NCBI GenBank assembly: GCA_032622095.1
Contig: CP136065.1
Coordinates: forward strand, 249,053,474 to 249,117,473
Length of the DNA stretch: 64,000 bases
Direction: 5' to 3'
From: Siphonodentalium dalli
Taxonomy: Eukaryota; Mollusca; Scaphopoda; Gadilida; Siphonodentaliidae
This document shows, piece after piece, positions 1 through 64,000 of this stretch. The notes under the pieces are model-generated. The model saw only the letters and a list, made by a program, of their open reading frames with translations, was not told the DNA's origin and ran no database searches. A program made the translations under genes and the position numbers. The stretch's first letter is position 1. Every line of letters begins with the position of its first letter.

Positions 1-170
1 ACTTATGATGCTGGGTGGGATTATATTAGAATTCAGTTAATAGTGGGCTAACTTGTTATGCTGCATGGAATATATGGTATCTTAGAAATCAAGATAATAT
101 TGTGCTAACTTATGATGCTGGGTGGGATTATCTTAGAATTCAGTTAATATTGGGCTGACTTGTGATGCCT
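1..170. repeat. Tandem repeat, about 3 copies of 50-60 bp
   Basis: Three imperfect copies of a unit beginning ACTTATGATGCTGGGTGG and ending GGGCTAACTTG are seen. The array may extend beyond the window start. No coding content is recognised. Confidence 0.7.
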
Positions 171-299
171 GGTGGGATAATCTTGATATGCAGAAGATTC
201 CTCCATCCACAACAAGGGTTAAATGGTGAAGGGGACAAAATTAACATCCATTTAAGATATTTTCACACAACTTCCAATTAAGAGAGCATTTAGTGGCCG

Positions 300-536
300 A
301 ACAACGCACATGCGTGTAGGTGTGTAAATATATTCGGGTTGTGCAACGCAAATGCGTGTAAATATATTCGGGTTGCACAACGCACATGCGTGCAGGAGTG
401 TAAATATATTCGGGTTGCACAACGCACATGCGTGCAGGAGTGTAAATATCTTCGGGTTGCACAATGCACAAATGCGTGCAGGAGTGTAAATATATTCGGG
501 TTGCACAATGCACATGCGTGCAGGAGTGTAAATATT
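300..536. repeat. Minisatellite, 42-bp unit, about 6 copies
   Basis: The core GCACATGCGTGCAGGAGTG followed by TAAATATATTCGGG recurs about every 42 bp; the second copy is shortened. Open frames across it on both strands are low-complexity by-products of a unit length divisible by three and do not look like a gene. Confidence 0.85.
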
Positions 537-600
537 TGTGAAGATACCAATGTTTCCGATTGACTTTTTTTAATGAGTATTTAGTAAAGAAAGGAAAGCA

Positions 601-722
601 TGTTCAAGTTTCCTTCGACGAAAACCAGCCAGTGAAATCGGCTTGGATAATGCTTCAACATAAAACAGCATTGTTCCAACCTATTTCACTAGCTGGTTCA
701 CATCGAAGGAAACTTGGACAAT
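601..722. repeat. Inverted repeat, probable MITE
   Basis: Arms of about 40 bp (601-640 and 681-720) are near reverse complements, including AAGTTTCCTTCG against CGAAGGAAACTT, with a 40-bp loop. It has the shape of a foldback miniature transposon. Confidence 0.65.
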
Positions 723-1153
723 GTTCCTAGCATGAGTATGAAAATAAAATCTGCTTTGATTCCTCTTGACTATAATCTATTTGATCATAATTCCTATATA
801 ATAGCCTATATATTAGTTCCCCCCACCCACCCATGGAGGCATCATCTCAGTCTATCAATGGGAATTCAAACGAAATGCTTTAACAGCATAGAGAAATGCA
901 AGAATGCTAAAACTAAAAAAATATAGCTTGGCAAAGTTGATACTTACAGCCATATTAAATATATAATGTAGTTTATCAAATGTGAAAAATGTAAATAACA
1001 ACGTTGTCAGTAACTGGCTATATAGTTATGCTGAGGATCGCTACTTCAAACTTGAGATAGTGTATTATATCAGAAAATGGTTACAATTCAATGCATTACA
1101 GAAAGGAAACAGTTAAAATCTGTACGGTAACATCGGGTCTCAAATATGGTGCT

Positions 1154-1498
1154 GGACATTTGCAGAATGAGTTCCCCAGAGGGCGAATTTAGTGATGATA
1201 TCCCTCCGTGCGGGCTGGCATAACCAAATTCACCCTCTGGGATCAGATTGAAGTTCCCCAGTTGAAGTTGGTGATGTTCACCCATTAGACACCTCGATTA
1301 TGCATTTTATCTTCTGCAAATTAGGGGATATAGAAACTGAACAGAAAGGAAAAAGTAACTGAAAACAATATTAATTTGAGACTATAGATACTTCCCAGAA
1401 GACGAGGCCTAAGCAGAATGAGGGTGAATTTGGTGATGCTAGCTGTGCGGGGTAGCATCACTAAATTCACCCTCTGGGGACCTCATTCTGCAAATGTC
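1154..1498. mobile_element. MITE with long terminal inverted repeats
   Basis: The left end GACATTTGCAGAATGAG (1154-1170) is matched in reverse complement by 1482-1498. Complementarity continues inward for about 45 bp with mismatches through CCCAGAGGG and AATTTAGTGATG. Element length is 345 bp. No coding capacity, family not identified. Confidence 0.75.
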
Positions 1499-1810
1499 AG
1501 ACACACTATTTCCAGGCTTTACTACCACTTCGTGTGTTTACTACATGTACAGTAATGCTCTAAGTAATCGACTACGTAACCACAGCAGAATTATGGGTAA
1601 CTTTTCAGGATTTAGTCGGAAATATGGCTTGTTGGCATTCATTGGAAAGCACTCCCCCGAGAGCTTTCTGATGAATGGCAACAATTTCCCCCCTCTCCCA
1701 ATCAAATCTCATTCTTTCGCTGCCTACTCAAAATATTATATTCGTCTTATTATTCAGTAATTTTTGTAACCAGCAGTGAGTTTTGATTAAAAATCAAATT
1801 TTGTTTATAT

Positions 1811-2409
1811 TTAAAGGGGTACTGTACGCCATTTTCAATAAATTCCCGGTGATAACAACGATCTATTATCGATACTATATAGAAATATAAGTAATTTGAG
1901 TCGAAGATGTATTCTGTAAACGCTCAGGTTAATAGGCTATCTTAAAATTTAATAATTTAAAAGTTATTAATTTAATATAAATTGATTTTATGGCTCCAGC
2001 CATAAAATGGCGTCTCTTAAAATTGGAATTTCCGTGTACAAAACGTAATCAAATTATATTTGAGGGATACTGGATTAATAAAACAATTGCACACACGATC
2101 GTTTGAAACATTATGCTTATACGGGGAGAAAACCCAAGCCACTCATTGACTAGTGACCATACACTAACTTAAATGAGTATATGGGACTGCTAAGCATATA
2201 ATATAATGTTTATTTGATTCATTTGGTTGAAAACTGTACAAAAATTACTCGACAACGACAATTTGTATTTTTGCATTCCGGTAAATTTGCCATCCGTAAC
2301 ACTACTTCGTACTCAACAGACTTTCAAATAATGGAAAAATTGTTACCTTATTCTCCGACTCAGAGACTATAGAAACCAACAACAACATTTGGGTACAGTA
2401 TCCCTTTAA
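1811..2409. mobile_element. TTAA-flanked MITE
   Basis: The ends TTAAAGGGGTACTGTACG and the reverse complement of GGGTACAGTATCCCTTTAA pair with one or two mismatches. Both ends abut TTAA, the usual piggyBac-type target. Length is 599 bp, with no transposase visible. Confidence 0.7.
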
Positions 2410-2749
2410 CAAACAGTCATTCCTTGGTATTGTTTGGAATTATTCAATGTAAATAGCGAGAACTTGAAACTGACTGCTGGATTAAGTAATGTCAAACCTC
2501 AGATGGATACAAAAAACATGTCTTTCCTGTTTGTGCCTAATTAATAAGGAGAAATACATTCCAAAATTAAACCCAATTAAATAATACATTGTTTTTATAA
2601 AAATAATGTCAATGAATTATTAAGTTATTACAGTATGACACGATATTTGCTGAAAGAATTCTTCCTCACATTTGGTTTATAAAAAAGAATATTTTTACAT
2701 ACCTACCTACCAATCCCCCAAAAATATGGGTCAAGATAGGGGAAACACA

Positions 2750-3355
2750 GAGTGACTGCGAGATCAGCTGCAGCCGGCTGCATCCGGAGATGGGACCTCG
2801 AAGTTACCGATGGCCAGGATATGTGACGTCACATTCCCACTAAATCCTGGATGCGAGCTGTCGTGCTACCGATTATTCCAAAATGGCAGATAAAAATGAA
2901 AATGTGGACAATGATTGAGTTAGTGCACCAAAGGAGACTAATCCGTTAATCCTAATCAGATAAGAGATATTTTAAATTTTTAACATTTGGACATCTCATA
3001 TACTCGTATGGAAAGAACAGTCGTAAATGTAAAATATAACATAAGTTCTGACCGGATAAGTTGACTTTGGTGGACTATGATTGAATGAATGAAAAAAGTG
3101 AATGTGTGGTTGATATGATTTTTATCTTTGGGTTTGATGGTTGTTTTATAAAAACACTTCATGAAACTATTTTGAAACGATGGAATTTATCGTTAATTTG
3201 ATTATTAAATTACAGGGAATACATATTGTTTGTATTGGATACTGAATATGGCATTCATTATCGCCGTTCCGTTTGAGATTCCTCGGAAATGGAAATGTAC
3301 AATAGTAATTCAATATCGGCTATAACAGAAGCTGCAGCTGATCTCGAAGTCACTC
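2750..3355. mobile_element. MITE with about 25-bp terminal inverted repeats
   Basis: The left terminus GAGTGACTGCGAGATCAGCT continues to CTGCAGC at 2774 and pairs with 3331-3355 on the other strand with one clear mismatch. The interior is AT-rich without coding sequence. Family unknown. Confidence 0.75.
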
Positions 3356-3374
3356 ACAAAATGTTTTAAGGAAC

Positions 3375-3587
3375 AGGCCTTAAAATCCATCAAATTTTAC
3401 GAGAATCAAAAGGAAGCGTTTCTACAGGGAATCAAGACTTTTTATCAGAATCAAAATGAAGCGTTTCTATAGGGAATCAAGACTTTTTACGTGAATCAAA
3501 ATGAAGTGTTTCTACAGGGAATCAAGACTTCTTACGAGAATCAATATGAGAATCATGATTCTGATTCTCGTCAGATTTTAAGGCCCG
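3375..3587. repeat. 45-bp tandem repeat between inverted ends
   Basis: Three copies of a roughly 45-bp unit containing AGGGAATCAAGACTT are bracketed by AGGCCTTAAAATC on the left and its approximate reverse complement GATTTTAAGGCC on the right. This looks like a foldback element whose interior expanded. Confidence 0.6.
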
Positions 3588-3768
3588 GATAGCAGTCTTG
3601 AAATGTAGAATTTTACAGCATTCATTTAAATGTTGGTAAGCATGATCGTGGCTGATGTTCAGAAAAATATTACACTGTATAGATATGAATGTGAGATGGT
3701 TAGGGGTACCCTGGATGGTAAGAACAAGAGATGCATAGTGAATGAATGTCATCCCCAAAGATGTATTC

Positions 3769-6374
3769 AGGGTTCCAAGCTAATTAGTTAACCCACAGAG
3801 AGCCCCACATAGACTGGAGCAGACGATACTCCATAGTGCATGCTTCCATCTGTGAAGGCTCCCTGAAGGGTTCCAAGCTAATTAGTTAACCCACAGAGAG
3901 CCCCATATAGACTGGAGCAGACGATACTCCATAGTGCATGCTTCCATCTGTGTGGAGGCTCCCTGAAGGGTTCCAAGCTAATTAGTTAACCCACAGAGAG
4001 CCCCACATAGACTGGAGCAGACGATACTCCATAGTGCATGCTTCTATCTGTGTGGAGGCTCCGTGAAGGGTTCCAAGCTAATTAGTTAACCCACAGAGAG
4101 CCCCACATAGATTGGAGCAGACGATACTCCATAGTGCATGCTTCCATCTGTGTGGAGGCTCCCTGAAGGGTCCCAAGCTAATTAGTTAACCCACAGAGAG
4201 CCCCACATAGACTGGAGCAGACGATACTCCATAGTGCATGCTTCCATCTGTGTGAAGGCTCCCTGAAGGGTTCCAAGCTAATTAGTTAACCCACAGAGAG
4301 CCCCACATAGACTGGAGCAGACGATACTCCATAGTGCATGCTTCCATCTGTGTGGAGGCTCCCTGAAGGGTTCCAAGCTAATTAGTTAACCCACAGAGAG
4401 CCCCACATAGACTGGAGCAGACGATACTCCATAGTGCATGCTTCCATCTGTGTGGAGGCTCCCTGAAGGGTTCCAAGCTAATTAGTTAACCCACAGAGAG
4501 CCCCACATAGACTGGAGCAGACGATACTCCATAGTGCATGCTTCTATCTGTGTGGAGGCTCCCTGAAGGGTTCCAAGCTAATTAGTTAACCCACAGAGAG
4601 CCCCACATAGATTGGAGCAGACGATACTCCATAGTGCATGCTTCCATCTGTGTGGAGGCTCCCTGAAGGGTCCCAAGCTAATTAGTTAACCCACAGAGAG
4701 CTCCACATAGACTGGAGCAGACGATACTCCATAGTGCATGCTTCCATCTGTGTGGAGGCTCCGTGAAGGGTTCCAAGCTAATTAGTTAACCCACAGAGAG
4801 CCCCACATAGACTGGAGCAGACGATACTCCATAGTGCATGCTTCCATCTGTGGAGGCTCCCTGAAGGGTTCCAAGCTAATTAGTTAACCCACAGAGAGCC
4901 CCACATAGACTGGAGCAGACGATACTCCATAGTGCATGCTTCCATCTGTGGAGGCTCCCTGAAGGGTTCCAAGCTAATTAGTTAACCCACAGAGAGCCCC
5001 ACATAGACTGGAGCAGACAATACTCCATAGTGCATGCTTCCATCTGTGTGAAGGCTCCCTGAAGGGTTCCAAGCTAATTAGTTAACCCATAGAGAGCCCC
5101 ACATAGACTGGAGCAGACGATACTCCATAGTGCATGCTTCCATCTGTGTGGAGGCTCCCTGAAGGGTTCCAAGCTAATTAGTTAACCCACAGAGAGCCCC
5201 ACATAGACTGGAGCAGACGATAGTCCATAGTGCATGCTTCTATCTGTGTGGAGGCTCCCTGAAGGGTTCCAAGCTAATTAGTTAACCCATAGAGAGCCCC
5301 ACATAGACTGGAGCAGACGATACTCCATAGTGCATGCTTCCATCTGTGTGAAGGCTCCCTGAAGGGTTCCAAGCTAATTAGTTAACCCATAGAGAGCCCC
5401 ACATAGACTGGAGCAGACGATACTCCATAGTGCATGCTTCCATCTGTGGAGGCTCCCTGAAGGGTTCCAAGCTAATTAGTTAACCCACAGAGAGCCCCAC
5501 ATAGACTGGAGCAGACGATACTCCATAGTGCATGCTTCCATCTGTGTGAAGGCTCCCTGAAGGGTTCCAAGCTAATTAGTTAACCCACAGAGAGCCCCAC
5601 ATAGACTGGAGCAGACGATACTCCATAGTGCATGCTTCCATCTGTGTGGAGGCTCCCTGAAGGGTTCCAAGCTAATTAGTTAACCCACAGAGAGCCCCAC
5701 ATAGACTGGAGCAGACGATACTCCATAGTGCATGCTTCCATCTGTGTGGGGCTCCCTGAAGGGTTCCAAGCTAATTAGTTAACCCATAGAGAGCCCCACA
5801 TAGACTGGAGCAGACGATACTCCATAGTGCATGCTTCCATCTGTGTGGAGGCTCCCTGAAGGGTTCCAAGCTAATTAGTTAACCCACAGAGAGCCCCACA
5901 TAGACTGGAGCAGACGATACTCCATAGTGCATGCTTCCATCTGTGTGGAGGCTCCCTGAAGGGTTCCAAGCTAATTAGTTAACCCACAGAGAGCCCCACA
6001 TAGACTGGAGCAGACGATACTCCATAGTGCATGCTTCCATCTGTGTGGAGACTCCCTGAAGGGTTCCAAGCTAATTAGTTAACCCATAGAGAGCCCCACA
6101 TAGACTGGAGCAGACGATACTCCATAGTGCATGCTTCCATCTGTGGAGGCTCCCTGAAGGGTTCCAAGCTAATTAGTTAACCCACAGAGAGCCCCACATA
6201 GACTGGAGCAGACAATACTCCATAGTGCATGCTTCCATCTGTGAAGGCTCCCTGAAGGGTTCCAAGCTAATTAGTTAACCCACAGAGAGCCTGTCATAGA
6301 CTGGAGCAGACGATACTCCATAGTGCATGCTTCCATCTGTGTGGAGACTCCCTGAAGGGTTCCAAGCTAATTTT
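3769..6374. repeat. Satellite array, about 26 copies of a 98-100-bp unit
   Basis: The unit runs from AGGGTTCCAAGCTAATTAG through TTAACCCACAGAGAGCCCCA, ACATAGACTGGAGCAGACGA and TGCATGCTTCCATCTG to GAGGCTCCCTGA. Copies differ mainly by a few point changes and by 2-bp gains or losses in the TGTGTGGAGG segment. Each unit is an imperfect hairpin (AGAGCCCCACATAG against TGTGTGGAGGCTCT). A single related copy flanked by TTAA lies at 8629-8716, and another sits inside the element at 52957-53036, so the satellite probably grew from a hairpin MITE. No gene is seen in it. Confidence 0.9.
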
Positions 6375-7053
6375 ATCTAAGCCTATGTTACTTTTTATTT
6401 AGTTTCTTTAGTTTTGTAGTATATGATGTAACATGAACGATAAGTTCTACTTTATTTTGTTTGATATTAAAGTTTCTATGGATTTATTTCATATCGTTTC
6501 GATATTTTAGAGGGACACCAAAAATTATTTCGTTAATTTTTCAATAATTCTTTGGTATTTCTAGATCTACTTTATTAATTTTTACAATTTTTTCAAAGAA
6601 AATGATGATAATTAGAATATTTATGTTGTTGTAACTGAAGGTCTGGAACCCTGAATACATCTTTAAACATGTAAGAAATAGTAAACGTAACACTGGTAAA
6701 CAAGTAATTGTCGTAGATATTTCAACAAGTTAATTCGAGGGGGGCATTCGAACCCTCCTGGTTCCTAGGTAACTAGCTGAGCATGTTTGCTGCTGCTATC
6801 TAAATGGTTTTCACAAGAATTTGTGGGAAGGGATGTTGATAAAATTTCTGAGAAAAGTACCAAAATACAGAAAAAACATTGGCCGAAGAAATTTTTAGAC
6901 CAGTGCAAACACTGCTCCGATAACCTGCTAATATCAAGTAGTTTGGATTTTAAGTTATTTTTAATTAATATAATCATAAGCTGTCATTCACGAAATACTG
7001 TAAAACAATTGGTTATCACTTAATTAATCAATAAAATTTAATTCTCGATAACC
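6375..7053. other. Unannotated AT-rich stretch
   Basis: Only short overlapping frames on both strands are seen (about 6765-7023), with no recognisable protein. It lies downstream of the deubiquitinase gene. Confidence 0.6.
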
Positions 7054-7453
7054 TTAACCCTTTGCCCAACAAACCGGCCAAAACCGGCCAAATAAAGCTT
7101 CAACAGCCTAAAATATCTTGGGTCTGTCTCAATAAAACCATACAAATATGGATATCATTGGAACCGGCTCATTGACCACATTGTGATGGTTATAGTTATG
7201 CCCTGTGCCAATGCATTCTCTTATATATGCGAGTCGACCATAGGTCGCCTCGCATATATAAGAGAATGCATTGGACTAAAAAAAATCTTTTTTTAACTCT
7301 TTTTACCATTTTTTCTTACATTCTTTAACAATTTTATAATTTTTAATGTGTTAAGCCAATGCATTCTCTTATATATGCGAGGCGACCTATGGTCGACTCG
7401 CATATATAAGAGAATGCATTGGCACAGGGCCCTTTTGTTGGGTAAAGGGTTAA
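7054..7453. mobile_element. TTAA MITE with two palindromes (family A)
   Basis: The 400-bp element starts TTAACCCTTTGCCCAACAAA and ends GTTGGGTAAAGGGTTAA. Inside are two near-perfect palindromes of about 70 bp (about 7204-7275 and 7355-7425), each built from GCCAATGCATTCTCTTATAT reading into its own complement, separated by an AT-rich spacer. TTAA ends beginning CCC are typical of piggyBac-type elements; the assignment is inference. Sister copies are at 8726-9125 and 39932-40314. Confidence 0.85.
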
Positions 7454-7624
7454 TCGGTGTCGGTCATTCTTCCTGAAAGCACTGGCATCTTGTCATTGCA
7501 ATAATCAAAATGCAAATAAGCGCAATTGTTTATATACATGCCTGCTACATAGGTTTAAAAATACTTGAGGGCTAAAAAATAATTAGGACGGGTGAATGCA
7601 AACAAACCATACTTTTTTATGGCC

Positions 7625-7850
7625 TAACTTATAGTGAAGTGGACCAGGTAACTTATAGTGAAGTGGACCAGGTAAAATATGGTGAGAAGCTTCCTTAGTG
7701 TGACCTTGACATGTTAACGGGATGGCCTTGTTTTATACTGGTGTTTAGATTCCCAGAATGGCATTGTTTTATACTGGTGTTTAGCCAGATTTTTTTTTTT
7801 TACTGGTGTTTCGCGACATGTTTTATACTGGTGTTTAGTGAGTGAAAATA
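7625..7850. repeat. Short tandem repeats
   Basis: Two copies of AACTTATAGTGAAGTGGACC (7629-7675) are followed by four spaced copies of TTTTATACTGGTGTTT (about 7730-7835). The stretch lies just beyond the 3' end of the deubiquitinase coding region. No function is inferred. Confidence 0.6.
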
Positions 7851-8069
7851 TTTCTTTGGATATCGTTAGCAGGCACAAATACGAAATGTCAAAAAAATTT
7901 AAAGTAACCACCTCAAATGACGAAATGTATCAAAAATATTTTGCTAGACCTGGGGACATCGGGACATAAAAGGTGTTAATACTTTTATACTGGTCCAACC
8001 CAACCAAATTAGTTGGTCAAAAACACCGGAACCAACATGTATAAAAATGCAGCAAATTATTGTGTTCAA

Positions 8070-8171
8070 TCATTCCTTGGACTGATAAAATAGAATGTAA
8101 CCCGATTCTGAGTTCTTCTGTAAGTCTGACGTCACACCATAAAATTCTTCTATCGTACTTGGATCTATTTT
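8070..8171 (-). CDS. USP12/46: USP12/46 exon 9 (last coding exon)
   Basis: Read on the minus strand after the acceptor TTATTTCAG, this exon gives [17 protein letters not shown], then [16 protein letters not shown] and a TGA at 8070-8072. It encodes 33 residues, about 317-349. It matches the C-terminal end of the USP fold, including the GYILFYQ strand that closes the catalytic domain in human USP12/46. It joins exon 8 in phase 0 (FDDDVVD then KID). No acceptor duplication is present here. No poly(A) signal was identified downstream. Confidence 0.95.
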
Positions 8172-8628
8172 CTGAAATAACAAAAAAGAATATTAGCCAA
8201 TTACATCTGGTAATTTATACGATTATTTCACTGTTATAAAAGTTGATATGTTTTTGTTTTTTATTCTATACATTGTACATAGAAGATGTGTACATATGGA
8301 AGATGGCCCAGTCAAGTCTGACTACAATATATACATTAAATTTGTTATTAAAACCAAATCAAATAGTCAGATTTAAGTCTGAAACATTGGTTATCCAGTT
8401 CGGAGATAAACAAATAAAAACCTGCCGGCAGGAACATTATGGTCATAAAATATGGAAATATAAACGAGCCTGCCGGTAACTTTTGGCCCTAAAAAATAAA
8501 TATAGAAACCTGCCTGTCTGCTTGCTTTGAAAAATAAAGTGTCTGAGAAACATATTATCAACTTTGTGTGGCTTTAGTAATTTTCATAATTTCTATTTGA
8601 TCAAACAACTGGAGTGTTTCACATCACT

Positions 8629-8716
8629 TTAACCCTTTATAGAGCCCCACATAGACTGGAGCAGATGACACTCTGCAGTGCATGCTTCCATCTGTGTGAG
8701 GCTCCCTGTGGGATAA
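8629..8716. mobile_element. Single TTAA hairpin related to the 100-bp satellite
   Basis: It begins TTAACCCTTTATAGAGCCCC, continues ACATAGACTGGAGCAGATGA and ends GAGGCTCCCTGTGGGATAA. It shares the hairpin of the 3769-6374 satellite unit but stands alone, with a TTAA at one end and a degenerate one at the other. It is a plausible ancestor-like copy. It lies in the last intron of USP12/46. Confidence 0.65.
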
Positions 8717-8725
8717 ATCTCTTAA

Positions 8726-9125
8726 TTAACCTTTACCCAACAAACCGGCCAAAAACGCCCAAATAAAGCTGCAACAGCCTAAATTATCTTGGGTCTGTCT
8801 CAATAAAACCATACAAATATGGATATCATTGGAACCGGCTCATTGACCACATTGTGATGGTTACAGTTGTGCCCTGTGCCAATGCATTCTCTTATATATG
8901 CGAGTCGACCATAGGTCGCCTCGCATATATAAGAGAATGCATTGGCCTAAAAAAAATCCTTTTTTTAACACATTTTACCATTTTTTCTTACATTCTTTAA
9001 CAATTTTATAATTTTTAATGTGTTAAGCCAATGTATTCTCTTATATATGCGAGGCGACCTATGGTCGACTCGCATATATAAGAGAATGCATTGGCACAGG
9101 GCCGTTCTGTTGGGTAAAGGGTTAA
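8726..9125. mobile_element. TTAA MITE with two palindromes (family A)
   Basis: It has the same 400-bp length and architecture as 7054-7453, and ends in GTTGGGTAAAGGGTTAA. It lies in intron 8 of USP12/46, about 100 bp from the exon 8 donor. Confidence 0.85.
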
Positions 9126-9226
9126 GACATAGTTTTGATTTTGTAAAATTTCTCTAAAGTTGGCATTATGTGTAGTATATCTCACCCCCTCTGTCTGAGT
9201 CACATATCTGACTGAATAATACTTAC

Positions 9227-9370
9227 ATCTACAACATCATCGTCAAACAGGAGCCAGAAGCCGTGGCTTTTGACGATACTGATGTAATGACCTCGATTAG
9301 GGCCACTTCCACAGTGTATCACAACAGCGACCAAGTCGTATAACCGGTCAGGATTTGTAGCATCATCAGA
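9227..9370 (-). CDS. USP12/46: USP12/46 exon 8 (catalytic His exon)
   Basis: Forty-eight codons on the minus strand between acceptor TTTTATTGCAG and donor GTAAGT. The product starts [17 protein letters not shown] and contains [16 protein letters not shown] and WLLFDDD. The His of GHY is the catalytic His of the USP fold and the aspartates of FDDD supply the third triad residue. It is phase 0 at both ends. Upstream in the direction of transcription (9371-9570) the acceptor and the first 30-odd bases of the exon are repeated, with AG kept in each full copy. Confidence 0.95.
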
Positions 9371-9570
9371 CTGCAATAAAAATCATTATAGTTACACTCC
9401 GTATAACTGGTCAGGATTTGTAGCATCATCAGACTGCCATAAAAATCATTATAGTTACACTCCGTATAACCGGTAAAATCATTTTACCGGTAGTTACACT
9501 CGGTATAACCGGTCAGGATTCGTAGCATCATCAGACTGCAATAAAAATCATTATATTTACACTCACACAC
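9371..9570 (-). repeat. Tandem duplication of the USP12/46 exon 8 acceptor
   Basis: On the plus strand the segment TATAACCGGTCAGGATTTGT plus AGCATCATCAGACTGCAATA recurs at about 9400-9463 and 9502-9568, with a shortened and locally inverted copy between (about 9464-9500, containing ACCGGTAAAATCATTTTACCGGT). Each full copy carries the 3' splice site and about 35-40 bases of exon 8. The exon itself (9227-9370) is the copy nearest the donor. Confidence 0.88.
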
Positions 9571-9738
9571 TGTGGAACATGAATGTAGAACTTACGTCAT
9601 GAGACGTCGTACAAGACCCCAACTTGCTTCCGAATGGTGTATATGCAACTTGCAACAAGCTACGAGAATAATGTTGGAAATTGGCGCTAAATGCTCTTTT
9701 AATCTGCCAGTTGATTCGGTTGAGTGTAAATATAAGTA

Positions 9739-10858
9739 ACTAGCGATGAGCCCGACGTTGTCCGGGCAATTAAAAACCAAATTTCAAGTCGATAGCTCTA
9801 CCCAGCCCGATGTTGTCCGGGCTATTCAAAAACCAAATTTCAAGTCGATAGCTCCACCCGTTTCCGAGATCTGGTCTGCGCAAGCGCGAAGCTGGCGTCG
9901 CACGGGCTCGGCGACCCGATAAAATTCGTATCCTGGGCAAGATACATTCACATACCAAATTTCAAGTCGATAGCTCCACCCGTTTCCGAGATCTGGTCTG
10001 CGCATGCGCGAAGCGGGCGCCGCACGGGCTCGGCGACCCGATAAAATTCGTATCCGGGGCAAGATACATTCACATACCAAATTTCAAGTCGATAGCTCCA
10101 CCCGTTTCCGAGATCTCGTCTGCGCATGCGCGAAGCTGGCATCGCATGGGCTCGCCAATACGACAACGTCCACCGCCTGGTCAAACTACACACACGTACC
10201 AAGTTTCGTCCCGATCGGTCGAGAATCGTAGATTTGTATAAATGACAGACAAACATACATACAAACAGACAAACAGACAGAGGTCTTCAAAATATATATG
10301 AGACTAGCCGATGAGCCCGACGTTGTCCGGGCTATTCAAAAACCAATTTTCAAGTCGATAGCTCTACCCAGCCCGACGTTGTCCGGGCTATTCAAAAACC
10401 AAATTTCAAGTCGATAGCTCCACCCGTTTCCGAGATCTGGTCTGCGCGAAGCTGGCATCGCACGGGCTCGGCGACCCGATAAAATTTGTATCCGGGGCAA
10501 GATACATTCACATACCAAATTTCAAGTCGATAGCTCCACCCGTTTCCGAGATCTCGTCTGCGCATGCACGAAGCTGGCGTCGCACGGGCTCGGCGACCCG
10601 ATAAAATTCGTATCCGGGGCAAGATACATTCACATACCAAATTTCAAGTCGATAGCTCCACCCGTTTCCAAGATCTCGTCTGTGCATGCGCGAAGCGGGC
10701 GCCGCACGGGCTCGCCAATACGACAACGTCCACCACCTGGTCAAACTACACACACGTACCAAGTTTCGTCCCGATCGGTCGAGAATCGTAGATTTGTATC
10801 AATGACAGACAAACATACAGACAGACAGACAAACAGAGGTCTTCAAAATATATATGAG
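9739..10858. repeat. Two tandem ~560-bp repeats, probable retroelement tails
   Basis: Copies at 9739-10302 and 10303-10858 each start ACTAG(C)CGATGAGCCCGACG and contain internal ~120-bp repeats with CAAATTTCAAGTCGATAGCT and GGCTCGGCGACCCGATAAAA. Each ends near CGATCGGTCGAGAATCGTAG, then (GACA)n-rich sequence. Tails of this kind occur at 3' ends of non-LTR retroelements, but no reverse transcriptase is here, so the class is inference. Locally GC-rich. Frames here are repeat by-products. Confidence 0.75.
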
Positions 10859-10985
10859 ATGGATGTTGATTCCATTGAGGCAAGTTGATCTGACATTTTA
10901 ATGTTTGAAACGCTTTCGCATTCCACAAAAAATGTCAGACCAACTTTCATCGATACTAATGGAACGCAACCTAATCAACATCCAT
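10859..10985. mobile_element. Foldback MITE, 127 bp
   Basis: The terminal arms ATGGATGTTGATT and AATCAACATCCAT are exact reverse complements, and pairing continues inward through TCTGACATTTT. The element lies in intron 7 of USP12/46, directly after the 560-bp repeat. Confidence 0.7.
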
Positions 10986-10989
10986 TACT

Positions 10990-12165
10990 TAAATAAATCA
11001 AGAAAGATCAGAGCATTATAAGAGAAGCAATGGCTATTTTTTAGTCATCAGATAATCTATTTTGAGTCATAAAAGGGTGCAACTCCATCAAAACTTACCT
11101 GAAATTTGAATTCAACCTGTACTATTCAATTGTTACCAATGTTAACTGCTTCATGAAATTCATTTCCACATTCTTCAATTTATCAACGGGACACAAGGGG
11201 CATAACCATATTAGGAACCATCGGAAATGACACAAACAACGTGCATTGTATCTTCATGATTAAAGACAATGTACAAAATATCATAAAATTCTGTTGAATA
11301 TTCAAGTTATCATGCAGAAAAGAAACTGTTTCAGAAGAATTGAGCATATACACACTCCTCTTATTACAGTCCCCCAAATTTCTGTTTGGGGGAACATCAG
11401 AAGTAACACATTTAAGAAGACCCCTGAACATTTTATAACGATATCCCACATCCATATCACATGTATGGCATATCACATGGGGCCTTGGTGGTAACGAGAA
11501 TCAAGCTGTAAATTTTTTTATTTCCATTCATTTCAGTTGAACATTTTTTTAAATTAATGACTAAAGGGTCTTCTACATTTAATTGCTATTTTAAAGCTAT
11601 ATAAAGTAAAGTAATTATCTCCAAACATTAGCTTTAGAACTTTGTTTAGCCTTTCTGTACTAAGAGGATTCTCCCACATATAAAAGTTATAAAAGTATAC
11701 TTTGGAATGGTCTATTATTTATCTGGAGGGATTTTCAGGAAAATTAAGCAGAGGCAGATAATACATAAGTACAGAAGGAGTCATTTTTATTGGAAGGAAA
11801 TGTTCAGATAATAAGATCAACAAACAACCTATGTCGAACTTAGTATCTGAACATTTCCTGATGGATAATTACTCGTCAATGAGTATTTAGTATTTAGAGT
11901 TAACACAAATGAATGGTGTGTCTCAAATTCAAATCTTTTCCAGTAAATAAAACAACTGCTGTAATAAGGAGCTTCACTATTCTGTACAACAAATAAGCTA
12001 CTCAGCTCATAAGTCGTCAAAACATTATTCTGCACATTTATACATGATCTACATGGCTCATTCATCAAACGCTATTCTGAATAAATGCTATCTCAAAAAG
12101 AAATGATGCTCAGTATGGTGTAACCAACCTAAGACAACTTTCAAAATGAAGACATAAATACTTAC
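10990..12165. other. USP12/46 intron 7, no feature recognised
   Basis: AT-rich intronic DNA. Open frames near 11183-11494 and 11829-12068 show no family resemblance or splice context. Nothing further was identified. Confidence 0.6.
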
Positions 12166-12298
12166 TGTGTTGAAAAGCCTCAGCTCCAGAGGAAACACAA
12201 CCCTGTATGATAACTTTGTATATCTGTTAACATGTTCCATATATTTAAATCTTTTTAAATGTAAAGCTAGAATCTGTGGTAACTTTTTCACTCGCATC
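12166..12298 (-). CDS. USP12/46: USP12/46 exon 7
   Basis: On the minus strand, acceptor TTGTTGCAG is followed by one base completing a split Arg codon, then 44 codons starting [17 protein letters not shown] and ending [10 protein letters not shown] before donor GTAAGT. The LALHLKRF stretch is a core USP strand close to human USP12/46. Residues about 225-268. No acceptor duplication is present. Confidence 0.96.
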
Positions 12299-12746
12299 CT
12301 GCAACAAGATAAAACTTGTTTATTACATCTCTATTGGCAATTTATATATAATAAAGATTTTAAATATACAAGTGATAAAAACAGGTAAGCAGAGGTCGTG
12401 TCTGTACCATATTTATGGTGCCTCTGATCATCATAATACCCCATGAATAGATATTATCAACCCCATTACAATACATACATGTAGACCTACAGTTATTGGT
12501 ATTTCAAAAGTTAATATTGATAAACTGTCCTAATTCAGATCCAAAATAGTGAGTCAGAGAAGCTGAGATAGCCTTAGATTCTCTCTCAATGCTCATCATT
12601 TTCAAAACTAGTCAATGGGACGGGGACAGCTCCTCCCATACACACTCCCAACTCAGGCAATAACCCTTGGTGATGGTCAGAAAACAGGTGTCTCCAAAAA
12701 ATCATGCATCCATCCATGTGTTTGGTTTATATAAAATTAAGTAAAA
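12299..12746. other. Intron 6 sequence, nothing recognised
   Basis: AT-rich intronic DNA without visible repeats or coding sequence. Confidence 0.5.
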
Positions 12747-13078
12747 GTTCGGACAACCACTATCGGAAACATTTCTGTTGTAAGAAGTAACCGGTAGTTG
12801 GACTGCACATGCTCACGCCAAGATCGCAAGTCCAAAAAAAATATCAAGCACTATTTGATTTAGATGCGAAATTGTGGCGTATCCTTGGTTACCTCCACTT
12901 GCGACATAATCGCAGTTGTGTGTACGTAAAAATTGTAGCTGGAAAGAGCATAGGGTAGTCAATCACATACTTATGAACAACCCATGATATCATCATCTAC
13001 GGCGACTTCGCAATCATGTGAACAAACTATCCATGATTTTGTCAGGCCCGATTCCTCCACTTACGATTGAACGTTCAC
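12747..13078. repeat. Dispersed repeat, copy 1 (MITE-like)
   Basis: The segment aligns by eye with 23530-23910, sharing GTGGCGTATCCTTGG, TACCTCCACTTGCGAC, GGTAGTCAATCACAT and GCCCGATTCCTCCACTTACG. The second copy keeps inverted ends (TGAACGTTCAGAC against GTCTGAACATTCA), so this is probably an old DNA-transposon derivative. It lies in USP12/46 intron 6. Confidence 0.75.
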
Positions 13079-13191
13079 AAAGAGTTGTGTACTGCTTCAG
13101 GTTTTAGCATATTTATCTGCAGTACCAGTCTTAGCTTAAAATGATGTTTTGGTCAGTTGGTTTTTCAGTAAATTGGTTACTGATTACTGAC

Positions 13192-13352
13192 CTTTTCTGT
13201 GCCTCTTGCTTGCTGCAGCAGACTTCACAATAGTATTTATACTCAGAACAAAGTGTTTCTGTGTTACTGAATCCACGCAGACAGTGAGTTATTGAAGTGT
13301 TTTGCTCAACATCCACTGATAAATCGAGAAAATCTTCATCTTTACTGCTCAC
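13192..13352 (-). CDS. USP12/46: USP12/46 exon 6 (second CxxC)
   Basis: 161 bases on the minus strand between acceptor TCTCTCGCAG and donor GTCAGT. The product starts [17 protein letters not shown], continues [18 protein letters not shown] and ends [14 protein letters not shown] plus two bases of a split Arg codon. The CEVC pair is the second half of the zinc site in the USP fingers subdomain. It is nearly identical to the human proteins as recalled. Residues about 171-224. Confidence 0.96.
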
Positions 13353-13395
13353 CTGCGAGAGAAAATAAATATTAATATAAACATATCACTTACAT

Positions 13396-13677
13396 TTAAC
13401 CCTTCCATGACTGGTATATATGGAGCTTCCTGACATTTTGCGAAAACCCAGTGACAAATGCATTCTCTTATACATGTCTATATGTGTGTAGTCTCCCATA
13501 GGGAGCCTCGCATATAAGAGAATACATTGGCCTAACAATATATACCTTGACCTTGCAAGCCAGTGCATTCTCTTATATATACGAGGATCCCTATGTGAGA
13601 CTCGCAAATATAAGAGAATGCACTGGCACAGGATTTTTAATGCTGCACCAGCGCATCTCCCATCATGAAAGGGTTAA
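13396..13677. mobile_element. TTAA MITE with paired palindromes (family B)
   Basis: The left end TTAACCCTTCCATGACTGG and right end CCCATCATGAAAGGGTTAA are near inverted repeats. Inside are two palindromic segments related to the ATTCTCTTATATATGCGAG palindrome of family A. Relatives are at 21375-21640, 53663-53896 and 63874-64000. It lies in intron 5 of USP12/46. Confidence 0.8.
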
Positions 13678-14023
13678 GAAATGACACACACATGTATAGA
13701 ATGGCTTACAAAATATGGATCTTCATGCAACACAAAATTGGGCTGTTTTCCAGTAACAAGTGCGTAACAAATATCGATAATGCCTAAAAACAAAATAGTG
13801 ATGTTTCCAGTGACCAAGGGGGAACAGGCAGAAATTATTTAATTTTTTTTTTGATACATCGATATATGGAGTATATTCATTCCCTAATATATGCCCCTGG
13901 CACCCCAAGAGGACATAATGAGCACATTACATTGTATTGGAAAGGATAATGAAGCCTTGGCAGTATTTTTTTAATAAAAAATGATCACAACATCAACTGC
14001 CGGTTGAACTGGCCCATATACAC

Positions 14024-15034
14024 TAGAGGTGCCACGATTATTGATTTTGATAATCGATCATCAATAATCGACTATAATCGATTAATCGTACCTAATAATA
14101 ATAACATCAGTGGAAGTATTCCGTAATCTGGCCTATTGCCATATTGGCTGGGTGCTGGTTAACTGCTATCGCTGCTTGTTTGAGGCAACGTCTGATGTAA
14201 TTTTTGTGTTAATAAAGACTAATGAGCACAATGTCTTCAATACAAGCACAGATCTCGGCGATGTCATGGTTATAATATTTGTGAGTTCATTGGAACGAAC
14301 GTAGCGATTAATTTAACAGCCAAACATACAAGCAAAGTAGGAATGCACAAAGGAATCTAATGTTACGGAAACTATAAGTTTCAGCGAACTTCCAGAGCAT
14401 GGATAACAATTACAAAGGTTGGCCCCCTCCATGCAAATTTCAGGACTAAGGACAAGTTAAGTATATGGTAATAGTCAATTTCATTTAGCAGTCACCACAC
14501 TATAAGCGATAGCCTGTACAGTACTAGTAACATCTAAGTATACTTATACAAACAAAGTATACTTGCTGCAAATGATACAGGGAGAATATCGCTGATTAAA
14601 ATGCTGTAGTTTCCCTGATTTTGAGAGAATGTCAATCAACTCCCCTTTGGGACAGTCAGCCCATTTCAAAGACATAGTGCCGTCTTTCTTGTAGAAATAT
14701 ACGATGTCGCATAAGTTCAAAGCTGCAGTACCGTCATGCAATTTGAAGATTATACAATGGCTCGAAGAGTAACCATGTCATCAAATGAACTGCCGGCTGT
14801 TTGCAACATATACTAGTAGTACTTAAGTTGTCGGAATCTCTTTGATACATTATCAAATGTTGTTAACCCCTAGGTTGTATATTAAACTGTGTAAAACAAT
14901 CAGGGTATTCAACATTAACCAACATTTTCCAACGTCAGAAATAAATAACGCAGATTAATCGACGATGGAAATGGTAATCGATTATCGGCTTTATCAACAG
15001 TTCATCGATTATACGATTAATCGTGGCACCCCTA
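14024..15034. mobile_element. Non-autonomous hAT element with 8-bp TSD
   Basis: Terminal repeats TAGAGGTGCCACGATTA and TAATCGTGGCACCCCTA are flanked by the identical 8-bp duplication ATATACAC (14016-14023 and 15035-15042). The 8-bp target duplication and GGTGCCAC-type ends are hAT hallmarks. Subterminal sequence is rich in AATCGAT motifs. Length is 1011 bp, without a transposase. It lies in USP12/46 intron 5. Confidence 0.88.
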
Positions 15035-15047
15035 ATATACACAAGGG

Positions 15048-15372
15048 CGTCACCATCTTAAAACACTGACTTCCAGTGTAAATAATACAGATCGCGACTG
15101 ATCAACAAACTGTTTTACTATGATTAGAGATCGATGAACGTGATTTCTGTTGTTTTTTTGCGACTCGCCATCTTAAAACACTGACTTCCAGTGTAAATAA
15201 TACAGATCGCGACTCGCCATCTTAAAACACTGACTTCCAGTGTAAATAATACAGATCGCGACTCGCCATCTTAAAACACTGACTTCCAGTGTAAATAATA
15301 CAGATCGCGACTGATCAACAAACTGTTTTACTATGATTAGAGATCGATGAACGTGATTTCTGTTGTTTTTTT
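15048..15372. repeat. 49-bp repeats within a longer duplicated segment
   Basis: A segment of about 115 bp starting GCCATCTTAAAACACTGACT and ending TGATTTCTGTTGTTTTTTTG occurs at both ends. Between them, shorter copies of the first 49 bp (ending ATACAGATCGCGACT) are tandemly arranged. It lies in intron 5, just downstream of exon 5. Confidence 0.8.
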
Positions 15373-15488
15373 GTTTGCGTTTAATAAAATTAGTAGGGGC
15401 GGATGTCTGGACAAGGGGCAGGTTACCGGAAACATCATTATTTAATTTTTAGGCCTAACTTCCAAAATACCAAGGGTGGTACACTTAC

Positions 15489-15613
15489 GGTTTCACAGTT
15501 GAGGCACCTTGTCTCGTTGGTCAAGGTTCCCTGGAATATGTCGTGCACCCACGTGGGATCTTTCCGACTGTTATTAGTCTGTGAGGTTTTTGTTTTGCCG
15601 CCAGTCTTTTCAG
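15489..15613 (-). CDS. USP12/46: USP12/46 exon 5 (first CxxC)
   Basis: 125 bases on the minus strand, from acceptor TTCATATAACAG to donor GTAAGT. Two bases complete a split Ala codon, then 41 codons follow: a low-conservation Lys/Thr/Asn-rich linker (EKTGGKTKTSQTNNSRK) and the conserved DPTWVHDIFQGTLTNET, ending RCLNCET. The CLNC pair is the first half of the zinc site. The linker is shorter than in human USP12/46, which accounts for most of the length difference. Residues about 130-170. Confidence 0.96.
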
Positions 15614-15910
15614 CTGTTATATGAATATAGGAACAAATACAGAGTTCATGGGGCTGATTATACGACATCTGTTTGACAGAAAGTAAATCTACATATTTTT
15701 ATCACATAATTAGCCCCTTCAGGGTTCCCACTATGAATTCAAAATGAAATTCAAGCACTTTTCAAGCACCTGGATATGTATTTTCAAGCACCATACTAGA
15801 ATAAGGTATATAGCTCAGGCAGTTAATAAAACCCAAAATTATTATCAATGGAAGGATACATTATAATAGAAACGGTAAAACAGATCAAATAATTATTTAC
15901 CTATTGGAAA

Positions 15911-16503
15911 ACAACATATCCATGAGATTATCAGTGGCAGCCTGCTGAGTACAGTTCATTGCGAGTCCATTCATTGTTAAATAAACAACATATCCATGAG
16001 ATTATCAGTGGCAGCCTGCTGAGTACAGTTCATTGCGAGTCCATTCATTGTTAAATAAACAACATATCCATGAGATTATGAGTGGCAGCCTGCTGAGTAC
16101 AGTTCATTGCGAGTCCATTCATTGTTAAATAAACAACATATCCATGAGATTATGAGTGGCAGCCTGCTGAGTACAGTTCATTGCGAGTCCATTCATTGTT
16201 AAATAAACAACATATCCATGAGATTATGAGTGGCAGCCTGCTGAGTACAGTTCATTGCGAGTCCATTCATTGTTAAATAAACAACATATCCATGAGATTA
16301 TGAGTGGCAGCCTGCTGAGTACAGTTCATTGCGAGTCCATTCATTGTTAAATAAACAACATATCCATGAGATTATGAGTGGCAGCCTGCTGAGTACAGTT
16401 CATTGCGAGTCCATTCATTGTTAAATAAACAACATATCCATGAGATTATGAGTGGCAGCCTGCTGAGTACAGTTCATTGCGAGTCAATTCATTGTTAAAT
16501 ATA
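15911..16503. repeat. Minisatellite, 74-bp unit, 8 copies
   Basis: Units begin ACAACATATCCATGAGATTA and contain GGCAGCCTGCTGAGTACAGT. Spacing is 74 bp. On the gene strand the last copy ends TTCCAATAG|GTAAAT, a donor-like junction, but exons 4 and 5 join in phase without it and no reading frame makes a phase-preserving exon. It lies in USP12/46 intron 4. Confidence 0.88.
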
Positions 16504-17223
16504 CACTTGCCCATGATTGTAAGGACCGAACAATGGAAAAATTCAATGGTTCATGCTCGATTAATTTTAATACAGGGCGCATCCATTTGTAATGCATGTA
16601 TTGCGCATGCTCGGGAATTACCGGAAATTAAGTTCGCGAAACGAAACTGAACTACTGCCGGTCTGATAACGTTGTATTGACGATCGCTAAATCTTTCGTG
16701 ATCGTCATTATCCTTAATGAATTAAGGCCATCTTCCCACTTAACATATAACAGTTTTGAATTCAAGCACTCATGCTCATTTTATTAAAAATCAAGCACTT
16801 TCATAATTTTCAAGCACCCGTACACTATGGCACCAAAACTCTATTCTAATACAAGGAAATCTTAAAATGACCTCCATAAATTTCACGTATGAAGAAGTTT
16901 CTGGTGGAGCATTATATGTATCAGATGCTATTCATCACATATCCAGGGAAGATAACCCCAACAACCTATTGTGCTGATATATCAATCTTGATGCCTGTTT
17001 TCAGAAAAAAGTGGCACTTTTAAAACCACATTATATTTCTTACTAAATCAGACTAAATCAAAATTTAATGGTATCTCAATTAATCAAACTGACTAGATAA
17101 TATATTTAAACTTATTAAATGGCCAACATAGAGTGCGCTCTGTAAAACATTTTTTTCATCTATTCCACCATAGAAAGATTTAAATCCCTTTTCAGATGAC
17201 CGTCTGTATAATAGATAAATTAC
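16504..17223. other. Intron 4 sequence, nothing recognised
   Basis: AT-rich sequence. ATTCAAGCAC and TCAAGCACTTT motifs occur on both sides of the 74-bp array (15748-15792 and 16756-16820), suggesting an older element there whose ends I could not define. Confidence 0.45.
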
Positions 17224-17304
17224 CTTGCAGCAAGTCAGCTACAGTGTTGAGTAAGTAGTTGAGGAATTCATGGGCATCTTGTTGCATATAGTTATCAAAC
17301 ACAG
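17224..17304 (-). CDS. USP12/46: USP12/46 exon 4
   Basis: 81 bases on the minus strand after acceptor TTGTTTTCTAG. Two bases complete a split Ala codon, then [19 protein letters not shown] and TVADLLQ, ending with one base before donor GTAATT. QQDAHEF is the conserved USP box that follows the Cys box. The acceptor with the first 20-odd exon bases is duplicated once directly upstream (17305-17357). Confidence 0.95.
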
Positions 17305-17357
17305 CTAGAAAACAAAACAAATACATATAGTTATCAAACACAGCTAGAAAACAAAAC
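17305..17357 (-). repeat. Duplicated exon 4 acceptor of USP12/46, 39-bp unit
   Basis: On the plus strand ATAGTTATCAAACACAGCTA plus GAAAACAAAAC is found at 17286-17318 (exon end and true acceptor) and again at 17325-17357. The second copy carries the 3' splice site and the exon 4 start to the FDNY codons. Confidence 0.85.
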
Positions 17358-18562
17358 ATTATAATTATAATAGTGCTCAGCAGCGTTCACACTGGACCAA
17401 AAAATCTTTTGGCCAAATGATAATTTTATTGGCCAAATTAAAAAAAACTTTGGCCAAATTAAATCCTCATTTTTCGGAAAATAAATGTGTGAGCGAGGGT
17501 TTTAGTTATATTTTTTATTTTGTTCTGCCCATAGTAAGCATGGGTTATTATACCTTCCCAGGTCCAGAAAATATAGAGAGAACTTTGTAATGGATATAAA
17601 CTAATTTAATCTGATATAAAGAATGACAAATCAGACATTGTACTACCCGTACATCATATAGGGATTACCTAGAATGATATATACGATTTTAATATCGGCA
17701 CAATGTTTTTTAACAACACGCAGAACTACATATCCGATTCACATAACAATACGGAACATAAATACAGTCGAAACAAAAAGATAAAGTGATCTTACAAACA
17801 ATCATAGAAAGTCTTCGATTCACATATTCCACTGATTAGAGACTATATATATGTATAACCATCATAAACATGGCCAATACACATGTACACCGCTTGTCAA
17901 ACTGCTCTGGTTTTCATACCTTCGGTTGCAATAGCGTAGCAAGGGGAAAACACTATCTTGCGTGGTTCCTTACTTATTGTGCAAAGGTCGCCAATATCAG
18001 GTTGGCGGACGACTCATTCAATATCCAACTTCCTGCTTTTATCGAAATATTTCAACACATTTGACCAATAAAATTGGGGGTATGGACAGCCTATGGTAAC
18101 AATATACCTGATAGTTATCGTTGACTATGGTCTTTTGTTGAATATCCACACATACACCGTTGTATTTAGCTCCTATTCGATATTTGATAAATAACTAATT
18201 TCCGTGTTACCGGTTTACAATTACAGTGAAATCCAAAATCGAAATAAAATAGTCCAACGTGGGCCATTTTTCTCGATGCGGCGAAATCTGAGAATCAAAA
18301 CCCTTTTTTTTGGCCTTAATTATGCCTTTATTCCTTTAACATTAACAATTCCCTCACTCAACCCTTAATGACAGAAGCATTATGCTTCCTACAGGTTCGG
18401 ATTCAAGTTTAGTCTGCGGTCATAAGTATCTCACTTTCAAATTCAAATTGAACCATGATTGTATGTTAAAATGTATACTGAATACTTGCATTACCCTACT
18501 AGTACATGTAATCATAAAGGAAACCTTCAGTTACAATAAAATTATAAAATCTAGTTACAAAC
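17358..18562. other. Intron 3 sequence
   Basis: AT-rich intron. A run of GGCCAAA/TTGGCC motifs lies at 17395-17465 and TTTTTTTTGGCC near 18305-18316. No element boundary or coding exon was found. The open frames at 17870-18064 and 18382-18642 have no recognisable content. Confidence 0.5.
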
Positions 18563-18782
18563 CATTTTCTTTTCGTAGTCTTGTAATAAACTTTTTAGGA
18601 GCTAAGGTGCCGACTTTCTTCTTTTGGGTTGCTATACTGTAGAACAGGTCACCAAGGCAACTTAATAAAGTCTCTTTTTTTTGGTTTTTAAACTGCTGCT
18701 TGAATTGTAGAACTTTTTCTCTAAAAGGACGGCAGAAGTACAAGGCTTGTAGCACAGAGTTGCAGTAGCACGTGTTACCAAA
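18563..18782 (-). CDS. USP12/46: USP12/46 exon 3 (catalytic Cys exon)
   Basis: 220 bases on the minus strand from acceptor ATATTTCAG. The product begins [17 protein letters not shown], the USP Cys box; Cys of NTC (about residue 33, equivalent to human USP46 Cys44) is the nucleophile. It continues through [20 protein letters not shown] and [13 protein letters not shown], ending in one base of a split Ala codon before a weak donor, GTTTGT. The phase is compatible with exons 2 and 4. Two extra copies of its acceptor and first codons lie upstream (18783-18925). Confidence 0.95.
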
Positions 18783-18925
18783 CTGAAATATATAGAGAAC
18801 ATGTTTTAGGCTTGTAGCAGAGTTGCAGTAGCACGTGTTACCAAACTGAAATATGTAGAGAATATGTTTTAGGCTTGTAGCAGAGTTGCAGTAGCACGTG
18901 TTACCAAACTGAAATATATAGAGAA
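18783..18925 (-). repeat. Two extra copies of the USP12/46 exon 3 acceptor, 63-bp unit
   Basis: The plus-strand segment GGCTTGTAGCAGAGTTGCAG plus TAGCACGTGTTACCAAACTG plus AAATAT recurs at 63-bp spacing, with acceptor positions near 18783, 18846 and 18909. Each copy holds an intact 3' splice site and about 38 bases of exon 3, including the codons of the catalytic Cys box. Relative to the true exon, both copies lack 2 bases in the GCACAGAG stretch, so they share an ancestor. Confidence 0.88.
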
Positions 18926-18949
18926 TATTTTTTTGACGAATTCAGAATA

Positions 18950-19050
18950 TGAGAATTCTCATGCGAGGGTACAAGCAAATACCGATTTTCCACGAGTGGC
19001 TTACCGCGAGTGGAAATCGGTATTGGCTTTTACCCATGAATGAGAATTCT
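18950..19050. repeat. Foldback hairpin, 100 bp
   Basis: Left arm TGAGAATTCTCATGCGAGGG through ATACCGATTTTCCAC pairs with GTGGAAATCGGTAT through ACCCATGAATGAGAATTC. It is a small MITE-like foldback in intron 2 of USP12/46. Confidence 0.7.
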
Positions 19051-19208
19051 TTTATTCAATCAAAAGTCCTATCATACCAAATTGGTTACTTGGACATATT
19101 TATCCAGATCCAGATAATGCCAGTACAAACATTGCAGATGTTCTTTAGGACAAACTTTTTATAAGGATTGGAAAATGGATGAGATCATATGAGTACAAGT
19201 ATTACATG

Positions 19209-19886
19209 CAGACCTGTTTACTTTCCCGTAAATGCGGTCTTCAATGTCCAGACAAGGATTATAATATATCAAACAAGAAGCCATCCTTTTTTTAATAAAG
19301 TGTTTCTGTTCGTCCCGACCGACTGCTTTAAAATCGGCGACTCAAATTATTATATTGCCGATTTAAACTTTTTGTTTGTTTTTGTGTTGGTGAAAGTTCC
19401 GTCTTTGTGGTTTCCGTGTTTTGCATATGCAATAACAGAACGCGAATCGAACGGACCTCAAACAATTCTGTCAATGCCTATTCTCTTTAAATTCACCGAT
19501 GTTACCTGATGTTACTGAATATATTTTGCGACAAAATTATCCGAGAGCACCATTTTATAGCGTGCAAATATAGTTTTAATCGTTGTATTGCTTGTTCGAA
19601 ATAAAACGTGATCCATAACCGGAAAATCATAATTTTATTCCCAATGATTCAGTGATTTTAGAAATTAGATACTCTCCGTGTCAAGGCCGTTAATTATGGC
19701 AGATGCAAACCAAATACAACAAACAGTCTATGTGGCATTTAAATAAAAATATGAAGTTTTCTCCATGATACTGACATTGAAAAAAATCTCCCTATTTTTC
19801 ACTAAATCTCCCTATTTCTGAGGACAAATCTCCCTATTTCTGAGGATAAATCTCCCTATTTCCAATTTTGAAAGTAAACAGGTCTG
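19209..19886. mobile_element. hAT-type MITE
   Basis: The ends CAGACCTGTTTACTTTC and GAAAGTAAACAGGTCTG are exact inverted repeats. They are flanked by ATTACATG and ATTGCATG, an 8-bp duplication with one difference. Near the right end, ATCTCCCTATTTCTGAGGA is repeated three to four times (about 19785-19865). A 106-codon frame at 19189-19509 overlaps the left end and looks like chance. Confidence 0.82.
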
Positions 19887-20414
19887 ATTGCATGCACTGA
19901 CGAAGGCTAAGTGTATTAATGTACGGTATAAAGTGTCAGTGAAAATATATCAATCATGCAGGCCTGATTATTTGAGGCAAACGACTGTTATCTAAAATGA
20001 AAATGCCATGAACGAAACACATGCCTAAGTTTTATAAATGCAGGTCTCGCGATAACTAATTCACACCTTAATTTTTGCTCAATCAAGTCCCAAAACGAGA
20101 CATTCAAATTTATTAATGTAGTTCAATGAGTTGCCCATCTGTAATTAATAATACCAGTTGTAGTGATTATAACAGTTTCTGTTACTCTCCTGCTAACCTA
20201 TGGTATGGGTTACCTAAGCACAAACCAGGCGAACGAAAAATAGGTTACAAGTAATTTTGAAACCTGCAGGCCTGTCATGACATGTCAAGTGTGCTGGTTA
20301 AGCATAGTGAAGTTACCATAATGAACCAAATAAAATCTTTTAAATTAGAATTTGTAATATGTATCAGTTTAATATAATTAATGAGACCTAAACGAGTAGA
20401 TCTATGTTACATAC

Positions 20415-20495
20415 GTTGACTAATCCAAAGTAGTGCTCATTAGCTGGAAATTGCTCTGAGCCAATTTCTTTCTCCAATTGGGATGCATTGGCACC
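20415..20495 (-). CDS. USP12/46: USP12/46 exon 2
   Basis: 27 codons on the minus strand between acceptor TTTTTTTCAG and donor GTATGT, reading [20 protein letters not shown] then HYFGLVN, phase 0 at both ends. It matches the start of human USP12 just after its internal Met (MGANASALEKEIG) and of Drosophila Usp12-46 (MGAN...), as recalled, so an upstream exon ending in ATG is expected. Five further acceptor copies lie upstream (20496-20930). Confidence 0.95.
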
Positions 20496-20930
20496 CTGAA
20501 AAAAAGAAGAATTAAATATAAATAAATTATGTATTATCATGTGGAGATTGAGGATATATAATTGGCACCCTGAAAAAAAGAAGAATTAAATATAAATAAA
20601 TTATGTATTATCATGTGGATATTGAGGATATATAATTGGCACCCTGAAAAAAAGAAGAATTAAATATAAATAAATTATGTATTATCATGTGGAGATTGAG
20701 GATATATAATTGGCACCCTGAAAAAAAGAAGAATTAAATATAAATAAATTATGTATTATCATGTGGAGATTGAGGATATATAATTGGCACCCTGAAAAAA
20801 AGAAGAATTAAATATAAATAAATTATGTATTATCATGTGGAGATTGAGGATATATAATTGGCACCCTGAAAAGAAGAAGAATCAAATATAAATAAATTAT
20901 GTATTATCATGTGGAGATTGAGGATATAAT
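20490..20930 (-). repeat. Acceptor array before USP12/46 exon 2, 74-bp unit x 6
   Basis: GGCACCCTG starts at 20490, 20564, 20638, 20712, 20786 and 20860, an exact 74-bp period. On the gene strand each unit ends CTTTTTTTCAG|GGTGCCAAT: 62-65 bases of intron end, the AG and the first nine or so bases of exon 2. The first unit is the real exon boundary, the other five are decoys. One copy has a GAAAAGAAG variant in the pyrimidine tract. Confidence 0.92.
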
Positions 20931-21278
20931 ACAAGTGTCCATTGGCACCGCGGTGTATTTGCCGTTCGGCCCGCGGTGTCAGAGTTTGTAACTGCAGTTG
21001 AACACCGCGGCCGAACGGCAAGTACACTGCGGCCAAACGACAAATTCACTGTTGCCGAAAGGCAACTACCCTCGCGGCCAAATGGCATGTACACCATGGT
21101 TAGATTTTTGATTTGTATTGTCTTTTTTCAGTTTGATGAAAGTACACCATGGCAACTACACCATGCCAAATGGCGATTACACCGCGGCCCAACTGTATTT
21201 AGCCGGTGGAACCGTGGTGTAATTGCATTTCGGCCGTGGTGGCAACGCTAACCGCACCGCAGTTAAGTGGACACTTGT
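20931..21278. mobile_element. MITE with ACAAGTGTCC ends
   Basis: The left end ACAAGTGTCCATTGGCACCG and right end CGCAGTTAAGTGGACACTTGT form imperfect inverted repeats. The interior is rich in CCGCGG-type motifs and GGCCGAACGGCA. A fragment of the same family occurs at about 44574-44625. It adjoins the exon 2 acceptor array. Confidence 0.75.
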
Positions 21279-21374
21279 TTTGTCTAGCATGGTAAGTTTT
21301 AAATTCAATGATGCAAATGCTTTCTTTTCCGAATTCCTTTCGAAATAGTGCATGACATCTGATATATAAGGTAA

Positions 21375-21640
21375 TTAGCCCTTCAATGACTGGAGCTTCC
21401 TGAAATTTTGCAAAAACCCTGTGCCAATGCATTCTCTTATACATGCGAGTCGCCCATAGGGAGCATCGCATATATAAGAGAATACATTGGCCTAACAATA
21501 TTTACCATGACCTTGTACGCCAATGCATCCTCTAATATTTGCGAAGCTCCCTCTGGGAGACGACTTGCATATATAAGAGAATGCACTGCCACTGGATCTT
21601 TAATGCTGCACCAGCGTAGCTCCCATCATAAAAGGGTAAA
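21375..21640. mobile_element. TTAA MITE with paired palindromes (family B)
   Basis: The ends TTAGCCCTTCAATGACTGG and TCCCATCATAAAAGGGTAAA pair imperfectly. The two internal palindromes are of the CCAATGCATTCTCTTATA type. It is an older, more diverged copy than 13396-13677. Confidence 0.75.
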
Positions 21641-22123
21641 GATACAAAATAGCCCTACCATATACAGTAGGAAGAAAGATATCCATTGGAAGAAAGATAT
21701 CCTGGGATATCTCCCCCACCCACCCTGGTTTTTGTCGGATCTGATTTAATCTGATGGATCAAACTCTGTTTGATTTCATCAGGAGAATCCAGCTCATGAT
21801 GATGGCAAAGCGCGCATTTTGCTTGTACCGTAACATGACCGATTGTCACATGACCAAAACCTCATTCAAAATGTTGGAATAGTTAGCGGCAACCGCTATT
21901 CGAAATTAAAGTCAAGAATTCAGGTCGATCATTAAGGAACAACGGCTGTAGACATGTGGGCCGAAAATTTGTGCTTATATATATAATAATCACAACAAGA
22001 GGGCGCCAGCTGTAGAAAGGTCTATATTACACATACGGCTATTGCTTGTGACCTCATTATATTATTAACATTATTATTTAATTTATTATTAATAAATATT
22101 AGTCTTCAGAAATACATATTAAT
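21641..22123. other. Nothing recognised
   Basis: AT-rich sequence with a short local repeat, GAAAGATATCC (21672-21700). No gene seen. Confidence 0.4.
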
Positions 22124-23203
22124 CAGGGTTTCCGTTACTACGGCTCAGCGTCTGTGGAATGGCCTCATTCCCCTCGCTGATAATCTGTTTGAGACACACA
22201 TGTACCCAAAGTCAATAGCAAAGAAAAATCTGACTGCAACGGGAGTTGGTGGGTTAGACAGAATACTGGTGAAAAGGCAGGTCAATTGAGCACAGTATGT
22301 TACCGGTACAGTGTAACACTTTGAAAAACTACAAAGGAATGTTTGGTGTGCAGTCAAATAGTGATGTTGTATACAGTACACATATGAACATGTAGCGGTA
22401 ACATCAAAGAATGCCGGTCTGCTGACTATGGATATTTTGTGCATGGGATTTCTGTGCATGAAACTACTTACGCTCGGAGATCCCATGCAAAACATATCCC
22501 CCATTATGGAGATAAAGTAAAGGTACGGTCAATAGTTTCGTTATACAACGTGGGGCCCCAAACACAAATGCATAAACAACGACGCACGTGTTCACATTTC
22601 CCGCCAAAACTCAATTATATCTCATAACACGGGGGGGCTAAAACTCTGTTCCATAGCAATGGTCGTCAGTACAGTTGTTGGAGTAATGCAGACTATTGAA
22701 CAAGCTACGCATTCAGAGTTTGAACGATTTCACTACCATTCATATTACGCCACTATAAATATCTTCTGTATGACCACAACGCATAAATAGTTTTACGATT
22801 GACAGAATATATCCTTTCGGTTTCATTTTCACGGAAGCCACCTGTTGAAATTTTTGGAAATACGTAATTAAATTCTCCTTGCTAGGTATTAATGGTCAAT
22901 GCATCTATAGATGCTTTTAGTGTTTAATTATACCTGTCGGAATCTTATAAATTTGTAAGCACTGTAATTGGTAGCTTGTTCATTTATTTAGTCTTCAATC
23001 AGACGGCGGTCTCACATGCATAATTTCGTGATCAAGTGCTGCTCTGGGTACTATCAACAGAATTAATGCACCCACGGAAATGATCAATGGATTGCTTTGT
23101 GAGTATCTCAGGGACAAGGTAATGACTACTTTTCAGTGACAAATACCAAAATTTTCTCCTGCTGAAATACGGACTCATTTATTTTCCCCTGGCGGAAACC
23201 CTG
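22124..23203. mobile_element. hAT-like element with CAGGGTTTCCG ends
   Basis: The ends CAGGGTTTCCGTTA and the reverse complement of GGCGGAAACCCTG match the ends of the nested element at 36316-37658. The 1080-bp body has a 119-codon minus-strand frame (22145-22504) with no recognisable domain. A good donor (AGC|GTAAGT at about 22470) lies inside it, so this frame was considered and rejected as USP12/46 exon 1. Confidence 0.65.
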
Positions 23204-23224
23204 TGTTAATATAAACCACCATGA

Positions 23225-23530
23225 CTAGCTAAAGTAACGCTGAAGGGGTCACTCTCACCAAAAGAAGTGCTGAAGGGTACACAGGTTTTGAAAATATGCT
23301 GAAGGGTACCGGCACACAGGATTTGAAATCTCGTTCTAAATGATGTTTAGTTCTTGTATCTGCCATGATTTATGTTAGAGAATAATTGTTTACGTTCCAA
23401 TGAACATATCAAAATGAACTGAAAACAAACTGCTGATGGGCGCCAGACTTTCAGAAACAAACCCTGTGTACCCTTCAGCACATTTTGAAACCCTGTGTAC
23501 CCTTCAGCACTTTTTTTAGTGAGAGTTAAT
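23225..23530. repeat. Foldback repeat with CTGAAGGGTAC ends
   Basis: CGCTGAAGGGGTCACTCTCAC and related GCTGAAGGGTACACAGGTTT repeats on the left pair with CCCTGTGTACCCTTCAGCAC repeats and GAGAGTTA on the right (about 23460-23527). It is MITE-like, with tandemly repeated ends. Confidence 0.6.
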
Positions 23531-23910
23531 GAACGTTCAGACAACCACGATTCAATCGTATGTGGAAGGATGTCCGTCGTAGGAAGTATAAATGGTAGTT
23601 AGACTGCGCACGCTCACGTCAAAATCGCAAGTCAAACAATAATATCAAGCACTGTTTGATTTTAGATTCTAAATTGTGGCGTATCCTTGGATACCTCCAC
23701 TTGCGACGTAATCGCAGTCATGTGTACGTAAACATCGTGGCTGGAAAGATCGCAGGGTAGTCAATCACATGCTTTATGAACAACCTACGATATCATCATA
23801 CCGGGTACGACGACATCGCAATCGTGTGAACAAACTATGTATACACGGTGACGATCTCGTCGGGCCCGATTCCTCCACTTACGATTGTATCGTGGTCGTC
23901 TGAACATTCA
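23530..23910. mobile_element. Dispersed MITE-like repeat, copy 2
   Basis: The ends TGAACGTTCAGACAACCACG and CGTGGTCGTCTGAACATTCA are inverted repeats. The interior aligns with 12747-13078. This is the more complete copy. Confidence 0.75.
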
Positions 23911-23956
23911 CTTACCCCTTCAGCTATATAGTAACTGATAATATAATAGTGACATG

Positions 23957-24095
23957 TTACAGCCTTCATAATTGGCTACGGCAATCAGCATTGCCGAAGC
24001 AATTTGCTGAAGCAAACTGGGGCACGGCATACTGTTGCCGTAGCGGATTGCCGAAGCCAAACAATCTGAATTAAGAGGGCTGCATGTTATCTGTA
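23957..24095. repeat. Inverted repeat rich in CTACGGCA/TGCCGTAG
   Basis: GGCTACGGCAATCAGCATTG and TGTTGCCGTAGCGGATTGCC form overlapping palindromes, and the right end AGAGGGCTGCAT is the reverse complement of ATGCAGCCCT at 25973. Similar palindromes recur near 26000-26060 and 27645-27740, so these are ends of one repeat family. Confidence 0.6.
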
Positions 24096-25200
24096 ATAGT
24101 TAAATATAACTATTACTATTATAGTTGAGTTGAGGATGTTCCTGACAATGTTCAACAGTTTAGTAAATTTTGACTGTTGTTGACTAATTCGTGCAAACAT
24201 TGATTGATCGCTGTCAATTTAATTGTCTATGGCCAATAACACTAGCATAATCGAACACAATAGAATGTGATAGTTATAAAACAAGTCGACAATATTCGTC
24301 TATCGTGTCACTAACCATTTTTTTGGAGAAAGCGGGTTGTTTTATCGACAAACGAATACATGAATTTCCGACTTCATTTTTATTTTGGTCACGTGAAATC
24401 GCGTTGGTTAGAGATAAAAATTTGTTAAAAATTATTTTCCAAAAAATGTATCCTTATAAAATACCATTGTAAAGCTATGAAAAAAGGCATATTTTATCAT
24501 TATTTGTTGAAAATAAATCGTTATTTTTTTCCGGAACGAGCACCTGCGCATGCCTCCTTCTTTCTTTTCTATTTTCATCACTCGCAGGTGATGCATTCTA
24601 ACTGCATTTTAAAGCAAATATGACAATTATATCCACTGAAATAATATACAAGAAAGTTAAATAGTAGCCCTTTAATCACCTACAGTTAGTGGTAGCGTTA
24701 TATTTGATATATTGCCAAATTTATGCTCAAATTAAACATGAAATAGGTGACACGTGCGACTTTTACGTCTCCTTATTTCGACGTATATTTCGTAGCCTGC
24801 GGTATGAAGACGTCAACATCGTCTGTAGACTGTATCTGTAGTGGGTTCAGTGCAGTAATCATTTCATGATTTGTCTCCATCCTCCTCAAACATACGAAGC
24901 ATATATAGCCTGTATATTGCATTACGTCCAATACCAGTATCAGCACTTGGAACACCAGGAATTGACCAAGAACGTGTTCTCTGGAATATCCCAAGTGGGT
25001 GGAACTCGGTAGCCGACCCGAGACCACGGGGAACTTGTAGCAAAAAAATATTGAAATATATAACTCGTATACATGCCTAAGGGGGGGGGGGGGGGGGGGG
25101 GGGACATTAGCGCAGTACGGCCTTCAATGTTGATTTTCTGACTCGATGCACCGATTATGGTCGGATAAACGGTATTGTCGCGTATATTGCTACTTTCAAA
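24096..25200. other. Unannotated intron or 5' region of USP12/46
   Basis: AT-rich DNA with no recognised element. A minus-strand frame at 24773-25027 shows no known domain. Confidence 0.4.
25081..25103 (+). repeat. Homopolymer of 23 G
   Basis: An uninterrupted run of 23 G on the plus strand. It lies about 120 bp downstream of the proposed first exon of USP12/46, so it would appear as poly(C) in the intron of the pre-mRNA. Confidence 0.95.
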
Positions 25201-25221
25201 AGTGATAGAAACCCTCCTTAC

Positions 25222-25224
25222 CAT
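25222..25224 (-). CDS. USP12/46: Candidate start codon and exon 1 end of USP12/46
   Basis: On the minus strand GTACATG is followed directly by donor GTAAGGAGG, so ATG would be the last codon of the exon and splice in phase 0 to [12 protein letters not shown]. This matches the family pattern, where human USP12 has ...M|GANAS and Drosophila begins MGAN. An in-frame stop lies 42 bases upstream with no other ATG between. The upstream exon length and promoter cannot be seen. This is the best of two candidates, not proven. Confidence 0.35.
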
Positions 25225-25229
25225 GTACA

Positions 25230-28200
25230 ATGCTGTAGAATGCCGATATAAACCTGTTTTATACTTTCAAGTGGTAGAAATCTTTCTAATCGATGCATAA
25301 ACATGGCCCGAATCGCCATTAATCGTGGCAACATATAATGCCCTCTTTCTGTTTGGTCGATATTCACGTGGCTTTGTTTACGAAAACACGGTCCGAAGAA
25401 AAAAAACATTGTCCGAAAAAGAGTCACATTTACTAATAGATAGGGGAACACCGTGTGCGTAACGTCACTATCACAAGTATAACGTACTCTGATAACAACT
25501 TATCGCCAATATCATGCTTAAGACATTTTAAACATATCATTTTCGGCTTGTACTAGTATTATTTTATTTTTATGAAAATGATTAACAAATGGGGTGATAA
25601 ATATATATAACATCAAATTGGCCATTTTCCCGTGAAACTTGGGACAGGTAAGCAAGGTGCAAAACTTGGTCGAATCTGAGTACGAACGTCGGGAGTGTTC
25701 CCCTATCGTATTGCGATAATCACCAACCGTGGAGTGCATGTTAATGCGGTGATTTGAAGCAATTTTCTCACTTCAAAGTATACCCAAGTTGTTTTTGGAC
25801 ATTCCACTGCATTTGACAGTGTAAGGAGGTTTTCATTCACTTTCGGAAGAAGAAAAACAAGTGACAATGCCGTTTACGCGGCCATAATCGGTTCAGTGAG
25901 TCAGAAATGCAACGAATTTAGGGAATCGGAAACCGAAAGTTGTCTAGCCTTGTCTTATATATGCATATTATGCAGCCCTGGCAATTCAGATTTGTTTGCT
26001 ACGGCAGTAGAATGCCGTAGCCAATTTGATGTGCTTCGGCAGTGACTACGGCATTTTTACATCCTGTGAAAACATGTTGTTTAATTGCTGTTTTGTCAAC
26101 ATTTGTATGACTAATCATAAAACGTTTACAAGAAGATGTGTACTATCTATTTTTTTCCTGGAATATATAAATCGTTTATGTGATACCCACTAAGAGTAAC
26201 CAGAACCACGGCCGTGGGATCGAATGACTATTGAATAATGACAGAACTTGCCATGCCCCGTTGTGAAATTAAATTATGCAGTTTCTTGAATGACGTTGCT
26301 TCAAAATGGCAAATTCCTTATTTCAAACTCTGTCACCAACCAGTATAATAAACCTGGACATGGATACATCATACCTGATTATCAGTCGTAAAGTTACGGG
26401 CACTTAGATGATTGGAATAGCAAATAAAACAAATATGTTTATACAATTTAACACTCAACGGTAAATAATCATAATGCGCGAGAACTCGTGACAAAGTGTC
26501 AAACATCAAAGCACTTATCAGGAACCGGCTGTCAGAATATATCACTGACGCACGTCAATCATTAGTGTGAAGTCCCGCCTTCCCCCAAGTTGAAACGAAT
26601 CGGCTCACTCGATTGGTTAAATTCAATTATCTGTCATCGTGAGCTACAAACATCTGCACTGATATTCAGGTATGATTTCTCTATGTCCAGTGTACAAGAG
26701 TTGCACCTTATTACAATTACTATTATATATGCAATTTAACCCACACCAGATGAAGGTAAAGAAGATAAAATTTATTTCATACGAAATAATTGATTAACAT
26801 GCACAGAAATAATAAACACCGCAGTGCACCGATGTCAAAGATCAATGTTGTTCACTGTGAATCAGGCGAACTAAATTCAATTCTTTGTTGGGAGAGGGGC
26901 CACCTTAAGTTGTTATAACTTGTCCCCAATCCCTTAAGTTGTTATAAATTGTCCCCAAAATCCCTTGTAAATTGAGTTACAATAAATATGTTTGAACCAA
27001 ACATACTTTAACGGAGTTTACTGACTTCAATAGATTGTCACATCACTGATCAGCAGCTGGCTGACCTATTTCCATCAATTAAACTCTGTTGTATTTGTAT
27101 AACCACGTGCCCGTGTGTATATATGTCAAGGATGCGACAGTCACTCACGCGTAACGGTAAACCCACATCACTCATTGGTCTTTGACACATTGTGATCAGA
27201 TCGCATGTGGGTACAGCGTTTTTGCTACAATGTTAACGCGTGTGTCCAGACTGGCTGCAATGCTACACCGTGACTAAAATACTATTTACTGAGCTGTACG
27301 GAGTGTACCAACTTTCTTGTAAAGCGCGGTGCACCTTCAAAGAAGCCGACATTGTCGATTATCCGGGATTGTTGAATTGACGCAGGGCTGCTAACATAAC
27401 TTGGATTCAATTTCATGGTGAATTTGTCACTTACCTTCGAGTTCCCGGTAGTCGGTGGTCATCAGCTACATAACTGTTTTAATCGAGGTATTTCTTTTGT
27501 CATGCACGAATTTGACCATGGGTAAGATAAATTTAACTCTCGTTTTTGTAGTTTGACTTTTCATTGTTTTGAGTCTATTCACTTTCAACTTTTGATGGAA
27601 TATTCAACTAGCTGAACGCCATACATGTCAGTGCTGGGTCCGCAATCCGCTACGGCAGTGTACTGCCGTAGTCGGAGCCGTTTACTTCAGCAAATCGCTT
27701 CGGCATTGCCGATTGCCGTAGCCAAATGCGAGGGCTGTATTATGTAAACACTGTTTTCTACAAAGTGCGTGTGGCTGAGACTGGTGCTAATGGGGTCGTA
27801 ATTTTTTATACATAGATGCACACCGTGTGCATTTCTGTATACATAAATGCACACCAGTCTCGCATAGTGTCACTTGACAAGTTCATTGTCGTAGTGTTTT
27901 CTACACAAATGCACACGGGTTGATATTTTGTGTAAGTTAATTTTCTTCCGTTCAAACAACCATGCAGTTGATTCGGTCCCTGTTTAATACCAATACTAAG
28001 ATCAATATGCGACCGACTATCAATTTTATTGCAGTTTTGTCATTGTGATAAAAGAGTGCCTTTAATATCAGAACTACGGAAGAAAAATAGTCTGAATTGA
28101 AGCAGACGGCAATTATTTATGGCAACATTTCAATCTCGCACTGACTAAGACTGTTTTGCATATATGTATACATAAATGCACATGGTGTGCATTTATATAT

Positions 28201-28920
28201 AAAACGTTGCGACGACCCCATTAGTGAGACTAGCGACGACCCCATTAGGCCATATAAACTTAATAGTTTGTTTCTCAGGGAATTTTTTTTTCAAAGTGAT
28301 GATGGAGGCAGTTATTTATATTTATTATTTTTTTCAAATTAATTTTGTGGTGAGGCAGGTATTTATATATATAATATTTATCTGAGTCCCATATTAAGGA
28401 ATAATACTGGATATGGACACTGTAGTGAAACAAGACAGCTGACCATCATATATCCCCATAATAATCTAGATTTGTAATAAAAGTTGCATAGAGGAAACAG
28501 ATTGAGTTATTCACTCATGATGATGTGGAAACTACATCGGTGAAATTGTATGTAACTCAGGGTGACCACCAACCAGATCAAGCTTTATTGGAAGGAGTTC
28601 CACTGGACTACACATGAATTGATAATATAAAATCACAACAATAATTTATGAAATAAAAGGTTTATTTTCTAATTAATCAGACTTTCATAAAAATCTTGAA
28701 GTTTGGAATAGTGCTGATCCACAAACCAGAGTACATTACATACAATAGCCACACACTGTCAATGCTATCCGTTTGGAAGCCCACTTTCGCTTTGTTTTCA
28801 CCTAACCAGTCAATCATTGATTGAATGAATTAACTGCACAATTCGTCACGTTTGTTTTTCACATTTGTCTTACTGGGCAACACCACCTCCTTGCAACATG
28901 TCATCAGCACTGAGAATACA
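25230..28920. other. Intergenic region between divergent USP12/46 and RPL21
   Basis: It should hold both promoters and the untranslated first exon of RPL21, which I could not place. Seen here are CTACGGCAGTA palindromes (25995-26060 and 27645-27740), a doubled TTAAGTTGTTATAACTTGTC motif (26910-26960), and a region with repeated AAATGCACAC and two copies of GACGACCCCATTA (27770-28245). No coding exon is recognised. Confidence 0.45.
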
Positions 28921-29310
28921 TCAACTAGTTCTTCCGATTTCTTCTTTGGTCACTCGAATTTGACAATATCGTCCGAAAAATTGCGCGACTTCAGAAAACA
29001 TGATGATCATGTCTCCTGCAACTGTGTCAAAGTCCCCTGTTTTCGTTTTTGAAACAACCAGTTCAAAATCATCGTCAATGTCTTTCGTCGACATGAAATC
29101 ACCAGCCATTTGACAAACAGTTTTTGATCTGTTGACTGATATAATTGTCCATTTGCCTTCCGATGCATTCTGCACGATAGAAATGTTCACCAAAGTCGCC
29201 ATTTTGTTATTATTATAAACAGGAAGTCCGTCGGAATTATCCGCCCTTGTTTGTGAATCTAACATTTGCTCCACAGATTTGCATGGAAATCCCCATTCAA
29301 AATTGTTCAC
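28921..29310 (-). CDS. Unrecognised open frame, 129 codons
   Basis: Continuous minus-strand frame. An internal ATG starts MATLVNISIVQNASEGKW about 39 codons in. The composition looks protein-like, with Asp/Glu-rich and hydrophobic alternation, and no low-complexity repeat underlies it. I see no known motif, signal peptide, membrane span or splice partner. It lies between the two divergent genes and next to the TTAA hairpin at 29320. It could be a fragment of a transposon protein or chance. Confidence 0.25.
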   Translation of the reverse strand: MNNFEWGFPCKSVEQMLDSQTRADNSDGLPVYNNNKMATLVNISIVQNASEGKWTIISVNRSKTVCQMAGDFMSTKDIDDDFELVVSKTKTGDFDTVAGDMIIMFSEVAQFFGRYCQIRVTKEEIGRTS

Positions 29311-29319
29311 TTGACCTCC

Positions 29320-29482
29320 TTAACCCTTTCAGTGCCAAGTCCGGTTTTTGTATCAACCCATATTTCCTTGATCATAGAGCTCTTTCCATCAATGTATCAC
29401 ATTATTATAATCAATAAATTTGAAAAATGATCAAGAAAATATGGGTTGATACAAAAATCGGACTTAGCACTGAAAGGGTTAA
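29320..29482. mobile_element. TTAA hairpin MITE, 163 bp (family C)
   Basis: The left end TTAACCCTTTCAGTGCCAAG continues TCCGGTTTTTGTATCAACCC. The right end is its near-perfect reverse complement, ending TTAGCACTGAAAGGGTTAA. Almost the whole element folds back on itself (arms about 60 bp). TTAA termini are shared with families A and B. Confidence 0.82.
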
Positions 29483-30134
29483 AGTTACTCGGCCGTGGTA
29501 GCACATCGACCAGTGTGTCTATAACCAGAACTTGTACCTGCACTGAAATATATACAGATATACAGATCCAAATTTGCGAACATCTTGGGTTTTCAAATTG
29601 CCAAGAACCTGTTCATAACCTTTCTTTCATGAAAAAATCAAGAATTCTGGATTCAAATACACCCCATGTTCACCCGACATTGTGACAATTAGGGAGTGAA
29701 CATCCGCAGGGAGCTTTAAGAGGGAGGTAAAGTGGTAACATTTCGATGGGGAATTCAGTTTTAATTTTCTGGTAAAGTTCACTAAAATGTTACAAAGTGT
29801 AGGTGACCATATCATATCTTATTGGAGAGGTTGAATGCTTATAGTGATAGAGCAGTTTTGATTTTTGACCCAGTTTGGATATTATTAGGAAGTAGGTTAA
29901 CAGTACATGATTGGGATATTATAACCATAATTAAATAATCTTTTACTAATTAAAATGTACTATTACTTCCTTGAAGCAGAAACTAGACAGTTTTTGCCCA
30001 ATTTAATGCATTAAAATTTAAGCAGCCACCCGATTCGTCGTAACCTGACCCTTTTTCCTCCAATAACACAACTTAACAAAATCACAATCAATTAATGTTT
30101 TGCCCGAGTTAATATCTTCAATCACCTTTTTCAG
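29483..30134. other. Sequence upstream of RPL21 coding exon, nothing recognised
   Basis: Presumed first intron of RPL21, ending in the polypyrimidine tract CACCTTTTTCAG. No snoRNA was confidently recognised. Confidence 0.45.
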
Positions 30135-30271
30135 ATTGAAAAATGACGAACACCAAAGGTTACAGGAGGGGTACTCGATACCTCTTCTCGAGGCAGTTCA
30201 GGAAGAAGGGCCCAATTCCACTTTCTACTTATATGAAAGTCTACAAAAGGGGAGATATTGTTGATGTGAAG
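30135..30271 (+). CDS. RPL21: RPL21 first coding exon
   Basis: Acceptor CACCTTTTTCAG is followed by ATTGAAAA and the start ATG at 30143-30145. 43 codons read [19 protein letters not shown], then [20 protein letters not shown] and VDVK, ending in phase 0 before donor GTATGT. The Lys/Arg-rich N-terminus with TKGxRRGTR is diagnostic for eL21. The start is fixed by homology to human MTNTKGKRRGTRY. No acceptor duplication is seen. Confidence 0.97.
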
Positions 30272-31133
30272 GTATGTATTGAGTAGCCCTCGAAATCAGC
30301 TACATGTACAGCAAAAGGCAATAGCGTAGAAAAGGCCATATAAGCCATTTAATTTCATGCAGTTCGAAAGAAATGCTGTCCTAAGACAAATGCCAATTTC
30401 AAGGGCTGACTGAGCCAGGAAGTCCCATGAATTCATTTTTAGCTCAACTTGACAGTCAAGTTTGAGTTGTTGTGCACAGGACTGTTTGTACAAAAAGGAG
30501 TTCTAGGTTGAATTTTGCTCTACTTGTCTACACAATTTTCCCTGGCATCGCTGGCAATGAAGCCTGAGTTAAAGTGAGTTTAGTGTGCCTGTCAAGTACT
30601 TGTGTTCCTGATGATTAAATGAAACTGATTTTGACTTGTGAACATCTTGTTTCATTCACTCACTTCCCTCCACCTGTATTCAACCCCCGTTACTTTTTTA
30701 TAGGCAGTATGTTTTTTTTTAAAGCCTGTCAGGGGGAAACACACCAATTTGTTAGGCCCTATCAGTCATATACATGTATACAGTAACATGTAACTGTTGC
30801 GATAATATTGAACTGCCGATATATCGTGAAGAAAATAATGTATAAGACTGTGTTGGTTTTTATACCGCAGTGTAGACGATTAATCAAAATACCGTACAAC
30901 AGTACCGTGGAGTTTCAAACCACACAGGATTTTTGCCATTGGCGCCAATCAGATCTCACTCTATTGGAGATGGAAGTGTCCAGTCAAAATGATTAACATA
31001 TTAAAAACACTGACGTAATTTGGGAGTTTCAACTTCCTAGAAACCACAATCCGATGGGAGTATGCTTTGTAAAGAAGCTCTGGCAAACAAAACAGATCTT
31101 TTGCTATTGGAAGTCAATATTGATGTCATACAT
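30272..31133. other. RPL21 intron 2, left part
   Basis: The sequence CCTGATGATTAAATGAAACTGA (30608-30629) contains box C- and D-like motifs, and RPL21 introns in vertebrates host snoRNAs, but I could not find a convincing terminal stem and second box. Nothing else was recognised. Confidence 0.35.
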
Positions 31134-31696
31134 TAGGGCTACAACAATACGCCCACCTCACGGTTCGATATGTATCACGATTTTTTGCAACGATACGATA
31201 CATATCGCGATGCATTCCAGACTGACCAGTTTACAACTTTGTGCTAATTGTGCATACGGTATTGTTTCGATGTTGTCAACATTCCGCACAGTCTTTCTCA
31301 AAGGTTCGAAAACCGAAGTGTTTCCATACAGGCGATTTAAATTTCGCCGGTGGCATTACAATTTTTGGAATTGACTCGCTTATGACCGTCGGAGAACTTG
31401 CAATTTAATCATAGTCGGATAGTTCCAACATGTTATTGATTTTAAACTTCAAAGGTCATCGACCCTCGTTATAGCGGAAGAACAAGAATTTTGATTGGTT
31501 AACAGAACAGGATACTATGGAAATATTTTGGTTACAGCCAATGAAAAGTGTTCTCTCAGTCAGAGTTCTTGGGCATGCATTTAGACTACAAAAATACGGA
31601 TCGAAAACGTACTGGAATAATTACGTAACAAACCGTGTATCATACCACCGGTAAACATCGCGATTCACCGGACCCCTGTGAATCGTTGCAGCCCTA
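31134..31696. mobile_element. hAT-type MITE with 8-bp TSD
   Basis: The ends TAGGGCTACAACAATACG and CGTTGCAGCCCTA are imperfect inverted repeats, flanked by identical TCATACAT (31126-31133 and 31697-31704). The left third contains nested ATCGATACG-like palindromes. 563 bp in RPL21 intron 2; it ends 61 bases before the acceptor TSD and about 70 before exon 3. Confidence 0.88.
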
Positions 31697-31765
31697 TCAT
31701 ACATTAGTTGCTTATGTGTGTTATTTAGTGAACACTTGGATACCGGGTATCGCTTTATTTTTCAG

Positions 31766-31878
31766 GGTACAGGTACAGTGCAGAAGGGCATGCCACATAA
31801 ATATTACCATGGAAAAACTGGTAGAATCTTCAATGTTACAAAGCATGCTGTTGGTGTTGTCGTCAACAAGAGAGTGGG
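31766..31878 (+). CDS. RPL21: RPL21 second coding exon
   Basis: Acceptor TTATTTTTCAG is followed by 37 codons and two bases: [20 protein letters not shown], then [17 protein letters not shown] and the first two bases of Gly, before donor GTAAGA. The segment [17 protein letters not shown] is the most conserved block of eL21 and folds into its beta-barrel core. Phase 2 at the end matches every acceptor copy of exon 4 (one base then CAT). Confidence 0.97.
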
Positions 31879-31904
31879 GTAAGAACAAGTCACAACTTAT
31901 CAAA

Positions 31905-32530
31905 TACTGGGGCATGCCACAAATAATAATTGATTTAGGCTGCTATTATATATATATAAATCAACAACTTATATTTGATAATCACCCCATTTTATGAACC
32001 CCAATATAAATTACCTAGTATACAAATGTATAAAACAGATGACATATTGCCATGCCAAGTTATTTTTGATTCATGGTCGAATTTCAATCTGAATTTTTAC
32101 GGGGAAGATATTTTGTGCCTACATCTTAAAGTCTTGACAACTTGAACTTCTGTCCCAAAACTAACGAGATGAAATCAGTCTTTGAAATTGGTCGTGGAAA
32201 ACGCTGTGGCAACATGTGTAATCCAACATGCCACAGCATTAAATTTGCCATGGGACATTTTTCCCAATTTCGAGGGCTGCATATGAGAATTAAATTGATG
32301 CAATTGGGGACACTGATAAAAACATGATTTAAATAATTTAATTTACTACATCCAGCAAGCTTATTTGATTTTAATCACCCCATTTTATAAACGCTAAAAA
32401 GTAATAATTACCTAGTAATATATAAACATATTGACATAAATAAAAAAATCCAAACTGATGCCCACAGAAAAGTCTTGACAATTTGAATTTTATCCCAAAG
32501 CTAACAACATAAAATAATCAAGAACTGAGC
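31905..32530. repeat. Diverged internal duplication in RPL21 intron 3
   Basis: AATCACCCCATTTTATGAAC through GTCTTGACAACTTG and ATCCCAAA-type sequence (31980-32165) recurs at 32376-32515 with changes. Between them is a short hairpin, GCTGTGGCAACATG against CATGCCACAGC (about 32200-32236). Function unknown. Confidence 0.55.
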
Positions 32531-32534
32531 AATT

Positions 32535-33075
32535 AGCATCATTATACCCCCACAATTAGCATCACTATACCCCCACAATTAGCATCATTATACCCCCACA
32601 ATTAGCATCATTATACCCCCACAATTAGCATCATTATACCCCCACAATTAGCATCATTATACCCCCACAATTAGCATCATTATACACCCACAATTACATC
32701 ATTATACCCCCACAATTAGCATCATTATACCCCCACAATTTGCATCATTATACCCCACAATTACATCATTATACCCCCACATTTAGCATCATTATACACC
32801 CACAATTAGCATAATTATACCCCCACATTTAGCATCATTATACACCCACAATTAGCATCATTATACCCCCACATTTAGCATCATTATACACCCACAATTA
32901 GCATCATTATACACCCACAATTAGCATCATTATACCCCCTCAATTAGCATCATTATACCCCCACAATTAGCATCACTATACCCCCACAATTAGCATCATT
33001 ATACCCCCACAATTAGCATCATTATACCCCCACATTTAGCATCATTATACCCCCACAATTAGCATCATTATACAC
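32535..33075. repeat. 23-bp minisatellite, left half
   Basis: About 23 copies of ACAATTAGCATCATTATACC plus CCC, with shortened and A-for-C variants. The array is interrupted by the hAT element at 33076 and resumes at 37986 with the same unit, so the two halves were one array. Confidence 0.93.
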
Positions 33076-33560
33076 CAGAGATGAAAGTTTGACGGAATTC
33101 CGGGATTTTCAACAAAAAATCACAAGTCTTCCGGAATGAAAATTAATTCCGGAATTATTTCATCAATATTCATTACTAAGCAGCTTTGGGTTATTGTTTC
33201 TTAAGATAACTACAAATCCGAACGAAAATTATAGGGGGGTGAGGTTTGCGAAGCGAAAATCGGACATCGATTAAGTTCGCCGGCAATTTGTTGTTCTTGT
33301 AAAAAAAAAAGCCGGCCGTTATTACGAGCACCGGCTGGCACCGGCTAACTTTTCAATTCACCGGTCACAGACAAAGTTATTTACGATGCCTCTGTTGATT
33401 GGCGCTGCTATTGCAAGAGACTCTGCGATGCTTCAATATCAGCCAATCGCGATGGATTATACATTGAAATTACGGTGCCGATCTGGCGCCAATATATTTC
33501 CAAGAATTCGAAGTGTTTATTGCTCGATCGGCGATAATTATTTTGTGTTATCGGCATTAA

Positions 33561-34442
33561 ATGATGGAATTGAAAAGTCAGGAAGATCTTTCGAAAAAGG
33601 AGGAGAATATTAAAAATAAATTTAAATGGAGCTGGCTTCAGGAAAAGGATGCTAATGGTGACTATTTGTCTGACTTTGTGCGAAAAATTGACCGTCCTGG
33701 CTTCGCAAAATGTTTGTGGTGCAACAAAGATATCAGCTACGGAAACGAAGGAAAGAAGGCCTTAAAAGTACATTCAAACTCAGTGCTACATCGTGGACAT
33801 CGTAAAAACATACAAACAAATCAGTCTCTACCTGCAACTTTCTTCAATGTAAAAGTCAAGCAGGGCATATTGCAACCAGAAGAAAAACAATCCCTTCCTG
33901 GTGGTGGTGATCGCGAAAGGTGCACTCTCCCCTATGGGGCACCTCTTAATGTGCATGATGGAAATCTGTGTTCCAATAACATTCGGAAGCCAGATGTGAA
34001 ACCTTTTGTGAACATTATTGATAGAAAATCGTATGCAGAAGGCCGAACATTGGCATTTTTGTGTGAGAATTCTCTTCCGTTATCACTTGCACCACATCTG
34101 ATAAAATATGCAAAGGAGATGGCTAGGGACCGTGCAGTACTTGGGGAGTTATCCATGGAGCGAACAACTGCAAGTTATAAACTCAAGGATGGATTGGCAG
34201 AAGCGTACCATAAAGCGCTTGTTCGTGACATGAAATATTCAACATTCTCCCTGAATAATGATGAGTGCTTAAGCAACAAAAATGAGAAGGTACTTTCCAT
34301 CCTTGTGTCGTATTTTAGTGAAGAGGAGGAGCAAGTTGTTGTCAAGCACTATGCTTCAGTTTCGATGAAAGTGGTGAATGCTGAGACTCTTATCAATATG
34401 GTTCTGGACTTATTCGATCAGACATTCCTCTGCATAATCTGA
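33561..34442 (+). CDS. hAT transposase, N-terminal part (before frameshift)
   Basis: 293 codons. Residues about 14-72 form a BED/TTF-like zinc finger: W at KWSW, then CLWCNKDISYG and HSNSVLHRGH provide a C-x2-C ... H-x(6-8)-H ligand set. The middle region (about residues 150-220) is of the DUF4371-like type common in animal hAT proteins. FSLNNDECLSN near residue 230 is where the first catalytic Asp of hAT transposases is expected. The frame ends at a stop just after TFLCII, where the other frame continues with the family sequence HNLISNLSDSTNYMRG, so one base has been gained or lost near 34415-34430. Confidence 0.85.
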   Translation: MMELKSQEDLSKKEENIKNKFKWSWLQEKDANGDYLSDFVRKIDRPGFAKCLWCNKDISYGNEGKKALKVHSNSVLHRGHRKNIQTNQSLPATFFNVKVKQGILQPEEKQSLPGGGDRERCTLPYGAPLNVHDGNLCSNNIRKPDVKPFVNIIDRKSYAEGRTLAFLCENSLPLSLAPHLIKYAKEMARDRAVLGELSMERTTASYKLKDGLAEAYHKALVRDMKYSTFSLNNDECLSNKNEKVLSILVSYFSEEEEQVVVKHYASVSMKVVNAETLINMVLDLFDQTFLCII

Positions 34443-36157
34443 TCTCAAACTTATCCGATTCAACTAATTATATGCGAGGTAAAACCAGTGGCTTCGAAAC
34501 TCGCCTTCGTGAGGAGGCATCACATCTGCTTGACATAGACGGTGATGTTTGCCATCATGTTCATAATGTTGTCAAGCATTTCACAAGCCATTTTGATGAC
34601 TACATCGAAAAACTCACTGATGATGTCCACATTGACTTCAAATGGTGCCCAGATTTACGTGACTATTTGGAGAGACTATGCTCACTGTTAGGCATTACTT
34701 ACAGTTCACCGAAAGATAGGATTGAACACCGGTGGCTTTCAGTTCTTGATGCCGTAAATCCAATTTTGATGATGTTGCCAGCCTTAAAACTTCTTTACAC
34801 TGCGTGGTTGACAAAGGACGATTCACAATGTTACCAAATAATGATATACTCTGAACTACTCGATGGACTAAGTGAAGGTGGCAAAAAAGAAGTTAAAAGG
34901 ATAATAAACCTAGCTCGCAATAAGAAGTTGACAGTAGCTGCTAAAGAGAGGAAAGTGAGAATTATTGAGAAGATTTACCACACTGATACAAAAACTGAAC
35001 TTTATCTCAGCCTGTATTCAGAAATTCTGCCACTTTTCAAATCATTCATCCTGACGTTTGAACAGAAGGAACCGTTAGTTCACAGACTTTATGACGAACA
35101 AGTGGATTTGGTTAGACACTTTCTGTCATGCTTGATCAAGCATGAAATAGTGCGAGATGTAAGCGATACAAAACTCAAAAGTTTAGATGTACATGATGAT
35201 GAGTCTCACCATTCATTACATAAAATGTATTATGGTGCAAATACAGAGATGCTGTTGAAAAAGTTCCGAAAATCAGACAAAGATTCTGGGAATAATTTCA
35301 TGGAGAAGGTGCGAGATGCCTATGTGGAAACCTCCGAATATATTCTGAAAAAGTTCCCCCTGAACAACAGGTTCTTGCGATATGTGTCGGCAATTGATCC
35401 AAAGGCAATTGGTCATGGAGTGACAAATGATGCACTCAAGAAATTGTGTACATTTTTCCCAAGTGTTCTGAAGGATTGTGATAGAAATAACTTCTTCATG
35501 GAATCATCAAAGATCCAGTTAGATCCTACGTTACCAGATGCTCTGGAAGTTGTGGATGGCCAACGGAAACCGGTCAGACTAGATTTGTGGTGGGCGAAAA
35601 TATTCAAGGATAACAAATATCCCACAGTTAGTAAGATTGTAAAAGCCTGCCTAAGTATATTTACATCACCACATGTTGAGCAGTCCTTTAGTAGTATGAA
35701 CTACATCGTAAACAAAACGACAAATAGACTGCACACGAGAACCTATTCGGCTTATCAAACTGTTCGTTATGAACTCCGATCGAAGAATAAATCTTCACTG
35801 GAGTTGTTCCATCGTGATGACATTCATCATGACAAAATAGACAAGAGTGTTTGTTACCATCTTCAAACCTCGTACGGTCGGTATAAGAAACAGTTGTTAA
35901 CTAAAAGAAATGAAAAGAAGGAGGAAACTGCTTTGCTTGAACTGCCAAAAATTTCCAAAAAAACAAAAACCACACATCAGAAGGCAAAACTGATAAAGAA
36001 CTCAATCATGTCTGTGAGGAAATATGGACAAATCAAGGAAAACATTTCTGCTACTAAACCACAATCAATTTATACAGTGACAGGTTCCAAAAGGAAATCT
36101 CCATGCAGTTCACTAAAAAACTACACAATCCCAAAAAGAAAGAAAATGGAAAAGTAA
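34443..36157 (+). CDS. hAT transposase, C-terminal part (after frameshift)
   Basis: A frame of 561 codons from the ATG at 34472, open further upstream to the frameshift. It starts MRGKTSGFETRLREEASHLL and DIDGDVCHHVHNVVKHF, which is internal sequence for this family, so the ATG is not a true start. The C-terminal hAT dimerisation region is clear near residues 370-430: LDLWWAKIF, then SPHVEQSFSSMNYIVN. The last 70 residues are Lys-rich with a likely nuclear signal (KRKKMEK). Apart from the frameshift the coding sequence is intact. Confidence 0.85.
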
Positions 36158-36315
36158 ACATCTTATGTTTACCATACCTGTATGTACAGTGTATAGATGT
36201 GTTAACTTTATTTAATTTGCAACTTCAACTGACTCTAAAGGGAACTTTCCAATGTGTGTTCTATCTATGTGAAATTACTGCAGTACCTGTATGGACAACA
36301 GCACCTCTGTATAAA

Positions 36316-37658
36316 CAGGGTTTCCGCTAGGGATAAATAACTGAGGCCGTATTTGGGGGGGGGGACACTCAACGCGACGGGGCGACCATGGTTCGCTCCG
36401 TCGGGTGAAAATTTTGATGTTTGTCAGTGAAAAGAAGCAATTTCCTTGCACCTAAGACATGAAATAGGAACGTTGAAGCTACGTGGATAAAGTAAATTGA
36501 AACAGCGCATGTTTTTTGACACCAAATTATTTAGTTATTAATTTAGTATCTCCATCATCGCTGTTCAAAGGTCAAGGGTATCAGAATGTGAACCGGATTT
36601 CGTACCGGCTGTTTTTCGTACCGATATTCTGAAGTATACCGGTAGTTGGTAACCAAGAGGTCATTCCCCTCGATACGCTGGTTTGGGCGCAATTCCGTTT
36701 TGCAAGTAACTCCATGCATTTGAAAATGCATCTAATCTTCTCTCTGTTCGCGCCTCGTGTGGTGTTTGATGCGACTTGCATTTGTTGCATCACATTTCCC
36801 GAAGTAGCTGAAGCGGCAAAGTCAACGCTCGCCTGAACACAATCTACGTGATCGGTAGAATTCACATGCCTTTCAAACTGTCTACGTGGATGGTCAGTCT
36901 GCCGAACCCCTGTGTCCACCCAGGACAGACCGATTTGTTGCATTCTGGGCAGAGAACGGCGCCACTGGGAACATAGGGAGCAAATCCACCCCCTTTCTCT
37001 ATACTGTAATTTGCCCACGGGAAGATCTCCATCCATTTTCGACGTGACGAGACAGACGAACCACCTCGAGAAGATGTCGAATCAATACCTTGGCTATCAT
37101 CTACCATAACGGAAACTATGTTCGCTCCAGTCGACGTTGAAGCAATACATTGTCGATCATATGTTGCATCAGAAACTACGTTCGTAGAGTTTGGCGCATC
37201 GTCGGTCGGCAAGTGTCCAGGTCGCCCAGTAGTATAAAACGCAGTTATTTTTGCTGATCCCTGGGCATCGTTCGGTCGCAGTTTTCTTTTGTATAATCCA
37301 TCTTTGTGACTCATAATTAATTTTGTTTAAACGGACCGCTCGCAAATTTTGAAAGTATTCAACTAAAACTTCAATGTAACATGAGACGTGACGTCACGGG
37401 AACCGAGTGCGTGGGCAGTTTTTTTTGTCGGCAACGGTCCCTTTGATGTGACGATTGGTTTGTCTTTGACTTATGCCGACAAAGCATTACGATGGGTGAC
37501 CCATGCAACTGATTACGTATAGGCATAAAGTGCATATGTTAATCGCCCAGTGCCGGTGGCCACATTCCCGGGAAAAGAGGTTTGAGCTCGCCGGGCCATT
37601 ATTGGGGAGGGGAATGAGGCCGCTTGACGGCCGGCCTGCCGTAGTAGCGGAAACCCTG
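36316..37658 (-). mobile_element. hAT-like element nested in the larger hAT
   Basis: The ends CAGGGTTTCCGCTA and TAGCGGAAACCCTG are exact inverted repeats. GTATAAA occurs on both sides at the junctions (left TGTATAAA, right GTATAAAT), consistent with an 8-bp target duplication altered at one base. The interior encodes a broken N-terminal transposase fragment on the minus strand. The same ends are found at 22124-23203. Confidence 0.82.
36581..37314 (-). pseudogene. Broken hAT-like transposase fragment (zinc finger)
   Basis: On the minus strand one frame starts MSHKDGLYKRKLRPND at 37314 and runs to about 36990. A second frame, from about 37036 to 36581, continues with GWICSLCSQW, then a Trp-containing stretch and ERHVNSTDHVD: C-x2-C ... 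H-x(6)-H, the layout of N-terminal zinc fingers in ZNF862-like hAT proteins. After it, a helical segment starting REKIRCIFKCMELL resembles the following domain of that group. The catalytic and dimerisation domains are absent, so this is a truncated, frameshifted remnant; the assignment is by pattern only. Confidence 0.55.
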
Positions 37659-37985
37659 GTATAAATGCAAATGGTCTCAATCAATACTTTTTGAGGTATG
37701 GTTATCATTCTATCAAATATTTGTGTATGTTCTTAATCTAATAATATAATGAATTGGAGGATCTCCTAAAATATTGTGATATAGACCAAAATTTTGAACT
37801 TTCCAGCCAAAAAATGCCACTATAATAAAGCCAGAAAAGCTGCCAGGAGAGGCTGAGAATCAATCTCAGAGCTTCAAAAACCCTAGGCGGCCCCTGGACC
37901 CCGGCCAAAAATTTTTCGCCTCGATGCGCTCGGCTTCGCTGCGCTCTGTTTCAGGGATTTTAAGTGATACCCTCTTTCATCTCTG

Positions 37986-38436
37986 TTATACACCCACAAT
38001 TAGCATCATTATACCCCCACAATTACATCATTATACACCCACAATTAGCATCATTATACCCCCATAATTAGCATCATTATACATCCACAATTAGCATCAT
38101 TATACACCCACAATTAGCATCATTATACCCCCATAATTAGCATCATTATACATCCACAATTAGCATCATTATACCCCCACAATTACATCATTATACACCC
38201 ACAATTAGCATCATTATACCCCCACAATTAGCATCATTATACCCCCACAATTACATCATTATACACCCACAATTAGCATCATTATACCCCCATAATTAGC
38301 ATCATTATACACCCACAATTAGCATCATTATACCCCCATAATTAGCATCATTATACATCCACAATTAGCATCATTATACCCCCACAATTAGCATCATTAT
38401 ACACCCACAATTAGCATCATTATACACCCACATTTC
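37986..38436. repeat. 23-bp minisatellite, right half
   Basis: About 19 copies of the same CAATTAGCATCATTATACCC unit as 32535-33075, with CATAATTAG and ATACATCCAC variants. It continues the interrupted array after the hAT insertion. Confidence 0.93.
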
Positions 38437-39550
38437 GAAGATAAATTGGGGGTGTATACTGGATTGACTTTGTCTGACGGTCTCCGCCGTGTTTGAGCAT
38501 ATATCTCAACCATGGGTTATCAGACCTGGATGAATTTGGTATGGAGGTTTTCCCAGCATGAAACAACATTTAAAAGAGGAGTAAATGATGTTCGCATTTT
38601 CCATTCTGAAATTATTACTATGTGTACGTGTAGCTTGTTGATAATGGGGGTATGACAACACCCTATGTGTATGTGTACCATAATGGGGATATGACAGCAC
38701 GCTGTGTGTACATGTAGCTTGTTGATAATGATCTATGCCAGTATCTTCGCCAGTGATGACTGATCATTTCATAAATTCTCTAATGCTTTCGCACTGGAGC
38801 AACGTGATGAAAAAGCACGTCAGACTGAGGCAATTAGTAATTTAGTATTACTCATTTGTTATCCTTGTATATACATCCTTGATAAGAGATGAGAATTTGT
38901 TCACACTCAATGAAGCAAGTAAATTTGAAGCAAGGAACACTCGTACTGAGTCCGTGCCTCCATAAATCTGATATATTATAAATTAGGAAAATGAATGTTG
39001 CCCTCATCCCATTTGCGTCATCTTGTCTTTAGACAACAGTTTACGGCACAATAGAATTATGGTGTCTGTCATTCTTTCCATCTGAAATTTTGTCACCCTG
39101 TCAATAACTTAATCTCGTGGAATTGTGCCTCTTTTGACTAGTCAATGTCCGGCTAATAATATTCGTAAAACTAGTAGTTATCTGATTGCTTTTAAACTCC
39201 ATGAAAATAAAATAGGGGTCAAGTTCAAATTTGTGTCATGTCTGGCCATTCTGAGAAATTTTCTTTCATGCTTCAAGATATTCTATTACACAGTTGAAAA
39301 TGTTCTCTTTCATTTATTTTTCAATTGTATTGGTTTAATATCAATCAGAAGACAGATACATTCAATTTACATTTTGATGAGAGTTGTGTGTATTTTGATG
39401 ACAGTTGTGTGCTGTTTTGCCTGTGATGACTCATAGCACCATAACTTGTGTTTTATTTAAACTCAAGAATGATGAAAAAGCACGTCAGACTGAGGCACCA
39501 TGAACGAGTAATCCGTTCAGTTGTACAGCAAGCTACTAATATAACCTGTA

Positions 39551-39883
39551 TAGTGATGTTCCGTTAATCGGAATCGGCATTGGCCGATCAATGCCAATAA
39601 TAGCCCGTCAGATATACCTTGCAGTTGAACATCGGCTTTTATCAATTGCCTAGTATTTAAGCGCAATATGCATATTACATATCACAATGTGGTCAAGGAG
39701 CCGGTTCCAATGATATCCATATTTGTATGGTTCTATTGAGACAGACCGAAGATATTTTAGGCTGTTGAAGCTTGTTTTGGCCGTTTTGTTGGGTAAAGGG
39801 TTATGGGAACAAACTCACAATATATATAAACATCGGAATTGGAAATCGGTCCGATGGGCTTTTTCATTATCGGAACATCGCTA
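39551..39883. mobile_element. hAT-type MITE in segment 1
   Basis: The ends TAGTGATGTTCCG and CGGAACATCGCTA, with AACCTGTA on both sides (39543-39550 and 39884-39891). Its interior includes a fragment of family A MITE (about 39672-39802, ending GTTGGGTAAAGGGTTA). Confidence 0.85.
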
Positions 39884-39931
39884 AACCTGTATGACAAACA
39901 ACTTCAATTTTATAAAGACTGAATTTGTCTA

Positions 39932-40314
39932 TTAACCCTTTACCCAACAAAACGGCCAAAACCGGCCAAATAAAGCTTCAACAGCCTAAAATATCTTCGG
40001 TCTGTCTCAATAGAACCATACAAATATGGATATCATTGGAACCGGCTCCTTGACCACATTGTGATAGTTACAGTTATGCCCTGTGCCAATGCATTCTCTT
40101 ATATATGCGAGTCGACCATAGGTCGCCTCGCATATATAAGAGAATGCATTGGCCTAACACTTTTTACCATTTTTTCTTACATTCTTTAACAATTTTATAA
40201 TTTTTAATGTGTTAAGCCAATGCATTTTCTTATATATGCGAGGCGACCTATGGTCGACTCGCATATATAAGAGAATGCATTGGCACAGGGCCCTTCTGTT
40301 GGGTAAAGGGTTAA
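39932..40314. mobile_element. TTAA MITE with two palindromes (family A)
   Basis: The ends TTAACCCTTTACCCAACAAA and TCTGTTGGGTAAAGGGTTAA. Two palindromes are at about 40085-40152 and 40217-40284. 383 bp, slightly shorter in the spacer than the copies at 7054 and 8726. Confidence 0.85.
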
Positions 40315-40326
40315 AGGCCTTTATAG

Positions 40327-41391
40327 TAGGGTCCTGCGAATTGGAGATTTTGATCGAATCGAATATCGATTCGAATCATATCTGTATGTTGTATTCTCAA
40401 TTGGGCATGTTTTGTCAATGATTAGATGATTTGTGAAACGTTCCATGAACCACATGCAAGAAGTTAAATCATAACTTATGTGCCGATGAACCGTCATTTG
40501 CAATACTATTATTAAACTTCAATTGATAATTGATTAAAACGTCCAAGCGGCCGTCACGACGATTAATATATAACCACTAAACGGATTATTGGAACTAAAA
40601 TCACGCAAAATTTGTACAGATTGCATGTGCATGCAAAATTTCAAATCAACATTCGGAATCACCCGTTGTTATAAACTTTAAGATGCAACAACAGTCGCAG
40701 TGTAGCCTGTTTATGTAGTGCTGGATGCTTCTTGGACAGATGATTTCATAGGTGGGTCGTTGTCCCAGATGCTTACGATTTATACACCATGTTGCATTCA
40801 TCACATGTGTAAGTCTGCAGCTTTATCATGTTTAAAATAAAAATGAATAACGGATGACGTTTTGTCAAGTGTCAAAGAACACACCGAAATTGCAAGTAAA
40901 CTTCAAAAAGAAAACACCGCCAAAATGCAGTTTTCGATGCCGGAACACGTGTTGTTTAAATTCTGAGCTATATTACATAACGCGGAATCTGAGATGGATA
41001 GACAGCGGATAACGTTAGCGGTTGATCAGTCTCATAGCTATTATAATATACGCGCATCGTCGGTCCAACGGCGATCTCCGAGCTTTTGGCTACCATGTTC
41101 AAAGATAGAAATCAGACGTATTTAGTTGTCTTATAGTGGCTAATTGCTGTCTATACTTATATTTAATATATATAATCGCGATGCACAATGATAATTATAT
41201 ATACATATATACATCATTTTCTGTAATTAAATGGCACAAAACAGCTAAGATCGACGTGTGTACCTGCCCGTAAACAGCCTACTTTTCCATCAGTGTATAT
41301 TCGAAATTTCGAGTTGGCAATTTCGAATCGAATTTGTATCGATTTTGACTTTCGAATCTCGAATCGAATATCGAATATTCGCAGGACCCTA
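40327..41391. mobile_element. hAT-type element with 8-bp TSD
   Basis: The ends TAGGGTCCTGCGAA and TTCGCAGGACCCTA are inverted repeats. The duplication CTTTATAG lies at 40319-40326 and 41392-41399. Subterminal TCGAATCGAATATCGA repeats are inverted at the two ends. 1065 bp, no transposase recognised. Confidence 0.88.
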
Positions 41392-42332
41392 CTTTATAGG
41401 AATAGCAAATAAAAGATCGCTTCAATTTGTGATGAATGCATACATTTCGAGTACCCATATTTCAATTTAGCACTGTGGAGGTACATGTATGCCAGCACCC
41501 GTGGTGTAACTCCTTGTTAATAATGATCTATACCAGACCATGTCTTTGCCAGTGATGAATGATCATTTCATAACTGCTCTAATGCTTTAGCACTGGAGCA
41601 AAGTGATGAAAAGCACGTCAGACTGAGGCACTTAGTTATTATTACTCATTTGTTATCCATATACATGTATGTATCAATCGTTGATAAGAAATGAGAATTT
41701 GTTCACGCTCACTGAAGCAAGTAAATTTGAAGCAAGGAACACTCATTCTGAGTCAATGCCTCCATAAATCTGATATATTATAAATAATAAAATGAATGTC
41801 GCCCTCATCTGATTTGCAATCCTCTAGTCCTCGGAAAAAAGTTTGAGCACTGTAGAATTGAGGTGTCGGTCATTATTCCATCCAAAAGTTTTAATGATAA
41901 CTTAATCGCGTGTATTTGTGCCTCTTTTCGACTTAGTCAATGTCTGGCTAATAATTTTCATAAACTAGTAGTTAACCTGATTGCTTTCAAACTCCATCAA
42001 TATAAAATAGGGGTATAGTTCAAATTTGAGTCATCTCTGGCCATTCTGAGAAATTCTCTTACATGATTGAATATAATTTAATTAAATTTTTCGATTGTAT
42101 TGGTTATCAATCAGAAGAGAAATACATTTTGATGACAGTTGTGTGTATTTTGATGACAGTTGTGCGCTGTATTTTGATGACAGTTGTGCGCTGTATTTTT
42201 GCCTGTGATGACTCCTAACACCATTACTTGTGGTTTATTTAAACTCAAGAATGATGAAAAAGCACGTCAGACTGAGGCACAGTGAACGAGTAATCCGTTC
42301 AGTTGTACAGCAAGCTACTAATATAACCTGTA

Positions 42333-43486
42333 TAGTGATGTTCCGATAATCGGAATCGGCATTGGCCGATAATAGCCCGTCGGATACTAATCGTACCTTG
42401 CAGTTGAACATCGGCTTTTATCAATTGTCTAGTATTTAAGCGCAATATGCATGCTTTAATAAACGTACACAATACAACTGTAGTATATTGTTGTAAAACG
42501 CAGTTGTAACAGCCTAAAAAGAAGCTATTGGCATCGTCCAAACAGTCTGATATGAAAAATATATAAGCATGGCAATACACCTGCCTGACATATCCCGTGT
42601 AATATGAAGTTATTAGTTTAATCACGTGGACACGAAATAGATTCAAAGAACAGCTGACATCATTACAATATAGTTTCCTTTGAGCATGTGCCATGCTGCA
42701 ACGTCACATGCTATGTCAATAATTTGAAGCACACACTGAATGAAGTAGTACAGTCATTATCAGAACTGTCTTCAATAACGACCAACATGAGGAGGGACAT
42801 GATTGGCTTTTTCATCTGTAGGGGACAATGGGTGAAGTAGTCCCAAATTGCACTTGTTTTTTTCTTTCTTTTTTCGCTCTGCGATTCACCATTGTTATAG
42901 TGATGCTCTCATTACAAGTTACGGCATACGCAATGAAATATGCTTAGCTCCACAGTGAGCCTCCACTTCGGAGTCAGTCTAGCGAAACAAAAATTGAGTA
43001 GGCGGAACTATAAAAGCTTCCCAGTTGTTGTTGTTAAAAGACAAAAGGTGTGACCATTGGGAATTTGGGAAATCTCAGACAAATATGAGATCAATTATTA
43101 TCCATCAATCTTAATTTAATTAATAATCATCGCCGTTCCATACATTGTCGCAACTTGAAAGTATTCAATCAAGACATTTACACCGCATTCAAGTGTTCCC
43201 CACACGGTCATAACATTACTCTTAGTTGGCATCTTTGATCTCTTTGTCAAACAACTACCGGTATACATGAAAGGCAGCGCACAACTGACGTTGGCAGAAA
43301 TACTTTTCCACAGTGTGTTTATATTTCTTTGATGTATTTGGCTTAGGGAGTGCAATGAGTGTATATAGGTCCATTATGGGAACAAACTCGCAATATATAT
43401 AAACATCAGAATCCGAAATCGGCCGATTGTGCCTACAGTTATCGGAGATGGGTATGATGGGCTTTTTCATTATCGTAACATCACTA
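42333..43486. mobile_element. hAT-type element in segment 2 (longer form)
   Basis: The ends TAGTGATGTTCCGATAATCG and CGTAACATCACTA, with AACCTGTA at 42325-42332 and 43487-43494. The ends and TSD are the same as the 333-bp element in segment 1, but with about 0.8 kb more interior. A minus-strand frame of 131 codons (42299-42694) crosses its left part, with no recognisable domain. Confidence 0.8.
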
Positions 43487-45437
43487 AACCTGTATGACAA
43501 ATAACTTTAATTTTATAAAGACTGAATTTGTCTTTAAAGGCCTTTATAGGGATAGCAAATAAAAGATAGCTTCAATTTGTGATGAATGCATACATTTTGA
43601 GTACCCATATTTCAATTTAGCACTGTGGAGGTACATGTATGCCAGCACCCGTGGTGTAACTCCTTGTTAATAATGATCTATACCAGACCATGTCTTTGCC
43701 AGTGATGACTGATCATTTCATAACTGCTCTTAATGCTTTCGCACTGGAGCAAAGTGATGAAAAGCACGTCAGACTGAGGCACTTAGTTATTATTACTCAT
43801 TTGTTATCCATATATGTATGAATCGTTGATAAGAAATGAGAATTTGTTCACGCTCACTGAAGCAAGTAAATTTGAAGCAAGGAACACTCATACTGAGTCA
43901 ATGCCTCCATAAATCTGATATATCATAAATAATAAAATGAATGTCGTCGTCCTCATCTGATTTGCAATCCTCTGGTCCTCAGAAAAAAGTTTGAGCACTG
44001 TAGAATTGAGGTGACAGTCATTCTTTCCATTCAAAATTTTTGTGATAACTGTCGATAACTTAATCTCGTGGATCGCCTCTTACGACTTAGTCAATGTCCG
44101 CCGTTTGTTCGGCTGATAATTTCGTAAGACTAGTAGTTATCTGATTGCTTTCAAACTCCATGAAAATAAAATGGGGGTCAAGTTCAAATTTGTGTCATGT
44201 CTGGCCAATCGGAGAAATTTTCTTACATGATTCAAGATATTCTCTTACACAGTTGAAAATATTCTCTTTCATTTATTTTTCAATTGTATTGGTTTAATAT
44301 CAATCAGAAGACGGATACATTTTGATGACAGTTGTGTGCTGTTTTTGCCTGTGATGACTCATAGCACCATTACTTGTGTTTTATTTAAACTCAAGAATGA
44401 TGAAAAAGCACGTCAGACTGAGGCACCGTGAACGAGTAATCCGTTAAGTTGTACAGCAAACTACTAATATAACCTGTATAGTGATGGCCGATAATAGCCC
44501 ATCGGATATTAATCGTACCTTGCAGTTGAACATCGGCTTTTATCAATTGTCAAAATAAAAAAAACGTTCTAATATACACCGCAGCCGAACAGCAAATACA
44601 CCGCAGTGCCAATGGACACTTGTTTGTCCAGCGGGGTATGTATAAATCGTTGGTAAGAAATGAGAATTTGTTCACGCTCACTGAAGCAAGGAACACTCAT
44701 ACTGAGTCCATGCCTCCATAAATCTGATATATTATAAATAATAAAATGAATGTCGCCTCATCTGATTTGCAATCCTCTAGTCCTCAGAAAAAAGTTTGAG
44801 CACTGTAGAATTGAGGTGACAACTGTTTATAACTTAATCGCATGGATTTGTGCCTCTTTCCGACTTAGTCAATGTCCGGCTAATAATATTTGTAAAACTA
44901 GTAGTTATCTGATTGCTTTCAAACTCCATGAAAATAAAATAGGGGTCAAGCTCAAATTTGAGTCCGCCTTGGCCATTCTGAGAAATTCTCTTACATGATT
45001 GAATATAATTTTTCATTTAATTTTTTGATTATTGGTTATCAATCAGAAGAGAAATACATTTTGATGACAGTTGTGTGTATTTTGATGACAGTTGTGCGCT
45101 GTATTTTTGCCTGTGATGACTCCTAACACCATTACTTGTGGTTTATTTAAACTCAAGAATGATGAAAAAGCACGTCAGACTGAGGCACAGTGAACGAGTA
45201 ATCAGTTCAGTTGTACAGCAAGCTACTAATATAACCTGTATGAGAAATAACTTTAATTTAATTTTAGTCTTTAAAAAAGACCACACATTTCAAGTAAATG
45301 TAAAATCAGGAGCCTTGGACTTCTATGGCAAGGTTTTATCAATTTTTTCTCCGAAATTCATTAAAAATTATAGCCGCCTGCAGCCCGCATTTATTGCAGA
45401 ATTGTTTGAAAATTTAGTCGTGTTTAGAATCGCCTAG

Positions 45438-46350
45438 ATTGGAGATATCAAATTTGAAAGATTTTCGATGAACAACATAGCTGCTGGCAGCCCGCATTTA
45501 TTTTTCTCTTTGCTTGACAAAATACTTTGGCTCACCCTACAGCCCACATCTCTCATCCGATCATCACCAAACTTCATATGGATCTTCTGGGTGACAAATA
45601 TATGTAGATGGGAGCGATAAAATTTTTCCGTTTAAGAACATGGCCACCAGAGGCCATCTTGGTTTTTATACGCCCGTTTGAAGAAAAAAACCGTCGTATT
45701 ATGTAAATGGGTTGTCCGTCCATCCGTCCGCTTTTGGTTTCCAGATGATAACTTTAGATTGAATCAAGTGAACTGAACCAAATTTGGTATATTAGTTTAC
45801 CAACCCAAAATACAGATCAAGTTCGAATATGGGTTTCGTCCGCATGATATTGACTGAGTTATGCCCCTTTTTCAACTTAGATTTTACCTGATATGCAGTT
45901 TCCAGATGATAACTTTAGATTGAATCGAGTAAACTGAACCAAATTTGGTATACAGATCAAGTTCAAATATGGGTTCTGTCTACATGCCCCACTCTACTCC
46001 AGAAACGGGCGTATTATGCCACACCCCGACGGCGTGCTCGTGTTACTCTTTGCATTTACTAAAATCATCAGCACACCTTTACAGGCCATAGCCATGATCC
46101 AATCATCACTAAACTTCATATGGATCCTGACCATTGGATTAGCCATCCAATTTTTCCAAAAATATTGTTACAAAACATCTTGAATTCCGCTCCGCGTAAG
46201 TGACCAGCTCATATAAAAAACAGTTGCCAATTGAAAGTGGTGATTCAATGTGAAAATACATTAGATCACAATGTTTACATAATTTAAAAAAGTAGTTATG
46301 CATTTGACCTCTCGAAATGGGTTTTTTTTTTTCGGTCGTAGCACTCATAA
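45438..46350. repeat. Old dispersed repeat fragments
   Basis: TTCCAGATGATAACTTTAGA plus TTGAATC...AACTGAACCAAATTTGGTAT appears twice (45740-45790 and 45899-45950), with GTCCGTCCATCCGTCCG near 45713. ATCCGATCATCACCAAACTT (45557) and AATCATCACTAAACTTCATA (46102) are also related. TTGGTTTCCAGATGATAACT recurs at 54830. These are decayed copies of a dispersed repeat of unknown class. Confidence 0.6.
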
Positions 46351-46479
46351 GGTATACATAAACAACACCATGTGGTCATAAATTGAATTAATTCTATCAC
46401 GTATTTTGTAAATTGAAAATTACATATATATCGCGAGATTTTCCGTGTAAGAAATGTTTAACTAATATAGGACCACATA

Positions 46480-46845
46480 CAATAAAAATATGAACACATA
46501 ATAGTGATGGTATGTTGGAATATATTAACAGCACACGATGTCCTAAATCTGTTGAGTAAAGGTGCATTCGATTGTTTATGGGTGACTGTGTGTGTACTCT
46601 ATTGTTGGCATAGAAGCCGAACGTTGCCGACTAAACTTAGGCTTTCAGTTCAAACATAAACAAATCGATGTTAGTCCTAATAAACCAGAATATTCTATGC
46701 GTAATTTAACATGAAAATTAGATTATTGGTCATTATTATGACCATAAGATGTCACTCTAATATTATATAGGACCACTTACAATAAAAATAAACACATAAT
46801 AGTGATGGGATGTTGGAATATATTAACAGCAGACAATGTCATATA
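46480..46845. repeat. Direct repeat of about 80 bp
   Basis: TATAGGACCAC(A/T)TACAATA through GATGTTGGAATATATTAACA is found at about 46468-46545 and again at 46766-46840. The second copy ends in an (AT)n run. No coding content. Confidence 0.65.
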
Positions 46846-46849
46846 TATA

Positions 46850-47435
46850 TATATAGCATGTATTTATTTGTGGGGTAAAATCATTTAAAATAGAGGACAA
46901 TTCCCACCGCCAGGTATGGTAGTAAAGCCTGTTATAGAAATGGCACCTCCAGACGGTCTCTGGACATGAACCAGCATCTTGCTATCCCAATAACCTAATT
47001 GGTTGATGTACGAGCAGACTCGCTACATTGTCTGTAATAAGTGAAATTATCCCCTCTCAGAGTTGAGCTACAGTGTCATTGACACTTCCATTTTATTTGC
47101 TGTCATTAGTATATTATGATTGGGCCAAAACAAGAACTTCTCTGTTTCCGATAACACTGGGAAAAATGTTCAGATTAGCAGGCAGCGATTTTTATTTTTT
47201 TTTATTAAACATTTCAGCCGTAAGCCATATAATAGTGTAGTCACAGTCCCATGGAATATGGTAGATCCATATGTATTGATAAATGGCCAAACATTGGATA
47301 AAAACATGTTGTCCCTTGAATTCATTCACTCTGAAGTAAGATCTCTACCATCGTTGAGCTTAACTACCAACTTATATTTACTTTTGGGATAGGGATAAAC
47401 GATAAATATTCACATTGACACTCTTAACAGGTAAC
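46850..47435. other. Nothing recognised
   Basis: A 90-codon plus-strand frame (47120-47392) has no recognisable motif. Otherwise intronic AT-rich DNA. Confidence 0.4.
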
Positions 47436-48861
47436 TACTGTTATGCCCTAAGTAAATGGCCCATCTAACTGAAGTGGCACCCCAGTTTAACTGCGTTCCG
47501 TTTTAACCTAACCGCGGTTATAAGATGCGTTTAAAACGCAAGAGAACCGAATCAATTGTGCGGTTAAAACGGATTCGTCGCGGTTAAACCGGTATATGTC
47601 GCTCTTAATGGAACATATGGCGTGTCATGTTTTAGTTGCCATGCTTGTTAGACAAGTTAGCACAAATAACATGCCAGTGTCCCTTTCAATATTTTTTGTT
47701 GTGGATCTTCTATGTATTTTGGATAAATAGAACAGACATTCATATACCAATATTTTATGTTTTTGGGTTAACGGAAGATTGTGATGTATGGTGTGAAAAA
47801 ATAAAAGTGTTTTTGTGTGTTTTATTTATTTTTGGATTTCTTTTTATTATAATGTTGTATACTTTATAGTAGCCTTTTGGTGAAAATAACAGTTGGGCTA
47901 ACCCCGATGGGTAATCAGAATCCTTACGGCCCATTTTCGACTTTTAACCATCGATAAAATAAATATTTATATAATTATATATAAATATAATTATTCGACA
48001 ATTTAGCTGACGAGTGCCGGTCACTTTCAATGTAAGGAAAACGCGTTTAAAATGGAACAACCGCAAAACGGAAAAAACGCATTCAAACGGATCAAATGGC
48101 CACTGAATTTCAAACGGATTCGAGTGGAAAATTATATAAAAATATAAAGTGGGGGTTAGAGTCCCACACATGCATCATAAATGTAAAGTGAGAGAAATAA
48201 TACATAGTCACAAAATGCGTTTAAACGGAACAACCGCACTCTTCAAACATCGGGCATTATTCGGATATCGGAAACCCGATATTTAAATTTTCCGATCTTG
48301 CATTCGTTGCTATATAATCATAATTAACTACAAACGTGACACGCCAGCTAGATTCGCGAAATTGCGTATGTACTATTACTAGTATTAAATTCAGCACTCT
48401 ACTTTGCTTCAAACATAAGCATGTATTTTTTCACAAGCCGAACAACGGACGTATACTAGAACATATACGTCAAAATTATAAAGTTTTCAACAAGTCGGGA
48501 TTAAAACATAAAATATATCGTGTTGAGTACCGATGGTGATAACAAAAACATACAATCAACTCCTGGTCGATTATAAAGTTACCACTTTGCCGTGATCGCT
48601 AAAACACAAAACGATAACATACACTGGTAGATGCATGGGTAGTACCCCTCTCTTTCCCATTAAATATTCAAATACTGGAAGGTTAACGTTTACATGCGGT
48701 GTAACCGCAGTTAAGGGTTATTAACTGCTGTAACCTAACCGCATGTAACTGCAATGCCACCGCAGTTACGGCAAATAACTGCGGTGCGGTTACGGTTTAA
48801 CCGCAGTTGTAAACGGATTATAACTGCAGTTAATGGGTCATTTACTTAGGGCATAACAGTA
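47436..48861. mobile_element. DNA transposon derivative with TA-flanked ends
   Basis: The ends ACTGTTATGCCCTAAGTAAA and the reverse complement of TTTACTTAGGGCATAACAGT are exact, continuing TGGCCCA/TGGGTCA. Both are flanked by TA, as in the mariner/Tc superfamily. Subterminal regions are rich in AACCGCGGTTA-like motifs (AACTGCGGT, TTTAACCGCAG). 1.4 kb without a recognised transposase. Confidence 0.8.
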
Positions 48862-49280
48862 TATAGACTAGCCTTCTGGCCAGGCAGGGTATCGGAAACA
48901 GAGGTTTTGTTTTGGCCGTATACGCACCTTTTATGTGGATAACATTGTCCTACCTATGGCGGTATACTGTTCATGTTTTGATAATAAAATATATCTAGAT
49001 TAAAATCTGTTGAATATTTTAAATTCTTGTCATGGTTATTAATATTGGTATGTTGAGTGCCAACTGCCATTTAATAACATGTAAAAAAAAATAATGAAAT
49101 AATGTGCACTTTGTACTCACTGAATGTGTACAGCAGCAATTTTCGTACAATTTGGTTTTGTGTGGATCGTAAATGAAAATATCTCATTGTGAAAGTCTTG
49201 GGATATAATTATCTGGGCTGGTAAGCCTAACTTTCAGCACATAAATGTATATGTGTATATTTTTCCCTCATTTGTTTCAA
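48862..49280. other. Intron 3 sequence just before the acceptor array
   Basis: AT-rich. It ends with TTTTTCCCTCATTTGTTTCA and then the first unit of the array. Nothing else recognised. Confidence 0.5.
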
Positions 49281-52147
49281 ATAATTCACCTTTATCTTAA
49301 CAGGCATCGAATCATCCCCAAGAGAGTCAACTTGAGGGTTGAGCACATAAAACACTCTAATAATCCACCTTTATCTTAACAGGCATCGAATCATCCCCAA
49401 GAGAGTCAACTTGAGGGTTGAGCATATAAAACACTCTAATAATCCACCTTTATCTTAACAGACATCGAATCATCCCTAAGAGAATCAACTTGAGGGTTGA
49501 GCATATAAAACACTCTAATAATCCACCTTTATCTTAACAGACATCGAATCATCCCTAAGAGACTCAACTTGAGGGTTGAGCATATAAAACACTCTAATAA
49601 TCCACCTTTATCTTAACAGGCATCGAATCATCCCTAAGAGAATCAACTTGAGGGTTGAGCATATAAAACACTCTAATAATCCACCTTTATCTTAACAGAC
49701 ATCGAATCATCCCTAAGAGAATCAACTTGAGGGTTGAGCATATAAAACACTCTAATAATCCACCTTTATCTTAACAGGCATCGAATCATCCCTAAGAGAA
49801 TCAACTTGAGGGTTGAGCATATAAAACACTCTAATAATCCACCTTTATCTTAACAGGCATCGAATCATCCCTAAGAGAATCAACTTGAGGGTTGAGCATA
49901 TAAAACACTCTAATAATCAACCTTTATCTTAACAGGCATCGAATCATCCCCAAGAGAGTCAACTTGAGGGTTGAGCATATAAAACACTCTAATAATCCAC
50001 CTTTATCTTAACAGGCATCGAATCATTCCCAAGAGAATCAACTTGAGGGTTGAACATATAAAACACTCTAATAATCCACCTTTATCTTAACAGGCATCGA
50101 ATCATCCCTAAGAGAATCAACTTGAGGGTTGAGCATATAAAACACTCTAATAATCCACCTTTATCTTAACAGGCATCGAATCATCCCTAAGAGAATCAAC
50201 TTGAGGGTTGAGCATATAAAACACTCTAATAATCCACCTTTATCTTAACAGGCATCGAATCATCCCTAAGAGAATCAACTTGAGGGTTGAGCATATAAAA
50301 CACTCTAATAATCCACCTTTATCTTAACAGGCATCGAATCATCCCTAAGAGAATCAACTTGAGGGTTGAGCATATAAAACACTCTAATAATCCACCTTTA
50401 TCTTAACAGACATCGAATCATCCCTAAGAGAATCAACTTGAGGGTTGAGCATATAAAACACTCTAATAATCCACCTTTATCTTAACAGGCATCGAATCAT
50501 CCCCAAGAGAATCAACTTGAGGGTTGAGCATATAAAACACTCTAATAATCCACCTTTATCTTAACAGGCATCGAATCATCCCTAAGAGACTCAACTTGAG
50601 GGTTGAGCATATAAAACACTCTAATAATCCACCTTTATCTTAACAGGCATCGAATCATCCCTAAGAGAATCAACTTGAGGGTTGAGCATATAAAACACTC
50701 TAATAATCCACCTTTATCTTAACAGGCATCGAATCATCCCTAAGAGAATCAACTTGAGGGTTGAGCATATAAAACACTCTAATAATCCACCTTTATCTTA
50801 ACAGACATCGAATCATCCCTAAGAGACTCAACTTGAGGGTTGAGCATATAAAACACTCTAATAATCCACCTTTATCTTAACAGGCATCGAATCATCCCTA
50901 AGAGAATCAACTTGAGGGTTGAGCATATAAAACACTCTAATAATCCACCTTTATCTTAACAGGCATCGAATCATCCCTAAGAGAATCAACTTGAGGGTTG
51001 AGCATATAAAACACTCTAATAATCCACCTTTATCTTAACAGACATCGAATCATCCCTAAGAGACTCAACTTGAGGGTTGAGCATATAAAACACTCTAATA
51101 ATCCACCTTTATCTTAACAGGCATCGAATCATCCCTAAGAGAATCAACTTGAGGGTTGAGCATATAAAACACTCTAATAATCCACCTTTATCTTAACAGG
51201 CATCGAATCATCCCCAAGAGAATCAACTTGAGGGTTGAGCATATAAAACACTCTAATAATCCACCTTTATCTTAACAGGCATCGAATCATCCCTAAGAGA
51301 CTCAACTTGAGGGTTGAGCATATAAAACACTCTAATAATCCACCTTTATCTTAACAGGCATCGAATCATCCCTAAGAGAATCAACTTGAGGGTTGAGCAT
51401 ATAAAACACTCTAATAATCCACCTTTATCTTAACAGGCATCGAATCATCCCTAAGAGAATCAACTTGAGGGTTGAGCATATAAAACACTCTAATAATCCA
51501 CCTTTATCTTAACAGGCATCGAATCATCCCCAAGAGAATCAACTTGAGGGTTGAGCATATAAAACACTCTAATAATCCACCTTTATCTTAACAGGCATCG
51601 AATCATCCCTAAGAGACTCAACTTGAGGGTTGAGCATATAAAACACTCTAATAATCCACCTTTATCTTAACAGGCATCGAATCATCCCTAAGAGAATCAA
51701 CTTGAGGGTTGAGCATATAAAACACTCTAATAATCCACCTTTATCTTAACAGGCATCGAATCATCCCTAAGAGACTCAACTTGAGGGTTGAGCATATAAA
51801 ACACTCTAATAATCCACCTTTATCTTAACAGATATCGAATCATCCCTAAGAGAATCAACTTGAGGGTTGAGCATATAAAACACTCTAATAATCCACCTTT
51901 ATCTTAACAGGCATCGAATCATCCCTAAGAGAATCAACTTGAGGGTTGAGCATATAAAACACTCTAATAATCCACCTTTATCTTAACAGACATCGAATCA
52001 TCCCTAAGAGAATCAACTTGAGGGTTGAGCATATAAAACACTCTAATAATCCACCTTTATATTAACAGGCATCGAATCATCCCTAAGAGAATCAACTTGA
52101 GGGTTGAGCATATAAAACACTCTAATAATCCACCTTTATCTTAACAG
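49281..52147 (+). repeat. RPL21: Decoy-acceptor array before RPL21 exon 4, 79-bp unit x 36
   Basis: Each unit carries the end of intron 3 (AATCCACCTTTATCTTAACA then G) and the first 58 bases of exon 4 (CATCGAATCATCC... to AAACACTCTAAT). The first exon-like start is 49304 and the true exon start is 52148; the 2844-bp distance is exactly 36 x 79, so no indel has disturbed the period. CTCTAAT in the exon part also fits a branch-point consensus for the next acceptor. Splicing to any unit except the last would read 24 codons and stop at the TAA of CTTAACAG. No donor consensus is present in the unit. Variants form a higher-order pattern, with a four-unit block recurring near 50480, 51191 and 51507. 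Confidence 0.97.
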
Positions 52148-52298
52148 GCATCGAATCATCCCTAAGAGAATCAACTTGAGGGTTGAGCATATAAAACACT
52201 CTAATTGCCGTCTGGATTTCTTGAAACGAGTTGAACAAAACGACAAAATAAAGGCTGAGGCAAAGGCTGGTGGTCCAAGACTAATTCTGAAACGACAG
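52148..52298 (+). CDS. RPL21: RPL21 third coding exon
   Basis: It starts at the last AG of the array. One base completes the split Gly codon, then 50 codons: HRIIPKRINLRVEHIKHSNC, RLDFLKRVEQNDKIKAEAKA, GGPRLILKRQ, ending phase 0 before donor GTATGT. Human eL21 has KILAKRINVRIEHIKHSK at the same place. The first 19 codons are identical or nearly so to all 36 upstream decoy copies. Only this copy is followed by the rest of the exon. Confidence 0.97.
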
Positions 52299-52308
52299 GT
52301 ATGTACCA

Positions 52309-52640
52309 TAGAGGATCTCACATGAGTTTCTATTTTATACGGAATTTATCAACCGAGTTCACTAAATTCGATTTGAGCCGAGGTTTACCGAGGCTCAAAT
52401 AGAATTTAGAGGACGAGGTTGATAAATTACTTATAAAATAGGACGAGTTTGAGATACCTTTTATCACATGATCAAATAAACCCGAAGCAACGCGAAATAT
52501 TCATCGAAAACAACAATCATAAACTACAGCGATCGCAAGTGATTTGAAGAACGCCGTGACGTCATCGCACGCGCTGATATTAAACGTGTCTATTACCGAT
52601 AATTATGAAACTGCTTTTATGGCCAAATTTTGTGATAAAA
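52309..52640. mobile_element. Dispersed ~330-bp repeat with hairpin, copy 1
   Basis: It starts AGAGGATCTCACATGAGTTT and contains an inverted pair, CTATTTTATACGGAATTTAT against ATAAATTACTTATAAAATAG, with nested TTTGAGCCGAGGTTTACCGA. It is nearly identical to 62396-62716. It begins 10 bases after the RPL21 exon 4 donor. Confidence 0.85.
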
Positions 52641-52815
52641 TGAGTTACTTCATCATGCTATCTTTTTTTTTTACAATTTGTTACAAAATAGAAGTTTTCT
52701 ATTGACAAATTAACCTACCTTTACAAAAATATGGAGATAAAGAAACAACTAAGTTTGACGGCCAGCTTATATATGACCCGCCATATCAAATCCAGTCGTA
52801 AGTCGGGATTTTTTT

Positions 52816-53337
52816 TACCCTGTGCCAATTCATTCTCTTATATATGCGAGTCGACCATAGGTCGCCTCGCATATATAAGAGAATGCATTGGCCTAATAAT
52901 TTTTTACAATTTTAATAATTTTTTCTTGTATTCTTTAACAATTTTAATAATTTCACCCATACAGAGCCCCAGACAAACATGAGCAGACGACACTCTTCTA
53001 TGTGCTTCTATATATGTGTGGGGCTCCCTGGAGAGTAATGCATGTTTTTTATTTTATGTCCTAAAAATTGTAAGAAACATTTATTTAAAATAAAATGATA
53101 AAAAATTGTTAGGCCAATCCATTCTCTTATATATGAGAGGCGACCTATGGTCGACTCGCATATATAAGAGAATGCATTGGCACAGGGCATAACTGTAACT
53201 ATCACAATGTGGTCAATGAGCCGGTTCCAATGATATCCATATTTGTATGGTTCTATTGAGACGGACCCAAGATAATTTAGGCTGTTGCAGCTTCATTTGG
53301 GCTATTTTTCTGGGCGTTTTGTTGGGTAAAGGGTTAA
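52816..53337. mobile_element. Family A-type TTAA element with a nested hairpin
   Basis: The right end GTTGGGTAAAGGGTTAA and two palindromes (about 52823-52892 and 53112-53180) match family A. The left TTAA end is missing. Between the palindromes sits a hairpin (52957-53036, AGAGCCCCAGACAAACATGA to TGTGTGGGGCTCCCTGG) related to the 100-bp satellite unit. It lies in RPL21 intron 4. Confidence 0.75.
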
Positions 53338-53408
53338 TTCATTAATTTAACTTATTTACATTTAAGCTTGGTGGACATATAGTCAACACGAGGAGGAACG
53401 CTCCATAT
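53338..53408 (+). repeat. RPL21: Duplicated acceptor of RPL21 exon 5
   Basis: ATTTAACTTATTTACATTT(A/C)AG followed by exon-like GGACATATAGTCAACACGAG and GAGGAAC is found here and again at the true exon (53433). The decoy ends GCTCC before the intron sequence resumes. In the decoy, 12 bases of exon start (within CCTGCTGGCCCTCTTG) are missing and the pyrimidine before AG has become A, which weakens the site. Confidence 0.9.
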
Positions 53409-53432
53409 TAATTTAACTTATTTACATTTCAG

Positions 53433-53522
53433 CCTGCTGGCCCTCTTGCTGGACATATAGTCAACACGAGGAGGAACACTCCAACCATCTTGGAGCCCAT
53501 CAAATACGAGTTTATTGCATAA
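53433..53522 (+). CDS. RPL21: RPL21 last coding exon
   Basis: 29 codons and a TAA stop: PAGPLAGHIVNTRRNTPTIL then EPIKYEFIA. The ending EPIxYEFxA is the eL21 C-terminus. The acceptor is TTTACATTTCAG. AATAAA follows 4 bases after the stop (53527-53532). Confidence 0.97.
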   Translation, partial: PAGPLAGHIVNTRRNTPTILEPIKYEFIA

Positions 53523-53526
53523 CTCA

Positions 53527-53532
53527 AATAAA
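53527..53532 (+). terminator. Poly(A) signal AATAAA of RPL21
   Basis: Canonical hexamer immediately after the stop codon. A very short 3' UTR is usual for ribosomal protein mRNAs. Confidence 0.7.
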
Positions 53533-53557
53533 TTATAAATACCAGTGATGTGTCATT

Positions 53558-53655
53558 CAATTTCTCTATTAGAGTGGGTTGACTACAAGGGGCGAACTGG
53601 CTTCAATTTCTCTATTAGAGTGGGTTGACTACCAGGGGCGAACTGGCTACAACTT
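53558..53655. repeat. Tandem duplication of about 46 bp
   Basis: TTCAATTTCTCTATTAGAGT plus GGGTTGACTAC(A/C)AGGGGCGA plus ACTGGCT occurs twice in a row just past the RPL21 poly(A) signal. Confidence 0.8.
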
Positions 53656-53662
53656 TCGAACC

Positions 53663-53896
53663 TTAACCCTTTCATGACTGGAGCTGTGCTTGTGCAGCAT
53701 TAAATATTCTGTGCCAGTGCATTCTCCTATATATGTGAGTCTCCCATTAGAGCGCCTAGAATACATTGGCTTACAAGGTCAAAGTAAATATTCTTAGGCC
53801 AATGTATTCTCTTACGGGAGACTTCCATATATAAAATAATGCATTGGCACAGGGTTTTCACAAAATTTCAGGAAGCTCCAGTCATGGAAGGGTTAA
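53663..53896. mobile_element. TTAA MITE with palindromes (family B, inverted)
   Basis: The ends TTAACCCTTTCATGACTGG and CCAGTCATGGAAGGGTTAA. It holds reverse-oriented versions of TTCAGGAAGCTCC and the CAATGCATT palindromes compared with 13396-13677. Confidence 0.8.
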
Positions 53897-54070
53897 ATGT
53901 TATTTAAACCAGTACCAAGTTCACAGGGTTTCGGAACTGATTGTAATTTAAATGGCGATTCAATTTGGAATCTGTTGCCCTATTCGAGTGGATTCAAAAT
54001 TGGCTGTCTTGGTTCGAATTTCATCAAATTCTTTTCAATCCCATGATTTCTACAGATCCTAATGTTTTTA

Positions 54071-54500
54071 GCTCACCCGAGACGAAGTCTCAGGTGGAGC
54101 TATTGTCATCACTCCTCGTCCGTCCATCTGTCCGTCAACAATTCTTTGAACATCTTCTCCTCTGGAACCATAAGACCGAATGGGTTCATATTTGGTGTGG
54201 ATGTTCCCTAGGTGACTCTCATTCAAATTTGTTCAAATGAGGTCACTGGGTCAAATAGTTGAGAAGCCAGGGCCATAACTCTTTCCCACCATAGTAATTC
54301 CTTTAAACTTCTTCAGAACGATAAGATCGAATGGTTTCATATTTGGTGTGGATGTTCCCTAGGTGACTCAGATTTGTTCATATGGGTTCATATATGGTAT
54401 GAAGGATCCCTGGGTGACTGGGGTTCAGATTTGTTCAAATCAGGTCACTGCGTCAAATGTGGGCGGAGCCAGGGACATAACTCCAAATTTTATTTTTTGT
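54071..54500. repeat. Dispersed repeat fragment (GGTGACTC / GTCACTG type)
   Basis: It begins AGCTCACCCGAGACGAAGTC, then CGTCCGTCCATCTGTCCGTC. TTCATATTTGGTGTGGATGT recurs three times with AGGTGACTC. The same family is at 58600-59300. It looks like an old, degraded interspersed repeat common in marine invertebrates; the class is not identified. Confidence 0.6.
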
Positions 54501-54970
54501 TTAACCAAAAAAAAAAAAAATATTTAAAAAAAAAATGTTTTTTTATTAAAATATTTTTTTTTAAAGAAGGAAAATATGTATTTAACTCCATGATCAATTA
54601 TTATGCCCCCGATCTCCGATGGAGATTTGGGGGTATATAGTGGAGCCCTCCGTACGAACGTTTCAACTCATAACTTTGGTTTCGCTAACTCAATTCAGTT
54701 GATCTTTGGTATGCTAATAGACCAGCCGCGGGGACAAGATTTCCCCATAACTGCGGTTTCGTCCGCCCATTTTTTCCAGAGTTACGCCCCTTTTTGGACT
54801 TAGAAAATTCAGGTTTTCTGCTACTTTTTTTGGTTTCCAGATGATAACTTGATTTTGGATTGTTTACTCATGAATAACATAACTTTACAAAGTGCCATTT
54901 AATAAGTATTTGCACAAAAATAAGAAAAATCCTCTCTGATTGTTGTCGGGGGCGTTACCTCCGCCCAGCG
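54500..54970. other. A/T-rich tract and repeat remnants
   Basis: Long A and T runs (54510-54565) are followed by remnants of the same dispersed repeats as 45740 (TTGGTTTCCAGATGATAACT). No gene. Confidence 0.5.
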
Positions 54971-55463
54971 GTGCACTTGTGTATGGAGCAAAAATGGTTT
55001 ACGAATGATTGCTTAACCCTGTATACGGATGCTGCCGGCTCTTTAGGCTTTAGTGGAATCTTCGGTAACCAATGGTTTTACTCAGCATGGCATAGCGATG
55101 TATCAGAAATCAACATCGCAGTGCTTGAATTATATCCTATAGTGTTGGCAATGCGTCTGTGGGGCCATACTTTAAAGAATAAACAGATATTATTTTTCTC
55201 CGATAATCAGGCGGTGGTTAGTGATCAATAAACAAACAACTAAGGAAAGGAATATATTGGAGTTATTACGTCAGTTAGTTTTGATATGCATTCAGAAGAA
55301 CATACATTTTAAAGCGAGGTATGTTCCGGGGAGAGACAATAGGTTGGCTGACTCTCTTTCTCGATTACAGGTACAGGAATTCAGGCGTTTAGCCCCCGAT
55401 TGCGATCCACATCCAGTGTCCATCCCAGTCGCGCTCCATCTCAAGAACTTAATCAAACCATGA
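54971..55463 (+). pseudogene. RNase H remnant of a DIRS/Ngaro-type retrotransposon
   Basis: The first frame (54971-55231) contains LTLYTDAAGSLGFSGIFG and LELYPIVLAMRLWG, then ILFFSDNQAVV: the D ... E ... D catalytic order of RNase H. A frameshift near 55225 moves to a second frame (55221-55463) with LELLRQLVL and FKARYVPGRDNRLADSLSR, the end of the domain. Reverse transcriptase, which should precede, is missing, so the element is 5' truncated. RNase H directly followed by a tyrosine recombinase is the order of DIRS and Ngaro elements. Confidence 0.78.
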
Positions 55464-56347
55464 ACACTTTATTACAGAATGCAATATCACCGGCAACTCA
55501 TAAAGCCTACAGTAGTGCCTTGGAAAAATTCAATTTATTTTGCGCTCAATACCAATTACCGACCACAATGCCTATCAAACCTAACAATTTAGGTTGGTTC
55601 ATAGCACATTTGTTTAATCGGAAATATGCTGCAAAGACAATTTCTTCAATCATGTCGGCGATATCATATGTCCACAAAATGCATCACCTACCTGACCCAA
55701 TGCAGTCGTTTATGCTGCAAAAAATATTGGTGGCAGTACGAAGACTCCGACCGTCAATTGACGTACGTTTACCAATCACTCAATCTATTTTGCATAATCT
55801 AGTGCGAGCCGTACGACCATGTAGTGACACATTTTATATCACTCATCTATATGAGGCTCTGTTTACATTTGCATTCTATGCATTTGCTCGGATAGGAGAA
55901 CTGTGCCCGCCACAAGCAAACATGCAAGCAAATGTTTTGCAGCTGTCAGATGTCAGCGACACGATTCTGTAACAACAGTCACTTTCCGCAAATTCAAACA
56001 CAATATCGATGGTAAACCTCATTATCACGCTACCATCTTCAAGCCAGTCGAATTTTTGCCCAATCAGGTTATTACGGCGGTATATTGAGTTGCGAGGCAC
56101 ATCAAATGGCCCTCTTTTCATTAATAGTGATAGCACCCCAGTATTACGTTCACAATTTGTCAATAAATTGCAGCAATGTTTGGCATATTTAGGCTTGGAT
56201 TCCACTAATTTTAAAGGCCATTCATTTCGGATTGGGGCATGTACATGGGCCGCTGAGAAGGGTTTTTCTGATGCACAGATTAGACTAATGGGGAGATGGA
56301 GGTCAGACGCTTTTAAGCATTACATTCGTAGTCAACCATTATTATAG
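55400..56347 (+). pseudogene. Tyrosine recombinase of a DIRS/Ngaro-type retrotransposon
   Basis: It overlaps the end of the RNase H frame by about 60 bases. The N-terminal SAM-like core-binding domain is seen in LLQNAISPATHKAYSSALEK and FNRKYAAKTISSIMSAISYV. The catalytic domain has FARIGEL (first Arg), then a frame change at about 55960 (SVTTVTFRKFKHN in another frame) and back at about 56065, then GHSFRIGACTWAAEKG (His and Arg), LMGRWRSDAFKHYIR (Trp and nucleophile Tyr). Both frame changes compensate, so it is a decayed copy of a family with intact catalytic residues. Such recombinases integrate a circular cDNA instead of an integrase. Confidence 0.82.
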
Positions 56348-56384
56348 GCAGAATTCAGCAGATAAATTATTGGTCAATATCCTC

Positions 56385-57215
56385 ATACTAGCCTGGAGGG
56401 AGGAGCTTGGTCTCCAGTCTTGCAGGGCTAGACTGGGGACACAATGCTTCAATTTTAAGCTTAACATTAATATTGAGGGCGGGGCTGAGTCTCTAGTCTT
56501 GCAGGGCTAGATTGGGGACAAAATGCTTCAATTTGAACAAACGTTTTCAATCATAACCCATTTAATTCTTTATGTCAAGATAAACTATTGGTCAATAGGC
56601 TCAATACTAGTCCGTGTGAAGGGGCTTCGTCTCCAGTCTTGCAGGGCTAGGCTGGGGACAAAATACATCAATTTTAAGCTTAACATTAGTATAGAGGGAG
56701 GGGCCCAGTCTCCAATCTTGCAGGGCTAGATTGGGGACAAAAATGCTTCATTTTAACAAATGTTTTCAAAAATAATCTGTTTAATACTTTGTCAAGATAA
56801 ATTATTGGTCAATATGCTCAACATTAGTCTGGGGAGGGGCTGCGTCTCCAGTCTTGCAGGGCTAGGCTGGGGACAAAATGCTTCAATTTAAGCTTAACAT
56901 TAAGTATAGTGGGAGGGGCTGAGTCTCCAGTCTTGCAGGGCTAGATTGGGGACAAAATGCTTCATTTTAACAAATGTTTTCTATTAGTATAGAGGGAGGG
57001 GCTGAGTCTCCGGTCTTGCAGGGCTAGATTGGGGACAAAATGCTTCATTTTTAGGGCAGTGATATTTAAACTATTAACAGCCGTGATTGCCGATAGTCAC
57101 CCTCATATAACCTATACATTAAGTAAATTTACCTCTTGTCAGTTTTGCAGGGCTAAAACTGGCACAAATTTTTTCATTCTACTAGTAGTTCGGTCGTTCT
57201 TGCAGGGCTAGATCG
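56385..57215. repeat. Repeats with CAGTCTTGCAGGGCTAG core
   Basis: At least seven copies of GTCTCCAGTCTTGCAGGGCT plus AGATTGGGGACAAAATGCTT, alternating with TAAGCTTAACATTA(A)TA stretches and GATAAA(C/T)TATTGGTCAAT. They start 40 bases after the recombinase and probably are the 3' end or split repeats of that retroelement, expanded in tandem. The last copies (57140-57215) are shortened. Confidence 0.75.
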
Positions 57216-57268
57216 ACCCCCCCCCCTTTTTTTTCTATGTTGTGGGCGTGATGAAGTCTTTCAACTTC

Positions 57269-57475
57269 ATCTGTGGCGGTCTTTTGGTCGCCCGCAACAT
57301 TATTTTTAGGTTATGTAAATATTCTATTTCAGGATTCGTTATGTATATAAATATTTTATGATTTTCTATATAAATGTCCCATCTCAAAAACACAGCTGAT
57401 GGGAGCCATATCCACAATAAAACAATGTCTTCATCTTTCTTCACTCTAACCCTGGGTCGTTATGCATAAATATAC
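57269..57475. repeat. 200-bp direct repeat, copy 1
   Basis: GGCGGTCTTTTGGTCGCCCG through TATTTCAGGATTCGTTATG, ATCCACAATAAAACAATGTC and CTAACCCTGGGTCGTTATGC. The second, nearly identical copy is at 58014-58215. Confidence 0.85.
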
Positions 57476-57946
57476 ATTCGCACGTAGTCGTGTGTTTTTA
57501 TGCTTAACGTCACAGACGATCATTGCTTCCTAGTTCAAATAGTTAATTTGGTTACGATTATAAGAACCGGAAGTTGCGCAGTGTAACGTTAAATCAGGTC
57601 CGCGCACACATTCGAAAGACGCTGTGCAATCAACGATATAGATTCTAAGAACAGCCAGCATCGCAAGACAGCGGCTGTTACTTCATTACGCTAATTACTA
57701 ATTAAACATTCTCATTGGTTGATGAGTTATTACGAGGGGGGACAGCTTGAGAAATCTAAAAGCTAATAGGATAGCGTCCTTTCACAAGAACTTTCGTTGG
57801 GTGTAGGACGCAAAAAGTTTTCGTCGTGGTTTTTCCTTGCTTTCTAAGTTTCAACACGTTTTGTTTAAATTCACAAACTTTTACAACACACAATTTTTAG
57901 TTTCTTGGCCCACCACCACCCCATAGAGCACCACCTTTTCTTCAGA
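57476..57946. other. Sequence between the two 200-bp repeats
   Basis: GC somewhat higher than around it. Together with the flanking repeats this could be a solo terminal-repeat structure, but no polypurine tract or coding sequence was seen. Confidence 0.4.
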
Positions 57947-58215
57947 GGCGGTCTTTTGGTCGCCCACAACATTATTTTTAGGTTATGTAAATATTCTATT
58001 TCAGGATTCGTTATGCGGTCTTTTGGTCGCCCGCAACATTATTTTTAGGTTATGTAAATATTCTATTTCAGGATTCGTTATGTATATAAATATTTTATGA
58101 TTTTCTATATAAATGTCCCATCTCAAAAACACAGCTGATGGGAGCCATATCCACAATAAAACAATGTCTTCATCTTTCTTCACTCTAACCCTGGGTCGTT
58201 ATGCATAAATATATA
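57947..58215. repeat. 200-bp direct repeat, copy 2, with 66-bp tandem start
   Basis: The first 66 bases (GGCGGTCTTTTGGTCGCCCA to TTTCAGGATTCGTTATG) are repeated once before the full copy from 58014, so the local order is short copy then full copy. The junction contains an acceptor-like TTCTATTTCAG|G. Confidence 0.8.
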
Positions 58216-58599
58216 TATATTGTTTAACATTTTTTGAAAATTGAAAAACTAATGCCATTACATTTCTGAAGGTTGTGCCCCCTGGCCCTTCACTCAATTT
58301 CACTGCTTCTGCCACCCTGGTCCCAAAAATAACATTTACTCAAATTCTTGACGGAGAATCATTAATAAGAAGCATTTACTTTGGCTCTAACTGTATGCAG
58401 GTATGCCTACACATGTCAAGTGAAATCTGACATTTTTATAAACATTCCCTGGAGATCTGCTAGAGGTCATTAATTCCCAATTACAACAACAATCTATCAT
58501 ATGTATTGTTCAAATCTTTCAACAGGACATTTAACACTCCCACATCCACCACCTCTCAAGAACATATTTGGCAAACTTGAAAAGTGTCCTTTGAAAGAA

Positions 58600-59900
58600 C
58601 CACCAGCTCTATTTAGCTCATATTTAATATTGAGGCTCCTTTGGTGATTGGGATTCAGATTTGTTCAATCAGGGTCACCAGGTCAAGTAGGTGCAAGGCC
58701 AGCACATTACTCTTTCTCTCCATATTAATTCATGATATGTCTTCTATGCAAGAACCAAATGGCCTAATTTGCTAATATTTGGTATGAAATTACCTTGGGT
58801 GACAGATTTGTGAAAATGGGATCACAAAGTAAAATAAGGGCAGAGACATAACTATTTCCCTCCATAGTAATTCTTAAAATATGTTTGCAAGAATTAGTTA
58901 GCTTATTTAGCATGGAATGTTCTTGTTTGACTGCAATTCAGATTTTTTTTAATGGGGTCACCTGGTCAAATAGGGGCCAAGTGAAGGACAGTTTCTCTCT
59001 TAATATGCTTCCTTCACAAGGGCCATCATATCAGGTCTATTTTACTGATATTTAGTATGAAGGGTTCTTTGGTGTCTGGGATTCAAATTTATTCAGATGG
59101 GGTCACCAGGTTAAATAGGGTGGGACCAGGGACATAACTATATGTCTCGATAGTAATTCTTAAAATGTCTTCTCGAGAGGTTTGACTATTTAGCTTACAT
59201 ATAATATGGAGGATCCTTTAGTGACTGAGATTCAGGATTTGTTAAAATGAGGTCAACCTGTCAAGAAATGGCGGGGCTATGGGGAGTTCAACACTTTTGT
59301 GTTGAATAAAATCATTGAAATACCAAATACATTAAAACATCTACCTTGGAATCACCTGACCGATTCATCTGACATACATGTATGGTTTTTGGGTCCATGG
59401 ATAATTGGGCTTCAAACATGTCTAAATGGTTTTATAAAAAGGCACTTGTGAGATTGGATGATCAGTAGTGTACAGTTGGTAATTTCAAGGTGGATTTTCA
59501 CCAATCTACATACATGAAGTCTCTCTAGCCACATATCCTGTTTAGATTTACTTCTTTTAAAGTGATTATGAAAAGTTCTGACTTGTGGTCTCCCAGAGTC
59601 CCAGTTTTATCAGTCTTTGCAGTCTGGTGAGCGACCCCACAGTCATTGACTGTCTTGTTATGTAACAACTTTGAAGCTCAATATCTTGCAGTTGGTCATC
59701 GTCGAGATTTTAATGATCTTCGGTGTGCTGATGAGCCTACAATGGGGGAAATAATATTGATAAACAGCTGGTTTCGTCCATTTATTTTTTCCAGAGTTAC
59801 GACCCTTATTGAGTAATTGTACATAGTGTGATAATGATTTTACTCTTTGCATGACTAAATTCTTTCGGCAAACCCTGCTGGCCACATCCCTCTTCCGATG
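58600..59900. repeat. Decayed dispersed repeat family
   Basis: TTTGGTGATTGGGATTCAGATTTGTTC-type sequence (58638-58665) with (G/A)GGTCACCAGGTCAA follows at intervals (58670, 58960, 59098, 59245). It is related to 54071-54500. No gene. Confidence 0.55.
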
Positions 59901-59999
59901 GTCACCATTGGATCTTTGGGGTGGCTTCTAAATGGGACCTGTCAATTTTTTCCCAAAATTATGTGTAGCCAGCCATCTCGTTTACAAGGAAATGTGGGG

Positions 60000-61400
60000 T
60001 TTTTTCTGAGTTATTCTCTATATGAGTTTATCGGATCTGGATGAAATTTGATATGGAGGTTTGCCATCTCGAATACGGTCAAAAGAGCGCCCATTGCCAC
60101 CCAATGATGTTTGCATTATAACGTGTGCACAGCATGCCATTGCGCGATTCACTAGCCAATCAAAAATGAATTGATAAACAGCACTTCTTAGTGACAGCCC
60201 ATCTGTTTCAACTTCATTTCTTTTTCTTTGGAAATAATCTGGTTTGTCACTCATTTAGCATCTACCTTTTGCTATTTGGTTCTCCTGCGACTGATTATAT
60301 TATATGAAATAACTTCGATTACAGTTATGATTTAAACTGAAATGTTTGAAGACAAATTTACTGTAACGTGCATAGAATTTGTCTTCCAACATCTTGCATA
60401 AATGCGAATTACCCAATCGCTGCCAATAGCGCATTTATGCGAATTCGGGGGTGCACCTGGTATAAGGGATGTAATTCTATTGTTTTGTTACATTACAAAA
60501 GGGGTTCGGTTATTTTCTTTTGAGTGATGGTGTGCGTTGATAATTTAGAATAAAGGTCAGTTAAGGTTATGCTGCCTCTGAAGTTCTATGAGTACAGTCC
60601 AAGCCAGAATATACTGTTGATGAATTCATTTTTGGTGGGATGCGATCGATGAGTGGAAAATAAGCATCATAATTGTTCCCATATGAAAAAATACAACAGC
60701 TTTATGTACAGTAGTGATACTAAACTATACTATTACTATAGTATAACATGTTATACTGTAGTAGATTATAGTTTTACTACAGTACATTATAAAGTTCTGT
60801 GATCTACCATAGTTATATAAGGATTAACTGTCATGTGGACTGTTTTTATGGAGATGTAAGTGGACATAACTTGTGCAAAACCCAAAATCCTTATATTTAT
60901 ATACATTTAGCGAAAAAGCCACTTTTGTAAATGTATTTAAATCGAAAAGTGTATCGTGACAAAAACAGCCCAAAATACCCAAAAGCACCCTTGGCAAAAG
61001 TTAATAGGAACAATTTCTCTTCATATTGAAACCCGATGATGTATCAAGTCAATCCTGCGCGAGTCCAAATGCGCCCAAAACATTACGCGTTCGTCTTTCC
61101 AAACCCAATGACGTATCGATGGTGTTGTGAGCTTGGTGTTATGAGCCGTTGCGCATTCACCGAGAAATAACTGCAACTAGACAGGTGGGCGCCGACCAAT
61201 CAGAATGCTGGATTTAGTGATGACAACACTTAGTATGTAAATATATTATAGTAATACTATGATAAAAAAAACTGCTGAAAAACATAAAGCAAATGCACAA
61301 GATGGCCGCCAAGGTCACGTGACCCCTATGACATTTAATGGGTTTCCACGGCGGCTGGTGATAGGTCATTGCCATATATATGGGAGAACTGGGACAATAT
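60000..61400. other. Unannotated downstream sequence
   Basis: AT-rich with small palindromes such as CTATTACTATAGTATAACAT (60730-60775). TGCGAATT...GCGCATTTATGCGAATT occurs near 60404-60446. No coding exon recognised. Confidence 0.4.
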
Positions 61401-61406
61401 ATAAGA

Positions 61407-61552
61407 AATAAACGGCGGTTTCAATGTGGTCATCGGATTTTGACCGCGAGAAAAAATCAGCAAACTGCATGAACCCCGAAGGGGTTCATGCGGAGTTTGC
61501 TGATTTTTTATCGCGGTCAAAACCCATGACCACGTTGAATCCGCCGTTTATT
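61407..61552. mobile_element. Near-perfect 146-bp hairpin
   Basis: AATAAACGGCGGTTTCAATG pairs with the reverse complement of the right end CGTTGAATCCGCCGTTTATT. The pairing runs inward through TTTTGACCGCGA, AAATCAGCAAACT, GCATGAACCCC to a loop of a few bases around GAAGGG. Arms of about 70 bp with only a few mismatches. Probably a foldback MITE. Confidence 0.85.
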
Positions 61553-62070
61553 ATTTATATTTAAATACTTAAATTCATTATGAACTAGGATTGTCTGTCT
61601 TTCCCACTATTTATTCATCTATTTAAATGAACGCATGGAGTTCAGTTCAGAGTGCGAATCCTCGTTTTTTGGAAAACCAAACATTTTGAGAATACGTTCT
61701 TGAAGAACGGAAAAAAACGCAATTTCACAGTTTAGTATACACATATGACAAACTGTCTTGTTTAGCTAGTAACTAATGTAGACGTGTTGATTTCAAGAAT
61801 GATAACTGAAACTAACAATTAAGTTTCGGTTGTGTATAAGAAATCGACAACCCGCCGTTCTACCATAATGATATATTTGTGAGGTTGGGGGAATATTTGT
61901 AGCGGTAAAGAAAATGATAAGTAACGGGATTTTTGAACATCAACGTTCAGTAACACCGGGCAACAACACTGATTATAGACCAAAATAAATTTCTTGCCAA
62001 ATTCGGACGTACTATATAGATACTCAAGCAGTCGGCAATGTCCGACAATCCCCGGTCATTTCCGGGACCA

Positions 62071-62140
62071 ATGTGTTCATAAACCTATGAACGACATTGG
62101 AAGTGACGTCACGTTACGTTCATAGGTTTATGAACGCATT
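62071..62140. repeat. Inverted repeat, 70 bp
   Basis: ATGTGTTCATAAACCTATGA plus ACG pairs with CGTTCATAGGTTTATGAACG plus CATT around a 26-bp spacer containing TGACGTCAC. Confidence 0.75.
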
Positions 62141-62395
62141 GAATAAGGGGGCTTGTCTACCGTAACGCTATGGGGAAATCGGAAGAGATATCGGGTGTAT
62201 GTAAATATATAAATTTAACCAATTATTTTGGTAATTGTACATAACTGCTGAAAGGCTGTATGGTATTAACAAACACACTGGAAGATATCGGCTGTCTGAT
62301 TAGCATATTACAAGGGAGATAACTCAATTAAATGAAATGTTTTTTGGGGGGTGAACTGGGCCAGTGTGGGTCGGCCAATTTGGTGGTTAAATAAA

Positions 62396-62716
62396 TAGAG
62401 GATCTCACATGAGTTTCTATTTTATACGGAATTTATCAACCGAGTTCACTAAATTCGATTTGAGCCGAGGTTTACCGAGGCTCAAATCGAATTTAGAGGA
62501 CGAGGTTGATAAATTACGTATAAAATAGGACGAGTGTGAGATACCTTTTATCACATGATCAAATAAACCCGAAATATTCATCGAAAACAACAATCATAAA
62601 CTACAGCGATCGCAAGTTATTTGAAGAACGCCGTGACGTCATCGCACGCGCTGATATTAAACGTGTCTATTACCGATAATTATGAAACTGCTTTTATGGC
62701 CAAATTATGTGATAAA
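62396..62716. mobile_element. Dispersed ~330-bp repeat with hairpin, copy 2
   Basis: It starts AGAGGATCTCACATGAGTTT and matches 52309-52640 nearly base for base, lacking an 11-base GCAACGCGAAA-region segment. High identity suggests recent spread. Confidence 0.85.
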
Positions 62717-62719
62717 CAA

Positions 62720-63870
62720 TATTCTCAATTCAAATCCATAAATTTATAAATTTGGATGCTAAATATCATAACAGAGAAATTGAATATCAAAGATATCTGA
62801 GATGTTCACCTCAGGACAGATTAAAGTATAGGCAAACATACTTAATAATTTCACATGAGGCCCATGGTTTGCATTCTCACCAACAAGAATTTATTGTAAG
62901 AAATATATGTACGGTACATGAATGTAGCTAGTATAGGCCCACTTCATAATTCCCAACTGCACCCCCCCCCCCCCAACTCCACAACCAGACCCACAAAATT
63001 TCCATATTTGAGAAATTCTATCTGCACCATACATGGATTGGAAGGTTTCCAACTGTTGCAAATATTCGACCTGACTTCACCCCATGAGGTTGGAACATTT
63101 CCACTGATGACCATTTGAGTCAAATATATTAACTGCAAGTACATTTCACACTAAATTCTGGTTGCAATTGACACTACCAAAATAATTCAACTTCTCTTTG
63201 GTCTGATATTTCCAGCTCAATATGTTGTGTCAGGCATGAAATCTCCAACTATTGAAAACATTGACCAAAGTTGGGAATGCAACACCCCAACCCCCATGTC
63301 GTCCCCGATTCACATGTTGACAAACTGACCATGTCCCAGTTCTCCCCACAACCTCAAAATGCATATCAATATTAATTCCAAGAATAAGCAGTAGTAATTG
63401 AAATAAAGTAATTATTTTGTCATTAACTAATATAGTTTTGCCACGTGACTGATATGTTGAAGTTATATGTATGTATGCTTTCAACCTAGATGCCACTAAA
63501 ATCAAAGCGTCTGTCTAAAAAGATGATTTTGATGTCTTATTTCGCATACAATTAAATTTGCCTCAAATCAAAACTTTGAGCAACTTGAAATATCATTTTG
63601 TTTGGGTATTTCATCAAGCATCATGGTGCATGAAACATCAGTTTGAATTGTCACTGCAATTTCAAGCCACGCCCACTGTCCCAGTTCTCCCCAGTCTCCC
63701 CTACCCCCATGGAAGTTTCAACTAAATACACTAATAATTACTCTATATTTATTGCATTTATCAATACCCATATACATGTACATAAAATACTTGTATTAAC
63801 ATCCAGAATGCTTGGCACTGGGGCGTATGTCCATGTGGCGGGGTGGCAGCAAGAGTTAATCAACAGTTCA
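62720..63870. other. Right-hand flank, little recognised
   Basis: A run of C (about 62961-62974) and two similar passages containing CCCAGTTCTCCCCA (63334 and 63680), which belong to an old repeat. No coding exon recognised. Confidence 0.4.
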
Positions 63871-63873
63871 TTC

Positions 63874-64000
63874 TTAACCCTTTCATGATTGGGAGCTGTG
63901 CTGGTGCAACATTAAAGATCCTGGGCTAGTGCATTCTATTCTATATGGGAGTCTCACTGGCTTGCAAGATCAAGGTAAATATTGTTAGGCCAATGTATTC
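63874..64000. mobile_element. Family B TTAA MITE, cut by the window end
   Basis: It starts TTAACCCTTTCATGATTGGG and continues with GCTAGTGCATTCTATTC and GGCCAATGTATTC, in the orientation of 53663-53896. The right end lies outside the window. Confidence 0.75.

Follow-up and report, generated by a model that had tools for sequence, protein, structure and literature searches.

Tandem duplications of intron–exon boundaries at acceptors of RPL21 and USP12/46 in a probable lophotrochozoan, with 37 units at one RPL21 exon

Introduction

Competition between identical splice sites on one transcript was studied in the globin minigene tests of the 1980s, in which engineered constructs carried duplicated splice sites; these constructs were artificial and contained few copies. 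A natural case is the IFI6 gene (G1P3, 6-16), whose minisatellite has a short unit of 12 nt. From the work of Turri et al. in 1995, this minisatellite is said to contain multiple splice donors. In the passages of PMC4526556 that concern it, IFI6 carries a splice-donor minisatellite, the report of Turri et al. 1995 being cited there and in PMC2572611; as in the arrays presented here, its units hold splice sites at an exon border, but those of IFI6 are donors that are used and give rise to alternative mRNAs, whereas ours are acceptors. The closest counterparts are the ‘mirages’ of amphioxus, which the relevant passages of PMC3087553 and PMC3902484 place in Adh3, the globin genes BflGb6 and BflGb9, TnC and PGBD5. 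These are minisatellite-like tandem duplications of an intron–exon boundary in which the intron end with its acceptor and the start of the exon are repeated, the genuine exon stays intact, the units are homogenised and splicing is reportedly undisturbed.

Here, we describe arrays of this structure in a 64,000-nucleotide stretch of DNA from a probable lophotrochozoan, referred to below as the window. According to the passages cited above, the amphioxus mirages affect both boundaries, and their unit number is 3 or 6 for BflGb6 and 2–7 for PGBD5, whereas the six arrays of the window, which are distributed over two neighbouring genes, are without exception at acceptors, and one of them has 37 units in a ribosomal protein gene. 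The initial annotation of this DNA knew of no described gene with such an arrangement; this view has to be given up, as the amphioxus mirages are the same arrangement and IFI6 has its splice-donor minisatellite. In our literature search, which for some queries covered part of the hits, was mostly at the level of listings and included few subscription papers, we found mirages reported neither from a lophotrochozoan nor with tens of units. Hence, the kind is already known, and what appears to be new is the taxon, the 37-copy scale, the ribosomal gene and the clustering and density at acceptors. In the passages of PMC3087553 and PMC3902484, mirages are reported from amphioxus only; the arrays presented here extend them to what is probably a lophotrochozoan and are also a warning that gene prediction may meet duplicate exon starts inside introns.

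A 79-bp array at the acceptor of RPL21 exon 4

Four coding exons on the forward strand, located at 30143–30271 (the first), 31766–31878 (exon 3, donor GGG/GTAAGA, cut at the slash), 52148–52298 (exon 4) and 53433–53522 (exon 5, the last, with the stop codon), join to an uninterrupted eL21 of 160 aa, in agreement with the initial identification of the gene as RPL21. The first coding exon is preceded by a putative 5′UTR acceptor, the acceptor-like TTTTTCAG before 30135. The predicted eL21 matches solved eL21 chains over the full length, and its nearest named relatives by identity among the matches listed are bivalve proteins (71–75%), which fill six of the first eight rows, the second being an insect entry, Ranatra, at 57% and the seventh carrying no name.

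Intron 3 measures 20,269 nt, and across its boundary with exon 4 TRF called an array at 49280–52205 (forward strand) with period 79, 37.0 copies, 98% matches and 0% indels. The earlier description of a unit that joins the intron end to the exon start is confirmed: 21 nt of intron are followed by 58 exonic nt, i.e., 1 nt plus 19 codons, and all copies encode the eL21 residues. The acceptors lie at 49304 + 79k (k = 0 to 36), so that the distance from 49304 to 52148 is exactly 36 × 79, as had been stated, and the AG is kept in 37/37 copies. The units fall into 11 distinct sequences in an ordered arrangement, and their exonic parts encode four peptides, with differences limited to one I/V/L and one H/Y position; in a homology search, the upstream copies matched the same eL21 residues as the genuine start of exon 4. 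The last copy (acceptor 52148) is the only one that continues into the remainder of exon 4. Repetition extends to 52205 and the whole exon, which comprises the 58 nt of this copy and 93 unique nt, to 52298, in front of a single donor at 52299 (CAG/GTATGT, cut at the slash). The genuine exon is intact at the array edge, the eL21 frame runs through the last copy only, and from this frame 52148 is predicted to be the acceptor used in the RPL21 mRNA.

The branch-point-like CTCTAAT that had been assigned to the intron end is indeed present within 40 nt of 36/37 acceptors, but for these 36, including the real acceptor, it falls within exonic sequence of the copy immediately upstream, and copy 1 lacks it. 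Its role as a branch point is our guess from the consensus.

Further arrays at acceptors of RPL21 and USP12/46

The neighbouring gene, USP12/46, lies at 8070–20495 on the reverse strand, so that the two genes, which together span 8070–53522, are divergently oriented. Eight coding exons (20495–20415, 18782–18563, 17304–17224, 15613–15489, 13352–13192, 12298–12166, 9370–9227 and 8171–8070) give 348 aa without interruption; the exons found do not include the one with the start codon.

Mirage-type duplications of 2–37 copies were found at 6 of the 12 acceptors of the two genes and at none of the 10 donors (Fisher P = 0.015), one of the acceptors counted, 30135, being derived from sequence alone. 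Four of these arrays belong to USP12/46 (reverse strand). At 20495, the acceptor of the first exon found (GAN...), a 74-bp unit with only 9 exonic nt is present six times (20487–20928). At 18782, the exon with FGNTCYCNS, which we take to be the catalytic Cys box, is preceded by a 63-bp unit in three in-frame, stop-free copies (18743–18933), and at 17304 a 39-bp unit occurs twice, again in frame and stop-free (17285–17360). The upstream copies would insert 21 or 42 residues and repeat FGNTCYCNS at 18782, and 13 residues at 17304. The array at 9370 has three copies, built from a 63-bp unit and one longer, rearranged unit (9337–9566). The second RPL21 array, at the exon 5 acceptor (53341–53483, forward strand), consists of two copies. 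That on the upstream side has decayed, its CAG now reading AAG and 12 nt of its exonic part being absent, and its use would terminate the protein at codon 146 rather than at codon 161.

Local self-alignment scores separated the six acceptors (58–130) from the other six (15–20) and from the 10 donors (14–19), and stricter thresholds lowered the count to 5 and 4 of 12 acceptors. About 15% of 3000 random positions in the window reached or exceeded the lowest score among the six arrays, which gives a binomial P of 0.004 for 6/12 acceptors; against the same background, 0/10 donors corresponds to P = 0.2, and the lack at donors alone is not significant. TRF left two of the six arrays uncalled (17304 and 53433), and with its calls alone the comparison becomes 4/12 acceptors vs 0/10 donors (P = 0.096); of 10 acceptors examined with a 30-nt probe, four were detected, with 37, 3, 2 and 3 copies. 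A null model based on the placement of founder units yielded 0.23 expected TRF arrays on acceptors compared with the four observed (P = 1e-4). With a circular-shift test, which is conservative, chance was not rejected for the four acceptors that fall inside TRF arrays (mean under shifting 2.07, P = 0.14), because TRF arrays with a period of at least 20 cover 17% of the window. The enrichment of arrays at acceptors over this repeat-rich background therefore depends on the null model chosen.

Splice-site choice

The initial annotation regarded the 37 acceptors as equivalent and the upstream ones as decoys. Locally, the near-equivalence holds: an acceptor PWM derived from the window gave scores of 0.6 to 3.8 over the array and 2.2 for the last copy, a value equalled by 25 of the 36 upstream copies, and predicted accessibility was 0.62 for the last copy within a range of 0.30–0.76 for all 37. 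The term ‘decoy’, however, implies competition, and the simplest reading is that the upstream copies are inert intron sequence. Neither local signal nor accessibility distinguishes 52148; what does is its position as the acceptor nearest to the only donor, 52299. Among the 40 GT dinucleotides within the array, a PWM search for a usable splice donor of the IFI6 type found none, the best score being −2.1, while the 10 real donors range from 2.9 to 11.9 (leave-one-out, with a small PWM).

We consider it likely that the array is an intron-resident mirage minisatellite whose presence is tolerated since exon definition couples the only downstream donor to the acceptor closest to it. The 36 upstream copies would then remain within the 20-kb intron, while the spliceosome would define exon 4 from 52299 back to 52148 and skip them, since these copies supply acceptors but no site that could serve as a donor, and since the intron beside the exon is long; with 20,269 nt of intron, exon definition is to be expected. 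Boundary duplications could persist at acceptors in this way because the extra copies become intron and the mRNA is unchanged. According to the passages of PMC9225289 that deal with it, under exon definition and in long introns preference goes to the splice sites that are closest to each other across the exon, although with respect to the 3′ splice sites of long introns the same passages describe a reduced upstream preference and not a plain reversal. Acceptor 52148 yields an exon of 151 nt and the 36 upstream acceptors exons of 230–2995 nt, and in view of that 3′ result the victory of the 151-nt exon over the 230-nt one is not guaranteed.

For this situation NMD could be a backstop: with each of the 36 upstream choices the frame meets a stop at codon 106, and the next junction lies no less than 150 nt further on. 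A slip to an upstream acceptor would thus probably expose the transcript to NMD, and the earlier claim that only the last of the 37 acceptors gives eL21 stands. Where the upstream copies keep the frame, as at 18782 and 17304 of USP12/46, NMD would be no safety net, and accurate choice is needed. RPL21 exon 5 is the last exon and lacks a donor that could define it; the argument from the donor does not extend to its array, and another rule must hold there.

The same stops would be expected if the upstream copies were poison acceptors, used in a controlled fraction of transcripts whose stop-containing RNA tunes the level of eL21 by NMD autoregulation. NMD is known to regulate some ribosomal protein genes, all 36 upstream choices stop at codon 106, and 52148 is weak, scoring 2.2 (leave-one-out) in a range of 2.0–16.3 over the 12 acceptors. 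Nevertheless, we judge such regulation improbable, as the same structure occurs at USP12/46, where two of the four arrays are in frame and stop-free, so that the production of stops is not a common property, and as copy numbers vary from 2 to 37.

Three other routes were set aside. Recursive splicing was rejected, as GCATCG (29 copies), ACATCG (7) or ATATCG (1), and never GT, comes after the acceptor; the definition of units as pseudo-exons is unlikely because the unit lacks a usable donor; and there was no sign of RNA structure masking the upstream acceptors, predicted accessibility being similar between copies. The arrays constitute a natural dose series (2, 3, 6 and 37 competing acceptors) for testing whether exon definition alone fixes the choice of the 3′ splice site when local signals are equal, and in two of them, being in frame, there is no stop to trigger NMD.

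Gene neighbourhood and relationships

If this RPL21 were a dying or unexpressed copy, with another RPL21 serving the cell, the array could be a product of decay. This is a slim prospect: the 160-aa frame is intact and has introns, its identity to aligned lophotrochozoan eL21 (69–75%) falls within that among five of these relatives themselves (65–77%), and the gene adjoins USP12/46 as in other animals. Of 13 animals that could be paired from both homology listings, 10 have RPL21 and USP12/46 on contigs of equal size, taken as the same contig, the three pairs without equal contigs being Octopus (where the rows are from two species), Limulus and Araneus; in Batillaria and Solemya, the locus numbers of the two genes are consecutive. 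USP12/46 beside RPL21 thus looks like the ancestral neighbourhood of RPL21.

The listing of USP homologues is headed by a bird entry flagged as contamination (81%), followed by gastropods, a nemertean and an octopus at 88–89%, with nameless rows interspersed; bivalves named among the 120 rows listed reach 82–85%. In a concatenated tree, the window is placed among lophotrochozoans with surrounding support values of 37–38, outside the pair of Solemya and Mactra (100), which speaks against a bivalve, and Branchiostoma groups with hemichordates (94) and chelicerates (97) to the exclusion of the window. The DNA thus probably comes from a lophotrochozoan and not from Branchiostoma.

Possible origin and exchange of units

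At the junction between units, CTCTAAT on the exon side has AAT in common with AATAATTC on the side of the intron, which is consistent with a small duplication bounded by microhomology. The array may have started as a tandem duplication across the boundary of intron 3 and exon 4 with this 3-nt overlap, which would then have been amplified to 37 units. Pairs of identical units peak at lags of 3, 6 and 9 (12/34, 11/31 and 10/28), compared with 4–8 pairs at the other nine lags tried, and this pattern suggests an exchange between units in blocks of three. Besides this periodicity, the 98% identity is a sign of homogenisation, and edge exclusion is seen at the 5′ side only: copies 1 and 2 are unique types, and the last, functional copy is the commonest type.

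An assembly artefact in the presence or size of the array is the least probable alternative, for although the copy number rests on a single assembly and one of the mirages of amphioxus came out aberrant in the draft assembly, according to a passage of PMC3087553, the 11 unit types are in ordered arrangement, five smaller arrays, some with diverged copies, lie nearby, and such an error more easily alters a copy number than invents an array.

Among the exonic changes between copies, 5 of 8 distinct ones are synonymous, compared with 22–28% expected (P = 0.015–0.045, depending on the assumed transition bias; a small test), which hints that copies may at some time occupy the functional position or descend from it. 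A more tentative extension is that tandem duplication at 3′ splice sites is pervasive and acceptor-biased genome-wide: about half of the acceptors would have mirages, the spliceosome would reliably ignore dozens of near-identical upstream acceptors, and the exchange of copies would let the start of an exon be replaced from its own intron.

Other features of the window

A search of the 64-kb window against Rfam gave no match to snoRNA or other families at gathering thresholds, and a search with the 79-mer core gave none in viral contigs. Large homogeneous arrays were also found outside exons, at 3769–6372 (100 bp × 26) and 15909–16505 (74 bp × 8). A 67-bp repeat of two copies at 57948–58082 contains an acceptor-like TTTCAG and was considered as a further mirage; it was rejected, as it has no long frame and no identifiable exon.

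Within RPL21 intron 3, two arrays of one 23-bp unit in the same orientation (32530–33073 and 37986–38432, 92–94% alike) flank two ORFs that overlap in different frames (33561–34442 and 34385–36157), the latter of which matches the hAT dimerisation domain just above the cut-off; the two arrays are possibly the subterminal repeats of one element. Downstream of RPL21, a tyrosine-recombinase-like region at 55352–56347 consists of two ORFs in one frame separated by a stop, with an N-terminal SAM-like domain above the cut-off and an integrase domain slightly below it.
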